From a virus, in IMG/VR virus record IMGVR_UViG_3300010157_000069, positions 1-60,447 of that record: a DNA stretch of 60,447 nt; one strand, 5' to 3'. Position numbers and translations under genes: made by a program. Shown piece by piece: positions 1 to 60,447 of this stretch; within the stretch, counting starts at the first letter, position 1, and every line of letters starts with the position of its first letter. Below the pieces are notes generated by a model. The model was not told where the DNA came from. It did no database searches and saw nothing but the letters and a program-made list of their open reading frames with translations.

Positions 1-75
1 ATTTGAATCGAAAGTTTCTTTAGCACCTTCTAGAATAGCAGTAGCGGCTTCTGACAGTTTAAATCTGTTTGTCAT
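1..75 (-). CDS. Probable prohead core scaffold (gp22-like), N-terminal fragment
   Basis: Only the first 25 codons lie in the window; the gene continues past the left edge. The start is the ATG at 75-73, preceded on the minus strand by an AGGAG-type ribosome site. The visible peptide begins MTNRFKLSEAATAILEGAKE, helical and charged. The position directly downstream of the gp21 protease matches T4, where the next gene is 22, the major scaffold protein that gp21 degrades during head maturation, followed by capsid gene 23. The assignment rests on order and on the general character of the peptide, not on a diagnostic motif. An exact late-promoter box lies about 28 bases upstream, as expected for a scaffold and capsid transcript. 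Confidence 0.5.
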   Translation of the reverse strand, partial: MTNRFKLSEAATAILEGAKETFDSN

Positions 76-102
76 TTAAAAATCTCCTTGATTTTGATTA
101 TT

Positions 103-110
103 TATTTATA
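103..110 (-). promoter_or_regulatory. T4-type late promoter box TATAAATA
   Basis: The minus strand reads TATAAATA here, identical to the T4 late-promoter -10 consensus recognised by gp55 with the gp45 clamp. It lies between the gp21 stop and the ATG at 75, so a transcript starting about 12 bases downstream would have a short leader before the probable gp22 gene. It is the only exact match I found in an intergenic gap. Confidence 0.65.
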
Positions 111-112
111 GA

Positions 113-757
113 TTAAAGTTTTTTGACGAAGTTTTCAAATATGCGAAGACTTACTGCCTCGATTTCCGCTGAAGAAGCTTTTCTGATTTCTCTTACTGCT
201 TCTGCGTGGTCTACTTCAGTCCAAACACCATCAACCAACATCCATTCTTTTCCTTCCATGATACCTTGAACGAAAGCTCCAGGTGCTGAAGGGTCTGCTA
301 CAATATCCGCCGCTGTGGCCAGATAAAAATCGGATTGAACAACATTAACACCGTTAACATTTTTCAGTGATCCCATGCCTCTTGATGAAACTCCTAATGA
401 CGCACCGCCTTCAATTAATTGACGAGCGATATTTCCCATAGGAGTTGCCATAATTTTTGCTTTACCAATCCATTGAGTACCGTCTTCACGCAATCCAACA
501 ATCATGTGTGATACACGGTCTAAATTAATTGTAGGTGAATCTGGATGTCCCAATTCACCAAATGCACGATTTTTGTTGATGTACTCTGTGGTATAACGAT
601 ACACTTCTTTCTTCATCGTATTATATTCATACAGGCGCCCATTCTTGTTTTTCTTTTCAGAAACAAGAAATGGACCTTCTATATACAGTTCTTTTTCTCC
701 GTCAGCACCTTCGGTAATATAATTAACGGTTTCGTTGATTTCTTTAATTAATTTCAT
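113..757 (-). CDS. 21: Prohead core maturation protease gp21
   Basis: Serine protease of the T4 gp21 family (S21 type). It sits in the prohead core and cleaves scaffold, core and capsid proteins during head maturation. At 214 residues it is close to T4 gp21 (212). The two family signatures are visible: GELGHP with the probable catalytic His at residue 71, and GVSSRG with the probable nucleophile at Ser124 or Ser125; an Asp-rich stretch at about 151-155 (DIVAD) follows. The N-terminus contains the RLYEYN segment common near the start of these proteases. It is followed closely by the probable gp22 gene and preceded by the unknown gene at 759-1313 with essentially no gap, consistent with a head-assembly operon. 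Confidence 0.93.
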   Translation of the reverse strand: MKLIKEINETVNYITEGADGEKELYIEGPFLVSEKKNKNGRLYEYNTMKKEVYRYTTEYINKNRAFGELGHPDSPTINLDRVSHMIVGLREDGTQWIGKAKIMATPMGNIARQLIEGGASLGVSSRGMGSLKNVNGVNVVQSDFYLATAADIVADPSAPGAFVQGIMEGKEWMLVDGVWTEVDHAEAVREIRKASSAEIEAVSLRIFENFVKKL

Positions 758-758
758 A

Positions 759-1313
759 TTAACCTATCCCGTTATTACCGTTTGGTGTAATGCCATAAGG
801 TGTGTAGTTGAATGCTGCAGGATCTCTGAATTGGCCGCGTGAATAGTATTCGTTATGTTTGCGTAATTCTAGAATGATTGTATAAGAATCATTTGCTAAC
901 ATGCCGCGAGTTATGATACCAATATTTCCATTTGCACCAGCTGTTCCTGCTGTGTTATTTGGAATAGTAATCCAGTTGCCATTGCCGTCATATTCACCAT
1001 TACCATTTAAATAAAATATTGGTAGTGGTGTTGTGGCTTGCCAATTTAATTCAACGTCAGCTGTTGTTGCACTTGAACAATCGTACCACAAACGATACAA
1101 TGAAAGTCCATAGTATGATAGTGCAGTATTCGCTGCACCACCTTGTGAGTTAGCAACAGGATAACCATTGGTTGCTAATGCACCAGAAAAGGTATTGGCC
1201 ATGATTCTACTAGCATTAGATTCTTGGCCGGTACCGTCAAATTTACCTGTTAGTTTAATGACAACGTGTTGCGTGTCATCTTTTAGGATTTGATATGTAA
1301 AAGCATTTGCCAT
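759..1313 (-). CDS. Conserved hypothetical protein, likely virion or head structural
   Basis: A 184-residue protein I cannot match to a named T4 gene. It begins MANAFTYQILKDDTQHVVIK and is rich in Asn, Gly, Thr and Tyr with short beta-like stretches; no signal peptide, membrane helix or catalytic motif is visible. The middle (VELNWQATTPLPIFYLNGNG) and the segment around residue 150 (ELRKHNEYYSRGQ) look like a compact beta-rich fold. It lies between the prohead core gene and the gp21 protease, a position occupied in T4 only by small core proteins, so it is probably expressed late with the head genes. A capsid decoration, head-vertex or minor structural role is possible but is inference from position only. 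Confidence 0.6.
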   Translation of the reverse strand: MANAFTYQILKDDTQHVVIKLTGKFDGTGQESNASRIMANTFSGALATNGYPVANSQGGAANTALSYYGLSLYRLWYDCSSATTADVELNWQATTPLPIFYLNGNGEYDGNGNWITIPNNTAGTAGANGNIGIITRGMLANDSYTIILELRKHNEYYSRGQFRDPAAFNYTPYGITPNGNNGIG

Positions 1314-1327
1314 GTTTTATTCCAATT

Positions 1328-1792
1328 TTAGTATCTGTCGCCGCTGCTGTGTGTGCGTCCAGTTTTTGTTTCTTTTGTTTTACCACCAGAAGATGATTTT
1401 GCAAACTCAGAAGGACCTTTGCTTTTCATTGTGAAAGCATTTGGTTTCTTTGGTCTTTCTTCTTTCTTTTCTGCATTTTCACCTTTTTCTTCATCTTCTT
1501 CGGCAACATGTTCCACTTCTTCTTTTTTATGGTCTGCCATAGTGTGCTTGCCATCACCGTTTTTATCTAAAGATTTCATCATCTTCTTTTCGGCTTTTTC
1601 ATGTGCAGTACCTTCTTCACCTTCTTCTTTTTCCTCTTTAGCTTCTTGTCTGATTAAACTACCAGCAATTTCTTGTTTCTTTGCTTCAATAGCAGCAGTC
1701 ACTCTATCGTGAATAGAAGCGTAAAGTTCGTTACGAAATTCTACACCATTGCTGTCCATTGCGTAATCGATTAAATTTCTTGTTGCGTCCAT
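1328..1792 (-). CDS. Prohead core protein (gp67/gp68-like) with an EF-hand-like loop
   Basis: A 154-residue, extremely charged protein. Residues 1-48 form a probable helical domain (MDATRNLIDYAMDSNGVEFR onward) of the kind found in T4-type prohead core proteins. Residues 50-120 are almost all Lys, Glu and Asp, and the C-terminus is Lys/Ser/Gly rich. It lies directly after the gp20 portal gene, the T4 position of genes 67 and 68, whose products build the prohead core and are processed by gp21. Unusually, residues 76-87 read DKNGDGKHTMAD, which fits a calcium-binding EF-hand or dockerin-type loop (acidic or Asn at positions 1, 3, 5 and 12, Gly at 6). The core-protein call is from position and composition; calcium binding is a hypothesis. 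Confidence 0.65.
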   Translation of the reverse strand: MDATRNLIDYAMDSNGVEFRNELYASIHDRVTAAIEAKKQEIAGSLIRQEAKEEKEEGEEGTAHEKAEKKMMKSLDKNGDGKHTMADHKKEEVEHVAEEDEEKGENAEKKEERPKKPNAFTMKSKGPSEFAKSSSGGKTKETKTGRTHSSGDRY

Positions 1793-1804
1793 TTTTATCT
1801 CCTA

Positions 1805-3475
1805 TTAACTTAGTGTTCTTTTGACTACTTCTAAAACCGGTTTATAATCTTCATTTTTTGGATTCTTCTCTTTTGCCTGGTTAACCTGTTTATCTAAGTT
1901 AGCCTGGTGAGTATTCTTCTCCATATCTAGTTGTCCTAACATTTGTTGTTGTGCAACATCTGTGGTAACTCCGACTGGCAATCCAAATCCTGCATCTTTT
2001 TCTTTTTCCATTTCATCTTGCATGACTTTGATTTCATCGTCATCCAAGCGCAATACGTTTCTTTGAATCCATGCCTGAGAGAAATATCTACCAGTGTATG
2101 GATCAACCTCACCTAACAACGACAATCTTTCTTTCATCAACTCAGCTTCTTTAAGCTCAGTGAAATTATTGTCTTTAATAAAGTTATAGTGAATGTATTC
2201 TCTAAATGATTTCCATTCATCATCTGTACATATGCCTTTAAGTACACATTGTACTCTTAGACATTGGTCAAACAAATCTGAGAATCTACTTCTCATACGT
2301 CCAACAAACTTAGCAAACTTCAACTCGTCACGGGTAATCTCGCCAACACGGCCTAAAGAGAACCCAGACTGATTAGGATCTAACCTAGACACAGGAACAT
2401 TCAATGACTTATATAGTTTCTTTTCAAAATACTTAACGTCTTCTAGCTCACCTAGGTTTTGTCCACCTGGAAGTGTAGTAATTTCTGTACCTTTGCCACC
2501 TTCTCTACGAGGCAACCAAAAGTCTTCCATCATAGACAAGAATTTACGGTCATCACGAATTTCACCTGTGTTGGCATCATATACCAACTTGTTCTTATAC
2601 TTGACCATAATGTCGCGCAGATATTGTTCTGCTTTCAACTTGGGTAAATTACCCACATCAATGTAGAAAATACGGCGTTCAGGTGCTCTAGAGATACGAT
2701 AGATAACTGTCGCATCTTCAATCATACGCAGCTGATTTAACGGTTTGATTGCTTTGTGTAGATATGATAAGACAACAGCCCTACGAGAATCCATAAGACC
2801 AGAAACCACAGAAACCACTGAATCTGTAGTAATTCTTGTACCAACTGGGCCATAGTTTGTAGAACTCCCTGTAGTTACTTTGTCATTGTAAATGTAATAT
2901 TCATTTACAACATTCATAACTTCTACGCCAGTGCGTTCATCTTTTTGTTTTTTGACTTCACGAATTTTACGCATTTTTCGTGGGTCAATATATCTTAATT
3001 CTCTAATACCTTTTGTTGGTTCTTCGCGGTCAACAATGATATGGTAATAGAGTTTTCCGTCGATGTAGTATCTACGGAATATGTCTTGTGCCATTTTCGT
3101 ATAATTCAACATACGCAAAATAGTACCGAATTCGTCTTTGATGGCCTTCTTAATCTTATCAGGTTGTTCTAGGTCATCTAAAATAATCTGAATGTTTTTA
3201 CCATCATCATCTTGGCATATTGCTTCATTTACAATATCATCAATAGCAGATTCAATTTCTGGTTGCATTGCCATTTCACGATAACGAGAAATTAATTCAA
3301 CTTCATTCTTTGCAGTACCATCTAAGTCAACATATGTTCCATAATATGCAGCAGATGTAATCGTTAATGCACCGTCATCATTACTCGGTGGTGAGAATGA
3401 TTGTTGAGAATCTTGTTTGTCTTCATTCTCTTGGCGAGATATTGTGAAGCCAAAAAGTGAAAATTTATTTGCCAT
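1805..3475 (-). CDS. 20: Portal vertex protein gp20
   Basis: Dodecameric portal of the head: initiates prohead assembly, docks the terminase and conducts DNA, then joins the neck. The 556 residues compare with 524 in T4 gp20. Typical family features are visible: the N-terminal segment ending in LISRYREMAMQPEIESAID, the YYHIIVD and LRYIDPRKMRKI blocks, the tryptophan-containing FWLPRREGGKGTEITTLPGG block, and SRLDPNQSGFSLGRVGEITR with the following DELKFAKFVGRMR helix. The C-terminal 80 residues are charged and probably flexible. It follows a probable terminator hairpin after gp19. The ATG at 3475 is preceded by AT-rich sequence with only a weak ribosome site. Confidence 0.95.
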   Translation of the reverse strand: MANKFSLFGFTISRQENEDKQDSQQSFSPPSNDDGALTITSAAYYGTYVDLDGTAKNEVELISRYREMAMQPEIESAIDDIVNEAICQDDDGKNIQIILDDLEQPDKIKKAIKDEFGTILRMLNYTKMAQDIFRRYYIDGKLYYHIIVDREEPTKGIRELRYIDPRKMRKIREVKKQKDERTGVEVMNVVNEYYIYNDKVTTGSSTNYGPVGTRITTDSVVSVVSGLMDSRRAVVLSYLHKAIKPLNQLRMIEDATVIYRISRAPERRIFYIDVGNLPKLKAEQYLRDIMVKYKNKLVYDANTGEIRDDRKFLSMMEDFWLPRREGGKGTEITTLPGGQNLGELEDVKYFEKKLYKSLNVPVSRLDPNQSGFSLGRVGEITRDELKFAKFVGRMRSRFSDLFDQCLRVQCVLKGICTDDEWKSFREYIHYNFIKDNNFTELKEAELMKERLSLLGEVDPYTGRYFSQAWIQRNVLRLDDDEIKVMQDEMEKEKDAGFGLPVGVTTDVAQQQMLGQLDMEKNTHQANLDKQVNQAKEKNPKNEDYKPVLEVVKRTLS

Positions 3476-3504
3476 TTATTTTAAGTCCGTTCAAAAAATC
3501 ATTA

Positions 3505-3526
3505 AAAGAGGACCGAAGTCCTCTTT
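3505..3526 (-). terminator. Rho-independent terminator hairpin with UUCG loop
   Basis: In the gap between the gp19 stop and the gp20 start the minus strand forms a perfect 9-bp stem, AAAGAGGAC pairing with GTCCTCTTT, closed by the very stable C(UUCG)G tetraloop. It continues into TTTTAATG and then a T-rich run. The shape is that of an intrinsic terminator for tail-tube transcripts. A processing or stability hairpin in the gp20 leader is the alternative. Confidence 0.75.
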
Positions 3527-3541
3527 ATATAGTAGACTAAA

Positions 3542-4132
3542 TTAGGTTGTTAAACCTGTGCTTTTCCCATCAGTGCCCGTAGTCCAGTACTGATATGCAA
3601 AAGTTACAGTAAATTCTTCAATTGTATCGTTTGTTCCCCAATCTAAATCAATAGGAGACAAATCAACCGGAAACATGCCAACAAAATTATAAGATTTTAT
3701 TACCTTGGCCGCATCGCCTGTTGGTCCACCTTTTCCATACTGATAAACTAGTGCGTCTAATGTATACGGTATTTTTGCTTGACCTCCCGCGGACCCAACT
3801 CCTCCATCAGTAGTTCTAACATTGGTTTCATGTGTGTTAATAGAATTCATCCATGATTCAAATGAATTTCTAATTAAAAAGTCTTCATCGTTAATAATAG
3901 TAATTGTCCAATCCGCAAAAGTTCTATTACCAGCAAATTTCATTTCACGGCCAAAATAATACATTGGAACAATACCAAGTGTTGAACCCGGTAATTGTGC
4001 AGATTTTGCCATAAATTGAAGCTTATCGGGAGCTCCTGCTATAGGTATTGCAGGCATACTCACCTGAAATAAATTAGGACGAGCTCCATCTCCCTTTAAT
4101 CTTGTTGTAAAATCTGTAATCTGAAAAGCCAT
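3542..4132 (-). CDS. 19: Tail tube protein gp19
   Basis: Major protein of the inner tail tube, stacked as hexameric rings inside the sheath. At 196 residues it is a little longer than T4 gp19 (163). The family pattern is visible: an N-terminal NLFQVSMP strand, PGSTLGIVPMYYFGREMKFA after residue 48, a FESWMNSIN helix, and the C-terminal blocks IDLDW and FAYQYW. The same C-terminal signature recurs in the plus-strand gp54-like gene at 57745-58320, as expected because gp54 and gp19 share a fold. The ATG at 4132 has a strong AGGAG ribosome site. It lies immediately downstream of the sheath gene and is followed by a terminator hairpin, which suits high expression as a tail pair. Confidence 0.93.
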   Translation of the reverse strand: MAFQITDFTTRLKGDGARPNLFQVSMPAIPIAGAPDKLQFMAKSAQLPGSTLGIVPMYYFGREMKFAGNRTFADWTITIINDEDFLIRNSFESWMNSINTHETNVRTTDGGVGSAGGQAKIPYTLDALVYQYGKGGPTGDAAKVIKSYNFVGMFPVDLSPIDLDWGTNDTIEEFTVTFAYQYWTTGTDGKSTGLTT

Positions 4133-4162
4133 TTTTTTCTCCTCTATTTGTTAGTTTATTTA

Positions 4163-5932
4163 TTACGCGGTGGTGTTAGTAATTGTTGTGAAATTAACAC
4201 CAGTACCAACTGCAACAAAATTCAACTGGATAAAATTAATAGAACGAGCAGGTTGAATGTAAATATCGCCAACAAACTGATTGTTATTAATAACAGAAGG
4301 GGTATTATTTGTTGAATCGCAAACAACTTGGAACGAACTGATACCTTTTTGTGCTTGAACAGAACGAAGATAAGGTGTTACCAACGAAACAAATTGTGCT
4401 TGTGTAAATGCATCATTAAATTCAAATAGTGAGAATCTAGCTGCTCTTGCAATTGCTTGTTCAAGAACGATAAACAATCTACGAACATTGATACGGTCAA
4501 ACGCAGAAGGTTGAGTTTGCATGGTTTTATCACCGAACAATACTGTACCTGATCCTGGGAATGAAACGATTGGATTAACAGCAACTTGATATAGATTATC
4601 TCTATTAGTTTGTGTTGGATTCCATGCTACTTTAATAACATTCTTGATAACGCCGCGAGTATAACCAGCAGGTGAGTACCATGGACTTGTTGTTTGGTCT
4701 GTGTTTACGCACAATCCTGCAACGTCACCATTCATTGGAACCCAAACATAATTGTTATTGTAACGGTCAAACAAATATTTCCAACCAGAATCCGCAAATC
4801 CATAAGAACCATTTGGTCCGCCTGTCAATGAAGAAAGACCTGCCATCCAAGAAAGAACACTTGATTGTTCACTTCCTGAATTATTGACAACTGCTGATAT
4901 TGGTGGTGAAACAAAAGCAACACAATCTTTACGGGTAGCGGCCATGTTGATAGCTGCTGTTTGAACGGCTACATTTGTGTATGGACCTGTTGTCAACAAT
5001 GAAATTGATGTTTGTGCAGTATCTGTAAAAAATGCCATAGCAGAAATAACATCCGCATCTGTAACAGCAACATCAACACCACCAGTCATTGGTAATGTAT
5101 AAGGTGTAGCTAAAGTTGTGAAACTTGTATTGGCTGCTGTTCTACCCCATGTAGCATTCGTTGCAGAATAATTTACTGGATCAACTGCATAGATATATTT
5201 TGAGTTATTGAAAACAGCATTTTTGTAATAATTTGATTGACCAAGAGAATCAACTGAATCTACTGCTTTTGATAGATACGCGAATGTTTCTAAAACTGTA
5301 CCTTTTGTTCCAGACAACAAACCACCAGTATCAACAACTGCAATGTGAATTTGGTCATTTGCACCACCAACTTGTGTAGTGGAATAACTTGTACTTGGTG
5401 CACCATTGAAGAAACCTGCAAGAGCTACGTTTGCATAATTTGTTCCTGCAACATTATACAATGCAATATTCCATGAAGAAAATTGAGTTGTATTAGAACC
5501 AGCATCAACTACAGAAACTGTCAATGAGTTTCCTAAAGCACCTGGATAACGAGCAATGAACGCGCCGTAAGAATTAGATGCACCTGAATTTAGTAATGTG
5601 TATTGGAAAGCATCTTTATTCAAAACCTGTACAGCTGTACCAGCATTAACAGCATTTTTAGTTCCAGAATTAACTGCACGAACAACTTGAAGATTGTTTC
5701 CGTATGCCAAAAATGAAGCAGCTGTCCAAAAGGAAGAAGCAGTATTTGAATCTGGTTGATAAAAAATGTTAACAAGAGTTCTTTCGCTGTCAACTGTTGT
5801 AATTAATTTGCCTGGACCCCAGTTAAAGGCTCCTGCATAAGCACCGGCTGTAGTTAGAACTGAAGGAACAACTGTTGTTAAGTTGGTTTCGGTTGTAATT
5901 ACGCCTGGAGATAATTGAGCTATTTGCGCCAT
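4163..5932 (-). CDS. 18: Contractile tail sheath protein gp18
   Basis: Sheath subunit that assembles around the tail tube and contracts at infection. At 589 residues it is shorter than T4 gp18 (659), consistent with smaller surface domains. It opens with the common start MAQIAQLSPGVITTETNLTT, has the AGAYAGAFNWGPG block, and a conserved C-terminal half including NVRRLFIVLEQAIARAARFS and a final beta-strand segment (ARSINFIQLNFVAVGTGVNF) that interlocks neighbouring subunits in this family. The middle (about residues 90-350) is Ser/Thr/Ala rich, as expected for exposed insertion domains. It lies between gp17 and gp19 as in T4. The start has an AAGGAG ribosome site, and a CATAAATA late-type box lies about 54 bases upstream. 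Confidence 0.94.
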   Translation of the reverse strand: MAQIAQLSPGVITTETNLTTVVPSVLTTAGAYAGAFNWGPGKLITTVDSERTLVNIFYQPDSNTASSFWTAASFLAYGNNLQVVRAVNSGTKNAVNAGTAVQVLNKDAFQYTLLNSGASNSYGAFIARYPGALGNSLTVSVVDAGSNTTQFSSWNIALYNVAGTNYANVALAGFFNGAPSTSYSTTQVGGANDQIHIAVVDTGGLLSGTKGTVLETFAYLSKAVDSVDSLGQSNYYKNAVFNNSKYIYAVDPVNYSATNATWGRTAANTSFTTLATPYTLPMTGGVDVAVTDADVISAMAFFTDTAQTSISLLTTGPYTNVAVQTAAINMAATRKDCVAFVSPPISAVVNNSGSEQSSVLSWMAGLSSLTGGPNGSYGFADSGWKYLFDRYNNNYVWVPMNGDVAGLCVNTDQTTSPWYSPAGYTRGVIKNVIKVAWNPTQTNRDNLYQVAVNPIVSFPGSGTVLFGDKTMQTQPSAFDRINVRRLFIVLEQAIARAARFSLFEFNDAFTQAQFVSLVTPYLRSVQAQKGISSFQVVCDSTNNTPSVINNNQFVGDIYIQPARSINFIQLNFVAVGTGVNFTTITNTTA

Positions 5933-5985
5933 TTGTGTCTTCTCCTTAATATTGTTCTGATGTTTGGCAGTTTATACCAATGAAT

Positions 5986-5993
5986 TATTTATG
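5986..5993 (-). promoter_or_regulatory. Candidate late promoter box CATAAATA before gp18
   Basis: The minus strand reads CATAAATA, one base from the T4 late consensus TATAAATA. It lies in the 72-base gap between the gp17 stop and the gp18 ATG at a workable distance. A separate late promoter for sheath plus tube would fit their high copy number. The sequence is short and AT-rich, so a chance match is possible. Confidence 0.4.
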
Positions 5994-6004
5994 AAACATA
6001 ATTT

Positions 6005-7684
6005 TTACATATTTCTGAGCATATCTCGCGTGAAAGAACCATAGGTATCTCCACCAACAGTAGAGTCCCACAAATCGCCACCAATCAATTCAAGTTCCAT
6101 TTGCCTACCATCGTCCATTATCATTTCTGGTAAGCCTTCATCATCAACCTGATTCATTCTTTCCAATTGAATCTGTTTACGAATGTCATGGCTAACAATT
6201 TCTTTGAAGTAGGTTTGAGTAGTTAACCATGCAAAAATCACCAAAGACATAACTAAGTCATCATTTGAACCTTCTTCCGCACAAAAAGAGTTTTTCTCTG
6301 CAACAAACGTGGTCAATTCTGAAATAGTATCAAAATCATTGATTAAAAGTTTATCACCCTCAATCAACATTTTAAGATTAGAACAACCAATTCGTTTGAC
6401 TTGAGGTGACATTTTCAGACCCAGCTGAATACCTCTTGCAAAACCTGCCGATAATTGTTGTGGTTTCTTGTTACCAGTAAACACTTTCCAAAGATTTTCG
6501 TATTCTAAATCATTGTGTAAAGTTTCAGCCACTTGTGGTGTGTTATTAATTTCTACAAGAACATATGCATCATTATACAATTTTGCAGTATTATAGATTA
6601 CAGTTGGAAATAATACAGGTGATATAGACGAACTGTGATATGTTGCAACCTGTTTGTATGGAGTATGTGATATGTCCATTACATTAAATGCCGAACAGTC
6701 CATGTTTCGACCTTCAGAAACGTCTACCGTTATTGCATACAGATGGTCTTTTTGATTTTCTCCATCAGACTCTTTGATAGGTTGTTCGTAGATTTTAACC
6801 TTGTCGTGTTCATAAATGGCATCCATGTATGCCAATTGTTGGAGTTTTTCACCTGAAATCAAAGTGTTGGTGGAACCCAAAAACTCACATTCAAACTCTT
6901 GCCTGAATTGTTCAAGTGAGGTGTTCTTGATAGTTTCTTCTTTCCATTTTTCATCACGACCTGGAACCATAGACCAATGAATAGAGAAAGTCTTGTATCC
7001 ATTCTTTTTGCCAATAGCATCCATCCACAGTTTGTAGAATAGATTCATACCGTTTGGTGTCGATACAATAATAATCTTGGTAGATTTACCAGAAGAAATG
7101 ACAGGATATACAGAGTTAAAGAATTCGTTTGCGATATTTGCAGGAACGAAAGCAAATTCATCCAAGAATACTACATTGAAAGAACCTCCACGAACTGCGG
7201 ATGATGAGGTAGATGCGGCAATAATCTTAGAACCATTTTCTAATTCAACATTACCTTTGTTCCAAGTAATGATACCCTGTTGCAACCACATTGGAAGATT
7301 CTCATATGCCAACTGATACTTAGCCAGAATGTCTCTTGCAAGTGATCCCTTGTTTGCCAGGACTGCAATGTTCTGTGAGTCTGTAAAGAGTGTTAACCAA
7401 AGAAGATATGCTACCGAGGTTGTTGTTTTACCAACCTGACGAGGACATTTTGTGATTGCAAAACGATTCTCATGGTATAATCGAATCATGTCTTTTTGAA
7501 ATGGCCACATATTGAATGGTATCAGACCTTGATCCACGTTGACAATCTTGATATAAGTTTCTGCAAAGTATACTGGATCTTTTGCACACTTCATGTATTC
7601 TTCCACTTGTTCTTTGGAGAACTTTATTTGCACCCCTGCTTTTTTTAACAGAGGATTATCGCGGTATGAATCTTTATTAATCAT
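6005..7684 (-). CDS. 17: Terminase large subunit gp17 (packaging ATPase and nuclease)
   Basis: Motor that pumps DNA into the prohead and cuts the concatemer. The 559 residues compare with 610 in T4. The ATPase domain shows Walker A at about 80-88 (CPRQVGKTT), Walker B at 171-177 (VVFLDEF, with Asp175 and catalytic Glu176) and the coupling motif STPNG at 208-212. The C-terminal RNase-H-like nuclease has its acidic triad at Asp321 (VDVSEG), Glu378 (LVEIN) and Asp475/476 (NDDLVMS). All essential residues are present, so the enzyme should be active. It overlaps the small subunit gene by ATGA and precedes gp18, as in T4. Confidence 0.97.
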   Translation of the reverse strand: MINKDSYRDNPLLKKAGVQIKFSKEQVEEYMKCAKDPVYFAETYIKIVNVDQGLIPFNMWPFQKDMIRLYHENRFAITKCPRQVGKTTTSVAYLLWLTLFTDSQNIAVLANKGSLARDILAKYQLAYENLPMWLQQGIITWNKGNVELENGSKIIAASTSSSAVRGGSFNVVFLDEFAFVPANIANEFFNSVYPVISSGKSTKIIIVSTPNGMNLFYKLWMDAIGKKNGYKTFSIHWSMVPGRDEKWKEETIKNTSLEQFRQEFECEFLGSTNTLISGEKLQQLAYMDAIYEHDKVKIYEQPIKESDGENQKDHLYAITVDVSEGRNMDCSAFNVMDISHTPYKQVATYHSSSISPVLFPTVIYNTAKLYNDAYVLVEINNTPQVAETLHNDLEYENLWKVFTGNKKPQQLSAGFARGIQLGLKMSPQVKRIGCSNLKMLIEGDKLLINDFDTISELTTFVAEKNSFCAEEGSNDDLVMSLVIFAWLTTQTYFKEIVSHDIRKQIQLERMNQVDDEGLPEMIMDDGRQMELELIGGDLWDSTVGGDTYGSFTRDMLRNM

Positions 7685-8097
7685 TCTTTGCCCTTAATTA
7701 ATTTATTAAGTTCAGAAGTTGAACCAACAAATATGGCTTTATCTATATGTGTTGCACCTGATGGTTGATTTTGTTTATTCATTTCACGCATCTGCTTCTG
7801 TACTGCAAGTAGTTCTTTGTTTGCATCTACTACATTTTTAAGTAGTGTTCCGTACACTTCAAATGCTCTTGGATGTTGACCTGCTTTTGCAATCATCAAT
7901 ATTTCTTCCATTGCATCTTTGCCTTGGTCAATCAAGTCTTGAAGATTGGTCTTAGTCTGCTCATAGGCATCGTTCAAATCTTCTTCTAAATTTGAATCTA
8001 ATTGCGAAACAGGTGTTTCTGGTTTCACAACAACTGGTGTTTCTGGTTTTGGAGCAATATCAAATATTTCTTCCATGTTTTTTTCAAATGTATTCAT
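7681..8097 (-). CDS. 16: Terminase small subunit gp16
   Basis: Regulatory, DNA-recognising partner of gp17. The 138 residues compare with 164 in T4. The N-terminus carries a short repeated proline-rich stretch (KPETPVVVKPETPV). A central helical region from about residue 38 to 106 has coiled-coil character (EEDLNDAYEQTKTNLQDLID, then VDANKELLAVQKQMREMNKQ). The C-terminus (HIDKAIFVGSTSELNKLIKG) resembles the conserved tail of T4-type gp16. It overlaps gp17 by four bases. Assignment is from position, size and architecture, with the C-terminal block as supporting sequence evidence. Confidence 0.88.
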   Translation of the reverse strand: MNTFEKNMEEIFDIAPKPETPVVVKPETPVSQLDSNLEEDLNDAYEQTKTNLQDLIDQGKDAMEEILMIAKAGQHPRAFEVYGTLLKNVVDANKELLAVQKQMREMNKQNQPSGATHIDKAIFVGSTSELNKLIKGKE

Positions 8098-8111
8098 ATT
8101 ATAATCCGTAT

Positions 8112-9425
8112 TTAATAACCAAATCTTGCTTTATATGTTGCGTGGAGTGATTGAATATCCGCTAAAGCTAATACACCATTGTACGCTTTGACAAATGCAA
8201 TATTACCCGATTGAACTTCTGTGCCTGCTGCTCGGCTAAACATTCTTAACTGATTAAAACCTCCACCAGCAGCATTTGTTACTGTGAATGCTGCAGCTGA
8301 TGGTGCCGTGCTTGTTGATGTATACAATTTACCAGTACTTGTAGTTGTATCCCAAGTTGCCCAGTCTAAGTGCCAAACTGTATCAGCACCAGTTGATGGT
8401 AAATTAACAGCATAGTTTGGATAAAAAGTATTTGGGTTACCATTATAAGCACCCATCAACCAATCTTTAACACCTTCATTTTGAGTATTTAATAGTCTAC
8501 CAGAAGATGTTGCGGATAGTTTGTATGCCATGAATACTGTATAACTTTGTCCAGTCACATAATTTGGACCACCGTAAATATAATCTGTTCCTGTACTATT
8601 TGATTTAGCAAACGATCCACCATTAGCACTGTTCCAAGAAAGTGAAGTGCCGTTGTTCTGGGTTATATTATAGGTTCCAGTTGCATCTTTTACATATATG
8701 AATGGTGTTGCAGAATTATATGTTACAGTACCATTATTTGTAACAGTAAGTGGGGCTGCACTATAATCAGTTAACAATGTTGAACTATTTTGTGGTTGTA
8801 TAAACAATACTGTATTTGTAATTGGGTAAAGTGGTTGTGTTGGTGGAGTAAAGTTTGCAGTATAAACTGCTGTTCCCTTGACTATTCTAAAGTTACTTAT
8901 ACGACCATTAAAATAATTGTTGGCTTGAGATGAACTATATCCAATTTCAAGTATTCTATTAGCTGAACTATCATATCCAATTCCGCTTTGAGACATTACA
9001 GAAACTCCATCTACAAATAGTGTTACAGTTCCGCTGGCTCTTACTAACGCTATATGCTGCCAAGTATTTAAGTTTATTACTGTATTGGTAGCACTTTGAT
9101 ATTGACTTCCATTGAAGTAAAAAATACCACCATTACCATTAAGGTCTACATTATCGGTGTTAGTTCCAAAATACCATAATCTTCCTGAATTGCTAGTAGT
9201 GTAGAACCAACCTTCTATTGTATAATCGGCAGTTCCAAACGCAAATGCAGCACTTGAGGCTAATGAAAGATACTGACTGGTGCCATTTAAATTAAAACTG
9301 CCACCTGTACTAGGAAGTGCTACAAAATTAGCTGCGTCTAAATCATAGACCAAACTTGGTGTAAACACTGAAGCAGTAATAGTTCTTTGAAAATTACTGG
9401 CTACCATAGCCATCATTCCACTCAT
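8112..9425 (-). CDS. Tail-fibre or adhesin protein with two LamG/ConA-like domains
   Basis: A 437-residue protein, probably a receptor- or glycan-binding virion component. After a short N-terminus the first jelly-roll (about residues 44-205) shows LamG/concanavalin signatures: FNLNGTSQYLSL, DYTIEGWFY, TWQHIALVR, FVDGVSV and YFNGRISNFRIVKGTAVYT. A second related domain occupies about 245-437 (SYTVFMAYKLSATSSGRLLN, then an IAFVKAYNGVLALADIQSLH end). Such domains bind carbohydrates or proteins in many systems. It overlaps the upstream heptad-repeat gene by one base (TAATG), so the two may form shaft and tip of one fibre. In T4, gp15 is followed directly by gp16; here these two fibre genes are inserted between them. 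Confidence 0.72.
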   Translation of the reverse strand: MSGMMAMVASNFQRTITASVFTPSLVYDLDAANFVALPSTGGSFNLNGTSQYLSLASSAAFAFGTADYTIEGWFYTTSNSGRLWYFGTNTDNVDLNGNGGIFYFNGSQYQSATNTVINLNTWQHIALVRASGTVTLFVDGVSVMSQSGIGYDSSANRILEIGYSSSQANNYFNGRISNFRIVKGTAVYTANFTPPTQPLYPITNTVLFIQPQNSSTLLTDYSAAPLTVTNNGTVTYNSATPFIYVKDATGTYNITQNNGTSLSWNSANGGSFAKSNSTGTDYIYGGPNYVTGQSYTVFMAYKLSATSSGRLLNTQNEGVKDWLMGAYNGNPNTFYPNYAVNLPSTGADTVWHLDWATWDTTTSTGKLYTSTSTAPSAAAFTVTNAAGGGFNQLRMFSRAAGTEVQSGNIAFVKAYNGVLALADIQSLHATYKARFGY

Positions 9426-10429
9426 TATACTACTCCCGTACCATTAATAAACCATGTATTTGCAGCAACCCTCATTAATGTTGCCATACCATATGTAGTA
9501 ACATTTCGTGAAGCACTTGTTGTATTACCTGCAAGATACAATGACACGCCAGTATTTGGTGTTATTGTTACATTTGCAGCTGATGTTGTTTGTGATACAA
9601 TTAATACGGCTGCACCATTTTGAAATGATGCTTGTCCCGAATTGGGAATATACAATGTTGTATTGGATGCTTGAGTGTAGTAAATATGTTTACCTGCATC
9701 AGATACTTGTAAAACATAATTTGTTGTTTGTAGATTTTGTGGTATTGTATTTGCTGCGGTATTGGCTGCCGTGAAAGCCGCATTAGCATAGAGTGCTGCA
9801 GAATTTGCCACATTGCTTGGTGTATTGGCTGTTAAAAACGCGGCATTAGCATATGTACCAGAGGTTATTGCGTTGGCATTGGCACCATTGGCTGCTGTAT
9901 ATGCCGAATTGGCGTATGTGCCTGTAGTATTCTGTGAACCATATGATGAGTTTGCCTGAGTGAACGCAGCCGTAATGTTGGTGTTTTGTGTTAAATTAAT
10001 TCCGTTTGCAGAAGAAAAAGCAGAATTAGCATAAACACCGGATGAAATTGCATTTGCGTTGGCACCATTAGCTGCTGTATATGCTGAGTTGGCATAGCTA
10101 CCAGTTACGTTTTGAGAACTATAAGCCGCATTGGCTTGAGCAAAAGCTAAATTGCCTGTGTTATTTTGAGTAACATCTATACCTAAAATTATTGCAACAT
10201 TAGAAGCAAGATAGGTTAAATCTGTGTTTGCCTGTGCATATGCTGCATTAGCCTGATTGAATGCTGCCTGTAATGTTATAGCATTTGCAGTATAAAAACC
10301 ACCAGGTTGACTACCAGTGTGTACTGTAATTGCATTTAATGTTGTATCTATAATTAATTCACCATTTGCTCCAGTTATACTTGAAAGATTTGCTGTTGTA
10401 TATCTTCTAAATTGTAATGTTTTTGCCAT
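9425..10429 (-). CDS. Heptad-repeat tail-fibre protein
   Basis: A 334-residue fibre protein. The N-terminus (MAKTLQFRRYTTANLSSITG, then GELIIDTTLNAITVHTG) is the common attachment module of phage fibres that starts with a short strand and an ELIIDT motif. Residues about 50-225 consist of seven-residue repeats of the form x-A-N-x-A-x-x (YANSAYT, AANGANA, QANAAYA), interrupted by longer units such as TQNTNITAAFT. Alanines at two core positions per heptad suggest a narrow alanine-zipper coiled coil, probably trimeric. The C-terminal 100 residues form a beta-rich cap. It follows gp15 and overlaps the LamG gene by one base, suggesting a shared appendage. Confidence 0.7.
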   Translation of the reverse strand: MAKTLQFRRYTTANLSSITGANGELIIDTTLNAITVHTGSQPGGFYTANAITLQAAFNQANAAYAQANTDLTYLASNVAIILGIDVTQNNTGNLAFAQANAAYSSQNVTGSYANSAYTAANGANANAISSGVYANSAFSSANGINLTQNTNITAAFTQANSSYGSQNTTGTYANSAYTAANGANANAITSGTYANAAFLTANTPSNVANSAALYANAAFTAANTAANTIPQNLQTTNYVLQVSDAGKHIYYTQASNTTLYIPNSGQASFQNGAAVLIVSQTTSAANVTITPNTGVSLYLAGNTTSASRNVTTYGMATLMRVAANTWFINGTGVV

Positions 10430-10444
10430 TTTTAAATCCTTGAA

Positions 10445-11521
10445 TTAAGTATTTGGATATTCGGTGATAACAGTATTGTATGTGAAAGGATCAATTGGTC
10501 CATTATCACTTGTTACCGTTAGTAAATCTTCTGTTCCGGTTTCGGTCATAATATCTTCTGAACCTGTATCTGCCGCTAAATCATCTTGAGATGGACCATA
10601 TGCGGGTGTGATAACAATATTTGTATATTTTTCAGTTACGATATTATAAGAATCAAAAGTCCATGTTGCATCTGTTATGGAACCAATTAGTTTTTGACCT
10701 GATATAAAATTACCATCTAAATTACTTACTGTTAATTTTAAATTTAAATAGTCCCAATTGACAATCCTTGCACTTGCTGTCGCATAAGCAGGAGAAGCTC
10801 CCTGATATACCAATTCACCAATCTGATAATCACCTGTTCCAAGAGGAGTAAGCGAAAATATCACAGTATCTCTGTCGGATATTGTATTGTATATATTAGT
10901 AATGGATGTTTTAATTACACCAGCGGTAGATGTTGCACCAAATATAAAACCTTTGACAGTGAAATTTAATGTCCAAATTACAGACCTTGTATCTGAACTA
11001 TAATCACCTTCATATGTTACTTCATATTTTGTATCTTTTAAAATAACAGGAACTTCTTTAACGATTCCCATTTCAGGAATCATGTTGACCTTAATCGTAT
11101 AATCTGGTGCAAAAAATGGTAAAATATGTTCGATAATTTGATTTCCGTCTTCAATGTTTCTTACATACAGATACAAAGAGAAATCAAAGTTATATGGAAC
11201 AGGAACATATTGAGAAGAAGTTACGGCACCACTTTGATTGAATTGTTTTATGTTTGTCATCTGTTTTCTGGTCGAATCATAAGATAGGCCATTCATCTCA
11301 TATGACATTCTAGGCAAAGTCATCATAACTTTCTTGTCAAGGTTTGGGTCACCTTGTATACGCATTACATATAATTCTTTGGTTGCATATTCAATAGGAA
11401 CAATGAATCTTTCTTGTTCCGAATCATCTGCATTGTAACGAACCATTGTGATGTTCTTAAACAAATCACCAAAAGCAACAGTTATCTTTCTTATCATCCT
11501 ATTGTAGTAAACATTTGCCAT
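10445..11521 (-). CDS. 15: Proximal tail sheath stabiliser gp15 with an added beta module
   Basis: Hexameric terminator that caps the tail tube and sheath and joins tail to neck. Residues 1-205 match the gp15 family: MANVYYNRMIRKITVAFGDL, QERFIVPIEYATKELYVM, MTLPRMSYEMNGLSYD, and YNFDFSLYLYVRNIEDGNQI with EHILPFFAPDY. It has 358 residues against 272 in T4. The surplus is explained by a C-terminal beta module at about 225-291 (GTGDYQIGELVYQ, then FISGQKLIGSIT) that resembles one in the neighbouring gp14. The last 60 residues are acidic (TGSEDIMTETGTEDLLTVTS). It overlaps gp14 by one base. Confidence 0.92.
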   Translation of the reverse strand: MANVYYNRMIRKITVAFGDLFKNITMVRYNADDSEQERFIVPIEYATKELYVMRIQGDPNLDKKVMMTLPRMSYEMNGLSYDSTRKQMTNIKQFNQSGAVTSSQYVPVPYNFDFSLYLYVRNIEDGNQIIEHILPFFAPDYTIKVNMIPEMGIVKEVPVILKDTKYEVTYEGDYSSDTRSVIWTLNFTVKGFIFGATSTAGVIKTSITNIYNTISDRDTVIFSLTPLGTGDYQIGELVYQGASPAYATASARIVNWDYLNLKLTVSNLDGNFISGQKLIGSITDATWTFDSYNIVTEKYTNIVITPAYGPSQDDLAADTGSEDIMTETGTEDLLTVTSDNGPIDPFTYNTVITEYPNT

Positions 11522-12405
11522 TATAAACCACCAATTGGATTAGTTTCTGTCGTGTTTATATAAGTGTTACCTTCTGATTGCAATAGACTGTTTGAATATG
11601 GTTCAAGATGTCCTGGATTATCTAAAGGATCATATGAAGATAATGTGAATCTGGCATTACTTGATTGGCCAATAATAGTTACACCATCGACAAATTCACC
11701 TGCAATGTATATAACAGAAAGTGTATTAGTTGTTGGAATCCAAGTTTGTACAGTAGCAATTGTTGTTGCATTTGCATATGTATTATCAGGTGATTGATAT
11801 ACCAATTCTTTGAGTGTATAAGAACCTGTACCAGCACCAACATTTAAATGTAGTGTATATGCAGAATCTGAAGAAGCAACATCTATATCTGCCATACCAG
11901 TAGAAATAATTTCTTGTGAATACTTGAATTTTTCCATTTCCAATTCGTAGTAGTATGGATTTCTTCTTCCCAATGTAAATCCATCTTTGTTTTGGTCAAC
12001 ATATTTAATCTCATACAATTCACCACCACCGTTCAAAAATGGAACGTAAACTAAGTCACCTTCAATTGGTCTTAAATAAGTTGTTTGAGGTGTTCTTTGA
12101 TAGAAAGCCTTGCGTGAAACTAGTACATGGACTTGATTGCGTATTTCTAAACCAAATTTGGAAAAGAAATCTTTTTGTCCTTCTGTTCCCATAACACTAG
12201 ACAAATACATCTCAACAGGAAATGCTGTGTTGAATTTCTTTACAGGATCTTCACCGTATAATAAATCTCTTGCTATAGAATTATCATTAGGAATATAGTA
12301 CGCATCAAAGCCCTGAATCTTAATTGATTCAGCCATCAAATCATCAACGAGCCTTTGTTCGCTGTATTTGGCTTTGTAATTATTGAAATATGGTGATGTT
12401 GCCAT
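11521..12405 (-). CDS. 14: Neck protein gp14 with an added beta module
   Basis: Head-tail connector protein of the neck, acting with gp13 to close the filled head and accept the tail. The 294 residues compare with 256 in T4. The family segment (residues 1-165) contains YFNNYKAKYSEQRLVDDLMA, ESIKIQGFDAYYIPND, EVYRRNP-like text (LGRRNPYYYELE) and NQVHVLVSRKAFYQRTP. After residue 188 an extra module (GTGSYTLKELVYQ, FVDGVTIIGQSSNA) resembles the one in gp15. It is translationally linked to gp13 upstream (stop and start about one base apart) and to gp15 downstream (one-base overlap). Confidence 0.92.
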   Translation of the reverse strand: MATSPYFNNYKAKYSEQRLVDDLMAESIKIQGFDAYYIPNDNSIARDLLYGEDPVKKFNTAFPVEMYLSSVMGTEGQKDFFSKFGLEIRNQVHVLVSRKAFYQRTPQTTYLRPIEGDLVYVPFLNGGGELYEIKYVDQNKDGFTLGRRNPYYYELEMEKFKYSQEIISTGMADIDVASSDSAYTLHLNVGAGTGSYTLKELVYQSPDNTYANATTIATVQTWIPTTNTLSVIYIAGEFVDGVTIIGQSSNARFTLSSYDPLDNPGHLEPYSNSLLQSEGNTYINTTETNPIGGL

Positions 12406-12406
12406 T

Positions 12407-13180
12407 TTAGTTCATCATGAATTCTAGTGGGCCACCGTAATTTGTTTCCATTTCTTGATGGAGTTGTGATATTTCTTCAATAGCTTCATCAAATACTTCT
12501 TTGCCATTCAATGTTATTCCGCCGGGTAATTGAATACCTCCAAATTTCTTCATGTTCTCACCCCAATTTTTCTTAATTAAAGCAGTAGCATAAAGTTTTA
12601 GAAATCGGTCTTGCCAAATATTTGGATATGAAGTTGGATTAATACCACCATAAGCTTCGGCAACAACTATTGTTCCTACAGGAGCTTCTTGGTCACCCCA
12701 AGCCCAATCGATATACAGTCTTTGTGTTACTCTATTCCAACGAATAGGAACTTCTCCTGTAAACATTATTTCCAATGAACGAAGATGTTGTTGAGTCAGA
12801 ACATAATTGACATAGGATGCTGAGGTAAAGTCATATAGTTCATTCAAGCGGAGTTGGTATCTTAGGTCAAACATATTAACATTAGCCTGAGAATCATTAA
12901 CTGGAAATATACGAGAGATACCAACAATTTGTATTGCATTATTGCTTTCGTCCAAAACACCAGATGCACTCAAGTATCTATTATTAATATCTTGTTGTGT
13001 TACTGAATGAATCCAATAGAATTTTTGTGTGCCATCAAAATGATAATCTTGCCAATATTGAATTGCATCATCTACTCTATCTTCAATTTGGTCTTGATCC
13101 ATGTTAATATCAATAACAGGCGCACCTAATCTACGAAGGCAGTAATCTATAAATTCTTGTCTATTATTAATTGTTGGCAT
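12407..13180 (-). CDS. 13: Neck protein gp13
   Basis: Neck connector beneath the portal. The 257 residues compare with 309 in T4. Family features: the N-terminal EFIDYCLRRLGAPVIDINMD helix, DRVDDAIQYWQDYHFDGTQK, a central DLRYQLRLNELYDFTSASYV block, and YIDWAWGDQEAPVGTIVVAE with KLYATALIKKNWGENMKKFG towards the C-terminus. Start at 13180 is supported by a good AGGAG site. It opens the gp13-gp14-gp15 neck unit. Upstream lies an inverted repeat whose loop contains a late-promoter-like box. Confidence 0.93.
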   Translation of the reverse strand: MPTINNRQEFIDYCLRRLGAPVIDINMDQDQIEDRVDDAIQYWQDYHFDGTQKFYWIHSVTQQDINNRYLSASGVLDESNNAIQIVGISRIFPVNDSQANVNMFDLRYQLRLNELYDFTSASYVNYVLTQQHLRSLEIMFTGEVPIRWNRVTQRLYIDWAWGDQEAPVGTIVVAEAYGGINPTSYPNIWQDRFLKLYATALIKKNWGENMKKFGGIQLPGGITLNGKEVFDEAIEEISQLHQEMETNYGGPLEFMMN

Positions 13181-13193
13181 TGAAAAACTCCTA

Positions 13194-13219
13194 TTATGTT
13201 CTATTTATCCAGAACATAA
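13194..13219. repeat. Inverted repeat upstream of gp13
   Basis: TTATGTTC at 13194-13201 is exactly complementary to GAACATAA at 13212-13219, giving an 8-bp stem with a 10-base loop. It lies between the stop of the small gene at 13231 and the gp13 ATG. There is no clear T-run, so an intrinsic terminator is not obvious. The loop holds the candidate late promoter. Confidence 0.6.
13202..13209 (-). promoter_or_regulatory. Candidate late promoter box GATAAATA before gp13
   Basis: Minus strand reads GATAAATA, one base from the T4 late consensus. It lies 22-29 bases upstream of the gp13 ATG and in the loop of an inverted repeat. It could start a neck transcript independent of the fibre genes upstream. 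Confidence 0.4.
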
Positions 13220-13230
13220 TCATTAGTTAT

Positions 13231-13572
13231 TTAACTTAGAGACACCCAAGAAGTGGTTGATTCGTCCCAAGAATACATCTTATCATCATTATTTCTTGGA
13301 ACTGGTGCTTGCCATAAACAAGTATCTTCGTTCAATATCCAAGATGGAAATGGTTGTGGTGGTATGAAAGCGTCACGGTCGTTATCATATGTATAACCGA
13401 CACCAGCATAATTCTTACGCAATGGTGTACCACCTTCATTATGAACACCACCATGTGTATTGTAACTTGTTTGAATCCATCCGTGACCCATTGCACCTGT
13501 ATTAATAAAATCTTGCTCTGCAACAAGTACCTGTGTTACTATTCCGTTCTCTACTTTTGCAAAATGGCTCAT
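13231..13572 (-). CDS. Small conserved phage protein, copy 1 of a duplicated gene
   Basis: A 113-residue protein of a family I recognise as common in tail-fibre regions of marine T4-like phages but without known function. It begins MSHFAKVENGIVTQVLVAEQ and has the conserved core GWIQTSYNTHGGVH, GGTPLRKNYAGVGYTYD, DAFIPPQPFPSW and a Trp-rich end (CLWQAP, TTSWV). A close paralogue lies at 21728-22072. The small, aromatic, single-domain design suggests a virion or fibre-associated domain rather than an enzyme. It is the last gene of the adhesin cassette before gp13. Confidence 0.75.
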   Translation of the reverse strand: MSHFAKVENGIVTQVLVAEQDFINTGAMGHGWIQTSYNTHGGVHNEGGTPLRKNYAGVGYTYDNDRDAFIPPQPFPSWILNEDTCLWQAPVPRNNDDKMYSWDESTTSWVSLS

Positions 13573-13581
13573 GTGTTCTCC

Positions 13582-16500
13582 TTAACGAGCGTTAGCATAC
13601 TTGAATGGGTTTTCGGCAAAGCAGGCGTAGATGTAAGTTCCGCCGCTTGTATTTTGCCGTACATCAGATGTTCTTATTTTGAATCCGTTGGACAGTGTGT
13701 CAATTGAATACGCACTTTCTTCTGCGTCAGAAGAATTTGGCTTTAATGTTAAATTTGCGGCGTTGTATGAAATTCGTGAGGAATCCCAAACAAACCAACT
13801 ATCAATGTCATTGGTATGTTTAACTAATACAAACCGTGGACGGAATCCCGTGTACACAAACGGCCCATCACTTGAGCCGTTGCCCGTGTAGCTACCAAAT
13901 GCGCTGTACCCTGCTATTGCGGAAAAAACGTAGGCAACATAGGTTCCAGCACTTGCGTTGATACCAGAAAAAGCGCCAATACCAAATACAGATGAGGTCG
14001 GGCCACCATTCCAGTAGCTTGCTGTTGTTGCTTGCGCAGCGGTGCTATTCAAATACAAATAACTTGTCGTTGGGTTAGTTAATGAACTGTGATAGGTAAG
14101 CCAATTTTCAGACCCAGAATTGCGCTGCTTCACAATAATCATGCTTGGCGTTACACCCAACCCGTGACCAACAGTGGCAGCGGTATTTGTACCCGTATAG
14201 GTAACCACGCTGAACCCAGCCGTAGGATTTGCGCTCACCGTGCTGGTGATAGAGCCGCTGGTGTTGGATACGCCTGCGCCGTTGGCTTTCCATTGCCAGC
14301 CAATGTAGGTTGAACCAGACAAGTTACTGTCTGTTGCGCTGCCAGTTGTATTGTTGCCTAAATTAAACCCGTTTGAGTTAAAGGCAATCAGGTCACCACC
14401 AGAACCAGTTCCGTTATTTCTTTCAGCGTCAGTGATATTGCTAGTTAATACGACTCCAGCGCCTCTAAGAACATCAAATAAACCAGAGCTAGCCGCCGCA
14501 CTTCGCTTCTTAATCCAAACCCAATCAGGCTGAAATACTGTGCCATTGACCGTGTTGACAATGCTCTGAGTAGAACCATTGCCCGTGTAGGTCGTAGCCG
14601 CCATTTGCGTTGCGCCATTTGGTATCGTAGGCGTGGACAGGTTGTAAGTGTTCAGCGCAACAAAGCCGCTTGGTGGGGTGTAGGTGAAGCCTTGTTGACC
14701 GAAGTTGGCGGAAATCGCTACAGAATTTTCTGGCCTACAAGCAAATGCAAGCGGGCCTGTTCCTGCGACTATGCCGATTTGGTTTGTGCCAGCCGCTGGG
14801 TTTCCGCTTGAAATCCAAGTGTTATTTTTGGCAAACCATACCTTGCGAGTTGCCCCGTCAAAAGCAATACCAAGCACATCACCAGACGCAAACGTAGCGG
14901 CCGATGAAGAAGTGGAGCCATTTATAAAGTAGCTACTGTTGTCCCATGCAATTACCCCGCTGACGTTCATCGAACCGCTTGGAGAAATATTGGCAACAGT
15001 AATATCTGCAACAGCAACAGTAGGGTATGTTGTGTTTGAAAGCGTTAATTCTGCATACCAAAGTCCTGAACCTTGTGAAGCAATTGTGGACATAAACGCA
15101 CCGCTTGGGTAATTTGGCCCTTGCGCTGTTAAATTCCCATTGGTTAAATATATTGTTGAAATATTATCTTTTCTCAATGGATTCCAAGTAGCGTAATTCG
15201 CCACTGTCGCGCTTGTCAGCGTTGGCACATCCGTCATGGAGTCGTAGGTTGTGCCAGTAGTCACGCTGATGTTGTTCGTCGTCCAGTTGTTGCCCTGCGG
15301 GCTGGTGTCGTAGCCCAGCGTGGTGGTCGATGTGTTGTTGCCGAAGGTCAGATAGAACCCGTTCGTGCCATACGAGCCGCCGTAGGTGATGGGTTGCCAT
15401 ACGCCGTAGCTGTTGAACGTGCCAAAACTGGATGGTGTCAGGGCTGCGCCGTCAATGAAGTTGACCTCAGCAAGATAGCCATCAAAATTTTCAGTGCTGG
15501 ACGATGAACATCCTAAGTAATGGGCAATTGCGCTGTTGAATTGCGTATCAAAATTTTGTGATGGGTAGTTGGTGGCAGAAAATGAAGTAACTACAACTCC
15601 ATTAACATAAATCAAAATACGATTTGATGCTGTTGCTTGCGTGGTGTCAACCGCAACTACTATGTGATACCAAGCAGATGGGTCACGATAAAGCGCAGTA
15701 GTGTAAGTTCCACCGGAAACTCCAGCGCTAAATGATACTTGAATAGCATTTGTTGAATCTAAAATAATACCACCCCAAGGAGAACCGCTATGCGCTGTAA
15801 AAAGAAATTGCGCCGCGCCTGTAGCAAGATTTCCGCGCTTAACCCAACCGCTCCATGTCCATGTTTTTTGGTTGGATGCTTTAGCGGGAGTTCGGTTCAA
15901 ATAAGAATTGTTGGTGCTACGGAACCGCAGTGAACGGCTTGCGTACTTGATGGGCGTTAGGTATCCGCTGGAGGTAAATGTGTGGATGACATTGCCGCCA
16001 GAGATGGTCACTGTGCCACCAGCCATCTGCTGGGTAGAGCCGGCGTAAGAAATGATGACTACGCCAGAGCCGCCGTTACCGCCGGTGCCTGAAACATAAG
16101 AACCACCGCCGCCGCCGCCAGTACCGGCTGTTCCACTGGTGCCGGTTGTTGTGCCACTTCCTGCGCCTCCACCGCCGGCGCCGCCGGTGCCCGCAGTGCC
16201 ACTACCATAACTACCGCCGCCGCCACCGCCAGCATAGGTAACGCTTGAACCACTAATACTGCTTGCCGTGCCTGCACCGCCATTACCTGAAATTGAACCA
16301 CCAGAACCATTTCCTCCAACTGCACTAGCGCCACCGCCACCACCAGCGGGATAAGGAGAAGATAGTTGAGTTCCATTGCTGCCGCCATTATTACCTTGAC
16401 TTGGGCTGGTACTTGGAGTATTTCCTGATCCTCCATTTGTTATAGAATTTGAAAATCCGCCACCGCCGCCACCAGATCCACCAGATCCGCCGGACAGTTC

Positions 16501-17613
16501 TCCACTATTTCCAATTCGTGCGCCGTTGCCGCCACCAGCTGAAGTAATATTTAAAAAAACTGAATTAGCGCCATTAGTTGATGCCGGTGTTCCGCTGCCA
16601 CCAACTCCTCCACTTCCTCCACTGCCAACGGTGATTACATAATTAGAGTTGGTATCAATCGTGACCCCAGTACCAGTGCGAAAACCTCCAGCACCACCGC
16701 CGCCTGAAGCGCCTCCGCCACCACCACCAACAACAAGATATTGTGCTGTCAGTGAAGACAAAGGCAACAGAGTTCCTGATGTGTTAAATATGTGAATTGT
16801 GTTTGTGCCATCAGTTGTGACAACTCCGCCACCGAATTGCTGTGCGCCAACGTAGGAGATGATTACGACACCGGAGCCTCCGTTGCCGCCCGTTGTACCA
16901 CTAACTGATGCTCCACCGCCACCACCACCAAGGTTTGCTGTACCGGAGCTACCAGCACCAGAGGATGCACCATTGCCACCACCGCCATTACCACCTGTGC
17001 CTCGAGTTGATTGAGTTGTAGCACCGCCTCCACCGCCACCAGCATAGTAGGTAGATGTGCCTGAGATGCTATTTGCAGTACCTACGCCACCAGCACCAGA
17101 TTGCCCATTTACACCGGCAGCACCGACCGCCGAAGAACCGCCGCCACCACCAGTTGCACTGTAAGAAGCATTGTCCGTAATACCTTGTCCACCAGCGTAA
17201 CCTTGCACTGGGGATGTAGATGGTGTGTTTCCAGCGCCGCCAGCGGCTGGTGTTCCATCAGGGCCACCACCACTACCAGAACCACCAGCAACGCCTACGT
17301 TACTAGCGGTAACTCCTCCCCCACCTCCTGCCGAAGTGGTTGCGTTAAATGTGGAATCACTACCAGATGCACCAGTACTATTTGCACCAGCACCTCCAGC
17401 GCCAACTGTGACTGTGTAAGACAGTGATGGGTTTAATGATGCTGTTCCCGTCCGATAACCGCCCGCGCCCCCTCCGCTACCGCCGTGAGAAGCAACGCCT
17501 CCACCACCCGCGCCCCCGCCAGCAACTACAAGATAACTGACGGTAACCGATTGCAGTCCAGTCCACCCAAAGGCAGCAAGTGCGGCCGCTCCAATTTTCG
17601 ATAAACGTGGCAT
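13582..17613 (-). CDS. Giant modular adhesin: glycine-rich repeats, LamG, SPRY-like and C-terminal receptor domains
   Basis: A 1343-residue probable host-recognition protein. The ATG at 17613 is preferred to the TTG just upstream because AGGA lies at suitable spacing. Domain order by eye: two tandem glycine-rich domains (about 27-284 and 292-555), each starting YLVV(A/G)GGG and ending in VVIISY plus a VIHTF-type strand; a LamG-like jelly roll (about 560-745, WTWSGWVKRG, WYHIVVAVD, FDGYLAEVNFIDG); a SPRY/B30.2-like region (about 850-990, GLWYAELTLS, VLGIAFDGATRKVWFAKNN); and a C-terminal part (1000-1343) of a phage type (GNGSTQSIVNTV, PDWVWIKKRS, YIGWQWKANG, PRFVLVKHTN). It lacks the beta attachment module of its neighbours. 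Base composition is far more GC-rich than flanking genes, suggesting acquisition or exchange. Confidence 0.8.
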   Translation of the reverse strand: MPRLSKIGAAALAAFGWTGLQSVTVSYLVVAGGGAGGGGVASHGGSGGGAGGYRTGTASLNPSLSYTVTVGAGGAGANSTGASGSDSTFNATTSAGGGGGVTASNVGVAGGSGSGGGPDGTPAAGGAGNTPSTSPVQGYAGGQGITDNASYSATGGGGGSSAVGAAGVNGQSGAGGVGTANSISGTSTYYAGGGGGGATTQSTRGTGGNGGGGNGASSGAGSSGTANLGGGGGGASVSGTTGGNGGSGVVIISYVGAQQFGGGVVTTDGTNTIHIFNTSGTLLPLSSLTAQYLVVGGGGGGASGGGGAGGFRTGTGVTIDTNSNYVITVGSGGSGGVGGSGTPASTNGANSVFLNITSAGGGNGARIGNSGELSGGSGGSGGGGGGFSNSITNGGSGNTPSTSPSQGNNGGSNGTQLSSPYPAGGGGGASAVGGNGSGGSISGNGGAGTASSISGSSVTYAGGGGGGSYGSGTAGTGGAGGGGAGSGTTTGTSGTAGTGGGGGGSYVSGTGGNGGSGVVIISYAGSTQQMAGGTVTISGGNVIHTFTSSGYLTPIKYASRSLRFRSTNNSYLNRTPAKASNQKTWTWSGWVKRGNLATGAAQFLFTAHSGSPWGGIILDSTNAIQVSFSAGVSGGTYTTALYRDPSAWYHIVVAVDTTQATASNRILIYVNGVVVTSFSATNYPSQNFDTQFNSAIAHYLGCSSSSTENFDGYLAEVNFIDGAALTPSSFGTFNSYGVWQPITYGGSYGTNGFYLTFGNNTSTTTLGYDTSPQGNNWTTNNISVTTGTTYDSMTDVPTLTSATVANYATWNPLRKDNISTIYLTNGNLTAQGPNYPSGAFMSTIASQGSGLWYAELTLSNTTYPTVAVADITVANISPSGSMNVSGVIAWDNSSYFINGSTSSSAATFASGDVLGIAFDGATRKVWFAKNNTWISSGNPAAGTNQIGIVAGTGPLAFACRPENSVAISANFGQQGFTYTPPSGFVALNTYNLSTPTIPNGATQMAATTYTGNGSTQSIVNTVNGTVFQPDWVWIKKRSAAASSGLFDVLRGAGVVLTSNITDAERNNGTGSGGDLIAFNSNGFNLGNNTTGSATDSNLSGSTYIGWQWKANGAGVSNTSGSITSTVSANPTAGFSVVTYTGTNTAATVGHGLGVTPSMIIVKQRNSGSENWLTYHSSLTNPTTSYLYLNSTAAQATTASYWNGGPTSSVFGIGAFSGINASAGTYVAYVFSAIAGYSAFGSYTGNGSSDGPFVYTGFRPRFVLVKHTNDIDSWFVWDSSRISYNAANLTLKPNSSDAEESAYSIDTLSNGFKIRTSDVRQNTSGGTYIYACFAENPFKYANAR

Positions 17614-17623
17614 CAATTATCCT

Positions 17624-18118
17624 TTATGCAAATTTTGTCAACGAAGCCAACACAACAAAAGTTGCACTTCCAGTTTTCTGAATAACATATGTATAACAGT
17701 CAATAGAACTTGCATTACCACTTGTTGGCGCAGAACCGCCTTGCCATTTAGGTGTTACTGAATTACCGTCAATTGTCACGGCACTATTATAATATGCTGT
17801 AGAACCTTGAGTAACTAGAAAAGTAGCAGAAGCAACTTCACCAGTTGCAAGCATAGAGTCCAAACTGTTACCACTTGAAGCTCGAAAATTAAGTGTCCAG
17901 TTTCCGGATGCGTTAGTGCTATAATACATTACAGATTGAGTAGCCAAATCATAGTTAACTGTACCTGTAGCAGCAGTCGCAGCAATCGTATCAACTTCAG
18001 CAATGCTTGACGTTTTAATAGAAGGCAGACTTGACGAACCAGTAAAAATAATGGTGTCAGTATTTTGTTGTTCTTGTATTGATGTTCCGTTAAGAACCAA
18101 TGTGTATCTAGTTGTCAT
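17624..18118 (-). CDS. Conserved phage tail or fibre-associated protein
   Basis: A 164-residue protein of a type often seen among tail-fibre genes of aquatic phages. Characteristic text: MYYSTNASGNWTLNFRAS, then ATFLVTQGSTAYYNSAVTID, SVTPKWQGGSAPTSGNASSI and a closing TYVIQKTGSATFVVLASLT. It is predicted all-beta with no signal peptide or membrane segment. No enzymatic motif is visible. Tight packing (7-8 bases to each neighbour) places it in the adhesin operon, where it probably forms a fibre or receptor-binding domain or a small accessory subunit. Function is unproven. Confidence 0.68.
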   Translation of the reverse strand: MTTRYTLVLNGTSIQEQQNTDTIIFTGSSSLPSIKTSSIAEVDTIAATAATGTVNYDLATQSVMYYSTNASGNWTLNFRASSGNSLDSMLATGEVASATFLVTQGSTAYYNSAVTIDGNSVTPKWQGGSAPTSGNASSIDCYTYVIQKTGSATFVVLASLTKFA

Positions 18119-18126
18119 ATTTTTCC

Positions 18127-18549
18127 TTAACTTACTGGCACGTTAATTGTAGAACCTGAGCGATTCAAAATTGGCAATAAACCGTTACCAACAGGTATAC
18201 TAATTGAGGAACCTGCTCTATTTAGGACGTATAAAGTAGTAGGTAATGTGCTCCAGCTAGCAGTAGTTCCATTTGTTTTTAAGAAATTATTCGCATAACC
18301 TGTTTGCGAAGGTAATGGAGAAAAAGTAGTCCATGCTGGAGGTGAATCTCCTCCACTGATTAGTACTTGTCCTGAAGTACCATATGCAGTATTACTCGTA
18401 CCAAATGCAATACCTCCATTGGAAGTCAAAGTAACTACAGTTACATTATTACCTGTTTGAAATTGCAAAGAGCCGGTACTATCGGCACTTGTTTTAAGTC
18501 CTGGTACTCCTGTTATTAATCCTGAATCTGCTGATATAATGCTAGACAT
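18127..18549 (-). CDS. Short fibre protein with shared attachment module
   Basis: A 140-residue protein. The N-terminus (SSIISADSGLITGVPGLKTS, then STGSLQFQTGNNVTVVTLTS) is a variant of the module that also starts the fibre genes at 18558, 19852 and 22091: a short strand, a T(G)xL(I/V)xTAD-like turn and an LxFQT strand. A GTSGQVLISGGDSPPAWTTF segment, common in fibre shafts, follows. Two near-identical C-terminal motifs (YVLNRAGSSISIPVG and PILNRSGSTINVPVS) form an internal repeat. Likely a minor fibre or a cut-down adhesin; it has no glycine-rich or lectin domain of its own. Confidence 0.62.
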   Translation of the reverse strand: MSSIISADSGLITGVPGLKTSADSTGSLQFQTGNNVTVVTLTSNGGIAFGTSNTAYGTSGQVLISGGDSPPAWTTFSPLPSQTGYANNFLKTNGTTASWSTLPTTLYVLNRAGSSISIPVGNGLLPILNRSGSTINVPVS

Positions 18550-18557
18550 TTTTTTCC

Positions 18558-19688
18558 TTATGCTGTGTATGTGCCGCTGGAGGTGAACGTGTGGATTGTG
18601 TTTCCACCAGAAGATGTTACTGTACCGCCAGAACCGCGTTGTGAACCGGAGTAACTGATGATTACGATACCGGAGCCGCCATTGCCACCAATTCTTCCAT
18701 TACTTCCGGCATTACCACCGCCGCCGCCGCCACCGCCAAGATTTGTAGTGCCAGCAACTCCATTTGCGCCGTTGTAAACAGCCCCGGCTCCACCACCGCC
18801 AGCGCCGCCTGCTCCGTTGGTTCCCCCGTTGATACCACCACCTCCACCACCACCAGCGTAATATGTGGAAGTACCTGAAATTGAAGAAGCAAGGCCAGCG
18901 CCGCCTGCACCAGAATTAGAGGTACTAGAACCGCCTACTGCGCCAGCGCCACCACCGCCGCTGCACCCGTTTCCGCCACTGGCAGTTCCACCTGCATTAC
19001 CTTGCCCTGCTGTGCCAGCGTAACCACTGGTAGCGGGGCCACCGCCGCTTCCAGAACCGCCAGCAATTCCGTTACCAGTGCCTCCGCCAATTGCAGTAAG
19101 AGAACTAAGAACTGAATTGCCGCCTGCTGTTGCGGTGTAGGTGCCATCTCCTGTTCCACCAGCGCCAATGGTGACGGCATATGCAGTTCCCGAAGCAAGA
19201 CTCAAAGAACTGCCCGACAACAACCCACCAGCCCCGGCTCCGCCACCTGCTGGCCCATAACCGCCCCCGCCGCCAGCCACAACTAAATAGCTAACTGCGT
19301 ATGTAGTAACAATTGAACCCCAGTAGGAGCCGTTGTACAGTTCAAATGAAGACGTTGTGGAGTTGTAGCGAATCATGCCAGCCACTGCTGTGGGCTGCTG
19401 TGCAGTAGTGCCGATGGGCAATGTCAATGCACCCGTGCTATTCAAGGTGACGTTCTGGCTCGTGTCGATGGTGACCGCAGTCGTTCCTGCGCTTTTTATT
19501 GTTAGTGCCGTAGCTGCTGCTGAACCAATAGTATTTACCGTAGCTGTGCCTGCAAAGGTAGTGTTCCGGCTTGCATCTATGGTGACCGCAGTTGTTCCTG
19601 CCGTTTGGAATGCAAGGACTCCTGAGGCATCTGCGGTCTGTATTAAACCACCTGTACCTGTATTGCTGGCGTTGATTGTTGTGGTCAT
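18558..19688 (-). CDS. Modular fibre protein with glycine-rich C-terminal domain
   Basis: A 376-residue protein. Residues 1-90 form the shared attachment and shaft part, with tandem copies of a TTAVTID(A/T)S strand unit. A TAQQPTAVAGMIRYNSTTSS segment at about 95-115 is a frequent fibre motif. From residue 133 a glycine-rich domain begins (SYLVVAGGGGG) and ends SGIVIISYSGSQ and GGNTIHTFTSSGTYTA. The same C-terminal domain ends the gene at 22091-23638, with long near-identical DNA stretches. Glycine-rich folds of this kind are known at receptor-binding tips of some T4-like adhesins, so a host-contact role is likely. It overlaps the small gene upstream by ATGA. Confidence 0.75.
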   Translation of the reverse strand: MTTTINASNTGTGGLIQTADASGVLAFQTAGTTAVTIDASRNTTFAGTATVNTIGSAAATALTIKSAGTTAVTIDTSQNVTLNSTGALTLPIGTTAQQPTAVAGMIRYNSTTSSFELYNGSYWGSIVTTYAVSYLVVAGGGGGYGPAGGGAGAGGLLSGSSLSLASGTAYAVTIGAGGTGDGTYTATAGGNSVLSSLTAIGGGTGNGIAGGSGSGGGPATSGYAGTAGQGNAGGTASGGNGCSGGGGAGAVGGSSTSNSGAGGAGLASSISGTSTYYAGGGGGGGINGGTNGAGGAGGGGAGAVYNGANGVAGTTNLGGGGGGGGNAGSNGRIGGNGGSGIVIISYSGSQRGSGGTVTSSGGNTIHTFTSSGTYTA

Positions 19689-19855
19689 GCTGGTGTATCC
19701 GCTGGTTCAGGTGTATTACCTTCAGCAAGCCATTCTAGGTAGGCTTCAGCAGTAACTAAACAAGATTCCTGCTTGCCATCAGACCATTCACGCCACACAA
19801 CATTTTCTTGTTGAGTCGTTGGGTCTTTAACTAATTTCCAAATTGGTGTTGTCAT
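19685..19855 (-). CDS. Small fibre-linked protein (WLAEGNTPEPAD family)
   Basis: A 56-residue gene joined to both neighbours by ATGA overlaps: its ATG at 19855-19853 overlaps the stop of the fibre gene at 19852, and its TGA at 19687-19685 overlaps the ATG of the gene at 18558. It begins MTTPIWKLVKDPTTQQENVV, contains REWSDGKQES and ends with the motif YLEWLAEGNTPEPAD. That C-terminal motif recurs in small proteins downstream of phage tail-fibre genes, some annotated as fibre-assembly or minor tail proteins. Two-sided translational coupling supports it as real despite its size. Function is not known. Confidence 0.75.
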   Translation of the reverse strand: MTTPIWKLVKDPTTQQENVVWREWSDGKQESCLVTAEAYLEWLAEGNTPEPADTPA

Positions 19856-21069
19856 AATTCACATCCTGTCGCAATAATTAAACTAGTCGCACTACTGCTT
19901 TGTAAAGAAGTTGCATTTCCAATAGTAAGACCACTTGAACCAGTTACATTTAAGGCAAAAGTTGACAAATTTGTTCCAGTTCCATAAATAGCTACTGTTC
20001 CTGCGGCAGAAGTTCCATAATTAGCTGGTATCACAGCAAAAGTTCCACTAGTCGTTATTCCTGTTGCCGCTACTCTAGGCTGAACAGGATAAGGTGCTGT
20101 AAAAATAGCCGCAGTTGATGCATAACATTGTCCCGCAAACGGGAAATTGCTACTTGCACCAGAAACAGACCAAGCAGGACAATATCTCTGACATAAAGCC
20201 AACTCAGTACCATACGGGCGGTAATCAAACGATGTAGCTGTGCTGCCTTTTTCTAGCTGTACGCCTGTGATGTAGAACGTGGCTCCGCTTGTGCCGACTA
20301 CGCTGGTTGCGCCTGTAGCAGAACGATAATCACCAGCCGCCCATGCTCCAGCCGTTCCGCTAAAAGTAGAGCCTACACCCAATCCAAAATTAACATAAAC
20401 CCCAACCCCATTAGTTGCCCCCGCCCAAGTTCCAGTAGTATCACCAGCAATTGTTATGCTGATTGTTGTCCATGTATTTGCTGAAGAGATGGTGTATGTA
20501 AAAGGATATGACCTATTAAAACTTGACCCATTTCCTAAACTTCCACCAAAAGTTCCAGTAAGTGATGAATAAACTCTAAAAGATAATGTAACTGTCTGTG
20601 CGTTTGCAGTACCCCAAGCCATATCTGCAAAATTAAACCCTTCAATTGCTTGAATAAATGTGTAAATGCTTCCAGCAACTATTGAAAATGCCGATTGGGA
20701 TGTTATTCCAAAATAGTTATTAAATCCAACTGGAGGAGTTACCGAGCCAGCATTTTGTTGCCCAACAACTTTACCAGTTGTCGGGTATTGAACAACTTGC
20801 CATCTATCTACCGTGTATCCACTAATAGTATTCGCCGTTGCCGCCCCCGCATTACGCTGGTCAATCACCATCGCACCATTGATGATGCGGTTCTTGAAGC
20901 CAAAGGTGTTTGGCAGGTTTGCGTAGCCAGCAAAGGTGGCATTTTGCGAAGTATCCAGTGTGAGCGCAGTCGTGCCGTTGTTGGTCTGCAATACCAACGC
21001 ACCTGTGGTATCAGCAGTAGCAACCAAACCGGTACTGGATGTTGTTCCTGCAGAAATACTTGATGCCAT
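19852..21069 (-). CDS. Tail-fibre protein with carbohydrate-binding-like C-terminal domain
   Basis: A 405-residue fibre. Residues 1-50 are the shared attachment module (ISAGTTSSTGLVATADTTGA, ALTLDTSQNATFAG). It continues with GFKNRIINGAMVIDQRNAGA, a hallmark of a widespread phage fibre domain. The body (about 75-290) is a beta-sandwich resembling carbohydrate-binding modules, with FYITGVQLEKGSTATSFDYR and YGTELALCQRYC at its end; the latter is a recurrent motif in aquatic phage fibres. Residues 300-405 form a further beta domain. Probably binds a cell-surface glycan. The gene is rich in Thr, Ser and Gly and is coupled by ATGA to the 56-residue gene. Confidence 0.78.
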   Translation of the reverse strand: MASSISAGTTSSTGLVATADTTGALVLQTNNGTTALTLDTSQNATFAGYANLPNTFGFKNRIINGAMVIDQRNAGAATANTISGYTVDRWQVVQYPTTGKVVGQQNAGSVTPPVGFNNYFGITSQSAFSIVAGSIYTFIQAIEGFNFADMAWGTANAQTVTLSFRVYSSLTGTFGGSLGNGSSFNRSYPFTYTISSANTWTTISITIAGDTTGTWAGATNGVGVYVNFGLGVGSTFSGTAGAWAAGDYRSATGATSVVGTSGATFYITGVQLEKGSTATSFDYRPYGTELALCQRYCPAWSVSGASSNFPFAGQCYASTAAIFTAPYPVQPRVAATGITTSGTFAVIPANYGTSAAGTVAIYGTGTNLSTFALNVTGSSGLTIGNATSLQSSSATSLIIATGCEL

Positions 21070-21078
21070 TTATTATCC

Positions 21079-21693
21079 TTAAAAAATTAACCAGCGTTGG
21101 CCGCTGGTAATTGTAACTGATTGTCCATTCGCCACAGTCACAGGACCAACTGTCATAGCATTATAACCTGCAGCAATTGTATAACTTGAACTTATCGTTG
21201 CTCTATTTAGGTATAAACCATTATTTGCCGTGACTACAGATGCTTGTAATTCACCGGTAGATGGTTTATATAACAAATTTGTATTGCTGGTATAAACTGT
21301 AGTCGCAGAACCAGTTGTTGATGCCGCAAACAATGGATACTCATAACTAGCAGTCGTTGTATCGTTGCTTAGAGTTGCACCACCAACAGAAGTCCATGCA
21401 GGAGATGCACCACCATATCCCTCAAATTGGCTTGTCGTTGTATTGTAACGCAACATACCAGTAGCTGGACTTGCTGGTTGTTGTCCTGTTGTACCTTTAC
21501 TTAATGTAAGAGCTCCAGTGGATGTAAAAGTGCCATTTTGGTTTGCATCAATCAAAAAGGCTTGTGTGCCGTTAGTGGATATAGCTAATTGATTTGTGTT
21601 TGGATAGTAAACACCCGTAGTTGTGCCAGCAGTACCACCTTGTATTGCTGGTGTCGTTGCGCTATTGTCTGTGCCGTTAAGAAATAATGGCAT
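21079..21693 (-). CDS. Short tail-fibre protein
   Basis: A 204-residue protein. It starts MPLFLNGTDNSATTPAIQGG and includes GVYYPNTNQLAISTNGTQAF and LTLSKGTTGQQPASPATGML, typical of fibre shafts that alternate strand and turn. The C-terminal 45 residues (LYLNRATISSSYTIAAGYNA, then SVTITSGQRWLIF) match the end of the heptad fibre at 23648-25891 (SGQRWIIL), a common fibre-capping motif. Placed 10 bases before the next fibre gene and 34 bases after the duplicated small gene. Probably one subunit of a set of alternative or cooperating fibres. Confidence 0.68.
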   Translation of the reverse strand: MPLFLNGTDNSATTPAIQGGTAGTTTGVYYPNTNQLAISTNGTQAFLIDANQNGTFTSTGALTLSKGTTGQQPASPATGMLRYNTTTSQFEGYGGASPAWTSVGGATLSNDTTTASYEYPLFAASTTGSATTVYTSNTNLLYKPSTGELQASVVTANNGLYLNRATISSSYTIAAGYNAMTVGPVTVANGQSVTITSGQRWLIF

Positions 21694-21727
21694 AGTTTAC
21701 TCCACAATTTAGAATGGTTGTTTTCAT

Positions 21728-22072
21728 TTATTCCAGAACAACCCAAGAAGTAGTTGATTCATTCCATTCGTATATGCCGTCAGTAGGCATTGGTGTTGGT
21801 GCATCCCACAGGCAAGTTTCATCATTCAATGTCCAAGATGGAAATGGTTGTGGTGGAATAAAAGCGTCACGGGTTCTATCGTAAGTAAAACCAACACCAG
21901 CGTAATTTTTACGCAATGGAGTGCCGCCGTTAGCGTGAACACCGCCTCGGGTATTATAACTAGTCTGGATCCATTCACCAGGACTTGTGTCTACGAATGT
22001 TTGAAAAAACTCAGGTTCAGCCACAATGACTTGAACTACTACGCCGTTTGATACTTTTGCAAAATGTGCCAT
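21728..22072 (-). CDS. Small conserved phage protein, copy 2 of the duplicated gene
   Basis: A 114-residue paralogue of the gene at 13231-13572. Shared blocks include AHFAKV(S/E)NG, WIQTSYNT(R/H)GGVH, GGTPLRKNYAGVG(F/Y)TYD, RDAFIPPQPFPSW and the final W(D)ESTTSWV. Differences cluster in the N-terminal third (EPEFFQTFVDTSPGE here), so the copies have diverged but remain intact. Both are on the minus strand and bracket 8.2 kb of adhesin genes. Function unknown; maintenance of two intact copies argues that each is used. Confidence 0.78.
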   Translation of the reverse strand: MAHFAKVSNGVVVQVIVAEPEFFQTFVDTSPGEWIQTSYNTRGGVHANGGTPLRKNYAGVGFTYDRTRDAFIPPQPFPSWTLNDETCLWDAPTPMPTDGIYEWNESTTSWVVLE

Positions 22073-22090
22073 ATTAACTCCTTAACTTTT

Positions 22091-23638
22091 TTATGCTGTG
22101 TATGTACCGCTTGATGTAAATGTATGTATAGTGTTTCCACCAGAAGATGTTACTGTACCACCTGTGCCTTTTTGCGAACCGGAGTAACTGATGATGACGA
22201 TGCCGGAACCACCATTAGTGCCCGTATTTGGGGCGTTCCATGTACAGCCCCCACCACCACCAGAATTTACAGTCGCGGCATTGGGATATGCGCCGCCGCC
22301 ACCTGCACCGCCGCTGCCGTTACCACCAGCGCCGGCACCACCACCACCGCCAGCGTAAGTAACACTGGAACCGGATATGCTACTTGCTGTTCCAGCACCA
22401 CCCGTTCCACCAGAAGAACCAGAACCAGAATTTCCGGCCGCTGAAGCGCCTCCGCCGCCACCACACGCATTGCCACCACCTCCACCGCCACCGGCATTTC
22501 CTTGCCCAGTAGTGCCAGAGCCGCCGCCATTACCACCGCGGCCGCCACCACCAGAACCACCAGAAACGCCAGTACCGGAACTACCGCCACCACCACCAAG
22601 AGCAGTTACAAGACTACCAATACTTGAATTACCGCCGGTATCACCAACACCGGTTGCCGCTGGTTGAGCGGATCCACCTGCACCAACAGTCACTGTGTAT
22701 GCGGTTCCAGTAAGAACACTGGTAGACGAAGTTAAAAGGCCTCCAGCCCCTCCGCCACCTGAACCTCCGCTGCCACCGCCACCGCCAGCAACTACCAAAT
22801 AACTGACTGTGTAAAAACCTAAATTAGCTAATGTGGTGAGAAATGTTGGTGTAAGAGCCGTGCTGAACACAAACCATGAAGTGGATGCAGAACGATATAT
22901 GTAAGATATTGATTGTCCCGGCACTAACCCAGGAATTGTGTTATTCAGCGTCTGTCCTGTATTAGCATTAAGTGTAAGTGTAGTAATTTCTTTTGTGCTA
23001 CTGAAGCTAACCACCATTCCATCACTAGGTGAAGCAGGCATTGTAATGGTTCCGGTAAGCAATGTACCGGCCGGGTTGATTATCAGCGTGTTGTAGGTGC
23101 TGAAAGTATATGAGAACCCCGTAGTCGGGACTAGGTAGTCGTAGTTTTGCACTACGCCTTTACCAGTGGATTTAATTGTGCCCGCGAACGTGGCGTTTTG
23201 GCTTGTGTCAATAGTGACCGCTGTGTTTCCATTAGTAGCAATAGTAACTGGACCACCAGACGAGGCCACAGATACGTTAGATGTGCCGTTAGAAATGGAT
23301 GTTGTTGACAGAGTAGTCCAAGTAGGTGATGCACTCGATCCTGCTGAAGTCAGAACTTGTCCGTTTGTTCCAAAAGATGGTGTAGAACCTAAACCTATTG
23401 CTTGACTTGAATTAAGTGTGAGCGCAGTAGTTCCTGCACTTTTTAATGTGAGTGATGTAGCTGCTGCCGAAGTGATAGTGTTTGATGTAATTGAACCATT
23501 AAATGTTACATTTTGATTAGAATCGATAAGAACTGCATTAGCTGAACTTGTACCAGTTTGTATTTGCAGATTGCCAGATAAATCTGACCTTACTGTAAAT
23601 GCTGTTGTGAGTAAAGTTCCAGTTGATAGTGTGCTCAT
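22091..23638 (-). CDS. Modular fibre protein with glycine-rich C-terminal domain
   Basis: A 515-residue protein. The N-terminal half holds the shared attachment module (STGTLLTTAFTVRSDLSGNL) and several repeated strand units (TTALTLNSSQ, NTAVTIDTSQNATFAGTIKS). A middle domain from about residue 170 (YDYLVPTTGFSYTFSTYNTL) is beta-rich. From about 278 a glycine-rich domain starts SYLVVAGGGGG and ends SGIVIISYSGSQKG and GGNTIHTFTSSGTYTA, nearly the same as in the gene at 18558-19688. DNA in this C-terminal part is markedly GC-rich relative to the phage. It probably forms a host-binding tip on a fibre shaft. Confidence 0.75.
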   Translation of the reverse strand: MSTLSTGTLLTTAFTVRSDLSGNLQIQTGTSSANAVLIDSNQNVTFNGSITSNTITSAAATSLTLKSAGTTALTLNSSQAIGLGSTPSFGTNGQVLTSAGSSASPTWTTLSTTSISNGTSNVSVASSGGPVTIATNGNTAVTIDTSQNATFAGTIKSTGKGVVQNYDYLVPTTGFSYTFSTYNTLIINPAGTLLTGTITMPASPSDGMVVSFSSTKEITTLTLNANTGQTLNNTIPGLVPGQSISYIYRSASTSWFVFSTALTPTFLTTLANLGFYTVSYLVVAGGGGGSGGSGGGGAGGLLTSSTSVLTGTAYTVTVGAGGSAQPAATGVGDTGGNSSIGSLVTALGGGGGSSGTGVSGGSGGGGRGGNGGGSGTTGQGNAGGGGGGGNACGGGGGASAAGNSGSGSSGGTGGAGTASSISGSSVTYAGGGGGAGAGGNGSGGAGGGGAYPNAATVNSGGGGGCTWNAPNTGTNGGSGIVIISYSGSQKGTGGTVTSSGGNTIHTFTSSGTYTA

Positions 23639-23647
23639 TTTTTTATT

Positions 23648-25891
23648 TTATAAAATTATCCATCGTTGTCCACTCGCAACATTAACATAGTAACTACTAG
23701 CTATGGTTAATGGGCCAACGGAAAGTCCATTTGTATTTGCTGCAATCGTTGCATTACTGGTTATATATGTACTGTTGAGAAGAATTAATGGAGCAGGACC
23801 AGTATTTGCCACAGCGAAAGCTGCATTAGCTTGCGTGAAAGCACCGTTAGCATATATGCTGGCACTATTAGCCTGTGCATATGCGGAGTTAGCATATGTA
23901 CCAGTTGTATTTTGACTACCATATGCAGAATTCGCTTGAGTGAATGCAGCTGTAATGCTGGTGTTTTGGGTTAAATTGATTGCATTTGATGAAGTAAAAG
24001 CCGCATTGGCTTGTACGAAAGAACCATTGGCATATATTGAAGCACCATTAGCTTGTGCATATGCGGAGTTAGCATATGAACCAGACGTTATGGCATTAGC
24101 ATTTGCATTATTGGCCGCCAAATATGCTGAGTTGGCATATGTACCAGTTACATTTTGACCACTATATGATGCATTAGCTTGTACGAAAGCACCATTGGCA
24201 TATATCTGCGCTGAGTTTGCGGTATAGTATGCTGAGTTGGCATAAGTTGCGCTTACATTTTGAGAATTGAAAGCCGCATTTGCTTGTACAAAAGCACCGT
24301 TAGCATATATCTGTGCTGAGTTTGCAGTATAGTATGCTGAGTTGGCATATGTACCGGTCACATTTTGTGATGTATATGCAGCATTCGCTTGTACAAAAGC
24401 ACCGTTAGCATATACACCAGCTGAATTGGCGGCTACAAATGCAGAGTTGGCGTAAATACCAGTTGTGTTCTGTGAACCATAAGCTGAATTCGCTTGAGTG
24501 AATGCAGATGAAATACTTGTATTATGTGTGCTGAATACCGAATTAGCAAATATGTATACTGCGTTAGCCTGTACAAAAGCACCATTAGCATAAACACCAG
24601 ATGTTATTGCGTTGGCGTTTGCATTATTAGCCGCCAGATAAGCTGAATTAGCATAGATACCAGTTGTTATAGAATTAGCATTGGCACCATTAGCTGCTAG
24701 ATAAGCTGAGTTAGCATAGGTACCAGTTACATTCTGTGAACCATAAGCCGCATTAGCTTGTACGAAAGCACCATTTGCATATATCTGCGCTGAGTTTGCA
24801 GTATAATACGATGAATTGGCATAGGTACCAGTTGTTATTGCATTGGCATTGGCGTTGTTAGCTGCCAGATAAGCTGAATTGGCATATGTACCGGTTACAT
24901 TCTGAGAAGCATATGATGAGTTTGCTTGTGTAAATGCTGATGAAATACTGGTATTCTGTGTGCTGAATACCGAATTAGCAAATATGTATACCGCATTTGC
25001 TTGAGTAAATGCGGAATTAGCATAGGCACCAGATGTTATAGCATTTGCGTTGGCATTATTTGCGGCTAGATACGCTGAATTGGCATAGGTACCAGATGTT
25101 ATCGCATTCGCATTGGCGTTGTTAGCCGCTAAGTAAGCTGAATTGGCATATGTACCGGTTACATTCTGAGAAGCATAAGCCGCATTAGCTTGTACAAAGG
25201 CACCATTAGCATATAGACTTGCGCTATTGGCTTGTGCATATGCTGAATTGGCGTAAGTGCCAGTTACATTCTGACTACCATAAGCCGCATTAGCTTGTAC
25301 GAAGGCACCATTGGCATATAACTGAGCTGAATTAGCCGTATAATATGCTGAGTTAGCATAAGTGCCTGTAGTTATTGCATTAGCATTAGCATTGTTAGCT
25401 GCTAGGTATGCTGAGTTGGCGTATGTACCTGTTACGTTTTGAGAACCATAAGCCGCATTAGCTTGTACGAAAGCACCATTTGCATATATCTGCGCTGAGT
25501 TTGCAGTAAAATAAGCAGAATTGGCGTATGTACCTGTTACGTTTTGAGAACCATAAGCCGCATTGGCTTGTACAAAAGCTCCGTTAGCATATATTTGTGC
25601 AGAGTTAGCTGTATAGTATGCTGAGTTAGCGTATGATGCTGTCGCTGCAGGTGATGTTGTTTGTGTTGTTCCATCGACAAAGGTTATACCATTGCCTGTA
25701 CCTGTAATTACATGATTTCCAGTATACACATTACCAACAACACCCAAACCACCAATCGATATGACAAGCGCACCAGTTAAATTTGATGTAGAATTATTTG
25801 CTCCAGAAATAGAAACATTTGAGCCTACCGTTATAAAGGTATCTACTGATGTATTTCCGTATATTCTTGTTCCACTTAGAAGTTTTGCCAT
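23648..25891 (-). CDS. Long heptad-repeat fibre shaft protein
   Basis: A 747-residue fibre. Residues 1-75 form a beta-type head (MAKLLSGTRIYGNTSVDTFI, GNGITFVDGTTQTTSP). About residues 80-690 are a nearly unbroken series of seven-residue units of the form x-A-N-x-A-x-x (YANSAYY, TANSAQI, YANGAFV, QANAAYG, SQNVTGT), five of which make a frequent 35-residue super-repeat. The units FSTQNTSISSAFT introduce 11-residue stutters without breaking coiled-coil phase. The C-terminus (TIASSYYVNVASGQRWIIL) is a short beta cap. Alanine in both core positions predicts a thin, long, probably trimeric shaft. At DNA level the 21-bp units are highly similar, so copy number may vary. Confidence 0.8.
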   Translation of the reverse strand: MAKLLSGTRIYGNTSVDTFITVGSNVSISGANNSTSNLTGALVISIGGLGVVGNVYTGNHVITGTGNGITFVDGTTQTTSPAATASYANSAYYTANSAQIYANGAFVQANAAYGSQNVTGTYANSAYFTANSAQIYANGAFVQANAAYGSQNVTGTYANSAYLAANNANANAITTGTYANSAYYTANSAQLYANGAFVQANAAYGSQNVTGTYANSAYAQANSASLYANGAFVQANAAYASQNVTGTYANSAYLAANNANANAITSGTYANSAYLAANNANANAITSGAYANSAFTQANAVYIFANSVFSTQNTSISSAFTQANSSYASQNVTGTYANSAYLAANNANANAITTGTYANSSYYTANSAQIYANGAFVQANAAYGSQNVTGTYANSAYLAANGANANSITTGIYANSAYLAANNANANAITSGVYANGAFVQANAVYIFANSVFSTHNTSISSAFTQANSAYGSQNTTGIYANSAFVAANSAGVYANGAFVQANAAYTSQNVTGTYANSAYYTANSAQIYANGAFVQANAAFNSQNVSATYANSAYYTANSAQIYANGAFVQANASYSGQNVTGTYANSAYLAANNANANAITSGSYANSAYAQANGASIYANGSFVQANAAFTSSNAINLTQNTSITAAFTQANSAYGSQNTTGTYANSAYAQANSASIYANGAFTQANAAFAVANTGPAPLILLNSTYITSNATIAANTNGLSVGPLTIASSYYVNVASGQRWIIL
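23800..25640 (-). repeat. 21-bp heptad-repeat array in fibre gene
   Basis: Nearly continuous 21-base units (seven codons, x-A-N-x-A-x-x), roughly 85 by eye, often in 105-base super-units. Neighbouring copies differ mainly at synonymous positions. The array spans most of the gene at 23648-25891. Confidence 0.85.
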
Positions 25892-25911
25892 AGTATGTTA
25901 TTTATTCTAGG

Positions 25912-26757
25912 TTAAAAAGGTGTGATAGTGTAAGTGTATTCATCAAAGTAACCACTGACCATATACGTTCCAGTGTTGGTTCTGCGTTCGGCAAAATCTG
26001 GAGTCACTATCACTCCAGTAGCACCTATTCCCTGATAAGGAGTTAAATATCCTGCTTCAAATTGAGCACCCCAACCATAAAATCCTGTTGCACCGTCACC
26101 TACATAAGTAGGGTTTACAAGGCTGGCATTAGTGGTACTTTTTGTTATACCAATACTACCTGTTAATGTTCCGGCTCCTGCTAATGCGGTATTGGTGATA
26201 TTACCAGTTACACTTACTCTATACCATCCATTTCCTTTTGGTTCGGAAGTTGAAGTAATATATGTTCCGCTACCGGATGTTGCTATATTATTAATAACTC
26301 CGGTAGATGGATTTACATTTATGCCGATTCTATCAGGTTGTTGATATCCTGTTGCAAAATATAAAGTTAAGTAGGTCGATGCAGAATATGATTTTACATG
26401 TACCGACCATGTATAAGTAGCAACTCTTTCTAATACAGTCATTGGATCTGTGAGTATTGTATGTCTACCTAACGGTGCTGAGTTCAATAGTAAATCTGCG
26501 GTTAGCGTACTATTAGGTGCTGCTATTGCATTTCCGGTTACTACTACTTGACCCGAGGCAGTGTTCCACCCGGTTGCGTTATCAAATTCTTGAGAAGAAA
26601 TGGCTAAATTCTTAATAGGTGATTGTGTAACTTCATCAAATAGTGCCGCATATACTCCTGCGGGTCCTACTTTAACAGAACTATAGGCTACTTCATCAAA
26701 TGCCACACTTGATTGAAGTATTCCAGTGGGAAACAGTTTAGTTATAGTTGTTGCCAT
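25912..26757 (-). CDS. Carbohydrate-binding-like fibre protein
   Basis: A 281-residue protein. Residues about 65-235 match a beta-sandwich of the carbohydrate-binding type frequent in phage fibres: KNLAISSQEFDNATGW at the start, then GNAIAAPNSTLTADLLL, YTWSVHVKS, SEPKGNGWYRVSVTGN and a closing YGWGAQFEAGYLTPYQGIG. The N-terminus (TKLFPTGILQSSVAFDEVAY) and C-terminus (NTGTYMVSGYFDEYTYTITP) may attach it to other fibre parts. Its start overlaps the stop of the long heptad fibre upstream by one base, suggesting it caps or decorates that shaft. Receptor binding is inferred, not shown. Confidence 0.72.
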   Translation of the reverse strand: MATTITKLFPTGILQSSVAFDEVAYSSVKVGPAGVYAALFDEVTQSPIKNLAISSQEFDNATGWNTASGQVVVTGNAIAAPNSTLTADLLLNSAPLGRHTILTDPMTVLERVATYTWSVHVKSYSASTYLTLYFATGYQQPDRIGINVNPSTGVINNIATSGSGTYITSTSEPKGNGWYRVSVTGNITNTALAGAGTLTGSIGITKSTTNASLVNPTYVGDGATGFYGWGAQFEAGYLTPYQGIGATGVIVTPDFAERRTNTGTYMVSGYFDEYTYTITPF

Positions 26758-29700
26758 TATCCAAATACCGTGTCTAAACTACCTGTAGCTGAGTTATAAT
26801 ATTGATAGACTACACTTACATTGCTATTGACAAATCCAACTCTATTACCAACATAAATACTGTCTGCAACGCCGACACCACCAAACACTTGTAATGCACC
26901 TGTAGTATTTGATATAGATGTGGTTGTATTTGTTATTATTAAATTACCAGTAATTGTTACATTACCGGTAATTGTACCACCAGTATTTGCATTGACTGTA
27001 TTGTTTGCTCTTGTATAAGCCGCATTAGCTTGTACAAAAGCACCATTGGCATATAATGATGACGAGTTTGCAACATTAAATCCGGCGTTTGATTGTACAA
27101 AAGCACCGTTAGCATATAGTTGTGCTGAGTTTGCAGTAAAGTAAGCAGAATTGGCATATGTGCCGGTTACATTCTGACTACCGTAAGCAGCATTCGCCTG
27201 AACAAATCCACCGTTAGCATAAAGTTGTGCCGAGTTAGCCGTATAGTAAGCTGAGTTGGCATATGAACCAGTCGTGTTCTGACTTATGTAAGCTGCATTT
27301 GCCTGTGTATATGCATTTGTGATATAAGTGAATACATTATATCCACTAACATATATTGTGTTGGCTATGACATTTGCTTTTACAGTATTAGCTATTAGAT
27401 TTGCACGTTGATAAGAAGGATCTGTAATTATAATATTGTTATTGGGTGATACTTCTGGTGTATAACCTTCAAATATATTCCATTCTTTTGTATCCGAATC
27501 TCGGAAAAAACCTGTGTGTGCGTTTGTTCCATTATTATAATGTGCAGCAAAACCAATATCTAATGCATCTGAGTAATAATTTCCTAAACCCAATAATATC
27601 AAAGTATCTTTTACAGTAAAAGATTCAGTATTGGTTGTTATAGTAGTACCTAATACAGTCAAGTTACCTTGAATTGTTGCATCTTGGACAATGGTTAAAT
27701 TGCCTGTAATTGTTCCGCCTGCCAAAGGTAAAGCATTATTAGCTTTCAAGAATGCAGAGTTTGCATATGACCCAGCTGAATTAGCAAAACTAAGTGCAGT
27801 ATTGGCATATGTACCTGTCACATTCTGGCTACTATAAGAAGCATTGGCTTGTACAAAAGCACCATTTGCATATAACTGTGCTGAATTGGCCGTATAATAT
27901 GCCGAGTTAGCATATGTGCCTGTAGTTATTGCATTTGCATTGGCGCCGTTAGCTGCTAGATAAGCCGAGTTTGCATAAGAACCAGATGTTATGGCATTCG
28001 CATTTGCATTATTAGCCGCCAGATAAGCTGAGTTAGCATAAGTTCCTGTTACATTTTGACTAGTGTATGATGCATTTGCCTGTACGAATGCACCATTAGC
28101 ATATAACTGTGCTGAATTGGCGGTGTAATATGCTGAGTTTGCATAAGAACCAGATGTTATTGCATTCGCATTTGCGTTATTAGCCGCTAAGTAAGCTGAA
28201 TTAGCATAAGTTCCTGTTACATTTTGACTAGTGTATGATGCGTTAGCTTGAGTAAATGCACCATTCGCATATACACCAGCAGAATTTGCAGAAAGAAATG
28301 CTGAGTTAGCATATGCACCTGAGGTTATTGCATTTGCATTAGAATTGTTTGATGATAAAAATGCAGAATTGGCATATGAACCGAATGTTATTGCATTAGC
28401 ATTCGCACCATTGGCCGCCAAATAAGCTGAGTTAGCATAGGTACCAGTTACGTTTTGGGAAGCATAAGCTGAATTTGCCTGTACAAAAGCACCATTGGCA
28501 TATAACTGAGATGAATTGGCTGTATAATATGCTGCATTAGCATATGTACCTGTTACGTTTTGTGAACTATAGGCCGCATTGGCTTGTACGAGAGCACCAT
28601 TCGCATATACGCCAGCAGAATTTGCTGTTGTAAAAGATGCATTAGAATATGCATAAGGTGCAGCCGCAGTAACTTGATATGTTGTATCGGGAAATATTAC
28701 ACTAACTGAAGTATTAACAGAATTTGCATATATGATATTAACACCACCAATATTTCCACTCGAACCGGTTGTGGTAAAATAAGCAGCTGTTACATTATTT
28801 GCAACTGTTAAATTATTGGATACAGTTAAGTTGCCTGCTGTAATTATTGTGCTTGTATTTTGTAATGCCGTATTTGCAACTCCAAAAGATGCATTGGCCT
28901 TAACAAAAGCACCATTCGCATATACACCAGCAGAATTTGCTGTTGAGAATGCTGAGTTAGCGTAAATACCAGTAGTATTTTGAGAACTAAATGCTGAGTT
29001 AGCGTAAATACCAGTAGTATTTTGAGAACTAAATGCTGAGTTAGCGTAGGCACCAGTTGTTATTGCATTGGCATTCGCACCATTAGCCGCCAAGTAAGCT
29101 GAATTGGCATATGTACCGGTTACATTCTGAGAAGCATATGCTGAATTTGCTTGCAAGAAAGCTGCGTTTGCCGCGCTACCAGCTGAAGTTGAATTTGCTG
29201 TTGCGAAGGCAGCATTAGCCTGAGCAAATGCACCATTAGCATATACACCAGCAGAATTTGCAGTATAGTATGCTGAGTTAGCATATGTACCAGATGTTAT
29301 TGCGTTAGCATTTGCACCATTGGCTGCTGTATATGCGGAGTTAGCATATGTGCCAGTCACATTTTGTGAAGCATATGATGAGTTTGCTTGTGCAAACGCT
29401 GATGTAATACTGGTGTTCTGTGTTAAATTAATTCCATTCGATGAAGAATAGACCGAATTTGCTTGAGTGAATGCACCATTGGCATATGTACCAGATGTTA
29501 TTGCGTTGGCGTTTGCATTATTGGCTGCTAAGTAAGCTGAATTAGCATAAGTTCCAGTTACATTTTGACTAGTATATGCAGAATTGGCTTGTACAAAAGC
29601 ACCATTCGCATATAAACTCGCTCCATTTGCTTGTGTAAAAGCGGAGTTAGCATAGATGCCGGTGGTATTTTGACTATTATAAGCCGAATTGGATTGTACA

Positions 29701-30263
29701 AAAGCACCATTAGCATATAATGCTGCCGAATTGGCGGTATAATATGCTGAGTTGGCATATGTGCCTGTTACATTTTGACCAGTGTAAGATGCATTTGCCT
29801 GAGCAAAAGCACCATTAGCGTATATCTGTGCTGAGTTTGCGGTATAGTATGCTGAGTTAGCATAGGTTCCAGTTACGTTTTGTGTATTAAAAGCTGCATT
29901 CGCTTGAGCAAAAGAACCATTAGCGTATGTTTGTGCCGAATTGGCTGTATAGTACGCACCATTAGCATAGGTACCTGTAGTGTTTTGGCTAATGTAGGCC
30001 GCGTTTGCCTGAATGAAAGCGCCATTAGCATATAGTGCCGCAGAATTTGCTTGAGAATGACTAGAATTTCCATGAATATATGCTGCATTTGCTTGTAAGA
30101 AAGCTGCATTCGCTGATAAGAACGCAGAATTGGCATATGATCCAGTAGAGTTTTGACTACTATAAGATGAGTTGGCCTGAAGATATGCGGTATTTGCATA
30201 GTCACCTGCAACCCGTACATCTTTATTCTCTTGATTACCTAAAATGGTATAAATTGTCTTCAT
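26757..30263 (-). CDS. Very long heptad-repeat fibre protein
   Basis: A 1168-residue fibre, the longest heptad protein in the window. Residues about 15-480, 550-840 and 985-1110 are seven-residue x-A-N-x-A-x-x units (YANSAYL, AANGANA, YANGAFV, SQNVTGT) with 11-residue stutters. Two non-repeat islands interrupt the shaft: about 480-540 (TAGNLTVSNNLTVANNVTAA) and about 845-970 (AGGTITGNLTIVQDATIQGN, SFTVKDTLILLGLGNYYSDA, DIGFAAHYNNG), a beta domain common in these fibres that also occurs in the gene at 31407. The C-terminus (TGALQVFGGVGVADSIYVGN) is a beta end-piece. It overlaps the carbohydrate-binding-like gene by one base. A perfect 42-bp tandem duplication at 28951-29034 shows recent repeat change. 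Confidence 0.8.
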   Translation of the reverse strand: MKTIYTILGNQENKDVRVAGDYANTAYLQANSSYSSQNSTGSYANSAFLSANAAFLQANAAYIHGNSSHSQANSAALYANGAFIQANAAYISQNTTGTYANGAYYTANSAQTYANGSFAQANAAFNTQNVTGTYANSAYYTANSAQIYANGAFAQANASYTGQNVTGTYANSAYYTANSAALYANGAFVQSNSAYNSQNTTGIYANSAFTQANGASLYANGAFVQANSAYTSQNVTGTYANSAYLAANNANANAITSGTYANGAFTQANSVYSSSNGINLTQNTSITSAFAQANSSYASQNVTGTYANSAYTAANGANANAITSGTYANSAYYTANSAGVYANGAFAQANAAFATANSTSAGSAANAAFLQANSAYASQNVTGTYANSAYLAANGANANAITTGAYANSAFSSQNTTGIYANSAFSSQNTTGIYANSAFSTANSAGVYANGAFVKANASFGVANTALQNTSTIITAGNLTVSNNLTVANNVTAAYFTTTGSSGNIGGVNIIYANSVNTSVSVIFPDTTYQVTAAAPYAYSNASFTTANSAGVYANGALVQANAAYSSQNVTGTYANAAYYTANSSQLYANGAFVQANSAYASQNVTGTYANSAYLAANGANANAITFGSYANSAFLSSNNSNANAITSGAYANSAFLSANSAGVYANGAFTQANASYTSQNVTGTYANSAYLAANNANANAITSGSYANSAYYTANSAQLYANGAFVQANASYTSQNVTGTYANSAYLAANNANANAITSGSYANSAYLAANGANANAITTGTYANSAYYTANSAQLYANGAFVQANASYSSQNVTGTYANTALSFANSAGSYANSAFLKANNALPLAGGTITGNLTIVQDATIQGNLTVLGTTITTNTESFTVKDTLILLGLGNYYSDALDIGFAAHYNNGTNAHTGFFRDSDTKEWNIFEGYTPEVSPNNNIIITDPSYQRANLIANTVKANVIANTIYVSGYNVFTYITNAYTQANAAYISQNTTGSYANSAYYTANSAQLYANGGFVQANAAYGSQNVTGTYANSAYFTANSAQLYANGAFVQSNAGFNVANSSSLYANGAFVQANAAYTRANNTVNANTGGTITGNVTITGNLIITNTTTSISNTTGALQVFGGVGVADSIYVGNRVGFVNSNVSVVYQYYNSATGSLDTVFG
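26990..30220 (-). repeat. 21-bp heptad-repeat array, interrupted
   Basis: More than 100 units of the same 21-base pattern, interrupted by two non-repeat islands (about 27350-27730 and 28640-28850). Shares long near-identical blocks with the array in the gene at 23648-25891, so cross-gene recombination is possible. Confidence 0.85.
28951..29034 (-). repeat. Perfect 42-bp tandem duplication (two heptad pairs)
   Basis: The 42 bases at 28951-28992 are repeated exactly at 28993-29034, followed by the first 13 bases of a third copy. In protein this is a 14-residue unit containing SSQNTTGIYANSAF. Base-perfect identity, where other heptads differ at synonymous sites, points to a recent slippage or recombination event. 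Confidence 0.9.
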
Positions 30264-30264
30264 G

Positions 30265-30591
30265 TTATGTTATTTCTAATAGACTAACTATCACATCAAC
30301 TGAAGAAGCTGTATTTGTATTTACTGAAAGATAATCACCAGATTCCAATACTACTTTTTGGCCGCCGCCTATTGGAATTAAAGAACTTCCTGGATCAATC
30401 TGAGCACTTTTTACCATATAAAAATTTGAACCACTAATGTTTAAAATAACATTTGCAGATATTGAAGTATTTAATAGATTTGCAACTGACATACCAATAA
30501 TTGTGGCTTGAGTTCCGGCGCCAGCTGTATACACTACTGTCGGAGATGTACCGACTGCGGCCGATCCATAATTTTTAAAACTATTTGCCAT
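30265..30591 (-). CDS. Small conserved virion protein
   Basis: A 108-residue beta-rich protein, MANSFKNYGSAAVGTSPTVV, then TIIGMSVANL and VKSAQIDPGSSLIPIGGGQK, ending SSVDVIVSLLEIT. The pattern (a strand with VGT, a turn with a cytokine-like name IIGMSVAN, then a surface-loop GGG) is recurrent in small structural proteins of T4-like aquatic phages. No catalytic motif. It is separated from the next heptad gene by one base and follows a gene with short heptad repeats. Probably a fibre- or baseplate-attachment domain; the exact role is unknown. Confidence 0.65.
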   Translation of the reverse strand: MANSFKNYGSAAVGTSPTVVYTAGAGTQATIIGMSVANLLNTSISANVILNISGSNFYMVKSAQIDPGSSLIPIGGGQKVVLESGDYLSVNTNTASSVDVIVSLLEIT

Positions 30592-30617
30592 TTTTATTTC
30601 CTAATAACTTATATTTA

Positions 30618-30995
30618 TTAACCTAATGCAATCGCATAAGCCAATGCATCTGAATCAGCTGTATTTGCTTTAGAGAAAGCTGCATTTGCATAAATTCCAG
30701 TTGTATTTTGACTAGCATATGAAGAATTTGCGGCAATAAAAGCAGCATTTATTCCAGCAGTCGCAGAATTTGCAGCTGCAAAAGCTAGGTTTGATTGATT
30801 ATATGCTGTAGAAACTTGCGATAAAGCAGTATTTGCAGTAGATAAAGCTGAATTAGCTACATCGTAAATTTGCTGAATCTGTTGAGATTGACTTGATGCA
30901 CCTAAAAATTGTGCAGTGGATTGTACAGATGCGGGTGCTCCTGGTCCAACCCTTACACTAATTTGTGATATAGGATTTACTACTACTGTTGCCAT
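30618..30995 (-). CDS. Short heptad-repeat fibre-type protein
   Basis: A 125-residue protein. The N-terminus (MATVVVNPISQISVRVGPGA) is beta-like; residues about 35-110 consist of heptad-like units (YDVANSA, STANTAL, YNQSNLA, FAAANSA, YANAAFS) of the same family as the long fibres. It could be a short connector that continues the coiled coil of a neighbour or a truncated relative of the larger shaft genes. Its start overlaps the gene at 30995-31360 by one base, so the two are translated together. Confidence 0.65.
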   Translation of the reverse strand: MATVVVNPISQISVRVGPGAPASVQSTAQFLGASSQSQQIQQIYDVANSALSTANTALSQVSTAYNQSNLAFAAANSATAGINAAFIAANSSYASQNTTGIYANAAFSKANTADSDALAYAIALG

Positions 30996-31360
30996 TATGC
31001 ATCTGTACCATAAGAATTGGTTACACCAGTAACTCCTGGAGATACATAAATTTGTCCTTCTAACACCCTAGAAACTTGATTTGTTGCACTTGTTGTGATA
31101 ACATCATACACATACTTGCCATACGGAATGTTTGCGGTTACTGGCGCAGTTAAAGAAAGTGTTATAATTCCGTTGTTTGCACTGGTAATTGTTGTTGTAA
31201 TATTGAACGCAACATTGGCGGTGGTATAAGACTTTTTAGCTCTTGATGATACAGTAAATCCTGTAAGATTATAAGGGCTTCCGTAATCGTCAGCTAATGT
31301 TAGTTGTGATGTAAAAGTGGAACCTTGTTCCAAATATTGGTCTGAATATCCTGCGGCCAT
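30995..31360 (-). CDS. Small beta-rich structural protein, fibre-attachment type
   Basis: A 121-residue protein that begins MAAGYSDQYLEQGSTFTSQL and continues with a DYGSPYNLTGFTVSSRAKKS loop and IPYGKYVYDVITTSATNQVS. The pattern (an EQG(S/A)TF strand, NLTG, then a KYVYDV strand) is typical of small phage baseplate or fibre-anchoring immunoglobulin-like domains. A CATAAATA box 32 bases upstream could drive it separately from the S74 fibre. No enzyme motif is visible. Structural assignment is from pattern and context. Confidence 0.68.
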   Translation of the reverse strand: MAAGYSDQYLEQGSTFTSQLTLADDYGSPYNLTGFTVSSRAKKSYTTANVAFNITTTITSANNGIITLSLTAPVTANIPYGKYVYDVITTSATNQVSRVLEGQIYVSPGVTGVTNSYGTDA

Positions 31361-31391
31361 TTGTTGTACCTTTTATTTTCTGCACTCAACA

Positions 31392-31399
31392 TATTTATG
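31392..31399 (-). promoter_or_regulatory. Candidate late promoter box CATAAATA in the fibre operon
   Basis: Minus strand reads CATAAATA, one mismatch from the T4 late box. It lies in the 46-base gap after the S74 fibre gene, 32-39 bases before the ATG at 31360. One of the few gaps in the region with room for a promoter. Confidence 0.4.
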
Positions 31400-31406
31400 A
31401 TATTTT

Positions 31407-34061
31407 TTACGGTAGTTTTGCCTTCAGTTCCTCTACTTGGTCACTCAGTTCTTTGATGGCCTCAATCAATAATGGCACCAGACGTTCATAATTAATTGTC
31501 AAATATTGACTATCTATAGGTGCAGGATGAACAATTTCAGGTAAAACTGATTGTACTTGTTGTGCAGATACACCAACTTCGCGCCTTACTTTATAACCCA
31601 AATCTTGTGCCGTTTGATTAGCTTCATAATAGAAACCATTGAGTGACTTAACTTTATCTAAAGCACCTATGATGTTTCCTAAATTCGTTTTTAGTTTATC
31701 ATCAGAATAATATGCAGTAATAGTTCCAATTGCACGAATTTCACCAGCCGTTGTTGAAGCAGCCGTACCAATACCAATTGAATTAAATTGAGAATTCTGT
31801 GTTGTGCTAGTAAATGTTGCAGCAGAACCTGTGGTATTTTGATTCAATGTTGGGAATGTACAATTGCTCAAATTACCTGATGATGGAGTACCAAGTATTG
31901 GAGTTACTAAAGTGGGACTTGTTGCAAAAACTAATGCACCAGAACCAGTTTCATCAGTAACAGCTGCCAGTAAATTGGCAGAATTGGAAGTTGCTAAGAA
32001 ATTAGCAACATTTGTGGCAAGACCTGAAATACCAGTAGAAACTGGCAAACCAGTACAGTTTGTCAATGTACCTGAATTTGGTGTGCCAAGTACAGGTGTT
32101 ACTAAAGTTGGAGTATTTGAAAGTACAACTGAACCTGTTCCGGTAGAAGATGCAACTCCTGTACCACCAGATGAAACTGGAACAGGTTGTGAAGAAGTTA
32201 TTTGTCCTGCAGCAATATTTGCATTTAGTGTTCCATAATTTGCATACACTATAGCACCAACTGAGTTACTTGTTGGATTTGTTGCTAGACCTTGGAATAG
32301 ATAATAATTACTTCCTGCAACTCTTACTAAACCTGCATATTTTGTACCTGCACTTACATATTGGCCATAAAAACCAATGTCAACTGTATCCGATAAATTG
32401 TTCGCAGCTAATTCAATCAATGAATCAACTGTTTGGAAGGTTGAAACATTAATATATGAAGAAGTTCCATTGACAAATAAATTACCTGTGACACCTAAAT
32501 CACCAGACAATGTACCACCAGTTCTTGGTAATGCATTATTTGCCGTTGTGAAAGCTGAATTTGCATAAGAACCTGATGTTACTGCTTTAGTGTCTGCTGT
32601 AGCTGCATTTGTTGTTGCTGTATTTGCTTGTGTATACGCAGCGTTTGCCTGAATAAATGCAGGTTGTGCAGATAAAGCCGCCGTATTAGCAGCACTAAAT
32701 GCTGAGTTAGCATAAGCACCAGATGTTATTGCATTAGCGTTGGCATTATTTGCCGCCAAATATGCAGAGTTAGCATAAGTGCCTGTCGTATTTTGAGATT
32801 GATATGCTGAATTTGCTTGTGTAAACGCAGGTTGTGCAGATAAAGCCGCCGTATTAGCAGCACTAAAAGCGGCATTTGCTTGGATAAAAGCACCAGTTAA
32901 AACTTTATTTGTTGGTACTGTTGTTGTGCTTGTTGATGTTGTACTATCAGAAATCATATTTGCAGTCATGATTTGTGAGTACTGTGTACCATTGTTTACA
33001 TCTAAAATATCAAAATATTTACCTGTTTCATACCAACGTATAGTCGCATTGGCATTTGGAATACCAGTTGGTTGATTATTTGCAGTACCTCTATTAACAC
33101 TAAAATAACTTATAACAGGTGTATTTGTGTTTGCATTTATTACAAAATTATTTGTTGTATAAACAACTGTTCCATTAAGTACAAAAGAACCGCCAACAGT
33201 TACTGAACCTGATGTTGTCAATGATTGAAAAGCACCAACAGCATTTGTTGCTGAAAGTGATGATCCAGTCAATGTCATATTATTGATTGTTTGAGCACCA
33301 GACTGTAGATTATTAGCAAACAAATACGAAGAATTGGCAAAACTAAATGCCGAATTGGAATATATTCCGGTAGTATTTTGGGAACCATAAGCTGAATTAG
33401 CTTGTGTAAATGCTCCTAAGATGTATGCAATAATATCATAACCATTAACAACTGCGCTTGTTGCTGCAATAATGGAACCTCCAAAATTACCATTTGAAGT
33501 TACTGTTAATTGGCCAGCATTAATTCTATTATTTGAAGTTAAAAATGATGTATAAGTGTTTCCTGTTATACTTACGTTTCCTGTAATTCCTGCACCTGCA
33601 CCTACAGTCAATGAATTTTGTAATGTTGCTGCACCTAATACATTGATTGTGTTAGAAATGGTTGTTGTACCAGAAACACTTAATGTTCCACCTAAGGTTG
33701 AATTATTTGATACTGATAAACTAGTACCTGTATTTGTGGCGTAGATAGTTCCATTAGAAGTAATCGAACCACTTGCAACTAAACTCTGTGATGTATTTGT
33801 GAAATATACTTGTTTACCTACAGTTAAGTTGTTGTCGATGGTTGCAGAAGAAGATGTACCTGTAACTTGTAATAATCCGGAAATTGTAGCATTATTTCCA
33901 ACAGATAGAGATGTGCCTGTTCCATTTAAAATCAAAGAACCAGAATCTTTTGTCCAATCATACTTACCGATTGAATTGATTTCATTTGAATCGGCGTTTG
34001 TTGCAACAATCCAATCACCAAATGTGTTGGCGAAACCTAAAATATTGACTGTATTTGCCAT
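31407..34061 (-). CDS. Tail fibre with C-terminal S74 intramolecular chaperone
   Basis: An 884-residue fibre. The N-terminal half is beta-rich with repeated strand units (NNATISGLLQVTG, NNLTVGKQVYFTN). Short heptad stretches (YANSAYL, AANNANA) lie at about 225-260 and 400-530. A domain at about 540-650 (TGGTLSGDLGVTGNLFVNGT, DTVDIGFYGQYVS) matches one in the gene at 26757. The last 101 residues are an S74 endosialidase-type chaperone: SDDKLKTNLGNI begins at residue 786 with the likely self-cleavage serine, then VGVSAQQVQSVLPEIVHPAP, YLTINYERLVPLLIEAIKEL and a terminal coiled coil. Such domains trimerise the fibre, then cut themselves off. Confidence 0.85.
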   Translation of the reverse strand: MANTVNILGFANTFGDWIVATNADSNEINSIGKYDWTKDSGSLILNGTGTSLSVGNNATISGLLQVTGTSSSATIDNNLTVGKQVYFTNTSQSLVASGSITSNGTIYATNTGTSLSVSNNSTLGGTLSVSGTTTISNTINVLGAATLQNSLTVGAGAGITGNVSITGNTYTSFLTSNNRINAGQLTVTSNGNFGGSIIAATSAVVNGYDIIAYILGAFTQANSAYGSQNTTGIYSNSAFSFANSSYLFANNLQSGAQTINNMTLTGSSLSATNAVGAFQSLTTSGSVTVGGSFVLNGTVVYTTNNFVINANTNTPVISYFSVNRGTANNQPTGIPNANATIRWYETGKYFDILDVNNGTQYSQIMTANMISDSTTSTSTTTVPTNKVLTGAFIQANAAFSAANTAALSAQPAFTQANSAYQSQNTTGTYANSAYLAANNANANAITSGAYANSAFSAANTAALSAQPAFIQANAAYTQANTATTNAATADTKAVTSGSYANSAFTTANNALPRTGGTLSGDLGVTGNLFVNGTSSYINVSTFQTVDSLIELAANNLSDTVDIGFYGQYVSAGTKYAGLVRVAGSNYYLFQGLATNPTSNSVGAIVYANYGTLNANIAAGQITSSQPVPVSSGGTGVASSTGTGSVVLSNTPTLVTPVLGTPNSGTLTNCTGLPVSTGISGLATNVANFLATSNSANLLAAVTDETGSGALVFATSPTLVTPILGTPSSGNLSNCTFPTLNQNTTGSAATFTSTTQNSQFNSIGIGTAASTTAGEIRAIGTITAYYSDDKLKTNLGNIIGALDKVKSLNGFYYEANQTAQDLGYKVRREVGVSAQQVQSVLPEIVHPAPIDSQYLTINYERLVPLLIEAIKELSDQVEELKAKLP

Positions 34062-34062
34062 C

Positions 34063-34284
34063 TTAACCTTTTATTAGTAATTGTTGCAACAACGATTTAA
34101 TCTCGGACATGTCCGATTTGATGCAATCTATTTCTGATTTTACTTTATTTATTTCTTCTTTTTGAATCTTTACCAACCTAAGTTTATTATAATACTCATT
34201 TTTTTCTGTACTATCTGTAGGCAAAAGAGCTCTACTGTTTATATCACGAACAAAATTTGTTCCAGTAACTCTTACTAGTTCCAT
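34063..34284 (-). CDS. Small coiled-coil protein
   Basis: A 73-residue protein: MELVRVTGTNFVRDINSRAL leads into an amphipathic helix from about residue 28 to 70 (EYYNKLRLVKIQKEEINKVK, then SDMSEIKSLLQQLLIKG) that looks like a coiled coil. The N-terminal VTGTNFVRDINSRALLPTD is a pattern I associate with small proteins next to large T4-like structural genes in aquatic phages. It lies one base downstream of the 730-residue structural gene. It may be a linker or chaperone of the fibre or baseplate; function unknown. Confidence 0.68.
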   Translation of the reverse strand: MELVRVTGTNFVRDINSRALLPTDSTEKNEYYNKLRLVKIQKEEINKVKSEIDCIKSDMSEIKSLLQQLLIKG

Positions 34285-34285
34285 T

Positions 34286-36478
34286 TTAGATTCCTGTTCC
34301 TGCTGGCAATGCTAATGCACGAATATCAGTTAAGAAAGGAACATTTGTATTATCACTTGTCGCTAAAACAATTTTGATTGCAAATTGAATAAATGATGTA
34401 TACTTTTGACCTGTTGTTGCACTTACATAACTGATGCTGTTGTTTGCTTGGTTACTTGCATAAATGCCAGGCGCAGCTTCATATTCATACAAATCGGTTC
34501 TAGATGTGGAAAATGTATTTGGATTCTGCATAGTTGTCATCAACTGCCAGTTACCTGATTCAAACGGAGCTGTATCTAATGAATTCAAAATTTTGTAATA
34601 AACATAGATAGCTGTACCTAATGGTTTATATGCAGTATAAAATACTCTTAAATCACCTGAATCATTTCCTGGTGCAAGTACAACTTTCTTAGTGAAATAT
34701 TTTGCATATGAATTACCACCTTTTGATGATGTTTCACCTGTTACTGTAACAACAGCATTTGCATTTCCTCCGCGAGTAGCTGGATTGGAAATTGTAATTG
34801 TTGGTGATGTTAGATAACCAGAACCTGGTGTAATTGCATATACAGAAGTAATTGCACCGTTGGCATTTGCAGTAAATCCTAATGTTGCAACATTTGAACC
34901 AACATCTGGACTTGAAATTGATATTGTTGTTGCATTGACGTTATAACCATAACCTGGATTGGTAATAGATATAACATTATTACCAATTCCCATGTTATTG
35001 ATGAGATAAGAAATCGCATACATCGTAACACCATCGTCCGAAATGATTGGGGTCACGTTAGGATCACTTGTGGCCATTGTTGCATACAATGAGAAGGAAT
35101 TATTTGAATACTTTAATAGGGTTCTTTCTCCATTTCCATCATTTAAGTAAATGTCATCAGGTAAAGGACTTCCTAATCTTCCAGGAGTAATTGAATTTGT
35201 ACCTGTTGGTACATTTCCAGTCTTTAATGTTGCTGTATATGAATAATTGATACTTGTTCCTGTTGGTGCAAGGTCAGTTGTGGTGATATTCATTGCATCA
35301 TAAACTCTACTTGGAGAATAATTACCAAATATCTGTGAGGCACTATTCGCATCTATCTTATTCAAAATATCTTGGTTGCCCATTTTTCTAAATGGCAAAC
35401 CTTTGGGTACAGTAAACTGAACCGAAGCTGTGGTTGTAGAGAACACACATTTATCAATAACAAACATCAAATCTTTTGTTTGGTCTGCTGACCATGTTAT
35501 ACCATTTTGAGATTCAAACAAAGCACCAACATAAGGAGCTGCACCAATTTTTGTTGGATTACTTGGATTTGCATCTGATACATTAGCTTTTGCAGTAGAG
35601 GGTACAGCTATTTGATTTTGTTGACCATAATAAAGTACATAATCTTTAGAAGCTGAATTAACAATAAAAGCGTACAATACACCAGATTGAATATAAACCG
35701 GTGCATCAAAAACAAATTCTGTATAAGCACTTGGATCCAAATAATGTGGTGTGCTGGATGTGTTTACTTGGTTTGGAAGTAACATAACCGTAGAGTAATC
35801 TAATGTAGAACCATCAGGATAACCATTAATTGTAGGTACAACACTAATTTTTACTGGAATATTTGTTGAAGGTTTTGAATAGAAAAATAATTTGATTGAG
35901 TATAAGAAAATGCCATTGGGGTAATTATCTTTTGAAACAATAAATGTTTGTGCAACCGGATCACTATTACCTGTTTGTACGGTAGTAGAACGAGTCGTTG
36001 TAACTGAACTAATTAATTGATTGGCTCTTTGATTTACTTGAGTAAATACAGATTTAGAAGAATCTATTGAAGGTGCAAAATCTAATTTTTGTGAGGATGT
36101 TGAAAGACCTGAGGCGACAAATGTTCCTTCGGCAAATGTTGTTGCGGTTGTTAAATCTGTGGCCACAGTTCTATTATCTACGCGAAATACTCTACTTCCG
36201 GTTTGAAATGTAGTGGAAGGAACATTGAAAATACCAACAAAATTACCAGCTTCATCTGTCGAAGGTTTAGCTAATGAGTTTCCAGTTTGCACCGCCGAGC
36301 TAATTTTAGTTAAATTGCCTGAAATGGAATAACGAGAACTAATATCTCCACCCATTTCTGTATTTGTACCCAACGATAAATTTACAGGAGTACTAAGTGT
36401 AACAAGTTTTGTTACCGGATCATATGCTGTAATGGTTGCAGAATAAGTGTAAAGACTTGAGCGATAAAGTGTTGTCAT
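34286..36478 (-). CDS. Large virion protein with DPVAQTF motif
   Basis: A 730-residue protein, probably a peripheral baseplate or fibre-anchoring component. Residues 75-102 (DEAGNFVGIFNVP, then GSRVFRVDN) and 173-179 (DPVAQTF, followed by GIFLYSIKLFFYSKPSTNIP) are a motif pair that in many T4-like aquatic phages occurs inside the very large DUF4815-type protein. Here that protein (36498-41810) is the gene immediately upstream and lacks the pair, so the ancestral unit may be split over two genes. Residues about 490-575 carry two GYG/GSGY beta modules (NPGYGYN, TPGSGYLTSPTITIS) like those in gp6, gp7 and gp8. Exact role unknown. Confidence 0.72.
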   Translation of the reverse strand: MTTLYRSSLYTYSATITAYDPVTKLVTLSTPVNLSLGTNTEMGGDISSRYSISGNLTKISSAVQTGNSLAKPSTDEAGNFVGIFNVPSTTFQTGSRVFRVDNRTVATDLTTATTFAEGTFVASGLSTSSQKLDFAPSIDSSKSVFTQVNQRANQLISSVTTTRSTTVQTGNSDPVAQTFIVSKDNYPNGIFLYSIKLFFYSKPSTNIPVKISVVPTINGYPDGSTLDYSTVMLLPNQVNTSSTPHYLDPSAYTEFVFDAPVYIQSGVLYAFIVNSASKDYVLYYGQQNQIAVPSTAKANVSDANPSNPTKIGAAPYVGALFESQNGITWSADQTKDLMFVIDKCVFSTTTASVQFTVPKGLPFRKMGNQDILNKIDANSASQIFGNYSPSRVYDAMNITTTDLAPTGTSINYSYTATLKTGNVPTGTNSITPGRLGSPLPDDIYLNDGNGERTLLKYSNNSFSLYATMATSDPNVTPIISDDGVTMYAISYLINNMGIGNNVISITNPGYGYNVNATTISISSPDVGSNVATLGFTANANGAITSVYAITPGSGYLTSPTITISNPATRGGNANAVVTVTGETSSKGGNSYAKYFTKKVVLAPGNDSGDLRVFYTAYKPLGTAIYVYYKILNSLDTAPFESGNWQLMTTMQNPNTFSTSRTDLYEYEAAPGIYASNQANNSISYVSATTGQKYTSFIQFAIKIVLATSDNTNVPFLTDIRALALPAGTGI

Positions 36479-36497
36479 TTATTTTTCCAAAATTTTA

Positions 36498-39400
36498 TTA
36501 ATTATTTATTGTCTTGGGAAATGATTTATCACCAAAAACTCTACTAATTGTATATAAGAAAGCAAATAGTGCCCACATTCCGTAACCTGTTACTATACCA
36601 GCTTGCTTGTCTTTTCTTGGTAATAAGTTGACTATTTTACTAATTGGTTTACCAATATTCATAATAATTTTACCAGCGAGATTATCTTTATCTCTCTTAC
36701 CCATTATATATGCCATATGTTCAGCCCAAGGTGTTGCAATTCTATGAGCCCATTTTGTTGCAAGTTTTGCTTGGACTTCAGAACGCTTCTTATCATCTTT
36801 AATCCAGAACATACATTGTGGACCTTCACCGGACATCCAATCAACAACAACTGTAGCCCAACGAATATAACCATGATAGGCCGCAGGGTCATTCAATTTT
36901 AACAATTCACCAAATTCTTGGTCCGCCTTGTAAATTGATTCATCCATTAGTCCCAATTGGTATAGTTTGGTACAGATAATTTTACCTCCACCACCGCCAC
37001 CTCCAGAAGGTTTTGGTGGAGGTGGAACATATGTTGCAGATACATCGAGACTGTAAACATATTTTGATGTAATGTTAATTGTTGAACCAACATAGTAACT
37101 AGAAGTATTTGAAGCAGTAGCTGGATCCAATCTTAATTGAGTTGCACCAACAAACCACTCTGCGCCAGCTGGCATTCTAACCGAAGTTCCTGCATTAGTA
37201 TATGTAATCGGTGGATTAATTGTAGTATACACTATCGTGTTTGATGCATTCTTAATTGTTGCACCAAAAGCTGATGTTGTTGTACCTGAACTTGTTGCGG
37301 TCCATCCAAGTTTTACCGTTGTTGGTGCATTTGATACTGTATAAGTAAAAGTTGTTGTTGATGCTGGTGTGTTCGTTAAAGAAGTTCCAATGCTTGTACC
37401 ATTCGCATAAACTGTTGCTGAACCTGATGCACCAACCTCTATCGTGTAAATTCCGTTAGCTGTGAGTGTGACGGGTGAGGTAAAATTGAAATTGGTACTA
37501 TTAGTTCCATCACCCCAAACTCCATAGTTATTCAATAGTGATGAATAACCTTGTACTATTGGTGTTCCAAATATTTGTGTTGTTGTATTACCATTTAATG
37601 TATTTGACCAACCACCACCAACACCACTAATTGAACCACTTTGGCTTATGTTTATTACTGAATTAGAGGCTACTGTTCCTGATGCAGAAGAAGACAAGTA
37701 ATTTCCACTAGAGTCAAATGTTGCATTCCTTAAAGTTGTAGATCCTAATAAATTAGGAACACCAAGAATATCTGAAACATATAAACGAACTTTTGTCGTA
37801 TCTGTATAATAATAAACAGTTGTTACACGAGCAATTGGATAGAACACACTGGCAATATAAAAACCAATAATATCATCATTATTAAATGTGCCAGAAACAC
37901 CTGTCAATTCAATTGTATTTGGAGCAGTCATGTATCGTGATACATCTACACCATCAAAGAATGTCGATACATTTGAATTGACCAACAAACCAGATGCACG
38001 AATAATAACTTGTTGCGGTCTAATGTAAGGCAATACTGTAATATTAGTCAAGTATCCATTATTAATTCCAAATGTGGAAGAAGTAGGATTATATGCACCT
38101 GAAGTAACATTTTGAATTTGACTTGCATATGTTTGCGTTGTTGTGCTTACAGTAGTTGTCCTAGATGTACTAGTAGTGGATACGCTTGAGCTAGAACTAC
38201 TACTTGATGATAATGTTCCTGGAATAGTTTGATAATCACCTGAATTTAACAAGTTAACACCAGTTGTGGCTTGATATATTTGAAAATTAGGATTAGTAAC
38301 TAAAATCGCTGGTGCTTGATTGTTATCTACCCAATTGTCCATTGGTGGGTTCATTTGTAATAACCCCTGTTGGACTGAAACATTGAATGGATTTACAGAA
38401 ACTGTACTACTTGCAAGTGGTTGAACAGCAACATTTTCTGTTGTGTATGGTAAAGTAAACAGATTTGTTTGAGCACCATTGATGCTATTAATTCTATAAC
38501 TATTTGTATTTGCTATCGTTCCTAAACTCGCAAGCACAACAGGATTTTGGAGTTGAAAATTATCAACCAATTGCAATGCAGTTAGTTGATTTTTACGAAC
38601 ATTGATGTTTGCAGCATAGTCTGGATTTTGTGTGTCTGCTGTTCCAAATGATGAAAAATCATCAACCAATATACCATTCTTAAAACGATTTAAACCATTA
38701 GCATCAGGAATTTGTAAAGAACTAGCTTTTTGTTCCAAAATACTTAATGATGTATAATATTCTAAATTATTAACACGGGTTTCTAAATCTGTAATATCTT
38801 CTTTAGCCCAACGCTTGTGAATAATTTTATTGATAGACAAGTTTGATGGAACACCAGGTGTACCCTCACCAGGAACAAAAGCTGTATATGGGTCGTGAAA
38901 TAAATTTGCAATTATCATAGAACCAGATGGTTCATTTGGCAATAATGGATTAACAGAAGGTGTACCTTGAATTATATTAAAACTCTTATCTTTTGTTAAT
39001 ACTAATTTGTCGTTTCTACCCAAATAGTATTGATAGAAACCTGTAAAGTTTGATAAATTATTGGGTATCAACATACCAATATCATTCGTAGAAGTTTGTG
39101 TACCTGAATATTCCCAAACATATGCAGTCTGACCATTAACTCGGCAAGGCCTAAAATCAATACAATCTCTTAATGCATATTGTACACCATCTTTAGCTGT
39201 GTATGAACCAATTTGTGCATAAGCTTCTGCTGAACTCGATACACCACCATAAGTTGAGCCTGATGTATTATATGATTGGATACTGAAATAACCATCACCA
39301 GAAGATGCTTGTGTGTGAGAATAGTAATCTACAGCAACAAGAATATTTCCTGAAGGAATCGGCGCACCTGGAATCAATGAAACCGATGCATGGTCATAGA

Positions 39401-41810
39401 AACTATCTCTTTGGCCATTGTCTAATGTGAAATAAGAAGTAATATCTGTATAATTTGACAATGAACCTGATGGATTTGTACCAGCAACACCTGAATCAAA
39501 TACACCTACAATTCTTTTAACATCATTTACATACAATGACATTTTTCCAGTTGCTGTAATGTCTGTTTTACTAATTGTAATTTGACCTTTTGTTAAATCC
39601 TGATAAGAATTTGTTCCAGAAACTGATGCAAGTGTACCAACAGTTACGGTGTTACCCGTAACTAAAGATTTTGATTTTAAAACATAACTTGAAGAATCAC
39701 CACTGCTTGCTTGGACTTGTGCAATAATTGTAACATTTTTATTTGTACCAACACCAGAACCAACTGTAAATGTTGCTTGAGTTTTATCAGAAGAAATTGA
39801 AATTGTATTACCTGATGTAGTAAAATCTAAAACATTACCTGTTGAATTATCAACAACCATGAATAATTGCGGCGCAGATGAACTATCTAAAGTACCTGTA
39901 CCTTCAAATCTTAATGGATTACTTGCATTGCCTGATGTTGCTTGTAGTGTTAATGTATTACCAGTAAATGTTTTTGAACGATATACTCTTTGTGTAAAAT
40001 AAGAAGTGGTGGTTAATTGTGCAACATATGGATAACCAATTTGAAATATTAATTCGGGTGAAACTTGTGAATATAATATTGTATCTGAATTTGCAAGACC
40101 ATTAACTTTACCACTTGCTGCATTTATATTCACATTTGCGGTTAGCGCATAAGAACCAGAACCGGCAGTTTTAACAATAGATTCAACATCATAATTTTCA
40201 TATATCAATGAGAAAGTTGATGTTGCTGTTGGTGTTACTGTGAATGGAGAATCCACATTTACTACTTTGGAAGCACCATTGTAACTTGTAATATTTCTCA
40301 AATCAATAATACCGCCAGTATTCATACTTACTGTTACATTGAAGTAAGAATTTGAAGTGGCTGAGAATGAACCGTTTGTATCATTAATTGTGAAGGTTGT
40401 TGCAGTGCCTGATGTAACATTTCCGGATAATGTGTTTGCAGCAAAATCTGAAATATATGCATTGAAAATATATGTTTTAGTATTTGTTCCAGTACCTGAA
40501 TTATATTTCAAGTTACGCATGAAAGCAGAACCAATCAATGTTGATGAATAAGTTGTAGTATTTGTTGAAACAATGTTAGCTGCAGGAACACAATGCAAAT
40601 CAACTTGAGGCAATGTAGAAATATCAAATACACCATTAGAGGTGTCTACAACAAAATAATTTCCGTAATCCACATAAACTGGATTATTACTGATATTTGC
40701 AACAGACTGAGCTCTTGTGTTTGTTAATTTAATATCAGATTGGTTCTCTACTCGATAACCATGAACATATGCAACACCTTTACTAATACTTAAATCATAG
40801 GTTGTATTTGATGTAGAATTTGCAGATGGTGTTAGTTTGAAATCATTAACAATATAATCACCATTTGTTTCATAATCACGTTTTGCAAAGTAATCATCGA
40901 TGGTTGAGTAAACAGTGCCATCAACTTGTTTTAAAATATTACCATTTTCAATCCGAACCAATTCAATAAAATTATCATCATTACCTAAAGTCAAAGGCAA
41001 CGTAATCAATGTTAGTGTGATAACATATCTGTCTGCACCCGGTGCTTGATAGTTGGATGCACCAATAGCAGGATCCAACAAAGAAGAATCATTGATGTAA
41101 TCGTAAATTGTTTCTGTAATTTGTAAACCAATGCGGTATGATGGTAAATTATCATACTTGTCTAAAATGATTGTCTGTGGATTAACAGTAACAAAGTTAC
41201 CTATTGAATATTGGATGCCAGTACTATTTGAAATGGAATATCCATTAACAACATAAAATACACCATTCGCAATAGAAGCAACCGATGAAAGACCAGTTGA
41301 AGATATGGTTGTTGATACTGAATTAACTACTGTAGTGGTCGATGTAGCGACAGAAGCATAGTATGTTGAACCTGTGCTTGTTGAAATAACACTACCATCG
41401 GTAAATTGAGCACCTGAGAGATATGTTACAATCAATGTTGGTGGGTCACCAACGGTGGAACCACTAGTTGTAGTTTCAGCCGTAGCAATAACTCTAGCAA
41501 GAATTGTTCCTGTTGAATCTTGAATAATTTGGCCTGCGAAATTCCCAGCAGTTACTGTAATACCATTGTAAGTATTGTTCAGTTTAATATAATAACATTG
41601 TTGATTAAGTGTGACTTGTCCACCCGAAACTGGTGTATTTGTAGAATATATCGCAGAAGCAAATTCAGAAATTTGATTCTGTAAAATTGTTTGAGACTGT
41701 GTTAATTCACGAGCTTGAACCGCAGAACCTGGCTTAAACAGTATGCGGTGAAAGTTTTTTGATGGGTCAAAATCGTCAAAATATGGACCAACATTGAAAT
41801 TTAAAGACAT
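36498..41810 (-). CDS. Giant DUF4815-type structural protein, baseplate periphery
   Basis: A 1770-residue protein, the largest in the window. The N-terminus (GPYFDDFDPSKNFHRILFKP, GSAVQARELTQSQTILQNQI) is the conserved start of a T4-like virion family (DUF4815). It is encoded beside gp8, where T4 has gp9/gp10. Other landmarks: FRPCRVNGQ at about residue 890, ITDLETRVNNLEYYTSLSIL at about 1005, a Ser/Thr linker near 1200 (SSSSSSSSVSTTSTSRTTT), and RPQQVIIRASGLLV with STFFDGVDVS near 1250. After a PPPPKPSGGGGGGG linker (about 1590) comes a distinct C-terminal helical domain (CTKLYQLGLMDESIYKADQE, GYIRWATVVVDWMSGEGPQC) with a hydrophobic segment near the end. Probably links baseplate to fibres. 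Confidence 0.75.
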   Translation of the reverse strand: MSLNFNVGPYFDDFDPSKNFHRILFKPGSAVQARELTQSQTILQNQISEFASAIYSTNTPVSGGQVTLNQQCYYIKLNNTYNGITVTAGNFAGQIIQDSTGTILARVIATAETTTSGSTVGDPPTLIVTYLSGAQFTDGSVISTSTGSTYYASVATSTTTVVNSVSTTISSTGLSSVASIANGVFYVVNGYSISNSTGIQYSIGNFVTVNPQTIILDKYDNLPSYRIGLQITETIYDYINDSSLLDPAIGASNYQAPGADRYVITLTLITLPLTLGNDDNFIELVRIENGNILKQVDGTVYSTIDDYFAKRDYETNGDYIVNDFKLTPSANSTSNTTYDLSISKGVAYVHGYRVENQSDIKLTNTRAQSVANISNNPVYVDYGNYFVVDTSNGVFDISTLPQVDLHCVPAANIVSTNTTTYSSTLIGSAFMRNLKYNSGTGTNTKTYIFNAYISDFAANTLSGNVTSGTATTFTINDTNGSFSATSNSYFNVTVSMNTGGIIDLRNITSYNGASKVVNVDSPFTVTPTATSTFSLIYENYDVESIVKTAGSGSYALTANVNINAASGKVNGLANSDTILYSQVSPELIFQIGYPYVAQLTTTSYFTQRVYRSKTFTGNTLTLQATSGNASNPLRFEGTGTLDSSSAPQLFMVVDNSTGNVLDFTTSGNTISISSDKTQATFTVGSGVGTNKNVTIIAQVQASSGDSSSYVLKSKSLVTGNTVTVGTLASVSGTNSYQDLTKGQITISKTDITATGKMSLYVNDVKRIVGVFDSGVAGTNPSGSLSNYTDITSYFTLDNGQRDSFYDHASVSLIPGAPIPSGNILVAVDYYSHTQASSGDGYFSIQSYNTSGSTYGGVSSSAEAYAQIGSYTAKDGVQYALRDCIDFRPCRVNGQTAYVWEYSGTQTSTNDIGMLIPNNLSNFTGFYQYYLGRNDKLVLTKDKSFNIIQGTPSVNPLLPNEPSGSMIIANLFHDPYTAFVPGEGTPGVPSNLSINKIIHKRWAKEDITDLETRVNNLEYYTSLSILEQKASSLQIPDANGLNRFKNGILVDDFSSFGTADTQNPDYAANINVRKNQLTALQLVDNFQLQNPVVLASLGTIANTNSYRINSINGAQTNLFTLPYTTENVAVQPLASSTVSVNPFNVSVQQGLLQMNPPMDNWVDNNQAPAILVTNPNFQIYQATTGVNLLNSGDYQTIPGTLSSSSSSSSSVSTTSTSRTTTVSTTTQTYASQIQNVTSGAYNPTSSTFGINNGYLTNITVLPYIRPQQVIIRASGLLVNSNVSTFFDGVDVSRYMTAPNTIELTGVSGTFNNDDIIGFYIASVFYPIARVTTVYYYTDTTKVRLYVSDILGVPNLLGSTTLRNATFDSSGNYLSSSASGTVASNSVINISQSGSISGVGGGWSNTLNGNTTTQIFGTPIVQGYSSLLNNYGVWGDGTNSTNFNFTSPVTLTANGIYTIEVGASGSATVYANGTSIGTSLTNTPASTTTFTYTVSNAPTTVKLGWTATSSGTTTSAFGATIKNASNTIVYTTINPPITYTNAGTSVRMPAGAEWFVGATQLRLDPATASNTSSYYVGSTINITSKYVYSLDVSATYVPPPPKPSGGGGGGGKIICTKLYQLGLMDESIYKADQEFGELLKLNDPAAYHGYIRWATVVVDWMSGEGPQCMFWIKDDKKRSEVQAKLATKWAHRIATPWAEHMAYIMGKRDKDNLAGKIIMNIGKPISKIVNLLPRKDKQAGIVTGYGMWALFAFLYTISRVFGDKSFPKTINN

Positions 41811-41819
41811 TTTTTTCCT

Positions 41820-43244
41820 TTAGTATCCTAGTACAAATTTAAATTGCTCGATGCCATCAACGCTTCTTTGAACACCAACACGATTCTCAATATATGTTAT
41901 ATATCCTGAAAATGGAATGAGTGAAGGTGAAGTTACAGAGAAAACCACCCTCGATGCACCTGAAGATAAACCAATAATTGATTGGCCAACTGTATATGTT
42001 CCATTTATATTTATCAACTGTAATATATTCGTTGATGTGTTGAAATTTAAGACTGTTCCGTAGTAAATAACATTTCCATTATTATCGAATTGTTGTACAA
42101 TTTCATCGGCCGTGTAGACATTTCCTGCACCAGCTGAAACTAGAAATTGGGTTGAAGTGTTATATATTGCACCATTTGCGAGTGCTGGACCAGAGGAACC
42201 ATATACTTGTGGATTAATAAGAAGTCCAACTTGGCGATAATTTACACCGGTTGTAGGCAAAACACCATTTTCAGAACCATTGAATTCAACTGAATACATT
42301 ACATGATTGCAACCCAACTCAGATATTGGATCGTATGCATGGCCGCCGACTGGTGAAATAGGAGCTACGGCTGTTGCACCAGAACCTAATGAAGAAATAT
42401 AACTTAGATTCGCTGAGGTGTATGCCTTGATTGATACATTTGCATATGTATAATTGTTTCCTGCAAAACCTGTTTTGACAACAATATCATTAATTACACC
42501 ATTGGTTATCTGTGAACTTGTTATATTTGCAACGGTTCCTGTACCATCACCTGTTACGGTAACCACAATATATGTGTTAACTGCATCATATCCTGATCCT
42601 CCGTTTGTTACATTTATTACCTCAATGTCTCCGCAACCTGCGTTAGTCAGATATGGTTGAGGTGTGTTTGCACCAACAGGGATAGGCATCCAATCAGTAT
42701 CCAAGAAACTTTTCTTGAGACCTGCATCAATTGTATACATGTATTTCCATTTATACAGGTCATTACCTTGATAGATATTATTTGTTCCGTATGAACCTGG
42801 TTGAAAATATGGCTCAGAAGTTGACAGTCCGCCATTATTATTCGCAAGACATTTGAAAACTTGGTCGTAACGGTTCTTTACATAAAAATTATAAAGTGGA
42901 AATCCATTGGCATCTTTTGCATTCATGTTTACTGAATCGGAATATGCAAAGAAATTGGTGTTATTTGCCCAATTAATCCTTTGAATAACAGGTGAAATGT
43001 TACTGGAGTTAATTAGTTTTGCTCCAAACATATTTTTAAACACTCTTTTCAGATATGTCTGGTCTTCTGTCGGTTGTGTTGGTGTTTCACTTGAATTCAC
43101 TATTGGCCATGAATCCTCTTGGCCAATAAAAGCATATATGGAATTAATGGTAGCACCATTGAGTTTGACTGTCGGATTGTAATAATCCGTCTCAACTCTG
43201 ATTACTTTTGCTTGATTTGTGAGTATGTTTAGATTTGATGCCAT
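41820..43244 (-). CDS. 8: Baseplate wedge protein gp8, enlarged
   Basis: Wedge subunit of the baseplate. Family text: YYNPTVKLNGATINSIYAFI, AFIGQEDSWP, YLKRVFKNMFGAKLINSSNI, FYVKNRYDQVFKCLANNNGG and especially the LYKWKYMYTID block near residue 165. It has 474 residues against 334 in T4. The excess seems to come from inserted beta modules: a GSGYDAVNTYI region at about 205-275 and an AGNVYTADEIVQQ/IGLSSGASRVVFS region at about 365-432, related to modules in gp6 and gp7 and in gp14 and gp15 respectively. The C-terminus (ITYIENRVGVQRSVDGIEQF) is again family-like. It follows the KISELP-type gene. Confidence 0.88.
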   Translation of the reverse strand: MASNLNILTNQAKVIRVETDYYNPTVKLNGATINSIYAFIGQEDSWPIVNSSETPTQPTEDQTYLKRVFKNMFGAKLINSSNISPVIQRINWANNTNFFAYSDSVNMNAKDANGFPLYNFYVKNRYDQVFKCLANNNGGLSTSEPYFQPGSYGTNNIYQGNDLYKWKYMYTIDAGLKKSFLDTDWMPIPVGANTPQPYLTNAGCGDIEVINVTNGGSGYDAVNTYIVVTVTGDGTGTVANITSSQITNGVINDIVVKTGFAGNNYTYANVSIKAYTSANLSYISSLGSGATAVAPISPVGGHAYDPISELGCNHVMYSVEFNGSENGVLPTTGVNYRQVGLLINPQVYGSSGPALANGAIYNTSTQFLVSAGAGNVYTADEIVQQFDNNGNVIYYGTVLNFNTSTNILQLININGTYTVGQSIIGLSSGASRVVFSVTSPSLIPFSGYITYIENRVGVQRSVDGIEQFKFVLGY

Positions 43245-43254
43245 GATTTATTTA

Positions 43255-44913
43255 TTAAGCGTGGGTGACAGAACAGAAAGTATTTTGCACGGTACCATCT
43301 ATTGACATATATCTAAGAAATACAGTTGATGTTCCTGGAATATTATATGTTGTTGCATTTAAGGTTGAATTTAATGCTGATACTCCTGTAGTTAATGTTT
43401 GGTTTGTTCCAGCAGTGTTTGTTATCCATGCAACAACTTCTTTACCTGCCAGTAAATTTGATAGTGTAACAACTAAACCTGTGGACGTTTGAGCCCTAAC
43501 AACAGAAGTATTTGCATGGTCAATTGTTATTGCGGTTTGAGCACCAGGATATACTATTGGAGTATAAACAAAACCTTTTTGCGGTTCAACACGGCCTGTA
43601 AAAGTTACAGAATCTGCATTAAATAACGCGATTCTTTGAATTGTATTTGAACCAACTGGTGTATTATAAAATTCAATACGAGTTCCTCTTGCAGAATCGG
43701 TAAAATTTTCAGATGCAACAAAGTCAATTTTTGTTGGACTGGATCCAGGAAATTGTGTTCCTGTGAAACCATTTCCAACAATTCTCATCATAATGTCATT
43801 GTTTGAAGTTGCTGCAGGTGCCGCAGATGAACCGCGACCCATACGGCCGATTAAAACAGGATAGGTATTTTGACCAAAACTATCTAATACTAAGCGTGTT
43901 GTTGTGTTTGCTTTACCGGTAATCTGCAACATATAATTTGTATTTGATGCTTGATAAGCCGTATTAGCTCCAGTTATCTGTATAAAAGCGGTATTTGGAT
44001 CAAAAGTTGTGTTGTTGAAATCTATTAGTGTTCCGTTAGTTACTAGATTGCCTGTTATATTAATATCTTTAGTGATGTTTGTTGTACGATTGATAACCAA
44101 ATTTGCAGTTGCTATTGATTGGCCAATAATCATATCAACAGTTGTTAATGCTGAATATATTGTATTATTTGCAAGTGCTAAACTACCAATATTACCGGTA
44201 TTAGCAACAACTGCACCTGTAATAGTTAAAGAACCTGAAAAAGTGCCTGTTGTATTTGCAAGTGCATTATTTGCTTTAGCAAATGCAGACTGTGAGTATG
44301 CATTAGAAGCAGCTGCGGTGTTCTGAGAAGTTCCATCTGAGAAGAAAATTTGATTTCCATTGACCATCTTGAAACCGGTAGAAGTCATCTTAGCAATAAC
44401 ATTGGATGATGTGCCACCAGAAACCATAAATCTAGTTTCTGTATTTGATGTTGTAGTACCAATAATCAAATTACCACCAAGTAATCCTGCTGAACTTCCG
44501 CCTTGAACATAAAGATAACCATCTAATGGAGCAACAGCAGTACCGATGTTATTGAATTCGGAACCTGGTTGATATGCAGGATTTGCCAAACCTAAATCTA
44601 AGAAATATGTAGAATCTGTACCATTGTTTGCAGTAATAACATGGTCAGCTGTGCCGCCGCCATTCAGGTTAACAAAGTTGGTTTGTACATATGATTCACC
44701 GGCCAATGAAAACTGTGCAATCGTATTAGGTAAAAGGGTGGTATTGTTACCTACAACCAATGCAGTATTCGCATAAAGACCAGCTGCTAATGTTCCGGCA
44801 GAAAACTGGAATGTTTGTGCAGAGGGTATATCAATACCAACAAACAAAGTGTTTGCTGTGTTTGCATTGATTGTTGAAAATTTAGGTAATTCTGAGATTT
44901 TAATTGTTGACAT
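43255..44913 (-). CDS. KISELP-type structural protein, probable fibre or baseplate component
   Basis: A 552-residue protein beginning MSTIKISELPKFSTINANTA; the KISELP start is common in phage fibre and baseplate proteins. Residues 1-110 form a beta-rich head (DIPSAQTFQFSAGTLAAGLY). About residues 130-200 include MVSGGTSSNVIAKMTSTGFK and FFSDGTSQNTAA, a fibre-shaft motif, followed by a short heptad-like stretch (YSQSAFAKANNALANTTGTF). The C-terminal 130 residues (GFVYTPIVYPGAQTAITIDH) form a beta domain. It lies between gp7 and gp8, a place with no separate gene in T4, so it may be a fibre bound to the wedge. Confidence 0.66.
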   Translation of the reverse strand: MSTIKISELPKFSTINANTANTLFVGIDIPSAQTFQFSAGTLAAGLYANTALVVGNNTTLLPNTIAQFSLAGESYVQTNFVNLNGGGTADHVITANNGTDSTYFLDLGLANPAYQPGSEFNNIGTAVAPLDGYLYVQGGSSAGLLGGNLIIGTTTSNTETRFMVSGGTSSNVIAKMTSTGFKMVNGNQIFFSDGTSQNTAAASNAYSQSAFAKANNALANTTGTFSGSLTITGAVVANTGNIGSLALANNTIYSALTTVDMIIGQSIATANLVINRTTNITKDINITGNLVTNGTLIDFNNTTFDPNTAFIQITGANTAYQASNTNYMLQITGKANTTTRLVLDSFGQNTYPVLIGRMGRGSSAAPAATSNNDIMMRIVGNGFTGTQFPGSSPTKIDFVASENFTDSARGTRIEFYNTPVGSNTIQRIALFNADSVTFTGRVEPQKGFVYTPIVYPGAQTAITIDHANTSVVRAQTSTGLVVTLSNLLAGKEVVAWITNTAGTNQTLTTGVSALNSTLNATTYNIPGTSTVFLRYMSIDGTVQNTFCSVTHA

Positions 44914-44916
44914 TTT

Positions 44917-47900
44917 TTATCCTATTAGAAGCCAAGCGCCTGTTTCTGAAGTTAATATATCACCGGTTTCTGTTCCTAGTTGAGCAAGATACTGTGTTCC
45001 GACTGGTCCAATAATTTGAACATTGTTGTATAGAGAAGTAATACTTCTACCAACAGAAATATATCCGTTTGCACCACTTGTCAATGGACCACTTAAAGTA
45101 ACAGAAGTATACGGAGAACTGAAAGATGTTACTGTCTGAGCTACTCCATTAACTGTAATCGTATCACCAACACGAATAATATCTAATATAGGATACGCCG
45201 TATTACTATAGGTACCATTGTTGACAATGTTATAACTATATGTCAATGATGTTATATTTATTATCTGGTTATTACCATTGGATGCAGAAGTACCTACAGC
45301 CACATTTGCAAAGTATGTCCAAACATTGTCTTGTAGTGTTACTGTATTCGCTGCATAGTTTATTTTAGAAACTAAACCATGAACGGAATCATTGATTCCT
45401 GTTCCATAAACAAATACGATTTCTGTGGTATTTGCAGTAAGAAAACTAGCAATATTTGCACCATACAAATTATTGAAAGTAACCATGTTATTACTTGGAG
45501 TTGTTGCATTACCTGCCGAAATAGATACTGTTGCAGCATTTCCTGCATAGAAACCTAGTGTGTGGCCTGTATCTAATGCATCATTGACAATGAAGTTCAT
45601 ATTGTTGCTTGAACGCATTGCAATTCGACCAATAACTCTTGTGCCTGATGGATGTAATAGATTCAATAACACATCACGATACTTTTCAATCTCTTTAGAT
45701 AGTGTTATTTGATAGGTGTAGTTATTATAATCCACACTTTGCAATACATCAAAGGCGCTTGGTTGACCTGAAGTGTCCAAATATTGGCCATTTCCAATTA
45801 CCAAACCATTCAAGAAAGTTGCATTCGCTTTTGCAAAACCATCACCATATGTAATTATACCATTTGCAGAATCAAATCGTGTATTCTCTACAGAATTATC
45901 AAATGTGGTATTATGTATGGATGTATAACCAGAAACAAGAGAATAAGCAGCACTCCTAACATCAATTTTCAATGGCAGATTTTTATTAGGTATTGCATTA
46001 TAGTTATATACTCTCAACTGGTATATACTGTTATTTGCAGGAATATAATTTTGTAATGCGTTGATTGAGTCCACAGAAGCAATATATGTGGCAGTATTTA
46101 CATTTGCACCTTGATAAATTATATCACCATTCACTGGTATACTCAATGTCGAAACATTGGAAACAATTAAGTCTTGGACTTTTAATGATACTCTTGGTGC
46201 GCTAATATAATCTTGACCGTTTTCTGTGATATTGAATGATGTAATTGCACCTACACGATTTAATGTTTGTGAAAAAGTTGCACCTGTACCTAAAGTTCCA
46301 GGTATCGATAATTGTGCCGTTCCTAAATAATATGAATTTGCATTTCCATTAATTTTAGAATTTGCAGTAAGTATCATTGATGTTGCATTGACAATAGATT
46401 GAACCGTACCAATTACAATATTTGTATTTGTTACCAGTAAAGCACCATTACTGAATTGTGCAGTAAAGTTTGTTCCGTTACCTGTAACTGTTGAACTTGT
46501 TGTTCTTATTGTTACATTACCATTGGCTGTACGTTTAACAACAGCAACAGGTAATGAATTCATGTAACCCATGCCACCTAAAGAAATCATATTGGTTAAG
46601 TTACTTACATAGTCCGCAGATACAATTGAACCAGAACTATTGACAGTTACATTAGCAAAAGCACCATAACCAGATCCACCAATAATTGCAATTTGGTCAT
46701 TGTTAGCATAACCTGAACCCGGTTTAACTATTTGAATTGGTGAAAGAATACCTAAGTTAGCTAGATTTGTTTGAGAATAGACATCCGTCGTATATTCTGA
46801 TATAGCTTGTATGGATGGTGGAGAACTTAAACCACCGCCTTGATTTTGTACAATAAGTGATGCAATTGGATACGTTGTAAAACCAGTAAATGAAAACGCA
46901 TTTGCTAAAGTTGTATTTGCATTTGCACTTAAATTATTTGCAAACTGATAAGATTGTTGTGTCCAAAGTCCTGTTGATACATTATATGTGTTTGCGCCTG
47001 AACTGCCTGCAATATTTCCAATGCAATGGTATCTCTTTAACTGTATACTATCGGTTGGAATAAAAGTTACATTTGCAATTCCTGCAGGATTTAAAGTACC
47101 AACTGTTGCAATAGGTGATGATGGACTTGAACCTGATAGATTTGTAAATTGTATAAAAGTATTTGCACCACCAATTTGCAGGTTTGCTGTAGATGTGGTA
47201 TAACCATATCCCTCATTCGAAACAACAATACGCTGAATTGAACCTGATGTAACTTGGCCAACATATGCGGTTGCACCAACTGGTCCAGCCACATTTGAAT
47301 TTAACCCACCATAAAAAACAATTGGATCACCTGTACTATAAGATAGACCTCTATTGTTTGGATCAATAACAACCTGACTAATTTGGCCAACAATGAGTGC
47401 TGTCAGAGATTCTGAACCAGCTGTTCCTTCTGGTACTATTGCACCATTGAGGAAATATAATGTTTGATTATTTGAATCAACAACAGTAACTGTTTCACCT
47501 GATTGGAATAATCTTTCAACATTTGAAATGAATACTTCTGTTTTAAGACCATCAAATATTGCAGTTTCAACTGTTGCAATAGATTTTGAAATGTTGCCAA
47601 ATACTCTAAGGTTTTGAATTGACAGGAAGTTTTTATCACTGGTCGCCAATTTCAAACTTCTAGGAACATACCACTTACCAGCAGAAGCTTTTAGTAAAGC
47701 ATCTTTAGTATAAAAAAATTCTACATCAGAATTGTAGAGTATTCTAAACAAAAACTTATAAGAAGCAGGCGTACCTTTACTTTCATACAGTTGTTTTGCT
47801 ATTTTGATTGCTTTTCTTTTATCTGCCAATATTTCTTGTGGGAAATAAGACATAAAATCATTTACATAATACTGTAAGAACTGCTCTGTGGTTGTGTCTA

Positions 47901-48075
47901 CATCCATGTAATTCAAAAGATTCTTAGAGAAATCTAATGTATTATTTTGTTCTTCTAACCATTCATAGTATGCCTGTATGAATAAGACAAAATTGGCGTA
48001 GTTTGGGTCCTCACTAATGAATTTAGGAAGCTGAAAAGGAACCAGTAACGATGTTTTATTGGTACTTTGTAACAT
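44917..48075 (-). CDS. 7: Baseplate wedge protein gp7-like
   Basis: A 1052-residue protein, close to T4 gp7 (1032). The N-terminal 150 residues are typical for the wedge protein of T4-like aquatic phages: LLVPFQLPKFISEDPNYANF, FIQAYYEWLEEQNNTLDFSK, YVNDFMSYFPQEILADKRKA and LYESKGTPASYKFLFRILYN. The middle contains several GYG/GSGY beta modules (NEGYGYTTSTANLQI, KPGSGYANNDQIAIIGG) and a SSTVTGNGTNFTAQFSNGAL segment. Towards the C-terminus are a receptor-like YQITLSKEIEKYRDVLLNLL helix and beta strands. Gene order gp25-gp6-gp7 agrees with a wedge operon. The gp7 name is by position, length and the N-terminal blocks. Confidence 0.8.
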   Translation of the reverse strand: MLQSTNKTSLLVPFQLPKFISEDPNYANFVLFIQAYYEWLEEQNNTLDFSKNLLNYMDVDTTTEQFLQYYVNDFMSYFPQEILADKRKAIKIAKQLYESKGTPASYKFLFRILYNSDVEFFYTKDALLKASAGKWYVPRSLKLATSDKNFLSIQNLRVFGNISKSIATVETAIFDGLKTEVFISNVERLFQSGETVTVVDSNNQTLYFLNGAIVPEGTAGSESLTALIVGQISQVVIDPNNRGLSYSTGDPIVFYGGLNSNVAGPVGATAYVGQVTSGSIQRIVVSNEGYGYTTSTANLQIGGANTFIQFTNLSGSSPSSPIATVGTLNPAGIANVTFIPTDSIQLKRYHCIGNIAGSSGANTYNVSTGLWTQQSYQFANNLSANANTTLANAFSFTGFTTYPIASLIVQNQGGGLSSPPSIQAISEYTTDVYSQTNLANLGILSPIQIVKPGSGYANNDQIAIIGGSGYGAFANVTVNSSGSIVSADYVSNLTNMISLGGMGYMNSLPVAVVKRTANGNVTIRTTSSTVTGNGTNFTAQFSNGALLVTNTNIVIGTVQSIVNATSMILTANSKINGNANSYYLGTAQLSIPGTLGTGATFSQTLNRVGAITSFNITENGQDYISAPRVSLKVQDLIVSNVSTLSIPVNGDIIYQGANVNTATYIASVDSINALQNYIPANNSIYQLRVYNYNAIPNKNLPLKIDVRSAAYSLVSGYTSIHNTTFDNSVENTRFDSANGIITYGDGFAKANATFLNGLVIGNGQYLDTSGQPSAFDVLQSVDYNNYTYQITLSKEIEKYRDVLLNLLHPSGTRVIGRIAMRSSNNMNFIVNDALDTGHTLGFYAGNAATVSISAGNATTPSNNMVTFNNLYGANIASFLTANTTEIVFVYGTGINDSVHGLVSKINYAANTVTLQDNVWTYFANVAVGTSASNGNNQIINITSLTYSYNIVNNGTYSNTAYPILDIIRVGDTITVNGVAQTVTSFSSPYTSVTLSGPLTSGANGYISVGRSITSLYNNVQIIGPVGTQYLAQLGTETGDILTSETGAWLLIG

Positions 48076-48079
48076 TTAA

Positions 48080-50155
48080 TTAACTTTTCTTAGCTGTAAC
48101 AGAAACACTCACCGCAGCTGAGTCATATGGATCAATTGTAATTATTCTATTCAACGAAGAAGATATGATTGTCGTTGTTGGTTGACATGATATGGTTAAT
48201 TGGCCCAAATCATTATCGACTGATACAGGATTAAAATTACTTAATATAACAATACCATTTGTGTAATCGATTGTGCCTACATTAGCAGAAACAACAACTT
48301 TACCTTTAACTGTATCGTTAATGTAACTTCTTATTGTTCCATATTGACCTTGTAACTGTGCCACTACAGATGCGCCTGTACCTGTAGTGTCTCCAACAGC
48401 AGCAATAATTGTAGCTAGTGCGGAAGTGTATCCAACGCCTGCATTTGTTACGGTGACTGAATACAACTTGTTGTTAACAATTTTGGCAGTAGCTGTTGCG
48501 CCTGTTCCATCACCTGTAATTACCACAGTTGGTGTATCAGTATAATTATAACCTGGATTTAATACTGAAATTGAATCTATACCAACGGTAGATGTGGGAA
48601 CTTCTTCAAAATAAACACCACTCAATGTTGTTGCAGTATTGCTTGGATTTGTAATAGTTACACTTGGATAACTAACTAAAGAAGAACCATATAACCCGCG
48701 TTTTAATTTGCTATTATAATAGAGATTATATGTCGTTGAAGTACCTAATGTAGGATAAAATTTCTTTTGGACATTTATAGTAAAATCAGAAGAAACTACA
48801 GATTTATTGTATGAGTTTATTGTGGTTAAAACATCATATGAACTGAATGTGGAATTAAAAGTGTTTAGATTATTTGCCGCATAATTGTAAATAGCATTTT
48901 GTATTCCTGTTTGCATTGTTCCAGGAGTCAAAGTAGTCTGAGCCGTGTTATAAAGTACATTTGCAGAAACTTGAATATAGGTATAATCTGGATCAATAAT
49001 CGTAGGTTCAACCGTCATCATACTAATTGGTTTAAGAACCTGAGTTTTAATCAATTCTTTTTGTGTCGTTGTTAAATCGTAGGCACCTTTTGGTTTTAAT
49101 GAGATAAACACTTGACCATAAACTGGCGGAATATTTTCTTCGCCACCCCAAACAGAAACTGCATCGAAAGAAATGCCTAAAGAGTTTTGTTGAACTGCTG
49201 TGATATAATCATTCTTACTTACTGCACGGCCTTGTGCTGCAAAAGCTTTTGGTGCTTGGAATTTAATAGAAGCAATCGCCTCTTTTTCTATGCCTTGAGT
49301 TGCAGCCATTATTGGATTAACAGTTATAGTGGCATAAGAACCAATATTGTCCATTAACACAAAGTTATTGGCTAATCCACCAGCAGTTCCCAATGTTGTT
49401 AGATAATTAACTCTTACGATATTTCCATCAGACAATTGTTTACCTAAAACGCCGTCACCAAAATAAATTTGATAATTTCCATTTACTGCTTCTTGAACAA
49501 AATATACCTTACTTGTTGGATTTAATTCCAAATAACTTGTTTCACTATTATAAACATCATAGTAGGTATTTGTACTAGACTCTTGAACCAATACTTCTAT
49601 TGTAGATAAATCAATATTGGTATCTGGAATTTCATATATGTAATTTGGATTGTTTGTAGAGTTTACGATAAAACTGTATGATGAAAGGCTTCCTTGTTTC
49701 AATTCAATCATTGGAAATTTTGCAAAATTGTTAACCACACTTGCTGTTGTAGCTGTTGTTGTAACATAATTAAAATTTGTTCCATTAACAGGTTCTGAAA
49801 GAAACTTTGTATATTTTGGGATTGTGAGACTTGTAGTTGTCACTCCACTAAAAACAAGATTAATTTCTGCAATAGGTCCAACTGCCGATTTTGGAACATA
49901 ATTCATTAATTTTGCATGAGAAACAACCGAAGAACGCTGCAATGCCGAATCTAAAAACATTTCATTTGCAACCATGTTTAGATAGAAAGCATTATATTGT
50001 GTGTTGTATGCAAGAACATCCAATAGTGTAGAAAGAGCTGAACCTGTAAAGTTGTAATCTTTAAATGTGTCTTGAGATTGCAAATAGGTAATGAAATTTC
50101 TCTTGATATCCGAGAAATCTAGATTAGCTACTTGTATGTTTGTATTTGATGCCAT
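48080..50155 (-). CDS. 6: Baseplate wedge protein gp6
   Basis: Wedge protein that forms the iris-like ring of the baseplate and drives its change to the star form; J-like fold. The 691 residues compare with 660 in T4. Clear N-terminal family block: DFSDIKRNFITYLQSQDTFK, DYNFTGSALSTLLDVLAYNT and FYLNMVANEMFLDSALQRSS. The core has YFGDGVLGKQLSDGNIVRVN and KAFAAQGRAVSKNDYITAVQ, both typical of baseplate J-like proteins. At about 520-600 there is a tandem NPGYNYTDTPTVVITGDGTG and TNAGVGYTSA beta module not expected in T4. It overlaps gp25 by one base. Confidence 0.93.
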   Translation of the reverse strand: MASNTNIQVANLDFSDIKRNFITYLQSQDTFKDYNFTGSALSTLLDVLAYNTQYNAFYLNMVANEMFLDSALQRSSVVSHAKLMNYVPKSAVGPIAEINLVFSGVTTTSLTIPKYTKFLSEPVNGTNFNYVTTTATTASVVNNFAKFPMIELKQGSLSSYSFIVNSTNNPNYIYEIPDTNIDLSTIEVLVQESSTNTYYDVYNSETSYLELNPTSKVYFVQEAVNGNYQIYFGDGVLGKQLSDGNIVRVNYLTTLGTAGGLANNFVLMDNIGSYATITVNPIMAATQGIEKEAIASIKFQAPKAFAAQGRAVSKNDYITAVQQNSLGISFDAVSVWGGEENIPPVYGQVFISLKPKGAYDLTTTQKELIKTQVLKPISMMTVEPTIIDPDYTYIQVSANVLYNTAQTTLTPGTMQTGIQNAIYNYAANNLNTFNSTFSSYDVLTTINSYNKSVVSSDFTINVQKKFYPTLGTSTTYNLYYNSKLKRGLYGSSLVSYPSVTITNPSNTATTLSGVYFEEVPTSTVGIDSISVLNPGYNYTDTPTVVITGDGTGATATAKIVNNKLYSVTVTNAGVGYTSALATIIAAVGDTTGTGASVVAQLQGQYGTIRSYINDTVKGKVVVSANVGTIDYTNGIVILSNFNPVSVDNDLGQLTISCQPTTTIISSSLNRIITIDPYDSAAVSVSVTAKKS

Positions 50156-50547
50156 TATCTGGACCTTTGAAGAATTAGGTTAACTGCTGTTGGTACTGAG
50201 TTATTTCCAACATAAAAACTTAAATAAACTAAAAATGAATTTCCATCTTCATTAAGTGTAATTTCCAACTCATCAATAGCAACCCTTGGCTCATAATTTT
50301 TAATAGTATTTCTTATTTCTGTATCTAAAATTGAGGCGGTAACTTCTGTCGCTGGTTCAAATAGTAATCGATTTAAATTGGAACCAACATCAGGCTGAAA
50401 AGGCCTCTCATAAAAATTAGTCAACAAAAGATTTCTAACCGAGGCTATTACGGCATTCTCATCATAACGGAGAGCAATATCATTTGTACCTGGCACACGC
50501 TTGAATGTGAGGTCTATGTCTGAGTATATTTTTTTTAATGTTGCCAT
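50155..50547 (-). CDS. 25: Baseplate wedge protein gp25
   Basis: Small wedge protein related to phage lysozyme-like sheath initiators (gpW/gp25 family). The 130 residues match T4 gp25 in length (132). Family features: DLTFKRVPGTNDIALRYDEN, AVIASVRNLLLTNFYERPFQ, then PDVGSNLNRLLFEP and the C-terminal ISELEITL-like block VAIDELEITLNEDGNSFLVY. The sheath starts polymerising on this protein with gp6 and gp53. It shares a TAATG overlap with gp6, so translation is coupled. Confidence 0.95.
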   Translation of the reverse strand: MATLKKIYSDIDLTFKRVPGTNDIALRYDENAVIASVRNLLLTNFYERPFQPDVGSNLNRLLFEPATEVTASILDTEIRNTIKNYEPRVAIDELEITLNEDGNSFLVYLSFYVGNNSVPTAVNLILQRSR

Positions 50548-50566
50548 CTTCTATTTATTACTCTTA

Positions 50567-51409
50567 TTAAGAGACATTTGCGGTTTGTGTCTGAGAGAGT
50601 AATCTAGTTTTCAACTTGTTTGTTCCAATATAAGTGTTTACTAATAGAGTTTCAGTTGCACCCAATTCACTTAATGGAGCAACTACAGAATAATCAGCTA
50701 TAACAGCCGCTGAATTTGTAAAGAATGCATTATCTTGTGTAGTATAAGTTGTCATCAAAGAAGTGATGGATCCTATAGTGCTACTTATTGCTTGTGTTTG
50801 CGCCAAAGTTAAATTAGAAGTATTTGGTGTACCCATCGTAATACTATTTGAAAGTGTAATTTGTTGTGAGGACAATGTGTTACTAAGTGTACTTAATGTA
50901 TTACCTAAAGTTATACTAGTAAAATTACCCATAATAGGTGAATTATTTTGCACGCCATCAGATTGATATGTGATATAGGACAATATTTTACCATATCCTA
51001 TTGCCATTCTGTAATGAACTGTAGTCACATCACTTCCCGGATCAACAACATTGGATTGTCTATTAGTAACATACAAGTAATTGTTTACTGTACCTACTGC
51101 ACCAACGGCTGTATTGCCTAAATCACGCAAAGCTTGTGTGACTGTAGAAGATATAGTGGATTGAACATTGATAGCCAATGTTGCAGCATTTATTGAATTG
51201 AGTGCAGATGTTATCGTTATAGTTAATGGTGCCACAGGATTGACAAAATAACCACCAGTATTGGATGTGGAAATGTCTTCGGTTTGCCATGCATTCAATA
51301 ATTGTGGCATAAATGCCAAATTGTTTGCAACGGCACTACTGTCGGTTGTAACTGTCGCGTTGGTTGTTGGGTCTGTTGAATTGAACCCTAATCTTCCATA
51401 AATACTCAT
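50567..51409 (-). CDS. Uncharacterised baseplate-region virion protein
   Basis: A 280-residue protein that I cannot match to a T4 gene. It begins MSIYGRLGFNSTDPTTNATV and has VAPLTITITSALNSINAATL, HYRMAIGYGKILSYITYQSD in the middle and a Ser/Thr/Leu-rich helical second half (LGNTLSTLSNTLSSQQITLS). No catalytic motif, signal peptide or clear membrane segment. It lies between the beta-helix spike gene and gp25, where T4-like aquatic phages often carry an extra structural gene. A baseplate hub or spike-linked role is inferred from position alone. Confidence 0.6.
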   Translation of the reverse strand: MSIYGRLGFNSTDPTTNATVTTDSSAVANNLAFMPQLLNAWQTEDISTSNTGGYFVNPVAPLTITITSALNSINAATLAINVQSTISSTVTQALRDLGNTAVGAVGTVNNYLYVTNRQSNVVDPGSDVTTVHYRMAIGYGKILSYITYQSDGVQNNSPIMGNFTSITLGNTLSTLSNTLSSQQITLSNSITMGTPNTSNLTLAQTQAISSTIGSITSLMTTYTTQDNAFFTNSAAVIADYSVVAPLSELGATETLLVNTYIGTNKLKTRLLSQTQTANVS

Positions 51410-51418
51410 AATATATCC

Positions 51419-52273
51419 TTAAGCTGTAATTTCTGGTCTTGTTGGTGGACTTGTTGGTCCATTCGGTGCAATATGAGATTGTAAATTTCGTAAAATTCCA
51501 TTGATAATATCTTTCGCAAAGAAAGAAGTTGATATTGCAGATGATGATAATGGCGCAGACATTGAAACTAAAGAATTGATTGGACCCAAACTAGAAATTT
51601 GGCCAGGAAATGGCACACCTGTTCCAACGGAAATACCACCTCCAGGTGTTGCAAAACCACCAAATGAAGCGGACATACCAGATATACAATCCACTCGACC
51701 TGAAGAAAAAATATAGTTGCCTGTTATTGAACCCTCAGACCTTATATCTCCAAGAACATTCACATATTCACCTGGAACAAGATTTATACCACCACCTAGT
51801 GCGCCACCAGCTTTAATATCCATATCGCCTTGTGAAACAAAACTGGTCAAACCTTCCACTACTGTAGTATAATTACCTTTAACATGTAATTCATAATTAC
51901 CATCAATTTGTTCATTAACATTGCCTTGCGTATAAATGTTCGCATCACCTAAAACGGTAATGTTCATGTTTCCATTAATGAGTATGTTTTTATCTTTGAT
52001 TGTTATTTCATATCCATCACCATAGACCTTATGCACCTCATCACCATTAGGATGCATTTCAATAAATGTACCTGTACGGTGTTGCAACCTAACTCTCTCC
52101 CTTGTTGGAGTGTCATCCATTTCAAATGCATGGCCACTAGGAGTTTGTGTTGCATTATTAAAAGGATAAATTGGTTGATAATCCGCCACCTTTGTCAACG
52201 GGTTAATACTTGTATTTGCCGCTGATTCGGGTTCTGTCCATGCGTTAAAATAATCTGGTTTTTTAATTGTCAT
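51419..52273 (-). CDS. Central spike beta-helix protein (gp5 C-terminal type)
   Basis: A 284-residue protein. I choose the ATG at 52273: it has GGAA at good spacing and does not overlap the upstream gene, unlike the ATG at 52315. The N-terminus (KKPDYFNAWTEPESAANTSI) leads into TRERVRLQHRTGTFIEMHPN, the start of the gp5 C-terminal beta-helix, with strand repeats VYGDGYEITIKDKNILINGN, TVLGDANIYTQGNVNEQIDG and NYELHVKGNYTTVVEG. T4 gp5 builds a trimeric membrane-puncturing needle from such repeats. The tail (about 165-284) is Gly/Ser/Pro rich. Here the needle is encoded as a separate protein from its OB-fold. Confidence 0.85.
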   Translation of the reverse strand: MTIKKPDYFNAWTEPESAANTSINPLTKVADYQPIYPFNNATQTPSGHAFEMDDTPTRERVRLQHRTGTFIEMHPNGDEVHKVYGDGYEITIKDKNILINGNMNITVLGDANIYTQGNVNEQIDGNYELHVKGNYTTVVEGLTSFVSQGDMDIKAGGALGGGINLVPGEYVNVLGDIRSEGSITGNYIFSSGRVDCISGMSASFGGFATPGGGISVGTGVPFPGQISSLGPINSLVSMSAPLSSSAISTSFFAKDIINGILRNLQSHIAPNGPTSPPTRPEITA

Positions 52274-52280
52274 TATAAAC

Positions 52281-52284
52281 TTCC
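52281..52284 (-). promoter_or_regulatory. Ribosome site fixing the spike start
   Basis: GGAA on the minus strand, seven bases before the ATG at 52273. The longer frame from 52315 would overlap the preceding gene and has no comparable site, so this decides the start. Confidence 0.6.
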
Positions 52285-52286
52285 AA

Positions 52287-53174
52287 TTATGGTTTACCTT
52301 TAGTAACTGAATCACCTGAGAACCATTTACCTGCGGCCTCTTTACCAGATTCTATTCCAGCATTAATTGATGCACTAAGATTGTCTATATTTGCATTTAG
52401 TGGATCAGTTACATATGTTGTTATAGTTGTTGGTTGTGGTGCTTCATTTTCATTCAAGTAAGCTGCTGTGAGACTAGCTTCTGTTCCGGCCAAACCATTG
52501 GCAAACGCCGCACCAACAGAAGCTATTCCTGATTTAAAATTTAATACGCAATCTTCTAATATTTTTTTCACTTGGTCAGGTAATGAGTTTATCCAAGCTG
52601 TAATTTCATTTAATTGTTGTAATATATAATAAACCATGGCAACATCGGCTACAACTTGAGCTGCAATTTTTAAATATTGATTAATTTGTCTCACTTTATC
52701 TTTAAAATAAGCGAAATTTATTGAAAAAGTTCCAGTCACATCAGCATTAAGTCCGGCTAAAATTGCATTGATTGCAGTTCTGAATAATTGATTTAATCTT
52801 GTTATTGCTGTGCGAATTGCAGCAGACGCAGCATTTTTACCATTTTTAATTGCACCCAATAATATTCCCACATTTGGAACTAAAGCAGTCAAAGATAAAT
52901 TTGCATTTAATCTAAATTTAAAATCACAAACGTGTGCAACTTGACTGTTAGTAATATAAACACCGGTGTTAATCAATGCACCTCTAGCAATACCGGGGGA
53001 AGTTTGAACACCTTTGGTTGAAAACGAACCACCCCATGACCATTGTGCAGGTCTTCCATAATCTGATACATAAAGGCCATTTGATGCATTTGGATTAGGA
53101 TTCATCTCCAGTGTTGGTCCAGTTGCTGGTTTATAATTAACATAATCCAATGAGAGTTCAGCTTGAATGGCCAT
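52287..53174 (-). CDS. Unknown spike-region protein between gp5-type OB and beta-helix genes
   Basis: A 295-residue protein between the gp5-type OB-fold gene and the beta-helix gene. In T4 gp5 the lysozyme domain occupies this place, but I see no T4-lysozyme-type catalytic Glu/Asp/Thr arrangement. The N-terminal part (LEMNPNPNASNGLYVSDYGR, then AQWSWGGSFSTKGVQTSPGI) is loop- and strand-rich. Residues about 100-225 are helical (AAIRTAITRLNQLFRTAINA, YLKIAAQVVADVAMVYYILQ, QLNEITAWINSLPDQVKKIL) with a hydrophobic stretch. It may connect hub and spike or replace the lysozyme domain physically. Function unknown. Confidence 0.62.
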   Translation of the reverse strand: MAIQAELSLDYVNYKPATGPTLEMNPNPNASNGLYVSDYGRPAQWSWGGSFSTKGVQTSPGIARGALINTGVYITNSQVAHVCDFKFRLNANLSLTALVPNVGILLGAIKNGKNAASAAIRTAITRLNQLFRTAINAILAGLNADVTGTFSINFAYFKDKVRQINQYLKIAAQVVADVAMVYYILQQLNEITAWINSLPDQVKKILEDCVLNFKSGIASVGAAFANGLAGTEASLTAAYLNENEAPQPTTITTYVTDPLNANIDNLSASINAGIESGKEAAGKWFSGDSVTKGKP

Positions 53175-53185
53175 AATTTATCCTT

Positions 53186-53515
53186 TTAAGTTGAATAACC
53201 AGCTTTTTGTTCTGGTGTTATTCCAGGCAATACACCCATCATCACAGGAAATTGGCCACTCTCTCCATCCAAAAAGAAACCAACAACCCAATCATTGAGT
53301 TCAGGTGCACCAAATGTTTTTGAAGTATTTATGGCGTTCATTGGTGTAGCCCAAGGTAAATCCGCATCAGGAATCAGAGTAACATTATCTGTGTGCCATC
53401 CAAATATTCTAACTTTACATCTTCCTAAACCCAATGGATCAGCTCTATTTTTAACAACACCCATCCACCAAACAAATCCATTCAAACCTGCAAAATTAGT
53501 GGTCGCCTTTGACAT
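53186..53515 (-). CDS. gp5-type OB-fold baseplate hub protein
   Basis: A 109-residue protein corresponding to the N-terminal OB-fold of T4 gp5, which sits under the gp27 hub. Signature: GFVWWMGVVKNRADPLGLGR followed by CKVRIFGWHTDN, ADLPWATPM and DWVVGFFLDGESGQFPVMMG, with VLPGI at the end. T4 gp5 has 575 residues and joins OB, lysozyme and beta-helix; here the OB part stands alone. It overlaps the gp27-like hub gene by one base, matching direct contact of the two proteins in T4. Confidence 0.88.
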   Translation of the reverse strand: MSKATTNFAGLNGFVWWMGVVKNRADPLGLGRCKVRIFGWHTDNVTLIPDADLPWATPMNAINTSKTFGAPELNDWVVGFFLDGESGQFPVMMGVLPGITPEQKAGYST

Positions 53516-54870
53516 TATATAACTCCTTTAACCGCATTACTCCAACCAACAGAACCATTATTAGGATCAGCATATAGATTAGGAACACTCTCTTTACATA
53601 TTTCCAAAATAGTTCTATATTTAAATTGATCCAAAATGTGTCTCACCGCAGTAACCAAATAATTTCCTGAATAGAAATCATCTAAGCCTTTAGCTTGTCT
53701 AACTGGATCTTTTGAAAGTAAATTAAATTTAATAACAGATCCAACAGTCAATGCTGGATCACCCCAAACTGAAATTTTCATTCTATTATAATTTGCCAAA
53801 GGTATTTGTGCAGTTCTATTCGGTATGTAGGTCTCTGCAAAAATATCACGCGCAACTGAACCTGGTTTATTTTTTATGACAGCATAATCGTTTTGATTTG
53901 AATTTGCAAAAATCATTTTAAAAGATGCTTCTGGTGTTTGATATAAAGTATCACCGTTGCGATTTTTGTAATTGTTAGTTATTGGCCAATTGTTTAATTT
54001 TTCAACTTTGTTATTATAATCTGCGTAACTGAAATCTGTTACTTTATATCTTCTTAATAAAGGATCAACCGACAATAAACGATTTGCAAACATACCTTGA
54101 TTTACACCAGCTAATGTATCAAAAGAATCCATTATTTCATATGAAAGTGCATTGTATAAATTGTATGGCATATCGACAACATTTAAATTCCTAGGAGAAT
54201 AATTATATTCTCTCATTGGACTTTGTTCATACAAATTTTGTAAAGACCTAAAATTATATCCAAATTTATTCTCATAAAATAACATATCAGCACCAACCAT
54301 AGTAATAGATCCAAAAGCTCCTGGTCTTGCATATGTAGCCAACCAATTGATAGCATCAAAAGGTTTTAAAAATGGAACTATGAAATCATAAACACCATAT
54401 GTATTATCTATTTGCCCCATTCTATTATCTGGCACCTGTAGATATGTCTTTAATATATCTTTTATGTTTGTCGTTATATCTGAATTTTTATAAGACTTAC
54501 TTATTTTATATTGTTCAGAAAGAAACAATTCTTCAGAACAAAAGTAGATTGAATATGTTTCTGTATTTCCTTCATTCAAAGATTCTCTTTTACTTATTGT
54601 AAAAATGCGAAAACTCTTTTTAATGATGTTTGTGGTATCATCAGCTTGACCAAAATGTAAATGAATGAATTCATTACCAGACATACTTAAACTATTTGCT
54701 AAGTCTATGGAATCTTTAATCATTACATAACCGGAAGCCGTGTTATTAAACAGATCCTCATTATAAGATATTTCTATAAAATTAAAAGACAAATCAATAT
54801 CACTAGTGGCTGAATGAACAACTATACTAATTAATTGAAAATTACCTGGATATCTTAAATTGTTTGCCAT
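53515..54870 (-). CDS. 27: Baseplate hub protein gp27-like
   Basis: A 451-residue hub subunit (T4 gp27: 391), forming the trimeric ring from which the spike projects and to which the tube attaches. Visible features: an N-terminal strand region (FNFIEISYNEDLFNNTASGY, VMIKDSIDLANSLSMSGNEF), a FRIFTISKRESLNEGNTETY block, YDFIVPFLKPFDAINWLATY in the middle, and a C-terminal KDDFYSGNYLVTAVRH-like block (LDDFYSGNYLVTAVRHILDQ). The last segment is the common hub beta-barrel end. Position between gp53 and the gp5-type OB gene, with one-base overlap, supports it. Confidence 0.85.
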   Translation of the reverse strand: MANNLRYPGNFQLISIVVHSATSDIDLSFNFIEISYNEDLFNNTASGYVMIKDSIDLANSLSMSGNEFIHLHFGQADDTTNIIKKSFRIFTISKRESLNEGNTETYSIYFCSEELFLSEQYKISKSYKNSDITTNIKDILKTYLQVPDNRMGQIDNTYGVYDFIVPFLKPFDAINWLATYARPGAFGSITMVGADMLFYENKFGYNFRSLQNLYEQSPMREYNYSPRNLNVVDMPYNLYNALSYEIMDSFDTLAGVNQGMFANRLLSVDPLLRRYKVTDFSYADYNNKVEKLNNWPITNNYKNRNGDTLYQTPEASFKMIFANSNQNDYAVIKNKPGSVARDIFAETYIPNRTAQIPLANYNRMKISVWGDPALTVGSVIKFNLLSKDPVRQAKGLDDFYSGNYLVTAVRHILDQFKYRTILEICKESVPNLYADPNNGSVGWSNAVKGVI

Positions 54871-54871
54871 G

Positions 54872-55531
54872 TCACATTTTCATCAAATTATAAAACTGCA
54901 TTTCAAATTCAGAAACATATTTTGCGTTAACCAAGTAAATTGACCTACGAGATTCGTTTAGATTCAATTCATAATCATAAATTGTTTCTGTATACTTACT
55001 AACTATTTGTGTTACTTGAGCACCAGTTGTAAAAGTTCTTACAATTGTATCTTCTTGTATAGTCAGATATTCATCAAGACTAACATGATAATTTAATATG
55101 TTTGCCTTGTTTGTACTGTTGTCTATTGTTTTAACAGATTTAACATAGTATTTTATCTGGCCTTGAGTATAAGATAAAATTTGAGCAGATGTTACTGAAC
55201 TTTCTGGAATGTTATAAAATGTTGCACAATCTGGAGTATACTTATTTTTAATATAAGTGGTGAATAAATTAGAATTCATTGGCCAATCCCATTGTGGGTC
55301 AATGATTTGATTAGCGAACAGAACAATCCAGTAACGATATGGATCTTCGTAGTACTTACTTGCAATTATTTCAGGTGAATCACTATCTTTCACATTATAT
55401 GAATAGAACAACAAAGGATTCTTCAACAAGCTAGGTACAATTTCAGACCTGACCATAAGATTGGTCAACAATATCTTATTTCCGCTGTAATCGATACTTG
55501 ATATTTTAGGTAGAGTTTCAAAATATTTCAT
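54872..55531 (-). CDS. 53: Baseplate wedge protein gp53
   Basis: Wedge protein that completes the wedge and links neighbouring wedges in the ring. The 219 residues compare with 196 in T4. Family text: MKYFETLPKISSIDYSGNKI, VPSLLKNPLLFYSYNVKDSD, a LysM-like segment PEIIASKYYEDPYRYWIVLF and QIIDPQWDWPMNS. The C-terminus (YDYELNLNESRRSIYLVNAK) is also typical. It is placed next to gp48 and the hub with minimal gaps (TAATG overlap with gp48). Confidence 0.94.
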   Translation of the reverse strand: MKYFETLPKISSIDYSGNKILLTNLMVRSEIVPSLLKNPLLFYSYNVKDSDSPEIIASKYYEDPYRYWIVLFANQIIDPQWDWPMNSNLFTTYIKNKYTPDCATFYNIPESSVTSAQILSYTQGQIKYYVKSVKTIDNSTNKANILNYHVSLDEYLTIQEDTIVRTFTTGAQVTQIVSKYTETIYDYELNLNESRRSIYLVNAKYVSEFEMQFYNLMKM

Positions 55532-56640
55532 TATCTTAATCCTGCCTCTCCACCTTGAAATCCATCTCTCAGTCTTTTCCTATCTAAAATCTCAACTTCT
55601 TGGAAAGTTAGTGTTAGATGTGTTTGAACTGGCGCACCAGCACCTTGGCCCGATTCGTCTCCACTATGTGCAGCAAAACCATTAGGTGCATAATCGACAG
55701 ATATATCATCTAATACACAATCTGTATATTTTGGTAAATTTATATTTTCAACACCATTCTTCATAAATTTAACTTGAAAAAGAGCGGGTGGAGTTAAAAA
55801 CATAGCTTCTTTCGCTGTAGCTACACCAACACCAACTGTAGGAGCCGCAAAAAATTTGAACAAATATATAATTTTCCTAACTACTTCTGCTTCTGGACCT
55901 GACACAGGTGTAAATAAAAAATCCAAAGAAAAAGTTCTAAACTGAGAACCTCGGTAAATCATCTGTAGTTGAGGATTCGATGTGTATCCTTGTGTTTGCA
56001 GTAAGGCTTCAGTTATTCCTCCACTGCCACCCAATAATCCTACTATTTTATCAACAGAAAATTTAATAGTTGAGGGATCGTTTGATATAGAGTCTAGTAC
56101 AGTTCCTGAAGAACTTGCAGCATTACCCGCTATCGAAGCTGCAGACCTTATTCCACCTAATATTGGACCAAGGTCATCTCTTATACTAATTGAACCATAA
56201 TCTGGATTATAATTATCTTTTAAAGAATCTGGCATATACAAATTAATAAATGCTTTAACTTGTGTCCTGTTGGATTGTATATCCATTGCTTCACTTGCAG
56301 ATTTAAGAAAAGATTTAAGACTAGAAAAAGGTCCTTCTTCTGTGGTATTTATTTCTAAATTTGGGTTTTCTTGCAATTTAGTGGACGCATTGTTAGCTGA
56401 ACTTAGGGCGGTTTTAACCTCTGTTACTAATTTATCTAATTTTTGTGGTACAATGTCGTAGACAGTAAATGCAACATAATGAGGATAATTGACACTTCTA
56501 AGTTTAAGTGGATATTGAACAGTTTCAAAAGCATTGGGGTCTGTATCCAACACAGCCAATGGACCAATTGATCCTGTTGATAGACCATTTGTCTTGAGAG
56601 CAGTAGCTTGTTCAACGGTCAATACTTCAATAGCCGCCAT
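55531..56640 (-). CDS. 48: Baseplate tail tube cap gp48
   Basis: Protein that caps the hub and, with gp54, starts tube assembly. The 369 residues match T4 gp48 (364). Family features: NYPHYVAFTVYDIVPQ near residue 50, VKAFINLYMPDSLKDNYNPD around residue 130, YRGSQFRTFSLDFLFTPVSG at about 230, IYLFKFFAAPTVGVG, LTPPALFQVKFMKNG and the C-terminal HLTLTFQEVEILDRKRLRDG. The first gene of the minus-strand transcript; it has AGGA eight to eleven bases ahead of its ATG and a 33-base divergent gap behind it. Confidence 0.92.
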   Translation of the reverse strand: MAAIEVLTVEQATALKTNGLSTGSIGPLAVLDTDPNAFETVQYPLKLRSVNYPHYVAFTVYDIVPQKLDKLVTEVKTALSSANNASTKLQENPNLEINTTEEGPFSSLKSFLKSASEAMDIQSNRTQVKAFINLYMPDSLKDNYNPDYGSISIRDDLGPILGGIRSAASIAGNAASSSGTVLDSISNDPSTIKFSVDKIVGLLGGSGGITEALLQTQGYTSNPQLQMIYRGSQFRTFSLDFLFTPVSGPEAEVVRKIIYLFKFFAAPTVGVGVATAKEAMFLTPPALFQVKFMKNGVENINLPKYTDCVLDDISVDYAPNGFAAHSGDESGQGAGAPVQTHLTLTFQEVEILDRKRLRDGFQGGEAGLR

Positions 56641-56673
56641 TTATTTTTCCTAAAAAGATTATACATACTATTT
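56641..56673. promoter_or_regulatory. Divergent intergenic region between gp48 and gp4
   Basis: This 33-base AT-rich gap separates the minus-strand operon from the plus-strand operon. On the minus strand, TATAAT at 56663-56658 resembles a bacterial -10 element, and AGGA at 56651-56648 is the gp48 ribosome site. On the plus strand no exact late box is visible; AAAAAGA before ATACATACTATTT is the only purine-rich part before the gp4 ATG. Upstream promoter elements must lie inside the neighbouring coding sequences. Confidence 0.35.
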
Positions 56674-57108
56674 ATGGCATACTCAGGCAAATTTATTCCC
56701 AAATATCCACAGAAATATGTGGGTGATTACACTAATATTATTTATCGCTCTTCCTGGGAGTGTAAGGTGATGTATTGGCTAGATTCAAACCCAAATATCG
56801 TTTCATGGGCGTCAGAAGAACTTATAATCCCTTATATATCACCCGTGGATGGCAAAAAACATAGATATTTCCCAGATTTTATAGTTAAATCTAAGACAAA
56901 AGATAATAAATTGAAGACAACCATCATTGAAGTTAAACCAAAAAAGCAATCTGTAGAACCTGAAAAAAAGAAAAAAGTAACAAAGCAATATATCCAAGAA
57001 GTTACCACATGGGGTATCAATCAGGCTAAATGGAAAGCTGCAACAGAATATGCATTGGACCGAGGTTGGGAGTTCATGGTGATAACGGAAGACCATTTAG
57101 GTCTCTAA
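56674..57108 (+). CDS. 4: Head completion nuclease gp4
   Basis: The 144-residue protein aligns by eye with T4 gp4 (150): MAYSGKFIPKYPQKYVGDYT, then IIYRSSWECKVMYWLDSNPN, WASEELIIPY and KWKAATEYALDRGWEF. I use the ATG at 56674 because MAYSGK is the family start; the earlier ATG at 56608 lies inside gp48. Nuclease signature of the PD-(D/E)xK type: Glu29, Asp68 (RYFPDF) and EVK at 86-88 (TTIIEVKPKK). T4 gp4 acts late in head completion before tail joining. It heads the plus-strand group. Confidence 0.93.
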   Translation: MAYSGKFIPKYPQKYVGDYTNIIYRSSWECKVMYWLDSNPNIVSWASEELIIPYISPVDGKKHRYFPDFIVKSKTKDNKLKTTIIEVKPKKQSVEPEKKKKVTKQYIQEVTTWGINQAKWKAATEYALDRGWEFMVITEDHLGL

Positions 57109-57119
57109 CTAAATAGTAC

Positions 57120-57743
57120 ATGGAATCTAAATTAACAACATTAGCAGAAGAAAAGAAACAGGCAGGCCTTAAAACCATGTCGAAGGATTCTATTGCTTGG
57201 TTAAAAGAAAAGATTGTTGAAATCAAAAGACCAGATAAAATATCTGCCGCCATTAGAGGTGAGACATTTAGAAAAGCTAATCAGTTTAAGATAGGAATGA
57301 TGTATTGTTTTTTTTATGATCCAAAAACAAAAGATGATTTACCGTATTGGGATAAATTTCCAGTAGTTTTGGTATTAGAAAGGTACAATGATGGTTTTCT
57401 AGGATTGAACTTGCATTATCTACCAATAAAATACAGAATGGCATTTCTGTCTAAACTGATGAGGTTTGCTCAGTTGACAGCAGAAGATGATATTAAGCGT
57501 ATGCGTATATCCTATGAGATCCTAAACTCAGCCAAGAGATACGCAGAGTTCAGACCAATGTTGAAAAGATACTTATTTGGTCGCCTTAGGTCAAAATTAC
57601 TAATGATTCAACCAAATGAATGGGATGTTGCATCAATGTTACCTCTACAGCAATTTAAAGGTGCTAGAACTTCCACAGTATGGAAAGATTCTATGCAACA
57701 TTACAAAGACCATATGGCACACTTTAACCAGGAAGAAGAATAA
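57120..57743 (+). CDS. Conserved T4-like assembly protein, possibly gp2-type
   Basis: A 207-residue protein of a family widespread in T4-like aquatic phages. The landmark is GMMYCFFYDPKTKDDLPYWD followed by KFPVVLVLERYNDGFLGLNL and HYLPIKYRMAFLSKLMRFAQ. The N-terminal 45 residues are Lys-rich and helical (LTTLAEEKKQAGLKTMSKDS). In T4, gene 2 (DNA end protector) neighbours gene 4, which makes a gp2 role a candidate, but I see no diagnostic motif for it and the length differs from T4 gp2. The C-terminus is charged (TVWKDSMQHYKDHMAHFNQE). It could alternatively be a tail or DNA-binding assembly factor. Confidence 0.5.
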   Translation: MESKLTTLAEEKKQAGLKTMSKDSIAWLKEKIVEIKRPDKISAAIRGETFRKANQFKIGMMYCFFYDPKTKDDLPYWDKFPVVLVLERYNDGFLGLNLHYLPIKYRMAFLSKLMRFAQLTAEDDIKRMRISYEILNSAKRYAEFRPMLKRYLFGRLRSKLLMIQPNEWDVASMLPLQQFKGARTSTVWKDSMQHYKDHMAHFNQEEE

Positions 57744-57744
57744 A

Positions 57745-58320
57745 ATGGGTACAATAAGTCAGTTTACAGCTAAAATTGGAGAAATTGCAAGGCCTAAACT
57801 TTTTGATGTTACTATTTCTCCGCCTGGAAAATTTCTTGGCGCAGCTGGAGGACCTGGATTTTTGGAAAATAAAGGTCTCAAAGATTTAAAATCTGTTGCA
57901 ACAAATTTTAATTTTAAATGTGAATCCACAAATATACCAGGAAGAACATTTGCTACGACAGAACAAAAATTTGGATCAAATCCAACAGAAAAACATGCAT
58001 ATCATACAACATATAACGATATTGATATGACTATTATTGTTACGGAATCCGGCGAAAAAAATAGAGGATTACGAGAAAAAAGATTCTTCGATGCATGGAT
58101 GAATTATATTAATCCATTAGAAACATATGATTTTATTTACAAACAAGATTATGTTGGGCAAATAACAATCAATCAGTACAATAGTTCAGGTGATGAGATT
58201 TTTGCTTGTACATTACTCGATGCTTTTCCAATTTCTGTCAATCAACTAGATTTGGATTGGTCAAGTGATGGTTATCACAAATTAAATGTAACTTTTGCCT
58301 ATACTCGTTGGATAGCTTAA
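57745..58320 (+). CDS. 54: Baseplate-tail tube junction protein gp54-like
   Basis: A 191-residue protein starting at the ATG at 57745; the longer frame from 57616 overlaps the previous gene. It resembles tube proteins: KLFDVTISPPGKFLGAAGGP, NFNFKCESTNIPGRTFATTE, RFFDAWMNYINPLETYDFIY and the C-terminal NQLDLDWSSDGYHKLNVTFA with YTRW. The LDLDW plus FAYxxW ending is shared with gp19 (3542-4132), as gp54 and gp19 have related folds. T4 gp54 is longer (320). It likely starts the tube on the gp48 cap. Followed by gp26. Confidence 0.82.
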   Translation: MGTISQFTAKIGEIARPKLFDVTISPPGKFLGAAGGPGFLENKGLKDLKSVATNFNFKCESTNIPGRTFATTEQKFGSNPTEKHAYHTTYNDIDMTIIVTESGEKNRGLREKRFFDAWMNYINPLETYDFIYKQDYVGQITINQYNSSGDEIFACTLLDAFPISVNQLDLDWSSDGYHKLNVTFAYTRWIA

Positions 58321-58354
58321 CTTATATAATTACTTAATGAAAAGGAAATAGACT

Positions 58355-59080
58355 ATGGCTTTACCAAAAATAGATTCACCAATCTTTGAATTGACTTTAC
58401 CACTCAGCAAGAAATTAGTACGCTTCCGTCCTTTCTTAGTGAAAGAACAAAGAAATCTAATGATGGCTATGGAGGCAGATGAAAGAGAAACAATTGAAAA
58501 GAACATCAAGCAAGTTCTTCATAATTGTACCTTGACAGAGAATATTGATATTGATAATCTACCTATTATCGATATTGAATACTACTTTATTCAACTGCGA
58601 GCCAGATCCGTTGGTGAAGTTGTACAAAACAAATACCGTTGTGAGAACAAAGTAGAAGATAAATCTTGTGGCAACTTGATGGAAGTTAACATAAACCTAT
58701 TAGACATTAAGATTACTGAATCACAAGAAAACAATTCTGAGGTTCAACTTACAGATAATATTATGATTAAATTGGGTTATCCAAAGTTTTCTGCACTTGA
58801 TTCTGTGAAAGATTCAAAAAGTTCTACAGATATAGCTTTTGAAATGATTGTGAATAGTGTTGAACATATTTTTGATGGTGAACAATTCTATTATGCAAAT
58901 GAAACAAGTAAAGAAGAATTGATTGAATTTATTGAATCTTTGAATCAAGAACAATTCTCCAGAATCGAAGATTTCTTTGATAATCTTCCTGTATTGAATA
59001 AGCGAATTGAAATGGATTGTAAGAAGTGTGGTTTTCATCATACTATTGAGGTGGAGGGCCTCGAAAATTTTTTCGGGTAG
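58355..59080 (+). CDS. 26: Baseplate hub protein gp26-like with cysteine pairs
   Basis: A 241-residue protein (T4 gp26: 208) of the family implicated in baseplate hub assembly. N-terminus LPKIDSPIFELTLPLSKKLV followed by RFRPFLVKEQRNLMMAMEAD is typical, as is DIEYYFIQLRARSVGEVVQN. Four cysteines lie in two pairs: Cys96 and Cys105 (RCENKVEDKSCGN) and Cys222 and Cys225 (CKKCGFHH), which could form a zinc site. The gene has an AAGGAAA ribosome site seven bases before its ATG. It precedes the gp51-like gene, as in T4's 26-51 order. Confidence 0.88.
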   Translation: MALPKIDSPIFELTLPLSKKLVRFRPFLVKEQRNLMMAMEADERETIEKNIKQVLHNCTLTENIDIDNLPIIDIEYYFIQLRARSVGEVVQNKYRCENKVEDKSCGNLMEVNINLLDIKITESQENNSEVQLTDNIMIKLGYPKFSALDSVKDSKSSTDIAFEMIVNSVEHIFDGEQFYYANETSKEELIEFIESLNQEQFSRIEDFFDNLPVLNKRIEMDCKKCGFHHTIEVEGLENFFG

Positions 59081-59082
59081 TG

Positions 59083-59268
59083 ATGCGGCATGATACTTTG
59101 AGAAATTACTATACAACTAATTTCGCATTGATGCAGCATCACAAATATAGCCTGACTGAATTAGAAACCATGTTACCTTGGGAAAGAGATGTTTATATTA
59201 GTTTGCTTACACAACATATTCAAGAAGAAAATGAAAAGATAAAACAACAAAACGCAACTAAGAGATAA
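59083..59268 (+). CDS. Small baseplate hub assembly protein, gp51-like
   Basis: A 61-residue protein. The ATG at 59083 is preferred; a GTG at 59080 overlapping the gp26 stop would add one residue. The text FALMQHHKYSLTELETMLPW followed by ERDVYISLLTQHIQEENEKI is conserved in T4-like phages directly after gp26 and is usually annotated as gp51-like or a hub assembly catalyst. T4 gp51 is much longer (249 residues), so this corresponds at most to a core of it. Predicted to be entirely helical with a charged end. Confidence 0.65.
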   Translation: MRHDTLRNYYTTNFALMQHHKYSLTELETMLPWERDVYISLLTQHIQEENEKIKQQNATKR

Positions 59269-59270
59269 AA

Positions 59271-60447
59271 ATGGAACAAAAAGTTTTCGACAGTATGCTC
59301 AAGTCCGGTGAATTTGAGCAAATGTTTAATGAAAATAAAATCAACGAATTGTTGAGTGTTGGAAACTTGTCTAAAAAACAAATAGACAAATTGGTCGAGC
59401 TTGGTAAAAAATTATCTAAGAGTGAGTTAAAGAAAAGGCAATTAGAATTATCTAAACAGCCTGGATATAAAGAACATATATTGGTTCCGTTAATTCAAAA
59501 AATTCTTGCTGAACAAGGTCGTTCCCGTGATCCTGAGACTGGTCGATATGTAAGAAAGGCGGAACAACCACCTGAAGAACAGAAACAAGAGGAAGAAGAT
59601 CCTGAAGATTCAGGAGATGAACAAGACACAGCAGAAGAACCTGAAGATAATAAAGAAACGAAAACAGGTGGATTGGGTAATAGATTCAAGAAAATAGCCA
59701 AAAAGTTTATTCCTCAGAAAATGAAGAATATGTTTTTAGGACCCAAATCAAATACATCACAAACAATAAATTCAAAAGTCAACACAGAATTATATACTAA
59801 AGTTGGTTCTTCTAAAAGACCTAAACTGCGTAAAGGTGACGGTGCAGGTACTGTAGGTGCTAAAATTTACTCCATTTTAAGAAATGATATAGAAGAAAAG
59901 AAATTAACCAAAGAGTTAAAAAACAATTTTCGTGAGAGTAAAGTGGATAATGAAAAGAGAAGACATGATGAGATAATGGAAGCTTTAGGTCACAGTAGTG
60001 GAGGTAAAACTGAGAAAACTGGTAAAAGTGATGAAGAAGTCGCTTCTAGTGGTGCCGGAGAATTGATAACTATGTTAGGTTTAGGTGCAGCTGCGGCTGG
60101 CGCCATTGGTGCAGTTGGTGTGGCATCAATGAAAACAAGTTCATCACCAGCATCATCAGCTGCAGCTGCACAAATATCTACAAAAAAAAGACAATATTCA
60201 GAAGATTTACAATCACCTCCAGTTCCTTTAGGAGGTGATAAAACATCAACAGCGTCAACGTCTCCTTCAGCGGCCGGGCCAGAAGAAATAATTGGCCAAC
60301 ACAATCGTCTATCTAAAAATGTAGAATCAACAACACCAGCAGAACCAGCACCAGCGGAACCAGCACCAGCGGAACAAGCACCAGCGGAACAAGCACCAGC
60401 AGAACAAGCACCAGCAGAACAAGCACCAGCAGAACAAGCACCAGCAG
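59271..60447 (+). CDS. Large structural protein with low-complexity repeats, N-terminal part
   Basis: Open to the right edge: 392 codons from the ATG at 59271, two bases after the gp51-like stop. Residues 1-75 are helical (MEQKVFDSMLKSGEFEQMFN, ELLSVGNLSKKQIDKLVELG), 90-130 are acidic and Pro/Glu rich, and 135-180 are basic (RFKKIAKKFIPQKMKNMF). EKRRHDEIMEALG near 240 resembles text found in tape-measure and hub proteins. A hydrophobic stretch at about 265-285 (LITMLGLGAAAAGAIGAVGV) looks membrane-like. The end becomes a Pro-Ala-Glu-Gln repeat. By T4 order (26-51-27-29) it may be the tape-measure or a hub/lysis-type fusion; the C-terminal domain is outside the window. Confidence 0.7.
   Translation, partial: MEQKVFDSMLKSGEFEQMFNENKINELLSVGNLSKKQIDKLVELGKKLSKSELKKRQLELSKQPGYKEHILVPLIQKILAEQGRSRDPETGRYVRKAEQPPEEQKQEEEDPEDSGDEQDTAEEPEDNKETKTGGLGNRFKKIAKKFIPQKMKNMFLGPKSNTSQTINSKVNTELYTKVGSSKRPKLRKGDGAGTVGAKIYSILRNDIEEKKLTKELKNNFRESKVDNEKRRHDEIMEALGHSSGGKTEKTGKSDEEVASSGAGELITMLGLGAAAAGAIGAVGVASMKTSSSPASSAAAAQISTKKRQYSEDLQSPPVPLGGDKTSTASTSPSAAGPEEIIGQHNRLSKNVESTTPAEPAPAEPAPAEQAPAEQAPAEQAPAEQAPAEQAPA
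60336..60447 (+). repeat. In-frame 15-bp tandem repeat (Pro-Ala-Glu-Gln-Ala)
   Basis: From 60336 to the window edge the sequence repeats a 15-base unit encoding five residues (variants of APAEQ and APAEP), about seven copies visible, still running at the edge. Codons vary between gcg and gca for one Ala and between cca and caa at one place. It codes an extended Pro/Ala-rich tether within the large protein. Confidence 0.9.

Follow-up and report, generated by a model that had tools for sequence, protein, structure and literature searches.

Two small genes of a phage host-recognition-type locus as proposed chaperones of separately acquired adhesin modules

When a small gene occurs twice in a fiber-rich region of a phage genome, do its copies bracket an exchangeable cassette, or does each belong to the gene beside it? 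The question is raised by S1 and S2 (Table 1), paralogous ORFs that lie about 8.5 kb apart on the same strand of the window, the whole 60,447-nt stretch of viral DNA analyzed here. The initial annotation read them as direct repeats of strongly similar DNA bounding a series of host-recognition genes. We confirmed both ORFs, as well as the 1344-aa protein, the fiber-type ORFs, and the 56-aa ORF that it had placed between them. S1 and S2 are the only copies of the small gene in the window; their proteins share 67.5% identity over 114 aa, far above chance, and the S2 protein as a query recovered S1 in the 104-kb contig of the same phage (E 4.5e-52). Both match phrog_7759, a PHROGs family of unknown function. 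The small family has no Pfam match, and neither phrog_7759 nor DUF7483, the domain at the C-terminus of the 1344-aa protein, was found mentioned in the literature searched. Although unannotated, the family is abundant, with at least 593 relatives in IMG/VR in a scan with S1; the closest non-self relative of S2 (89%) is in locus L164.

Table 1. Features of the locus discussed in the text
Feature	Position	Strand	Description
Neck protein	12407..13180	-	phrog_211 head-tail adaptor Ad2; conserved flank
Late-promoter-like site GATAAATA	13202..13209	-	ahead of neck gene
S1	13231..13572	-	113 aa; proposed chaperone of 1344-aa protein; phrog_7759, E 3.3e-33
1344-aa adhesin-type protein	13582..17616	-	partner of S1; two Gly_rich_2 stretches and C-terminal DUF7483
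164-aa ORF	17624..18118	-	phrog_5906; ahead of 1344-aa gene and S1
376-aa glycine-rich protein	18558..19688	-	PF21722; no small gene behind it, next gene is a 140-aa ORF
S2	21728..22072	-	114 aa; proposed chaperone of 515-aa protein; phrog_7759, E 4.7e-31
515-aa glycine-rich adhesin-type protein	22091..23638	-	PF21722; partner of S2
108-, 125-, and 121-aa genes	30265..31360	-	near far side of region; phrog_1084, phrog_3304
Baseplate wedge-type gene	41820-43244

At the base level, the similarity of the two copies was lower than had been claimed: codon-aligned identity was 69.9%, the longest identical run was 25 bp, and third codon positions were 51.8% identical. Recent duplication or gene conversion was rejected on this third-position identity and the lack of a long identical run. 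Recombination between S1 and S2 that excises or swaps the intervening 8.5 kb could draw on two copies in the same orientation, with a best-conserved core of about 178 bp at 79% DNA identity, and on a locus that is indeed variable. However, both the short identical run and the diverged third positions argue against it, and comparison with related loci gave it no support. Both copies and everything between them were retained in all three IMG/VR contigs of the same phage that span the interval, and no single-copy junction was found among these contigs. In 75 relatives selected by the neck protein (L007-L082 without L021; at least 300 bp upstream fetched, 0.4-10 kb seen), a small gene stood beside the neck gene only in L017 (52% identical), and none was present in the stretch seen upstream of the neck gene in the other 74; most relatives thus have neither copy within the stretch seen, and the small gene was absent from seven of eight long records. 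As shown below, the variable part also exceeds the interval, and S1 and S2 are not sisters. We therefore consider such an excision or swap extremely unlikely, and S1 and S2 probably do not bracket a single exchangeable cassette. Nor do they delimit the series of adhesin-type genes, the 515-aa partner of S2 lying just beyond the proposed cassette.

The broader proposal of an exchangeable locus of the host-recognition type was supported: relatives with an 86-98% identical neck protein have other fiber-type genes beside it, and the region, which adjoins the phrog_211 neck gene, is fiber-rich and non-syntenic among relatives. In all 11 closest loci (L007-L017, some of which are near-copies of one another), DNA homology ended at 13210-13238, between the S1 stop codon and the neck gene, which places S1 inside the variable part. 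In seven of seven relatives, identity fell from 70-90% in the 50 bp immediately upstream of the neck gene to 42-53% in the 60 bp beyond these, and GATAAATA or TATAAATA preceded the neck gene in 17 of the 20 relatives viewed. Late promoters of the T4 type resemble GATAAATA. The neck-side border of the exchangeable region is this promoter-like site of the neck gene. At the other end, the variable region extends past S2 and is larger than the S1-S2 interval. Near its far side, the 108-aa and 121-aa genes are retained in G002 at 70% and 71% aa identity, respectively; the latter is of the LtfC-like/L-shaped tail fiber assembly type, with a PF23926 match below its cut-off. The 56-aa ORF had no PHROG or Pfam match and no relative in a set of 242 sequences except in the same phage.

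Duplication within the phage's own lineage, followed by divergence, could also have produced two members of one family. By score, however, S2 ranked only 85th of 152 among the relatives of S1, and S1 88th of 152 among those of S2; for each copy, more than 80 proteins from other phages scored as closer relatives than did its counterpart in the window. A sister clade of S1 and S2 was rejected by DNA trees of 8 rows (p-AU 0.042) and 12 rows (p-AU 0.003), the rows of both being picked after the larger tree had been seen, whereas this larger protein tree of 113 rows (proteins more than 86% alike and those shorter than 95 residues dropped) left the clade standing (p-AU 0.172, lnL 37 lower). Taking ranks and trees together, we regard duplication as very unlikely. 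The 8-row tree was built without L208 and L132 and the 12-row tree with both; the grouping of S1 with homologs partnered by DUF7483-type proteins had a support of 100/99 in the former and dropped to 78/80 in the latter. With L208 and L132 included, the case for independent origins of S1 and S2 thus became stronger and the link of S1 to DUF7483 partners weaker. L208, itself DUF7483-partnered, fell on the S2 side in the 12-row tree and outside in the 113-row tree. Small genes are not cleanly sorted by partner type, which counts against the chaperone function proposed below.

The position of the small gene was then compared across the fetched loci. We classified ORFs as glycine-rich (at least 25 Gly in some 100 residues) or DUF7483-type (C-terminal FAENP motif). 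Among loci with an upstream neighbor, 156 of 163 small genes lay directly behind such an ORF, as did 125 of 2262 other ORFs; both counts leave out the window and the near-identical contigs L003-L006 and L083 and keep L163 (same phage), and the loci, chosen as the best S1/S2 matches, are not independent, which limits this support. A broader count including own-phage contigs gave the same order in 176 of 183. The gap between the two genes was 8-18 bp in 139 of 182 cases, with 9 bp for S1 and 18 bp for S2. Of 37 matched phage records, eight were inspected, and the upstream ORF was glycine-rich in seven; all six small-gene copies of Melnitz-2 and -3 also follow a glycine-rich ORF. Cultured phages that carry the small gene include Roseobacter phage CRP-207, Pelagibacter phage HTVC025P, and Melnitz. 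Paired homologs recur elsewhere: in L105 and L108, an adjacent pair of large and small genes is preceded immediately by the 164-aa ORF (76% and 75%, respectively, by tblastn), and in L164, where large and small genes are adjacent, the protein preceding the S2 homolog shares 74% aa identity with the 515-aa protein. L108 and L164 carry other structural genes, and the neck protein of the window had no match in the fetched stretches of these three loci. Since the two copies are not sisters and small genes stand directly behind glycine-rich or DUF7483-type ORFs, S1 and S2 each form the 3' end of a two-gene module, the two modules having been acquired separately. The locus looks like a bracketed cassette because two modules in one phage end with the same type of gene.

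We then considered what the small protein might do for its partner. The 1344-aa partner of S1 is a putative adhesin, judging from its matches to Pfam PF21722 and PF24299 and to phrog_24898 (tail fiber protein). An AlphaFold model of S1 (pLDDT 85.9), compared by Foldseek with 350,542 PDB chains, gave 7ypx_a as the top match (probability 0.99; E 0.08, which is weak), and no other match exceeded a probability of 0.10. This chain is gp25, the chaperone of the glycine-rich fiber gp24 of cyanophage Pam3. Chaperones of the gp25/Tfa type are characterized by an N-terminal fiber-binding β-sandwich domain and are required for the fiber to fold or trimerize. Residues 1-72 of the model superposed on residues 3-57 of 7ypx_a (VIA Z 5.5, below the safe level of the tool; rmsd 2.4, 53 residues), and the fiber-binding domain of gp25 comprises residues 1-55 (PMC9608196). 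The model contains a single short helix (20-25), and beyond residue 60 it shows nothing but short strands; the C-terminal helical trimerization domain of the gp25 type is absent, the protein ending at residue 113. By sequence, the small family had no meaningful match in the PDB (one chance-level match, E 0.9). A profile of the glycine-rich ends gave two PDB matches at E ≤ 10, both to the Pam3 fiber (E 0.15-0.17, not significant and with a strong glycine-content bias), while phmmer with the 1344-aa and 515-aa proteins returned only unrelated low-scoring PDB chains. An AlphaFold model of the glycine-rich end of the 515-aa protein (pLDDT 68) gave no useful match and did not find Pam3. Mu Tfa was not among the fold matches listed for S1, which is uninformative either way.

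On the basis of the fixed gene order, the separate ancestry, the paired homologs elsewhere, and the predicted fold like the gp25 fiber-binding domain, we propose that S1 and S2 are rather likely to be intermolecular tail-fiber chaperones whose genes immediately follow those of the adhesin-type proteins they serve; location directly downstream of the fiber gene served is also a feature of gp25/Tfa-type chaperones. The small protein would bind the newly made adhesin at its distal glycine-rich (or DUF7483) part, keep its loops ordered during trimerization, and afterwards leave or cap it, as gp25 does for gp24. Adhesin and small gene would be swapped jointly, as both must fit, forming one module in a host recognition cluster that runs from the baseplate genes to the neck gene. 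Several observations count against this chaperone reading. Of 281 glycine-rich or DUF7483-type ORFs, 125 had no small gene, and the same was true of all 47 in the neck-selected relatives; P-RSM4 carries a 30% homolog of the small gene in a different context. In two loci, L208 and L238, the small gene is separated from the glycine-rich ORF by a distinct DUF7483-type ORF, which makes the domain bound uncertain.

If the small protein were not a transient chaperone but stayed in the virion as a permanent adhesin tip or cap, the gene order should be no different, and the lack of the gp25 trimerization domain, like the virion-retained chaperones of Mu and Ur-lambda (cited in PMC9608196), fits this alternative. 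However, the small family was more conserved than the partner ends in 149 of 150 random locus pairs (medians of 67 and 44 identical residues per 100, respectively), unlike a receptor-contacting tip, and virions of Pam3 were not found to contain gp25 (PMC9608196). A permanent cap therefore appears unlikely. Extending the chaperone reading to all of phrog_7759, we tentatively suggest, with somewhat less than even confidence, a widespread group of minimal 'tentacle-only' fiber chaperones, in which a Trp-containing strand segment replaces the helical trimerization domain behind a gp25-type fiber-binding domain. Such proteins might order the glycine-rich trimer without a helical bundle, or stay as a cap, as part of a two-gene plug-in across phage lineages. 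If the small gene encodes a chaperone of glycine-rich adhesins, it flags receptor-binding proteins directly upstream in uncultured aquatic phages and shows which two genes to take together for expressing adhesins or tracking their spread.

Among known systems, gp24-gp25 of Pam3 (PMC9608196; PDB 7ypx) similarly combines a distal glycine-rich fiber domain with its own chaperone, whose fiber-binding domain resembles residues 1-72 of the S1 model. Pam3 gp25, however, has 162 residues with a helical trimerization domain at 64-162, whereas members of the small family have about 113 residues, end in a conserved Trp-containing strand segment, and have no sequence match to gp25. Adhesins of the gp38 type (phage S16, described in PMC9608196) also have a glycine-rich distal receptor-binding part; by this description, gp38 binds gp37 and forms the tip itself, whereas S1 and S2, which follow their glycine-rich partners, are not glycine-rich themselves. 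Alteromonas phages A5 and V22 have a fiber and a downstream chaperone in a module common to unrelated phages, although by description the common stretch there spans about ten genes, and dependence on the chaperone was measured (PMC10579305). In pelagimyophages and cyanomyophages, the host recognition cluster is described as a hypervariable fiber-rich island in a T4-type structural region, with the neck gene at one border and the VrlC gene at the other, and the window locus matches it in its neck-gene border and variable fiber content (PMC7029224).

The window covers the structural region of a T4-type phage with its genes on the minus strand; in gene order, a baseplate wedge-type gene comes first, followed by large fibre-type genes and then by the neck gene and a head-closure gene. 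S1 and S2, two small paralogous genes, are the only members of their family in the window; both matched phrog_7759, which PHROG annotates as of unknown function, and a Pfam search matched no family to either. Each follows a gene for a large protein that we infer to be an adhesin from its glycine-rich and fibre-type family matches: S1 begins 9 bp after a 1344-aa gene (Gly_rich_2 and DUF7483) and S2 begins 18 bp after a 515-aa gene (Gly_rich_2). The 56-aa ORF had no family match, and its relatives in a 242-sequence set came from this phage alone. ORFs of 73–86 aa occupy the place corresponding to the 73-aa ORF in the long relative records G002, G005, G006, G007, and G009, matched by position only.

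Genes and ORFs of the window considered in this analysis
Feature	Position	Strand	Remarks
Baseplate wedge-type gene	41820-43244	(-)	start of the region in gene order
73-aa ORF	34063-34284	(-)	between the 730-aa and 884-aa genes
884-aa fibre gene	31407-34061	(-)	C-terminal end is an intramolecular chaperone (Peptidase_S74)
S2	21728-22072	(-)	114 aa, phrog_7759
56-aa ORF	19685-19855	(-)	overlaps each neighbour by 4 bp
S1	13231-13572	(-)	113 aa, phrog_7759
Neck gene	12407-13180	(-)	phrog_211; reached after the large fibre-type genes
Second variable gene	8112-9425	(-)	beyond the neck genes on the other side

The same arrangement was found in the fetched relative loci. Glycine-rich ORFs were defined by at least 25 Gly within 100 residues and DUF7483-type ORFs by a FAENP C-terminus, and the window and this phage's own contigs (L003–L006 and L083) were excluded. 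Of the 163 small genes that had a neighbour, 156 then lay directly behind such an ORF, compared with 125 of 2262 other ORFs. A wider list gave 176 of 183, with one small gene at a contig edge and six classed as other, three of which (L017, L116, and L191) were by eye truncated ORFs whose ends are glycine-rich or resemble such ends. Eight of 37 matched phage records were inspected, and all except P-RSM4 had a glycine-rich ORF directly upstream; that of phiPsal1 was unannotated and detected in another frame. Melnitz-2 and -3, with three small genes each, showed a glycine-rich ORF upstream in 6/6 cases. Two consecutive adhesin–small-gene pairs with differing copies were found in L088, L159, L199/L200, and L206. 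The rule is one-way: among 281 ORFs of the glycine-rich or DUF7483 type, 156 had a small gene behind them, but none of the 47 in the neck-selected relatives did, nor did the window's 376-aa glycine-rich gene.

The initial annotation had taken S1 and S2 for paralogues with strongly similar DNA. The paralogy held, with 67.5% protein identity, a likeness that excludes chance, although the paralogues are diverged; the DNA was less alike than described (69.9% codon-aligned identity, 51.8% at third positions), the longest identical run being 25 bp and the best core 79% over ~178 bp. Ordinary homologous recombination would work poorly on copies as diverged as these. Among 152 distinct small proteins, a set built from the best 80 matches of each query, S2 ranked 85th by score among the matches of S1 and S1 ranked 88th among those of S2 (query counted); each copy is thus nearer to some 80 or more proteins from other phages than the two are to each other. 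A constraint joining S1 and S2 was rejected in 8-row and 12-row DNA trees (p-AU 0.042 and 0.003), whose rows were picked after a larger tree had been viewed, and was not rejected in a 113-row protein tree (p-AU 0.172; lnL 37 lower). In the 8-row tree, which is without L132 and L208, S1 clustered with three homologues belonging to DUF7483-type partners and S2 with three belonging to glycine-rich partners (support 100/99 for both). With L132, L208, L215, and L167 added in the 12-row tree, the S2 group had support of 100/98, the S1 grouping went down to 78/80 and now included L215, and the DUF7483-partnered L208 fell on the S2 side; L208 was likewise outside the S1 group in the 113-row tree (80/65). 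As far as these trees indicate, S1 and S2 are not sisters; the trees suggest, at most, a strict match of each small gene to the type of its partner. The L164 contig carries two S2-type small genes near its opposite ends (L255:255-590; L256, record positions 56027-56362). They match S2 at 90% and 88% identity and each other at 275/336 bases ungapped, a closer pair than S1 and S2.

It had also been proposed that the two copies, as direct repeats, recombine to excise or swap an ~8.5 kb host-range cassette. Both junctions are spanned by three IMG/VR contigs, from datasets 3300010334, 3300027741, and 3300027749; these are 99.9–100% identical to the window over 14–20 kb and all retain S1, S2, and the interval, and no excision variant was found among them. 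A fourth contig with the S1–neck junction was too short to be informative. With diverged copies, a homology border outside S1, and no excision variants, the repeat-bracket mechanism was not supported.

An exchangeable locus as such was borne out, with other genes beside the conserved neck gene, and S1 and S2 are not its bounds. In all 11 closest loci (L007–L017, some near-copies of each other), DNA homology stopped at window 13210-13238, between the S1 stop and the neck gene. In 7/7 relatives tested, identity was 70–90% within the 50 bp nearest the neck gene and 42–53% over the adjoining 60 bp upstream; the conserved 50 bp contain GATAAATA, and 17 of the 20 relatives viewed have GATAAATA or TATAAATA ahead of their neck gene. 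A single one of 75 neck relatives with at least 300 bp of upstream sequence, L017, had a small gene in the stretch seen (52% identical), and in L147, fetched via its small gene, this gene lies 5.3 kb from the neck gene. Seven of the eight long records G002–G009, which may be fragments, lacked any copy and one had a partial match elsewhere. G002 resembles the window in the neck (93%) and baseplate wedge (83%) proteins and keeps the 108- and 121-aa genes at 70–71%; because it has no close counterpart of the genes that lie between the 108-aa gene and the neck (best 34%), the variable part reaches well beyond S2. The locus is of a known kind: one study names an island of this sort, lying between VrlC and the neck gene gp14, the host recognition cluster (PMC7029224).

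Several fibre-type genes of L009:145-9377 and window 18127-21693 are alike over their first 40–70 residues (61–81%) and have different bodies, and the bodies therefore seem to have been swapped behind a conserved N-terminal part. The ORF adjoining the neck gene in L007 (3-359) has a 73% match to the C-terminal end of the 884-aa fibre, probably another swap at the neck border. The L007 counterpart of the second variable gene encodes 233 versus 437 aa, though neighbouring genes are 98% identical.

The modules were also found together elsewhere. L105 and L108 showed piecewise DNA homology to the window across the 164-aa ORF, the 1344-aa gene, and S1; in L164 the homology takes in S2 together with the end of its 515-aa partner gene (1069 bp, 78%). 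The window neck protein had no match in the fetched stretches of these three loci, and L108 and L164 hold other structural genes (phrog_3287 and phrog_32327). L238, with a 66% identical neck protein, has the order of the window up to the neck gene, the DUF7483-type part being a separate ORF. Judged from these sequences, the adhesin and the small gene would move between phages as a unit. Two contigs of one dataset (3300011115), L108:10001-14122 and L164:5001-10050, share the downstream families phrog_32327 and phrog_3287, one with an S1-type module and the other with an S2-type module.

A model of S1 from an alignment of 73 rows from fetched loci (pLDDT 85.9) had a strand-strand-helix-strand fold followed by short strands. 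Among 350,542 PDB chains, Foldseek matched it to 7ypx_a with a probability of 0.99, all others being ≤0.10, and VIA-align superposed residues 1-72 of the model on residues 3-57 of this chain (Z 5.5, rmsd 2.4, 53 residues), the sole one of 47 with Z of 2 or more. This chain of the cyanophage Pam3 fibre complex is, by its length, gp25, the chaperone of the glycine-rich tail fibre gp24. When a profile of the glycine-rich ends was compared with the PDB, every chain matched at E ≤ 10 came from the Pam3 fibre, though the match was non-significant (E 0.15) and strongly affected by composition bias; a structure search with one modelled end did not recover Pam3. The small protein was more conserved than the last 230 residues of its partner in 149 of 150 random locus pairs, a pattern that fits a helper better than a tip in contact with the receptor. 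Because two weak pointers lead to both partners of one complex, we adopted the reading, which we consider reasonably probable, that the small gene encodes a chaperone of its adhesin. Such a chaperone would bind the adhesin, fit it specifically, and then release it. Since the 884-aa fibre ends in Peptidase_S74, fibre helpers of three types (S74, LtfC-like, and phrog_7759) may be in use side by side in this phage. In place of the bracketed cassette, the better finding is a two-gene adhesin–chaperone module with an unannotated, widespread, and shortened putative chaperone. The gp25 chain has 162 residues, compared with 113 aa in S1.
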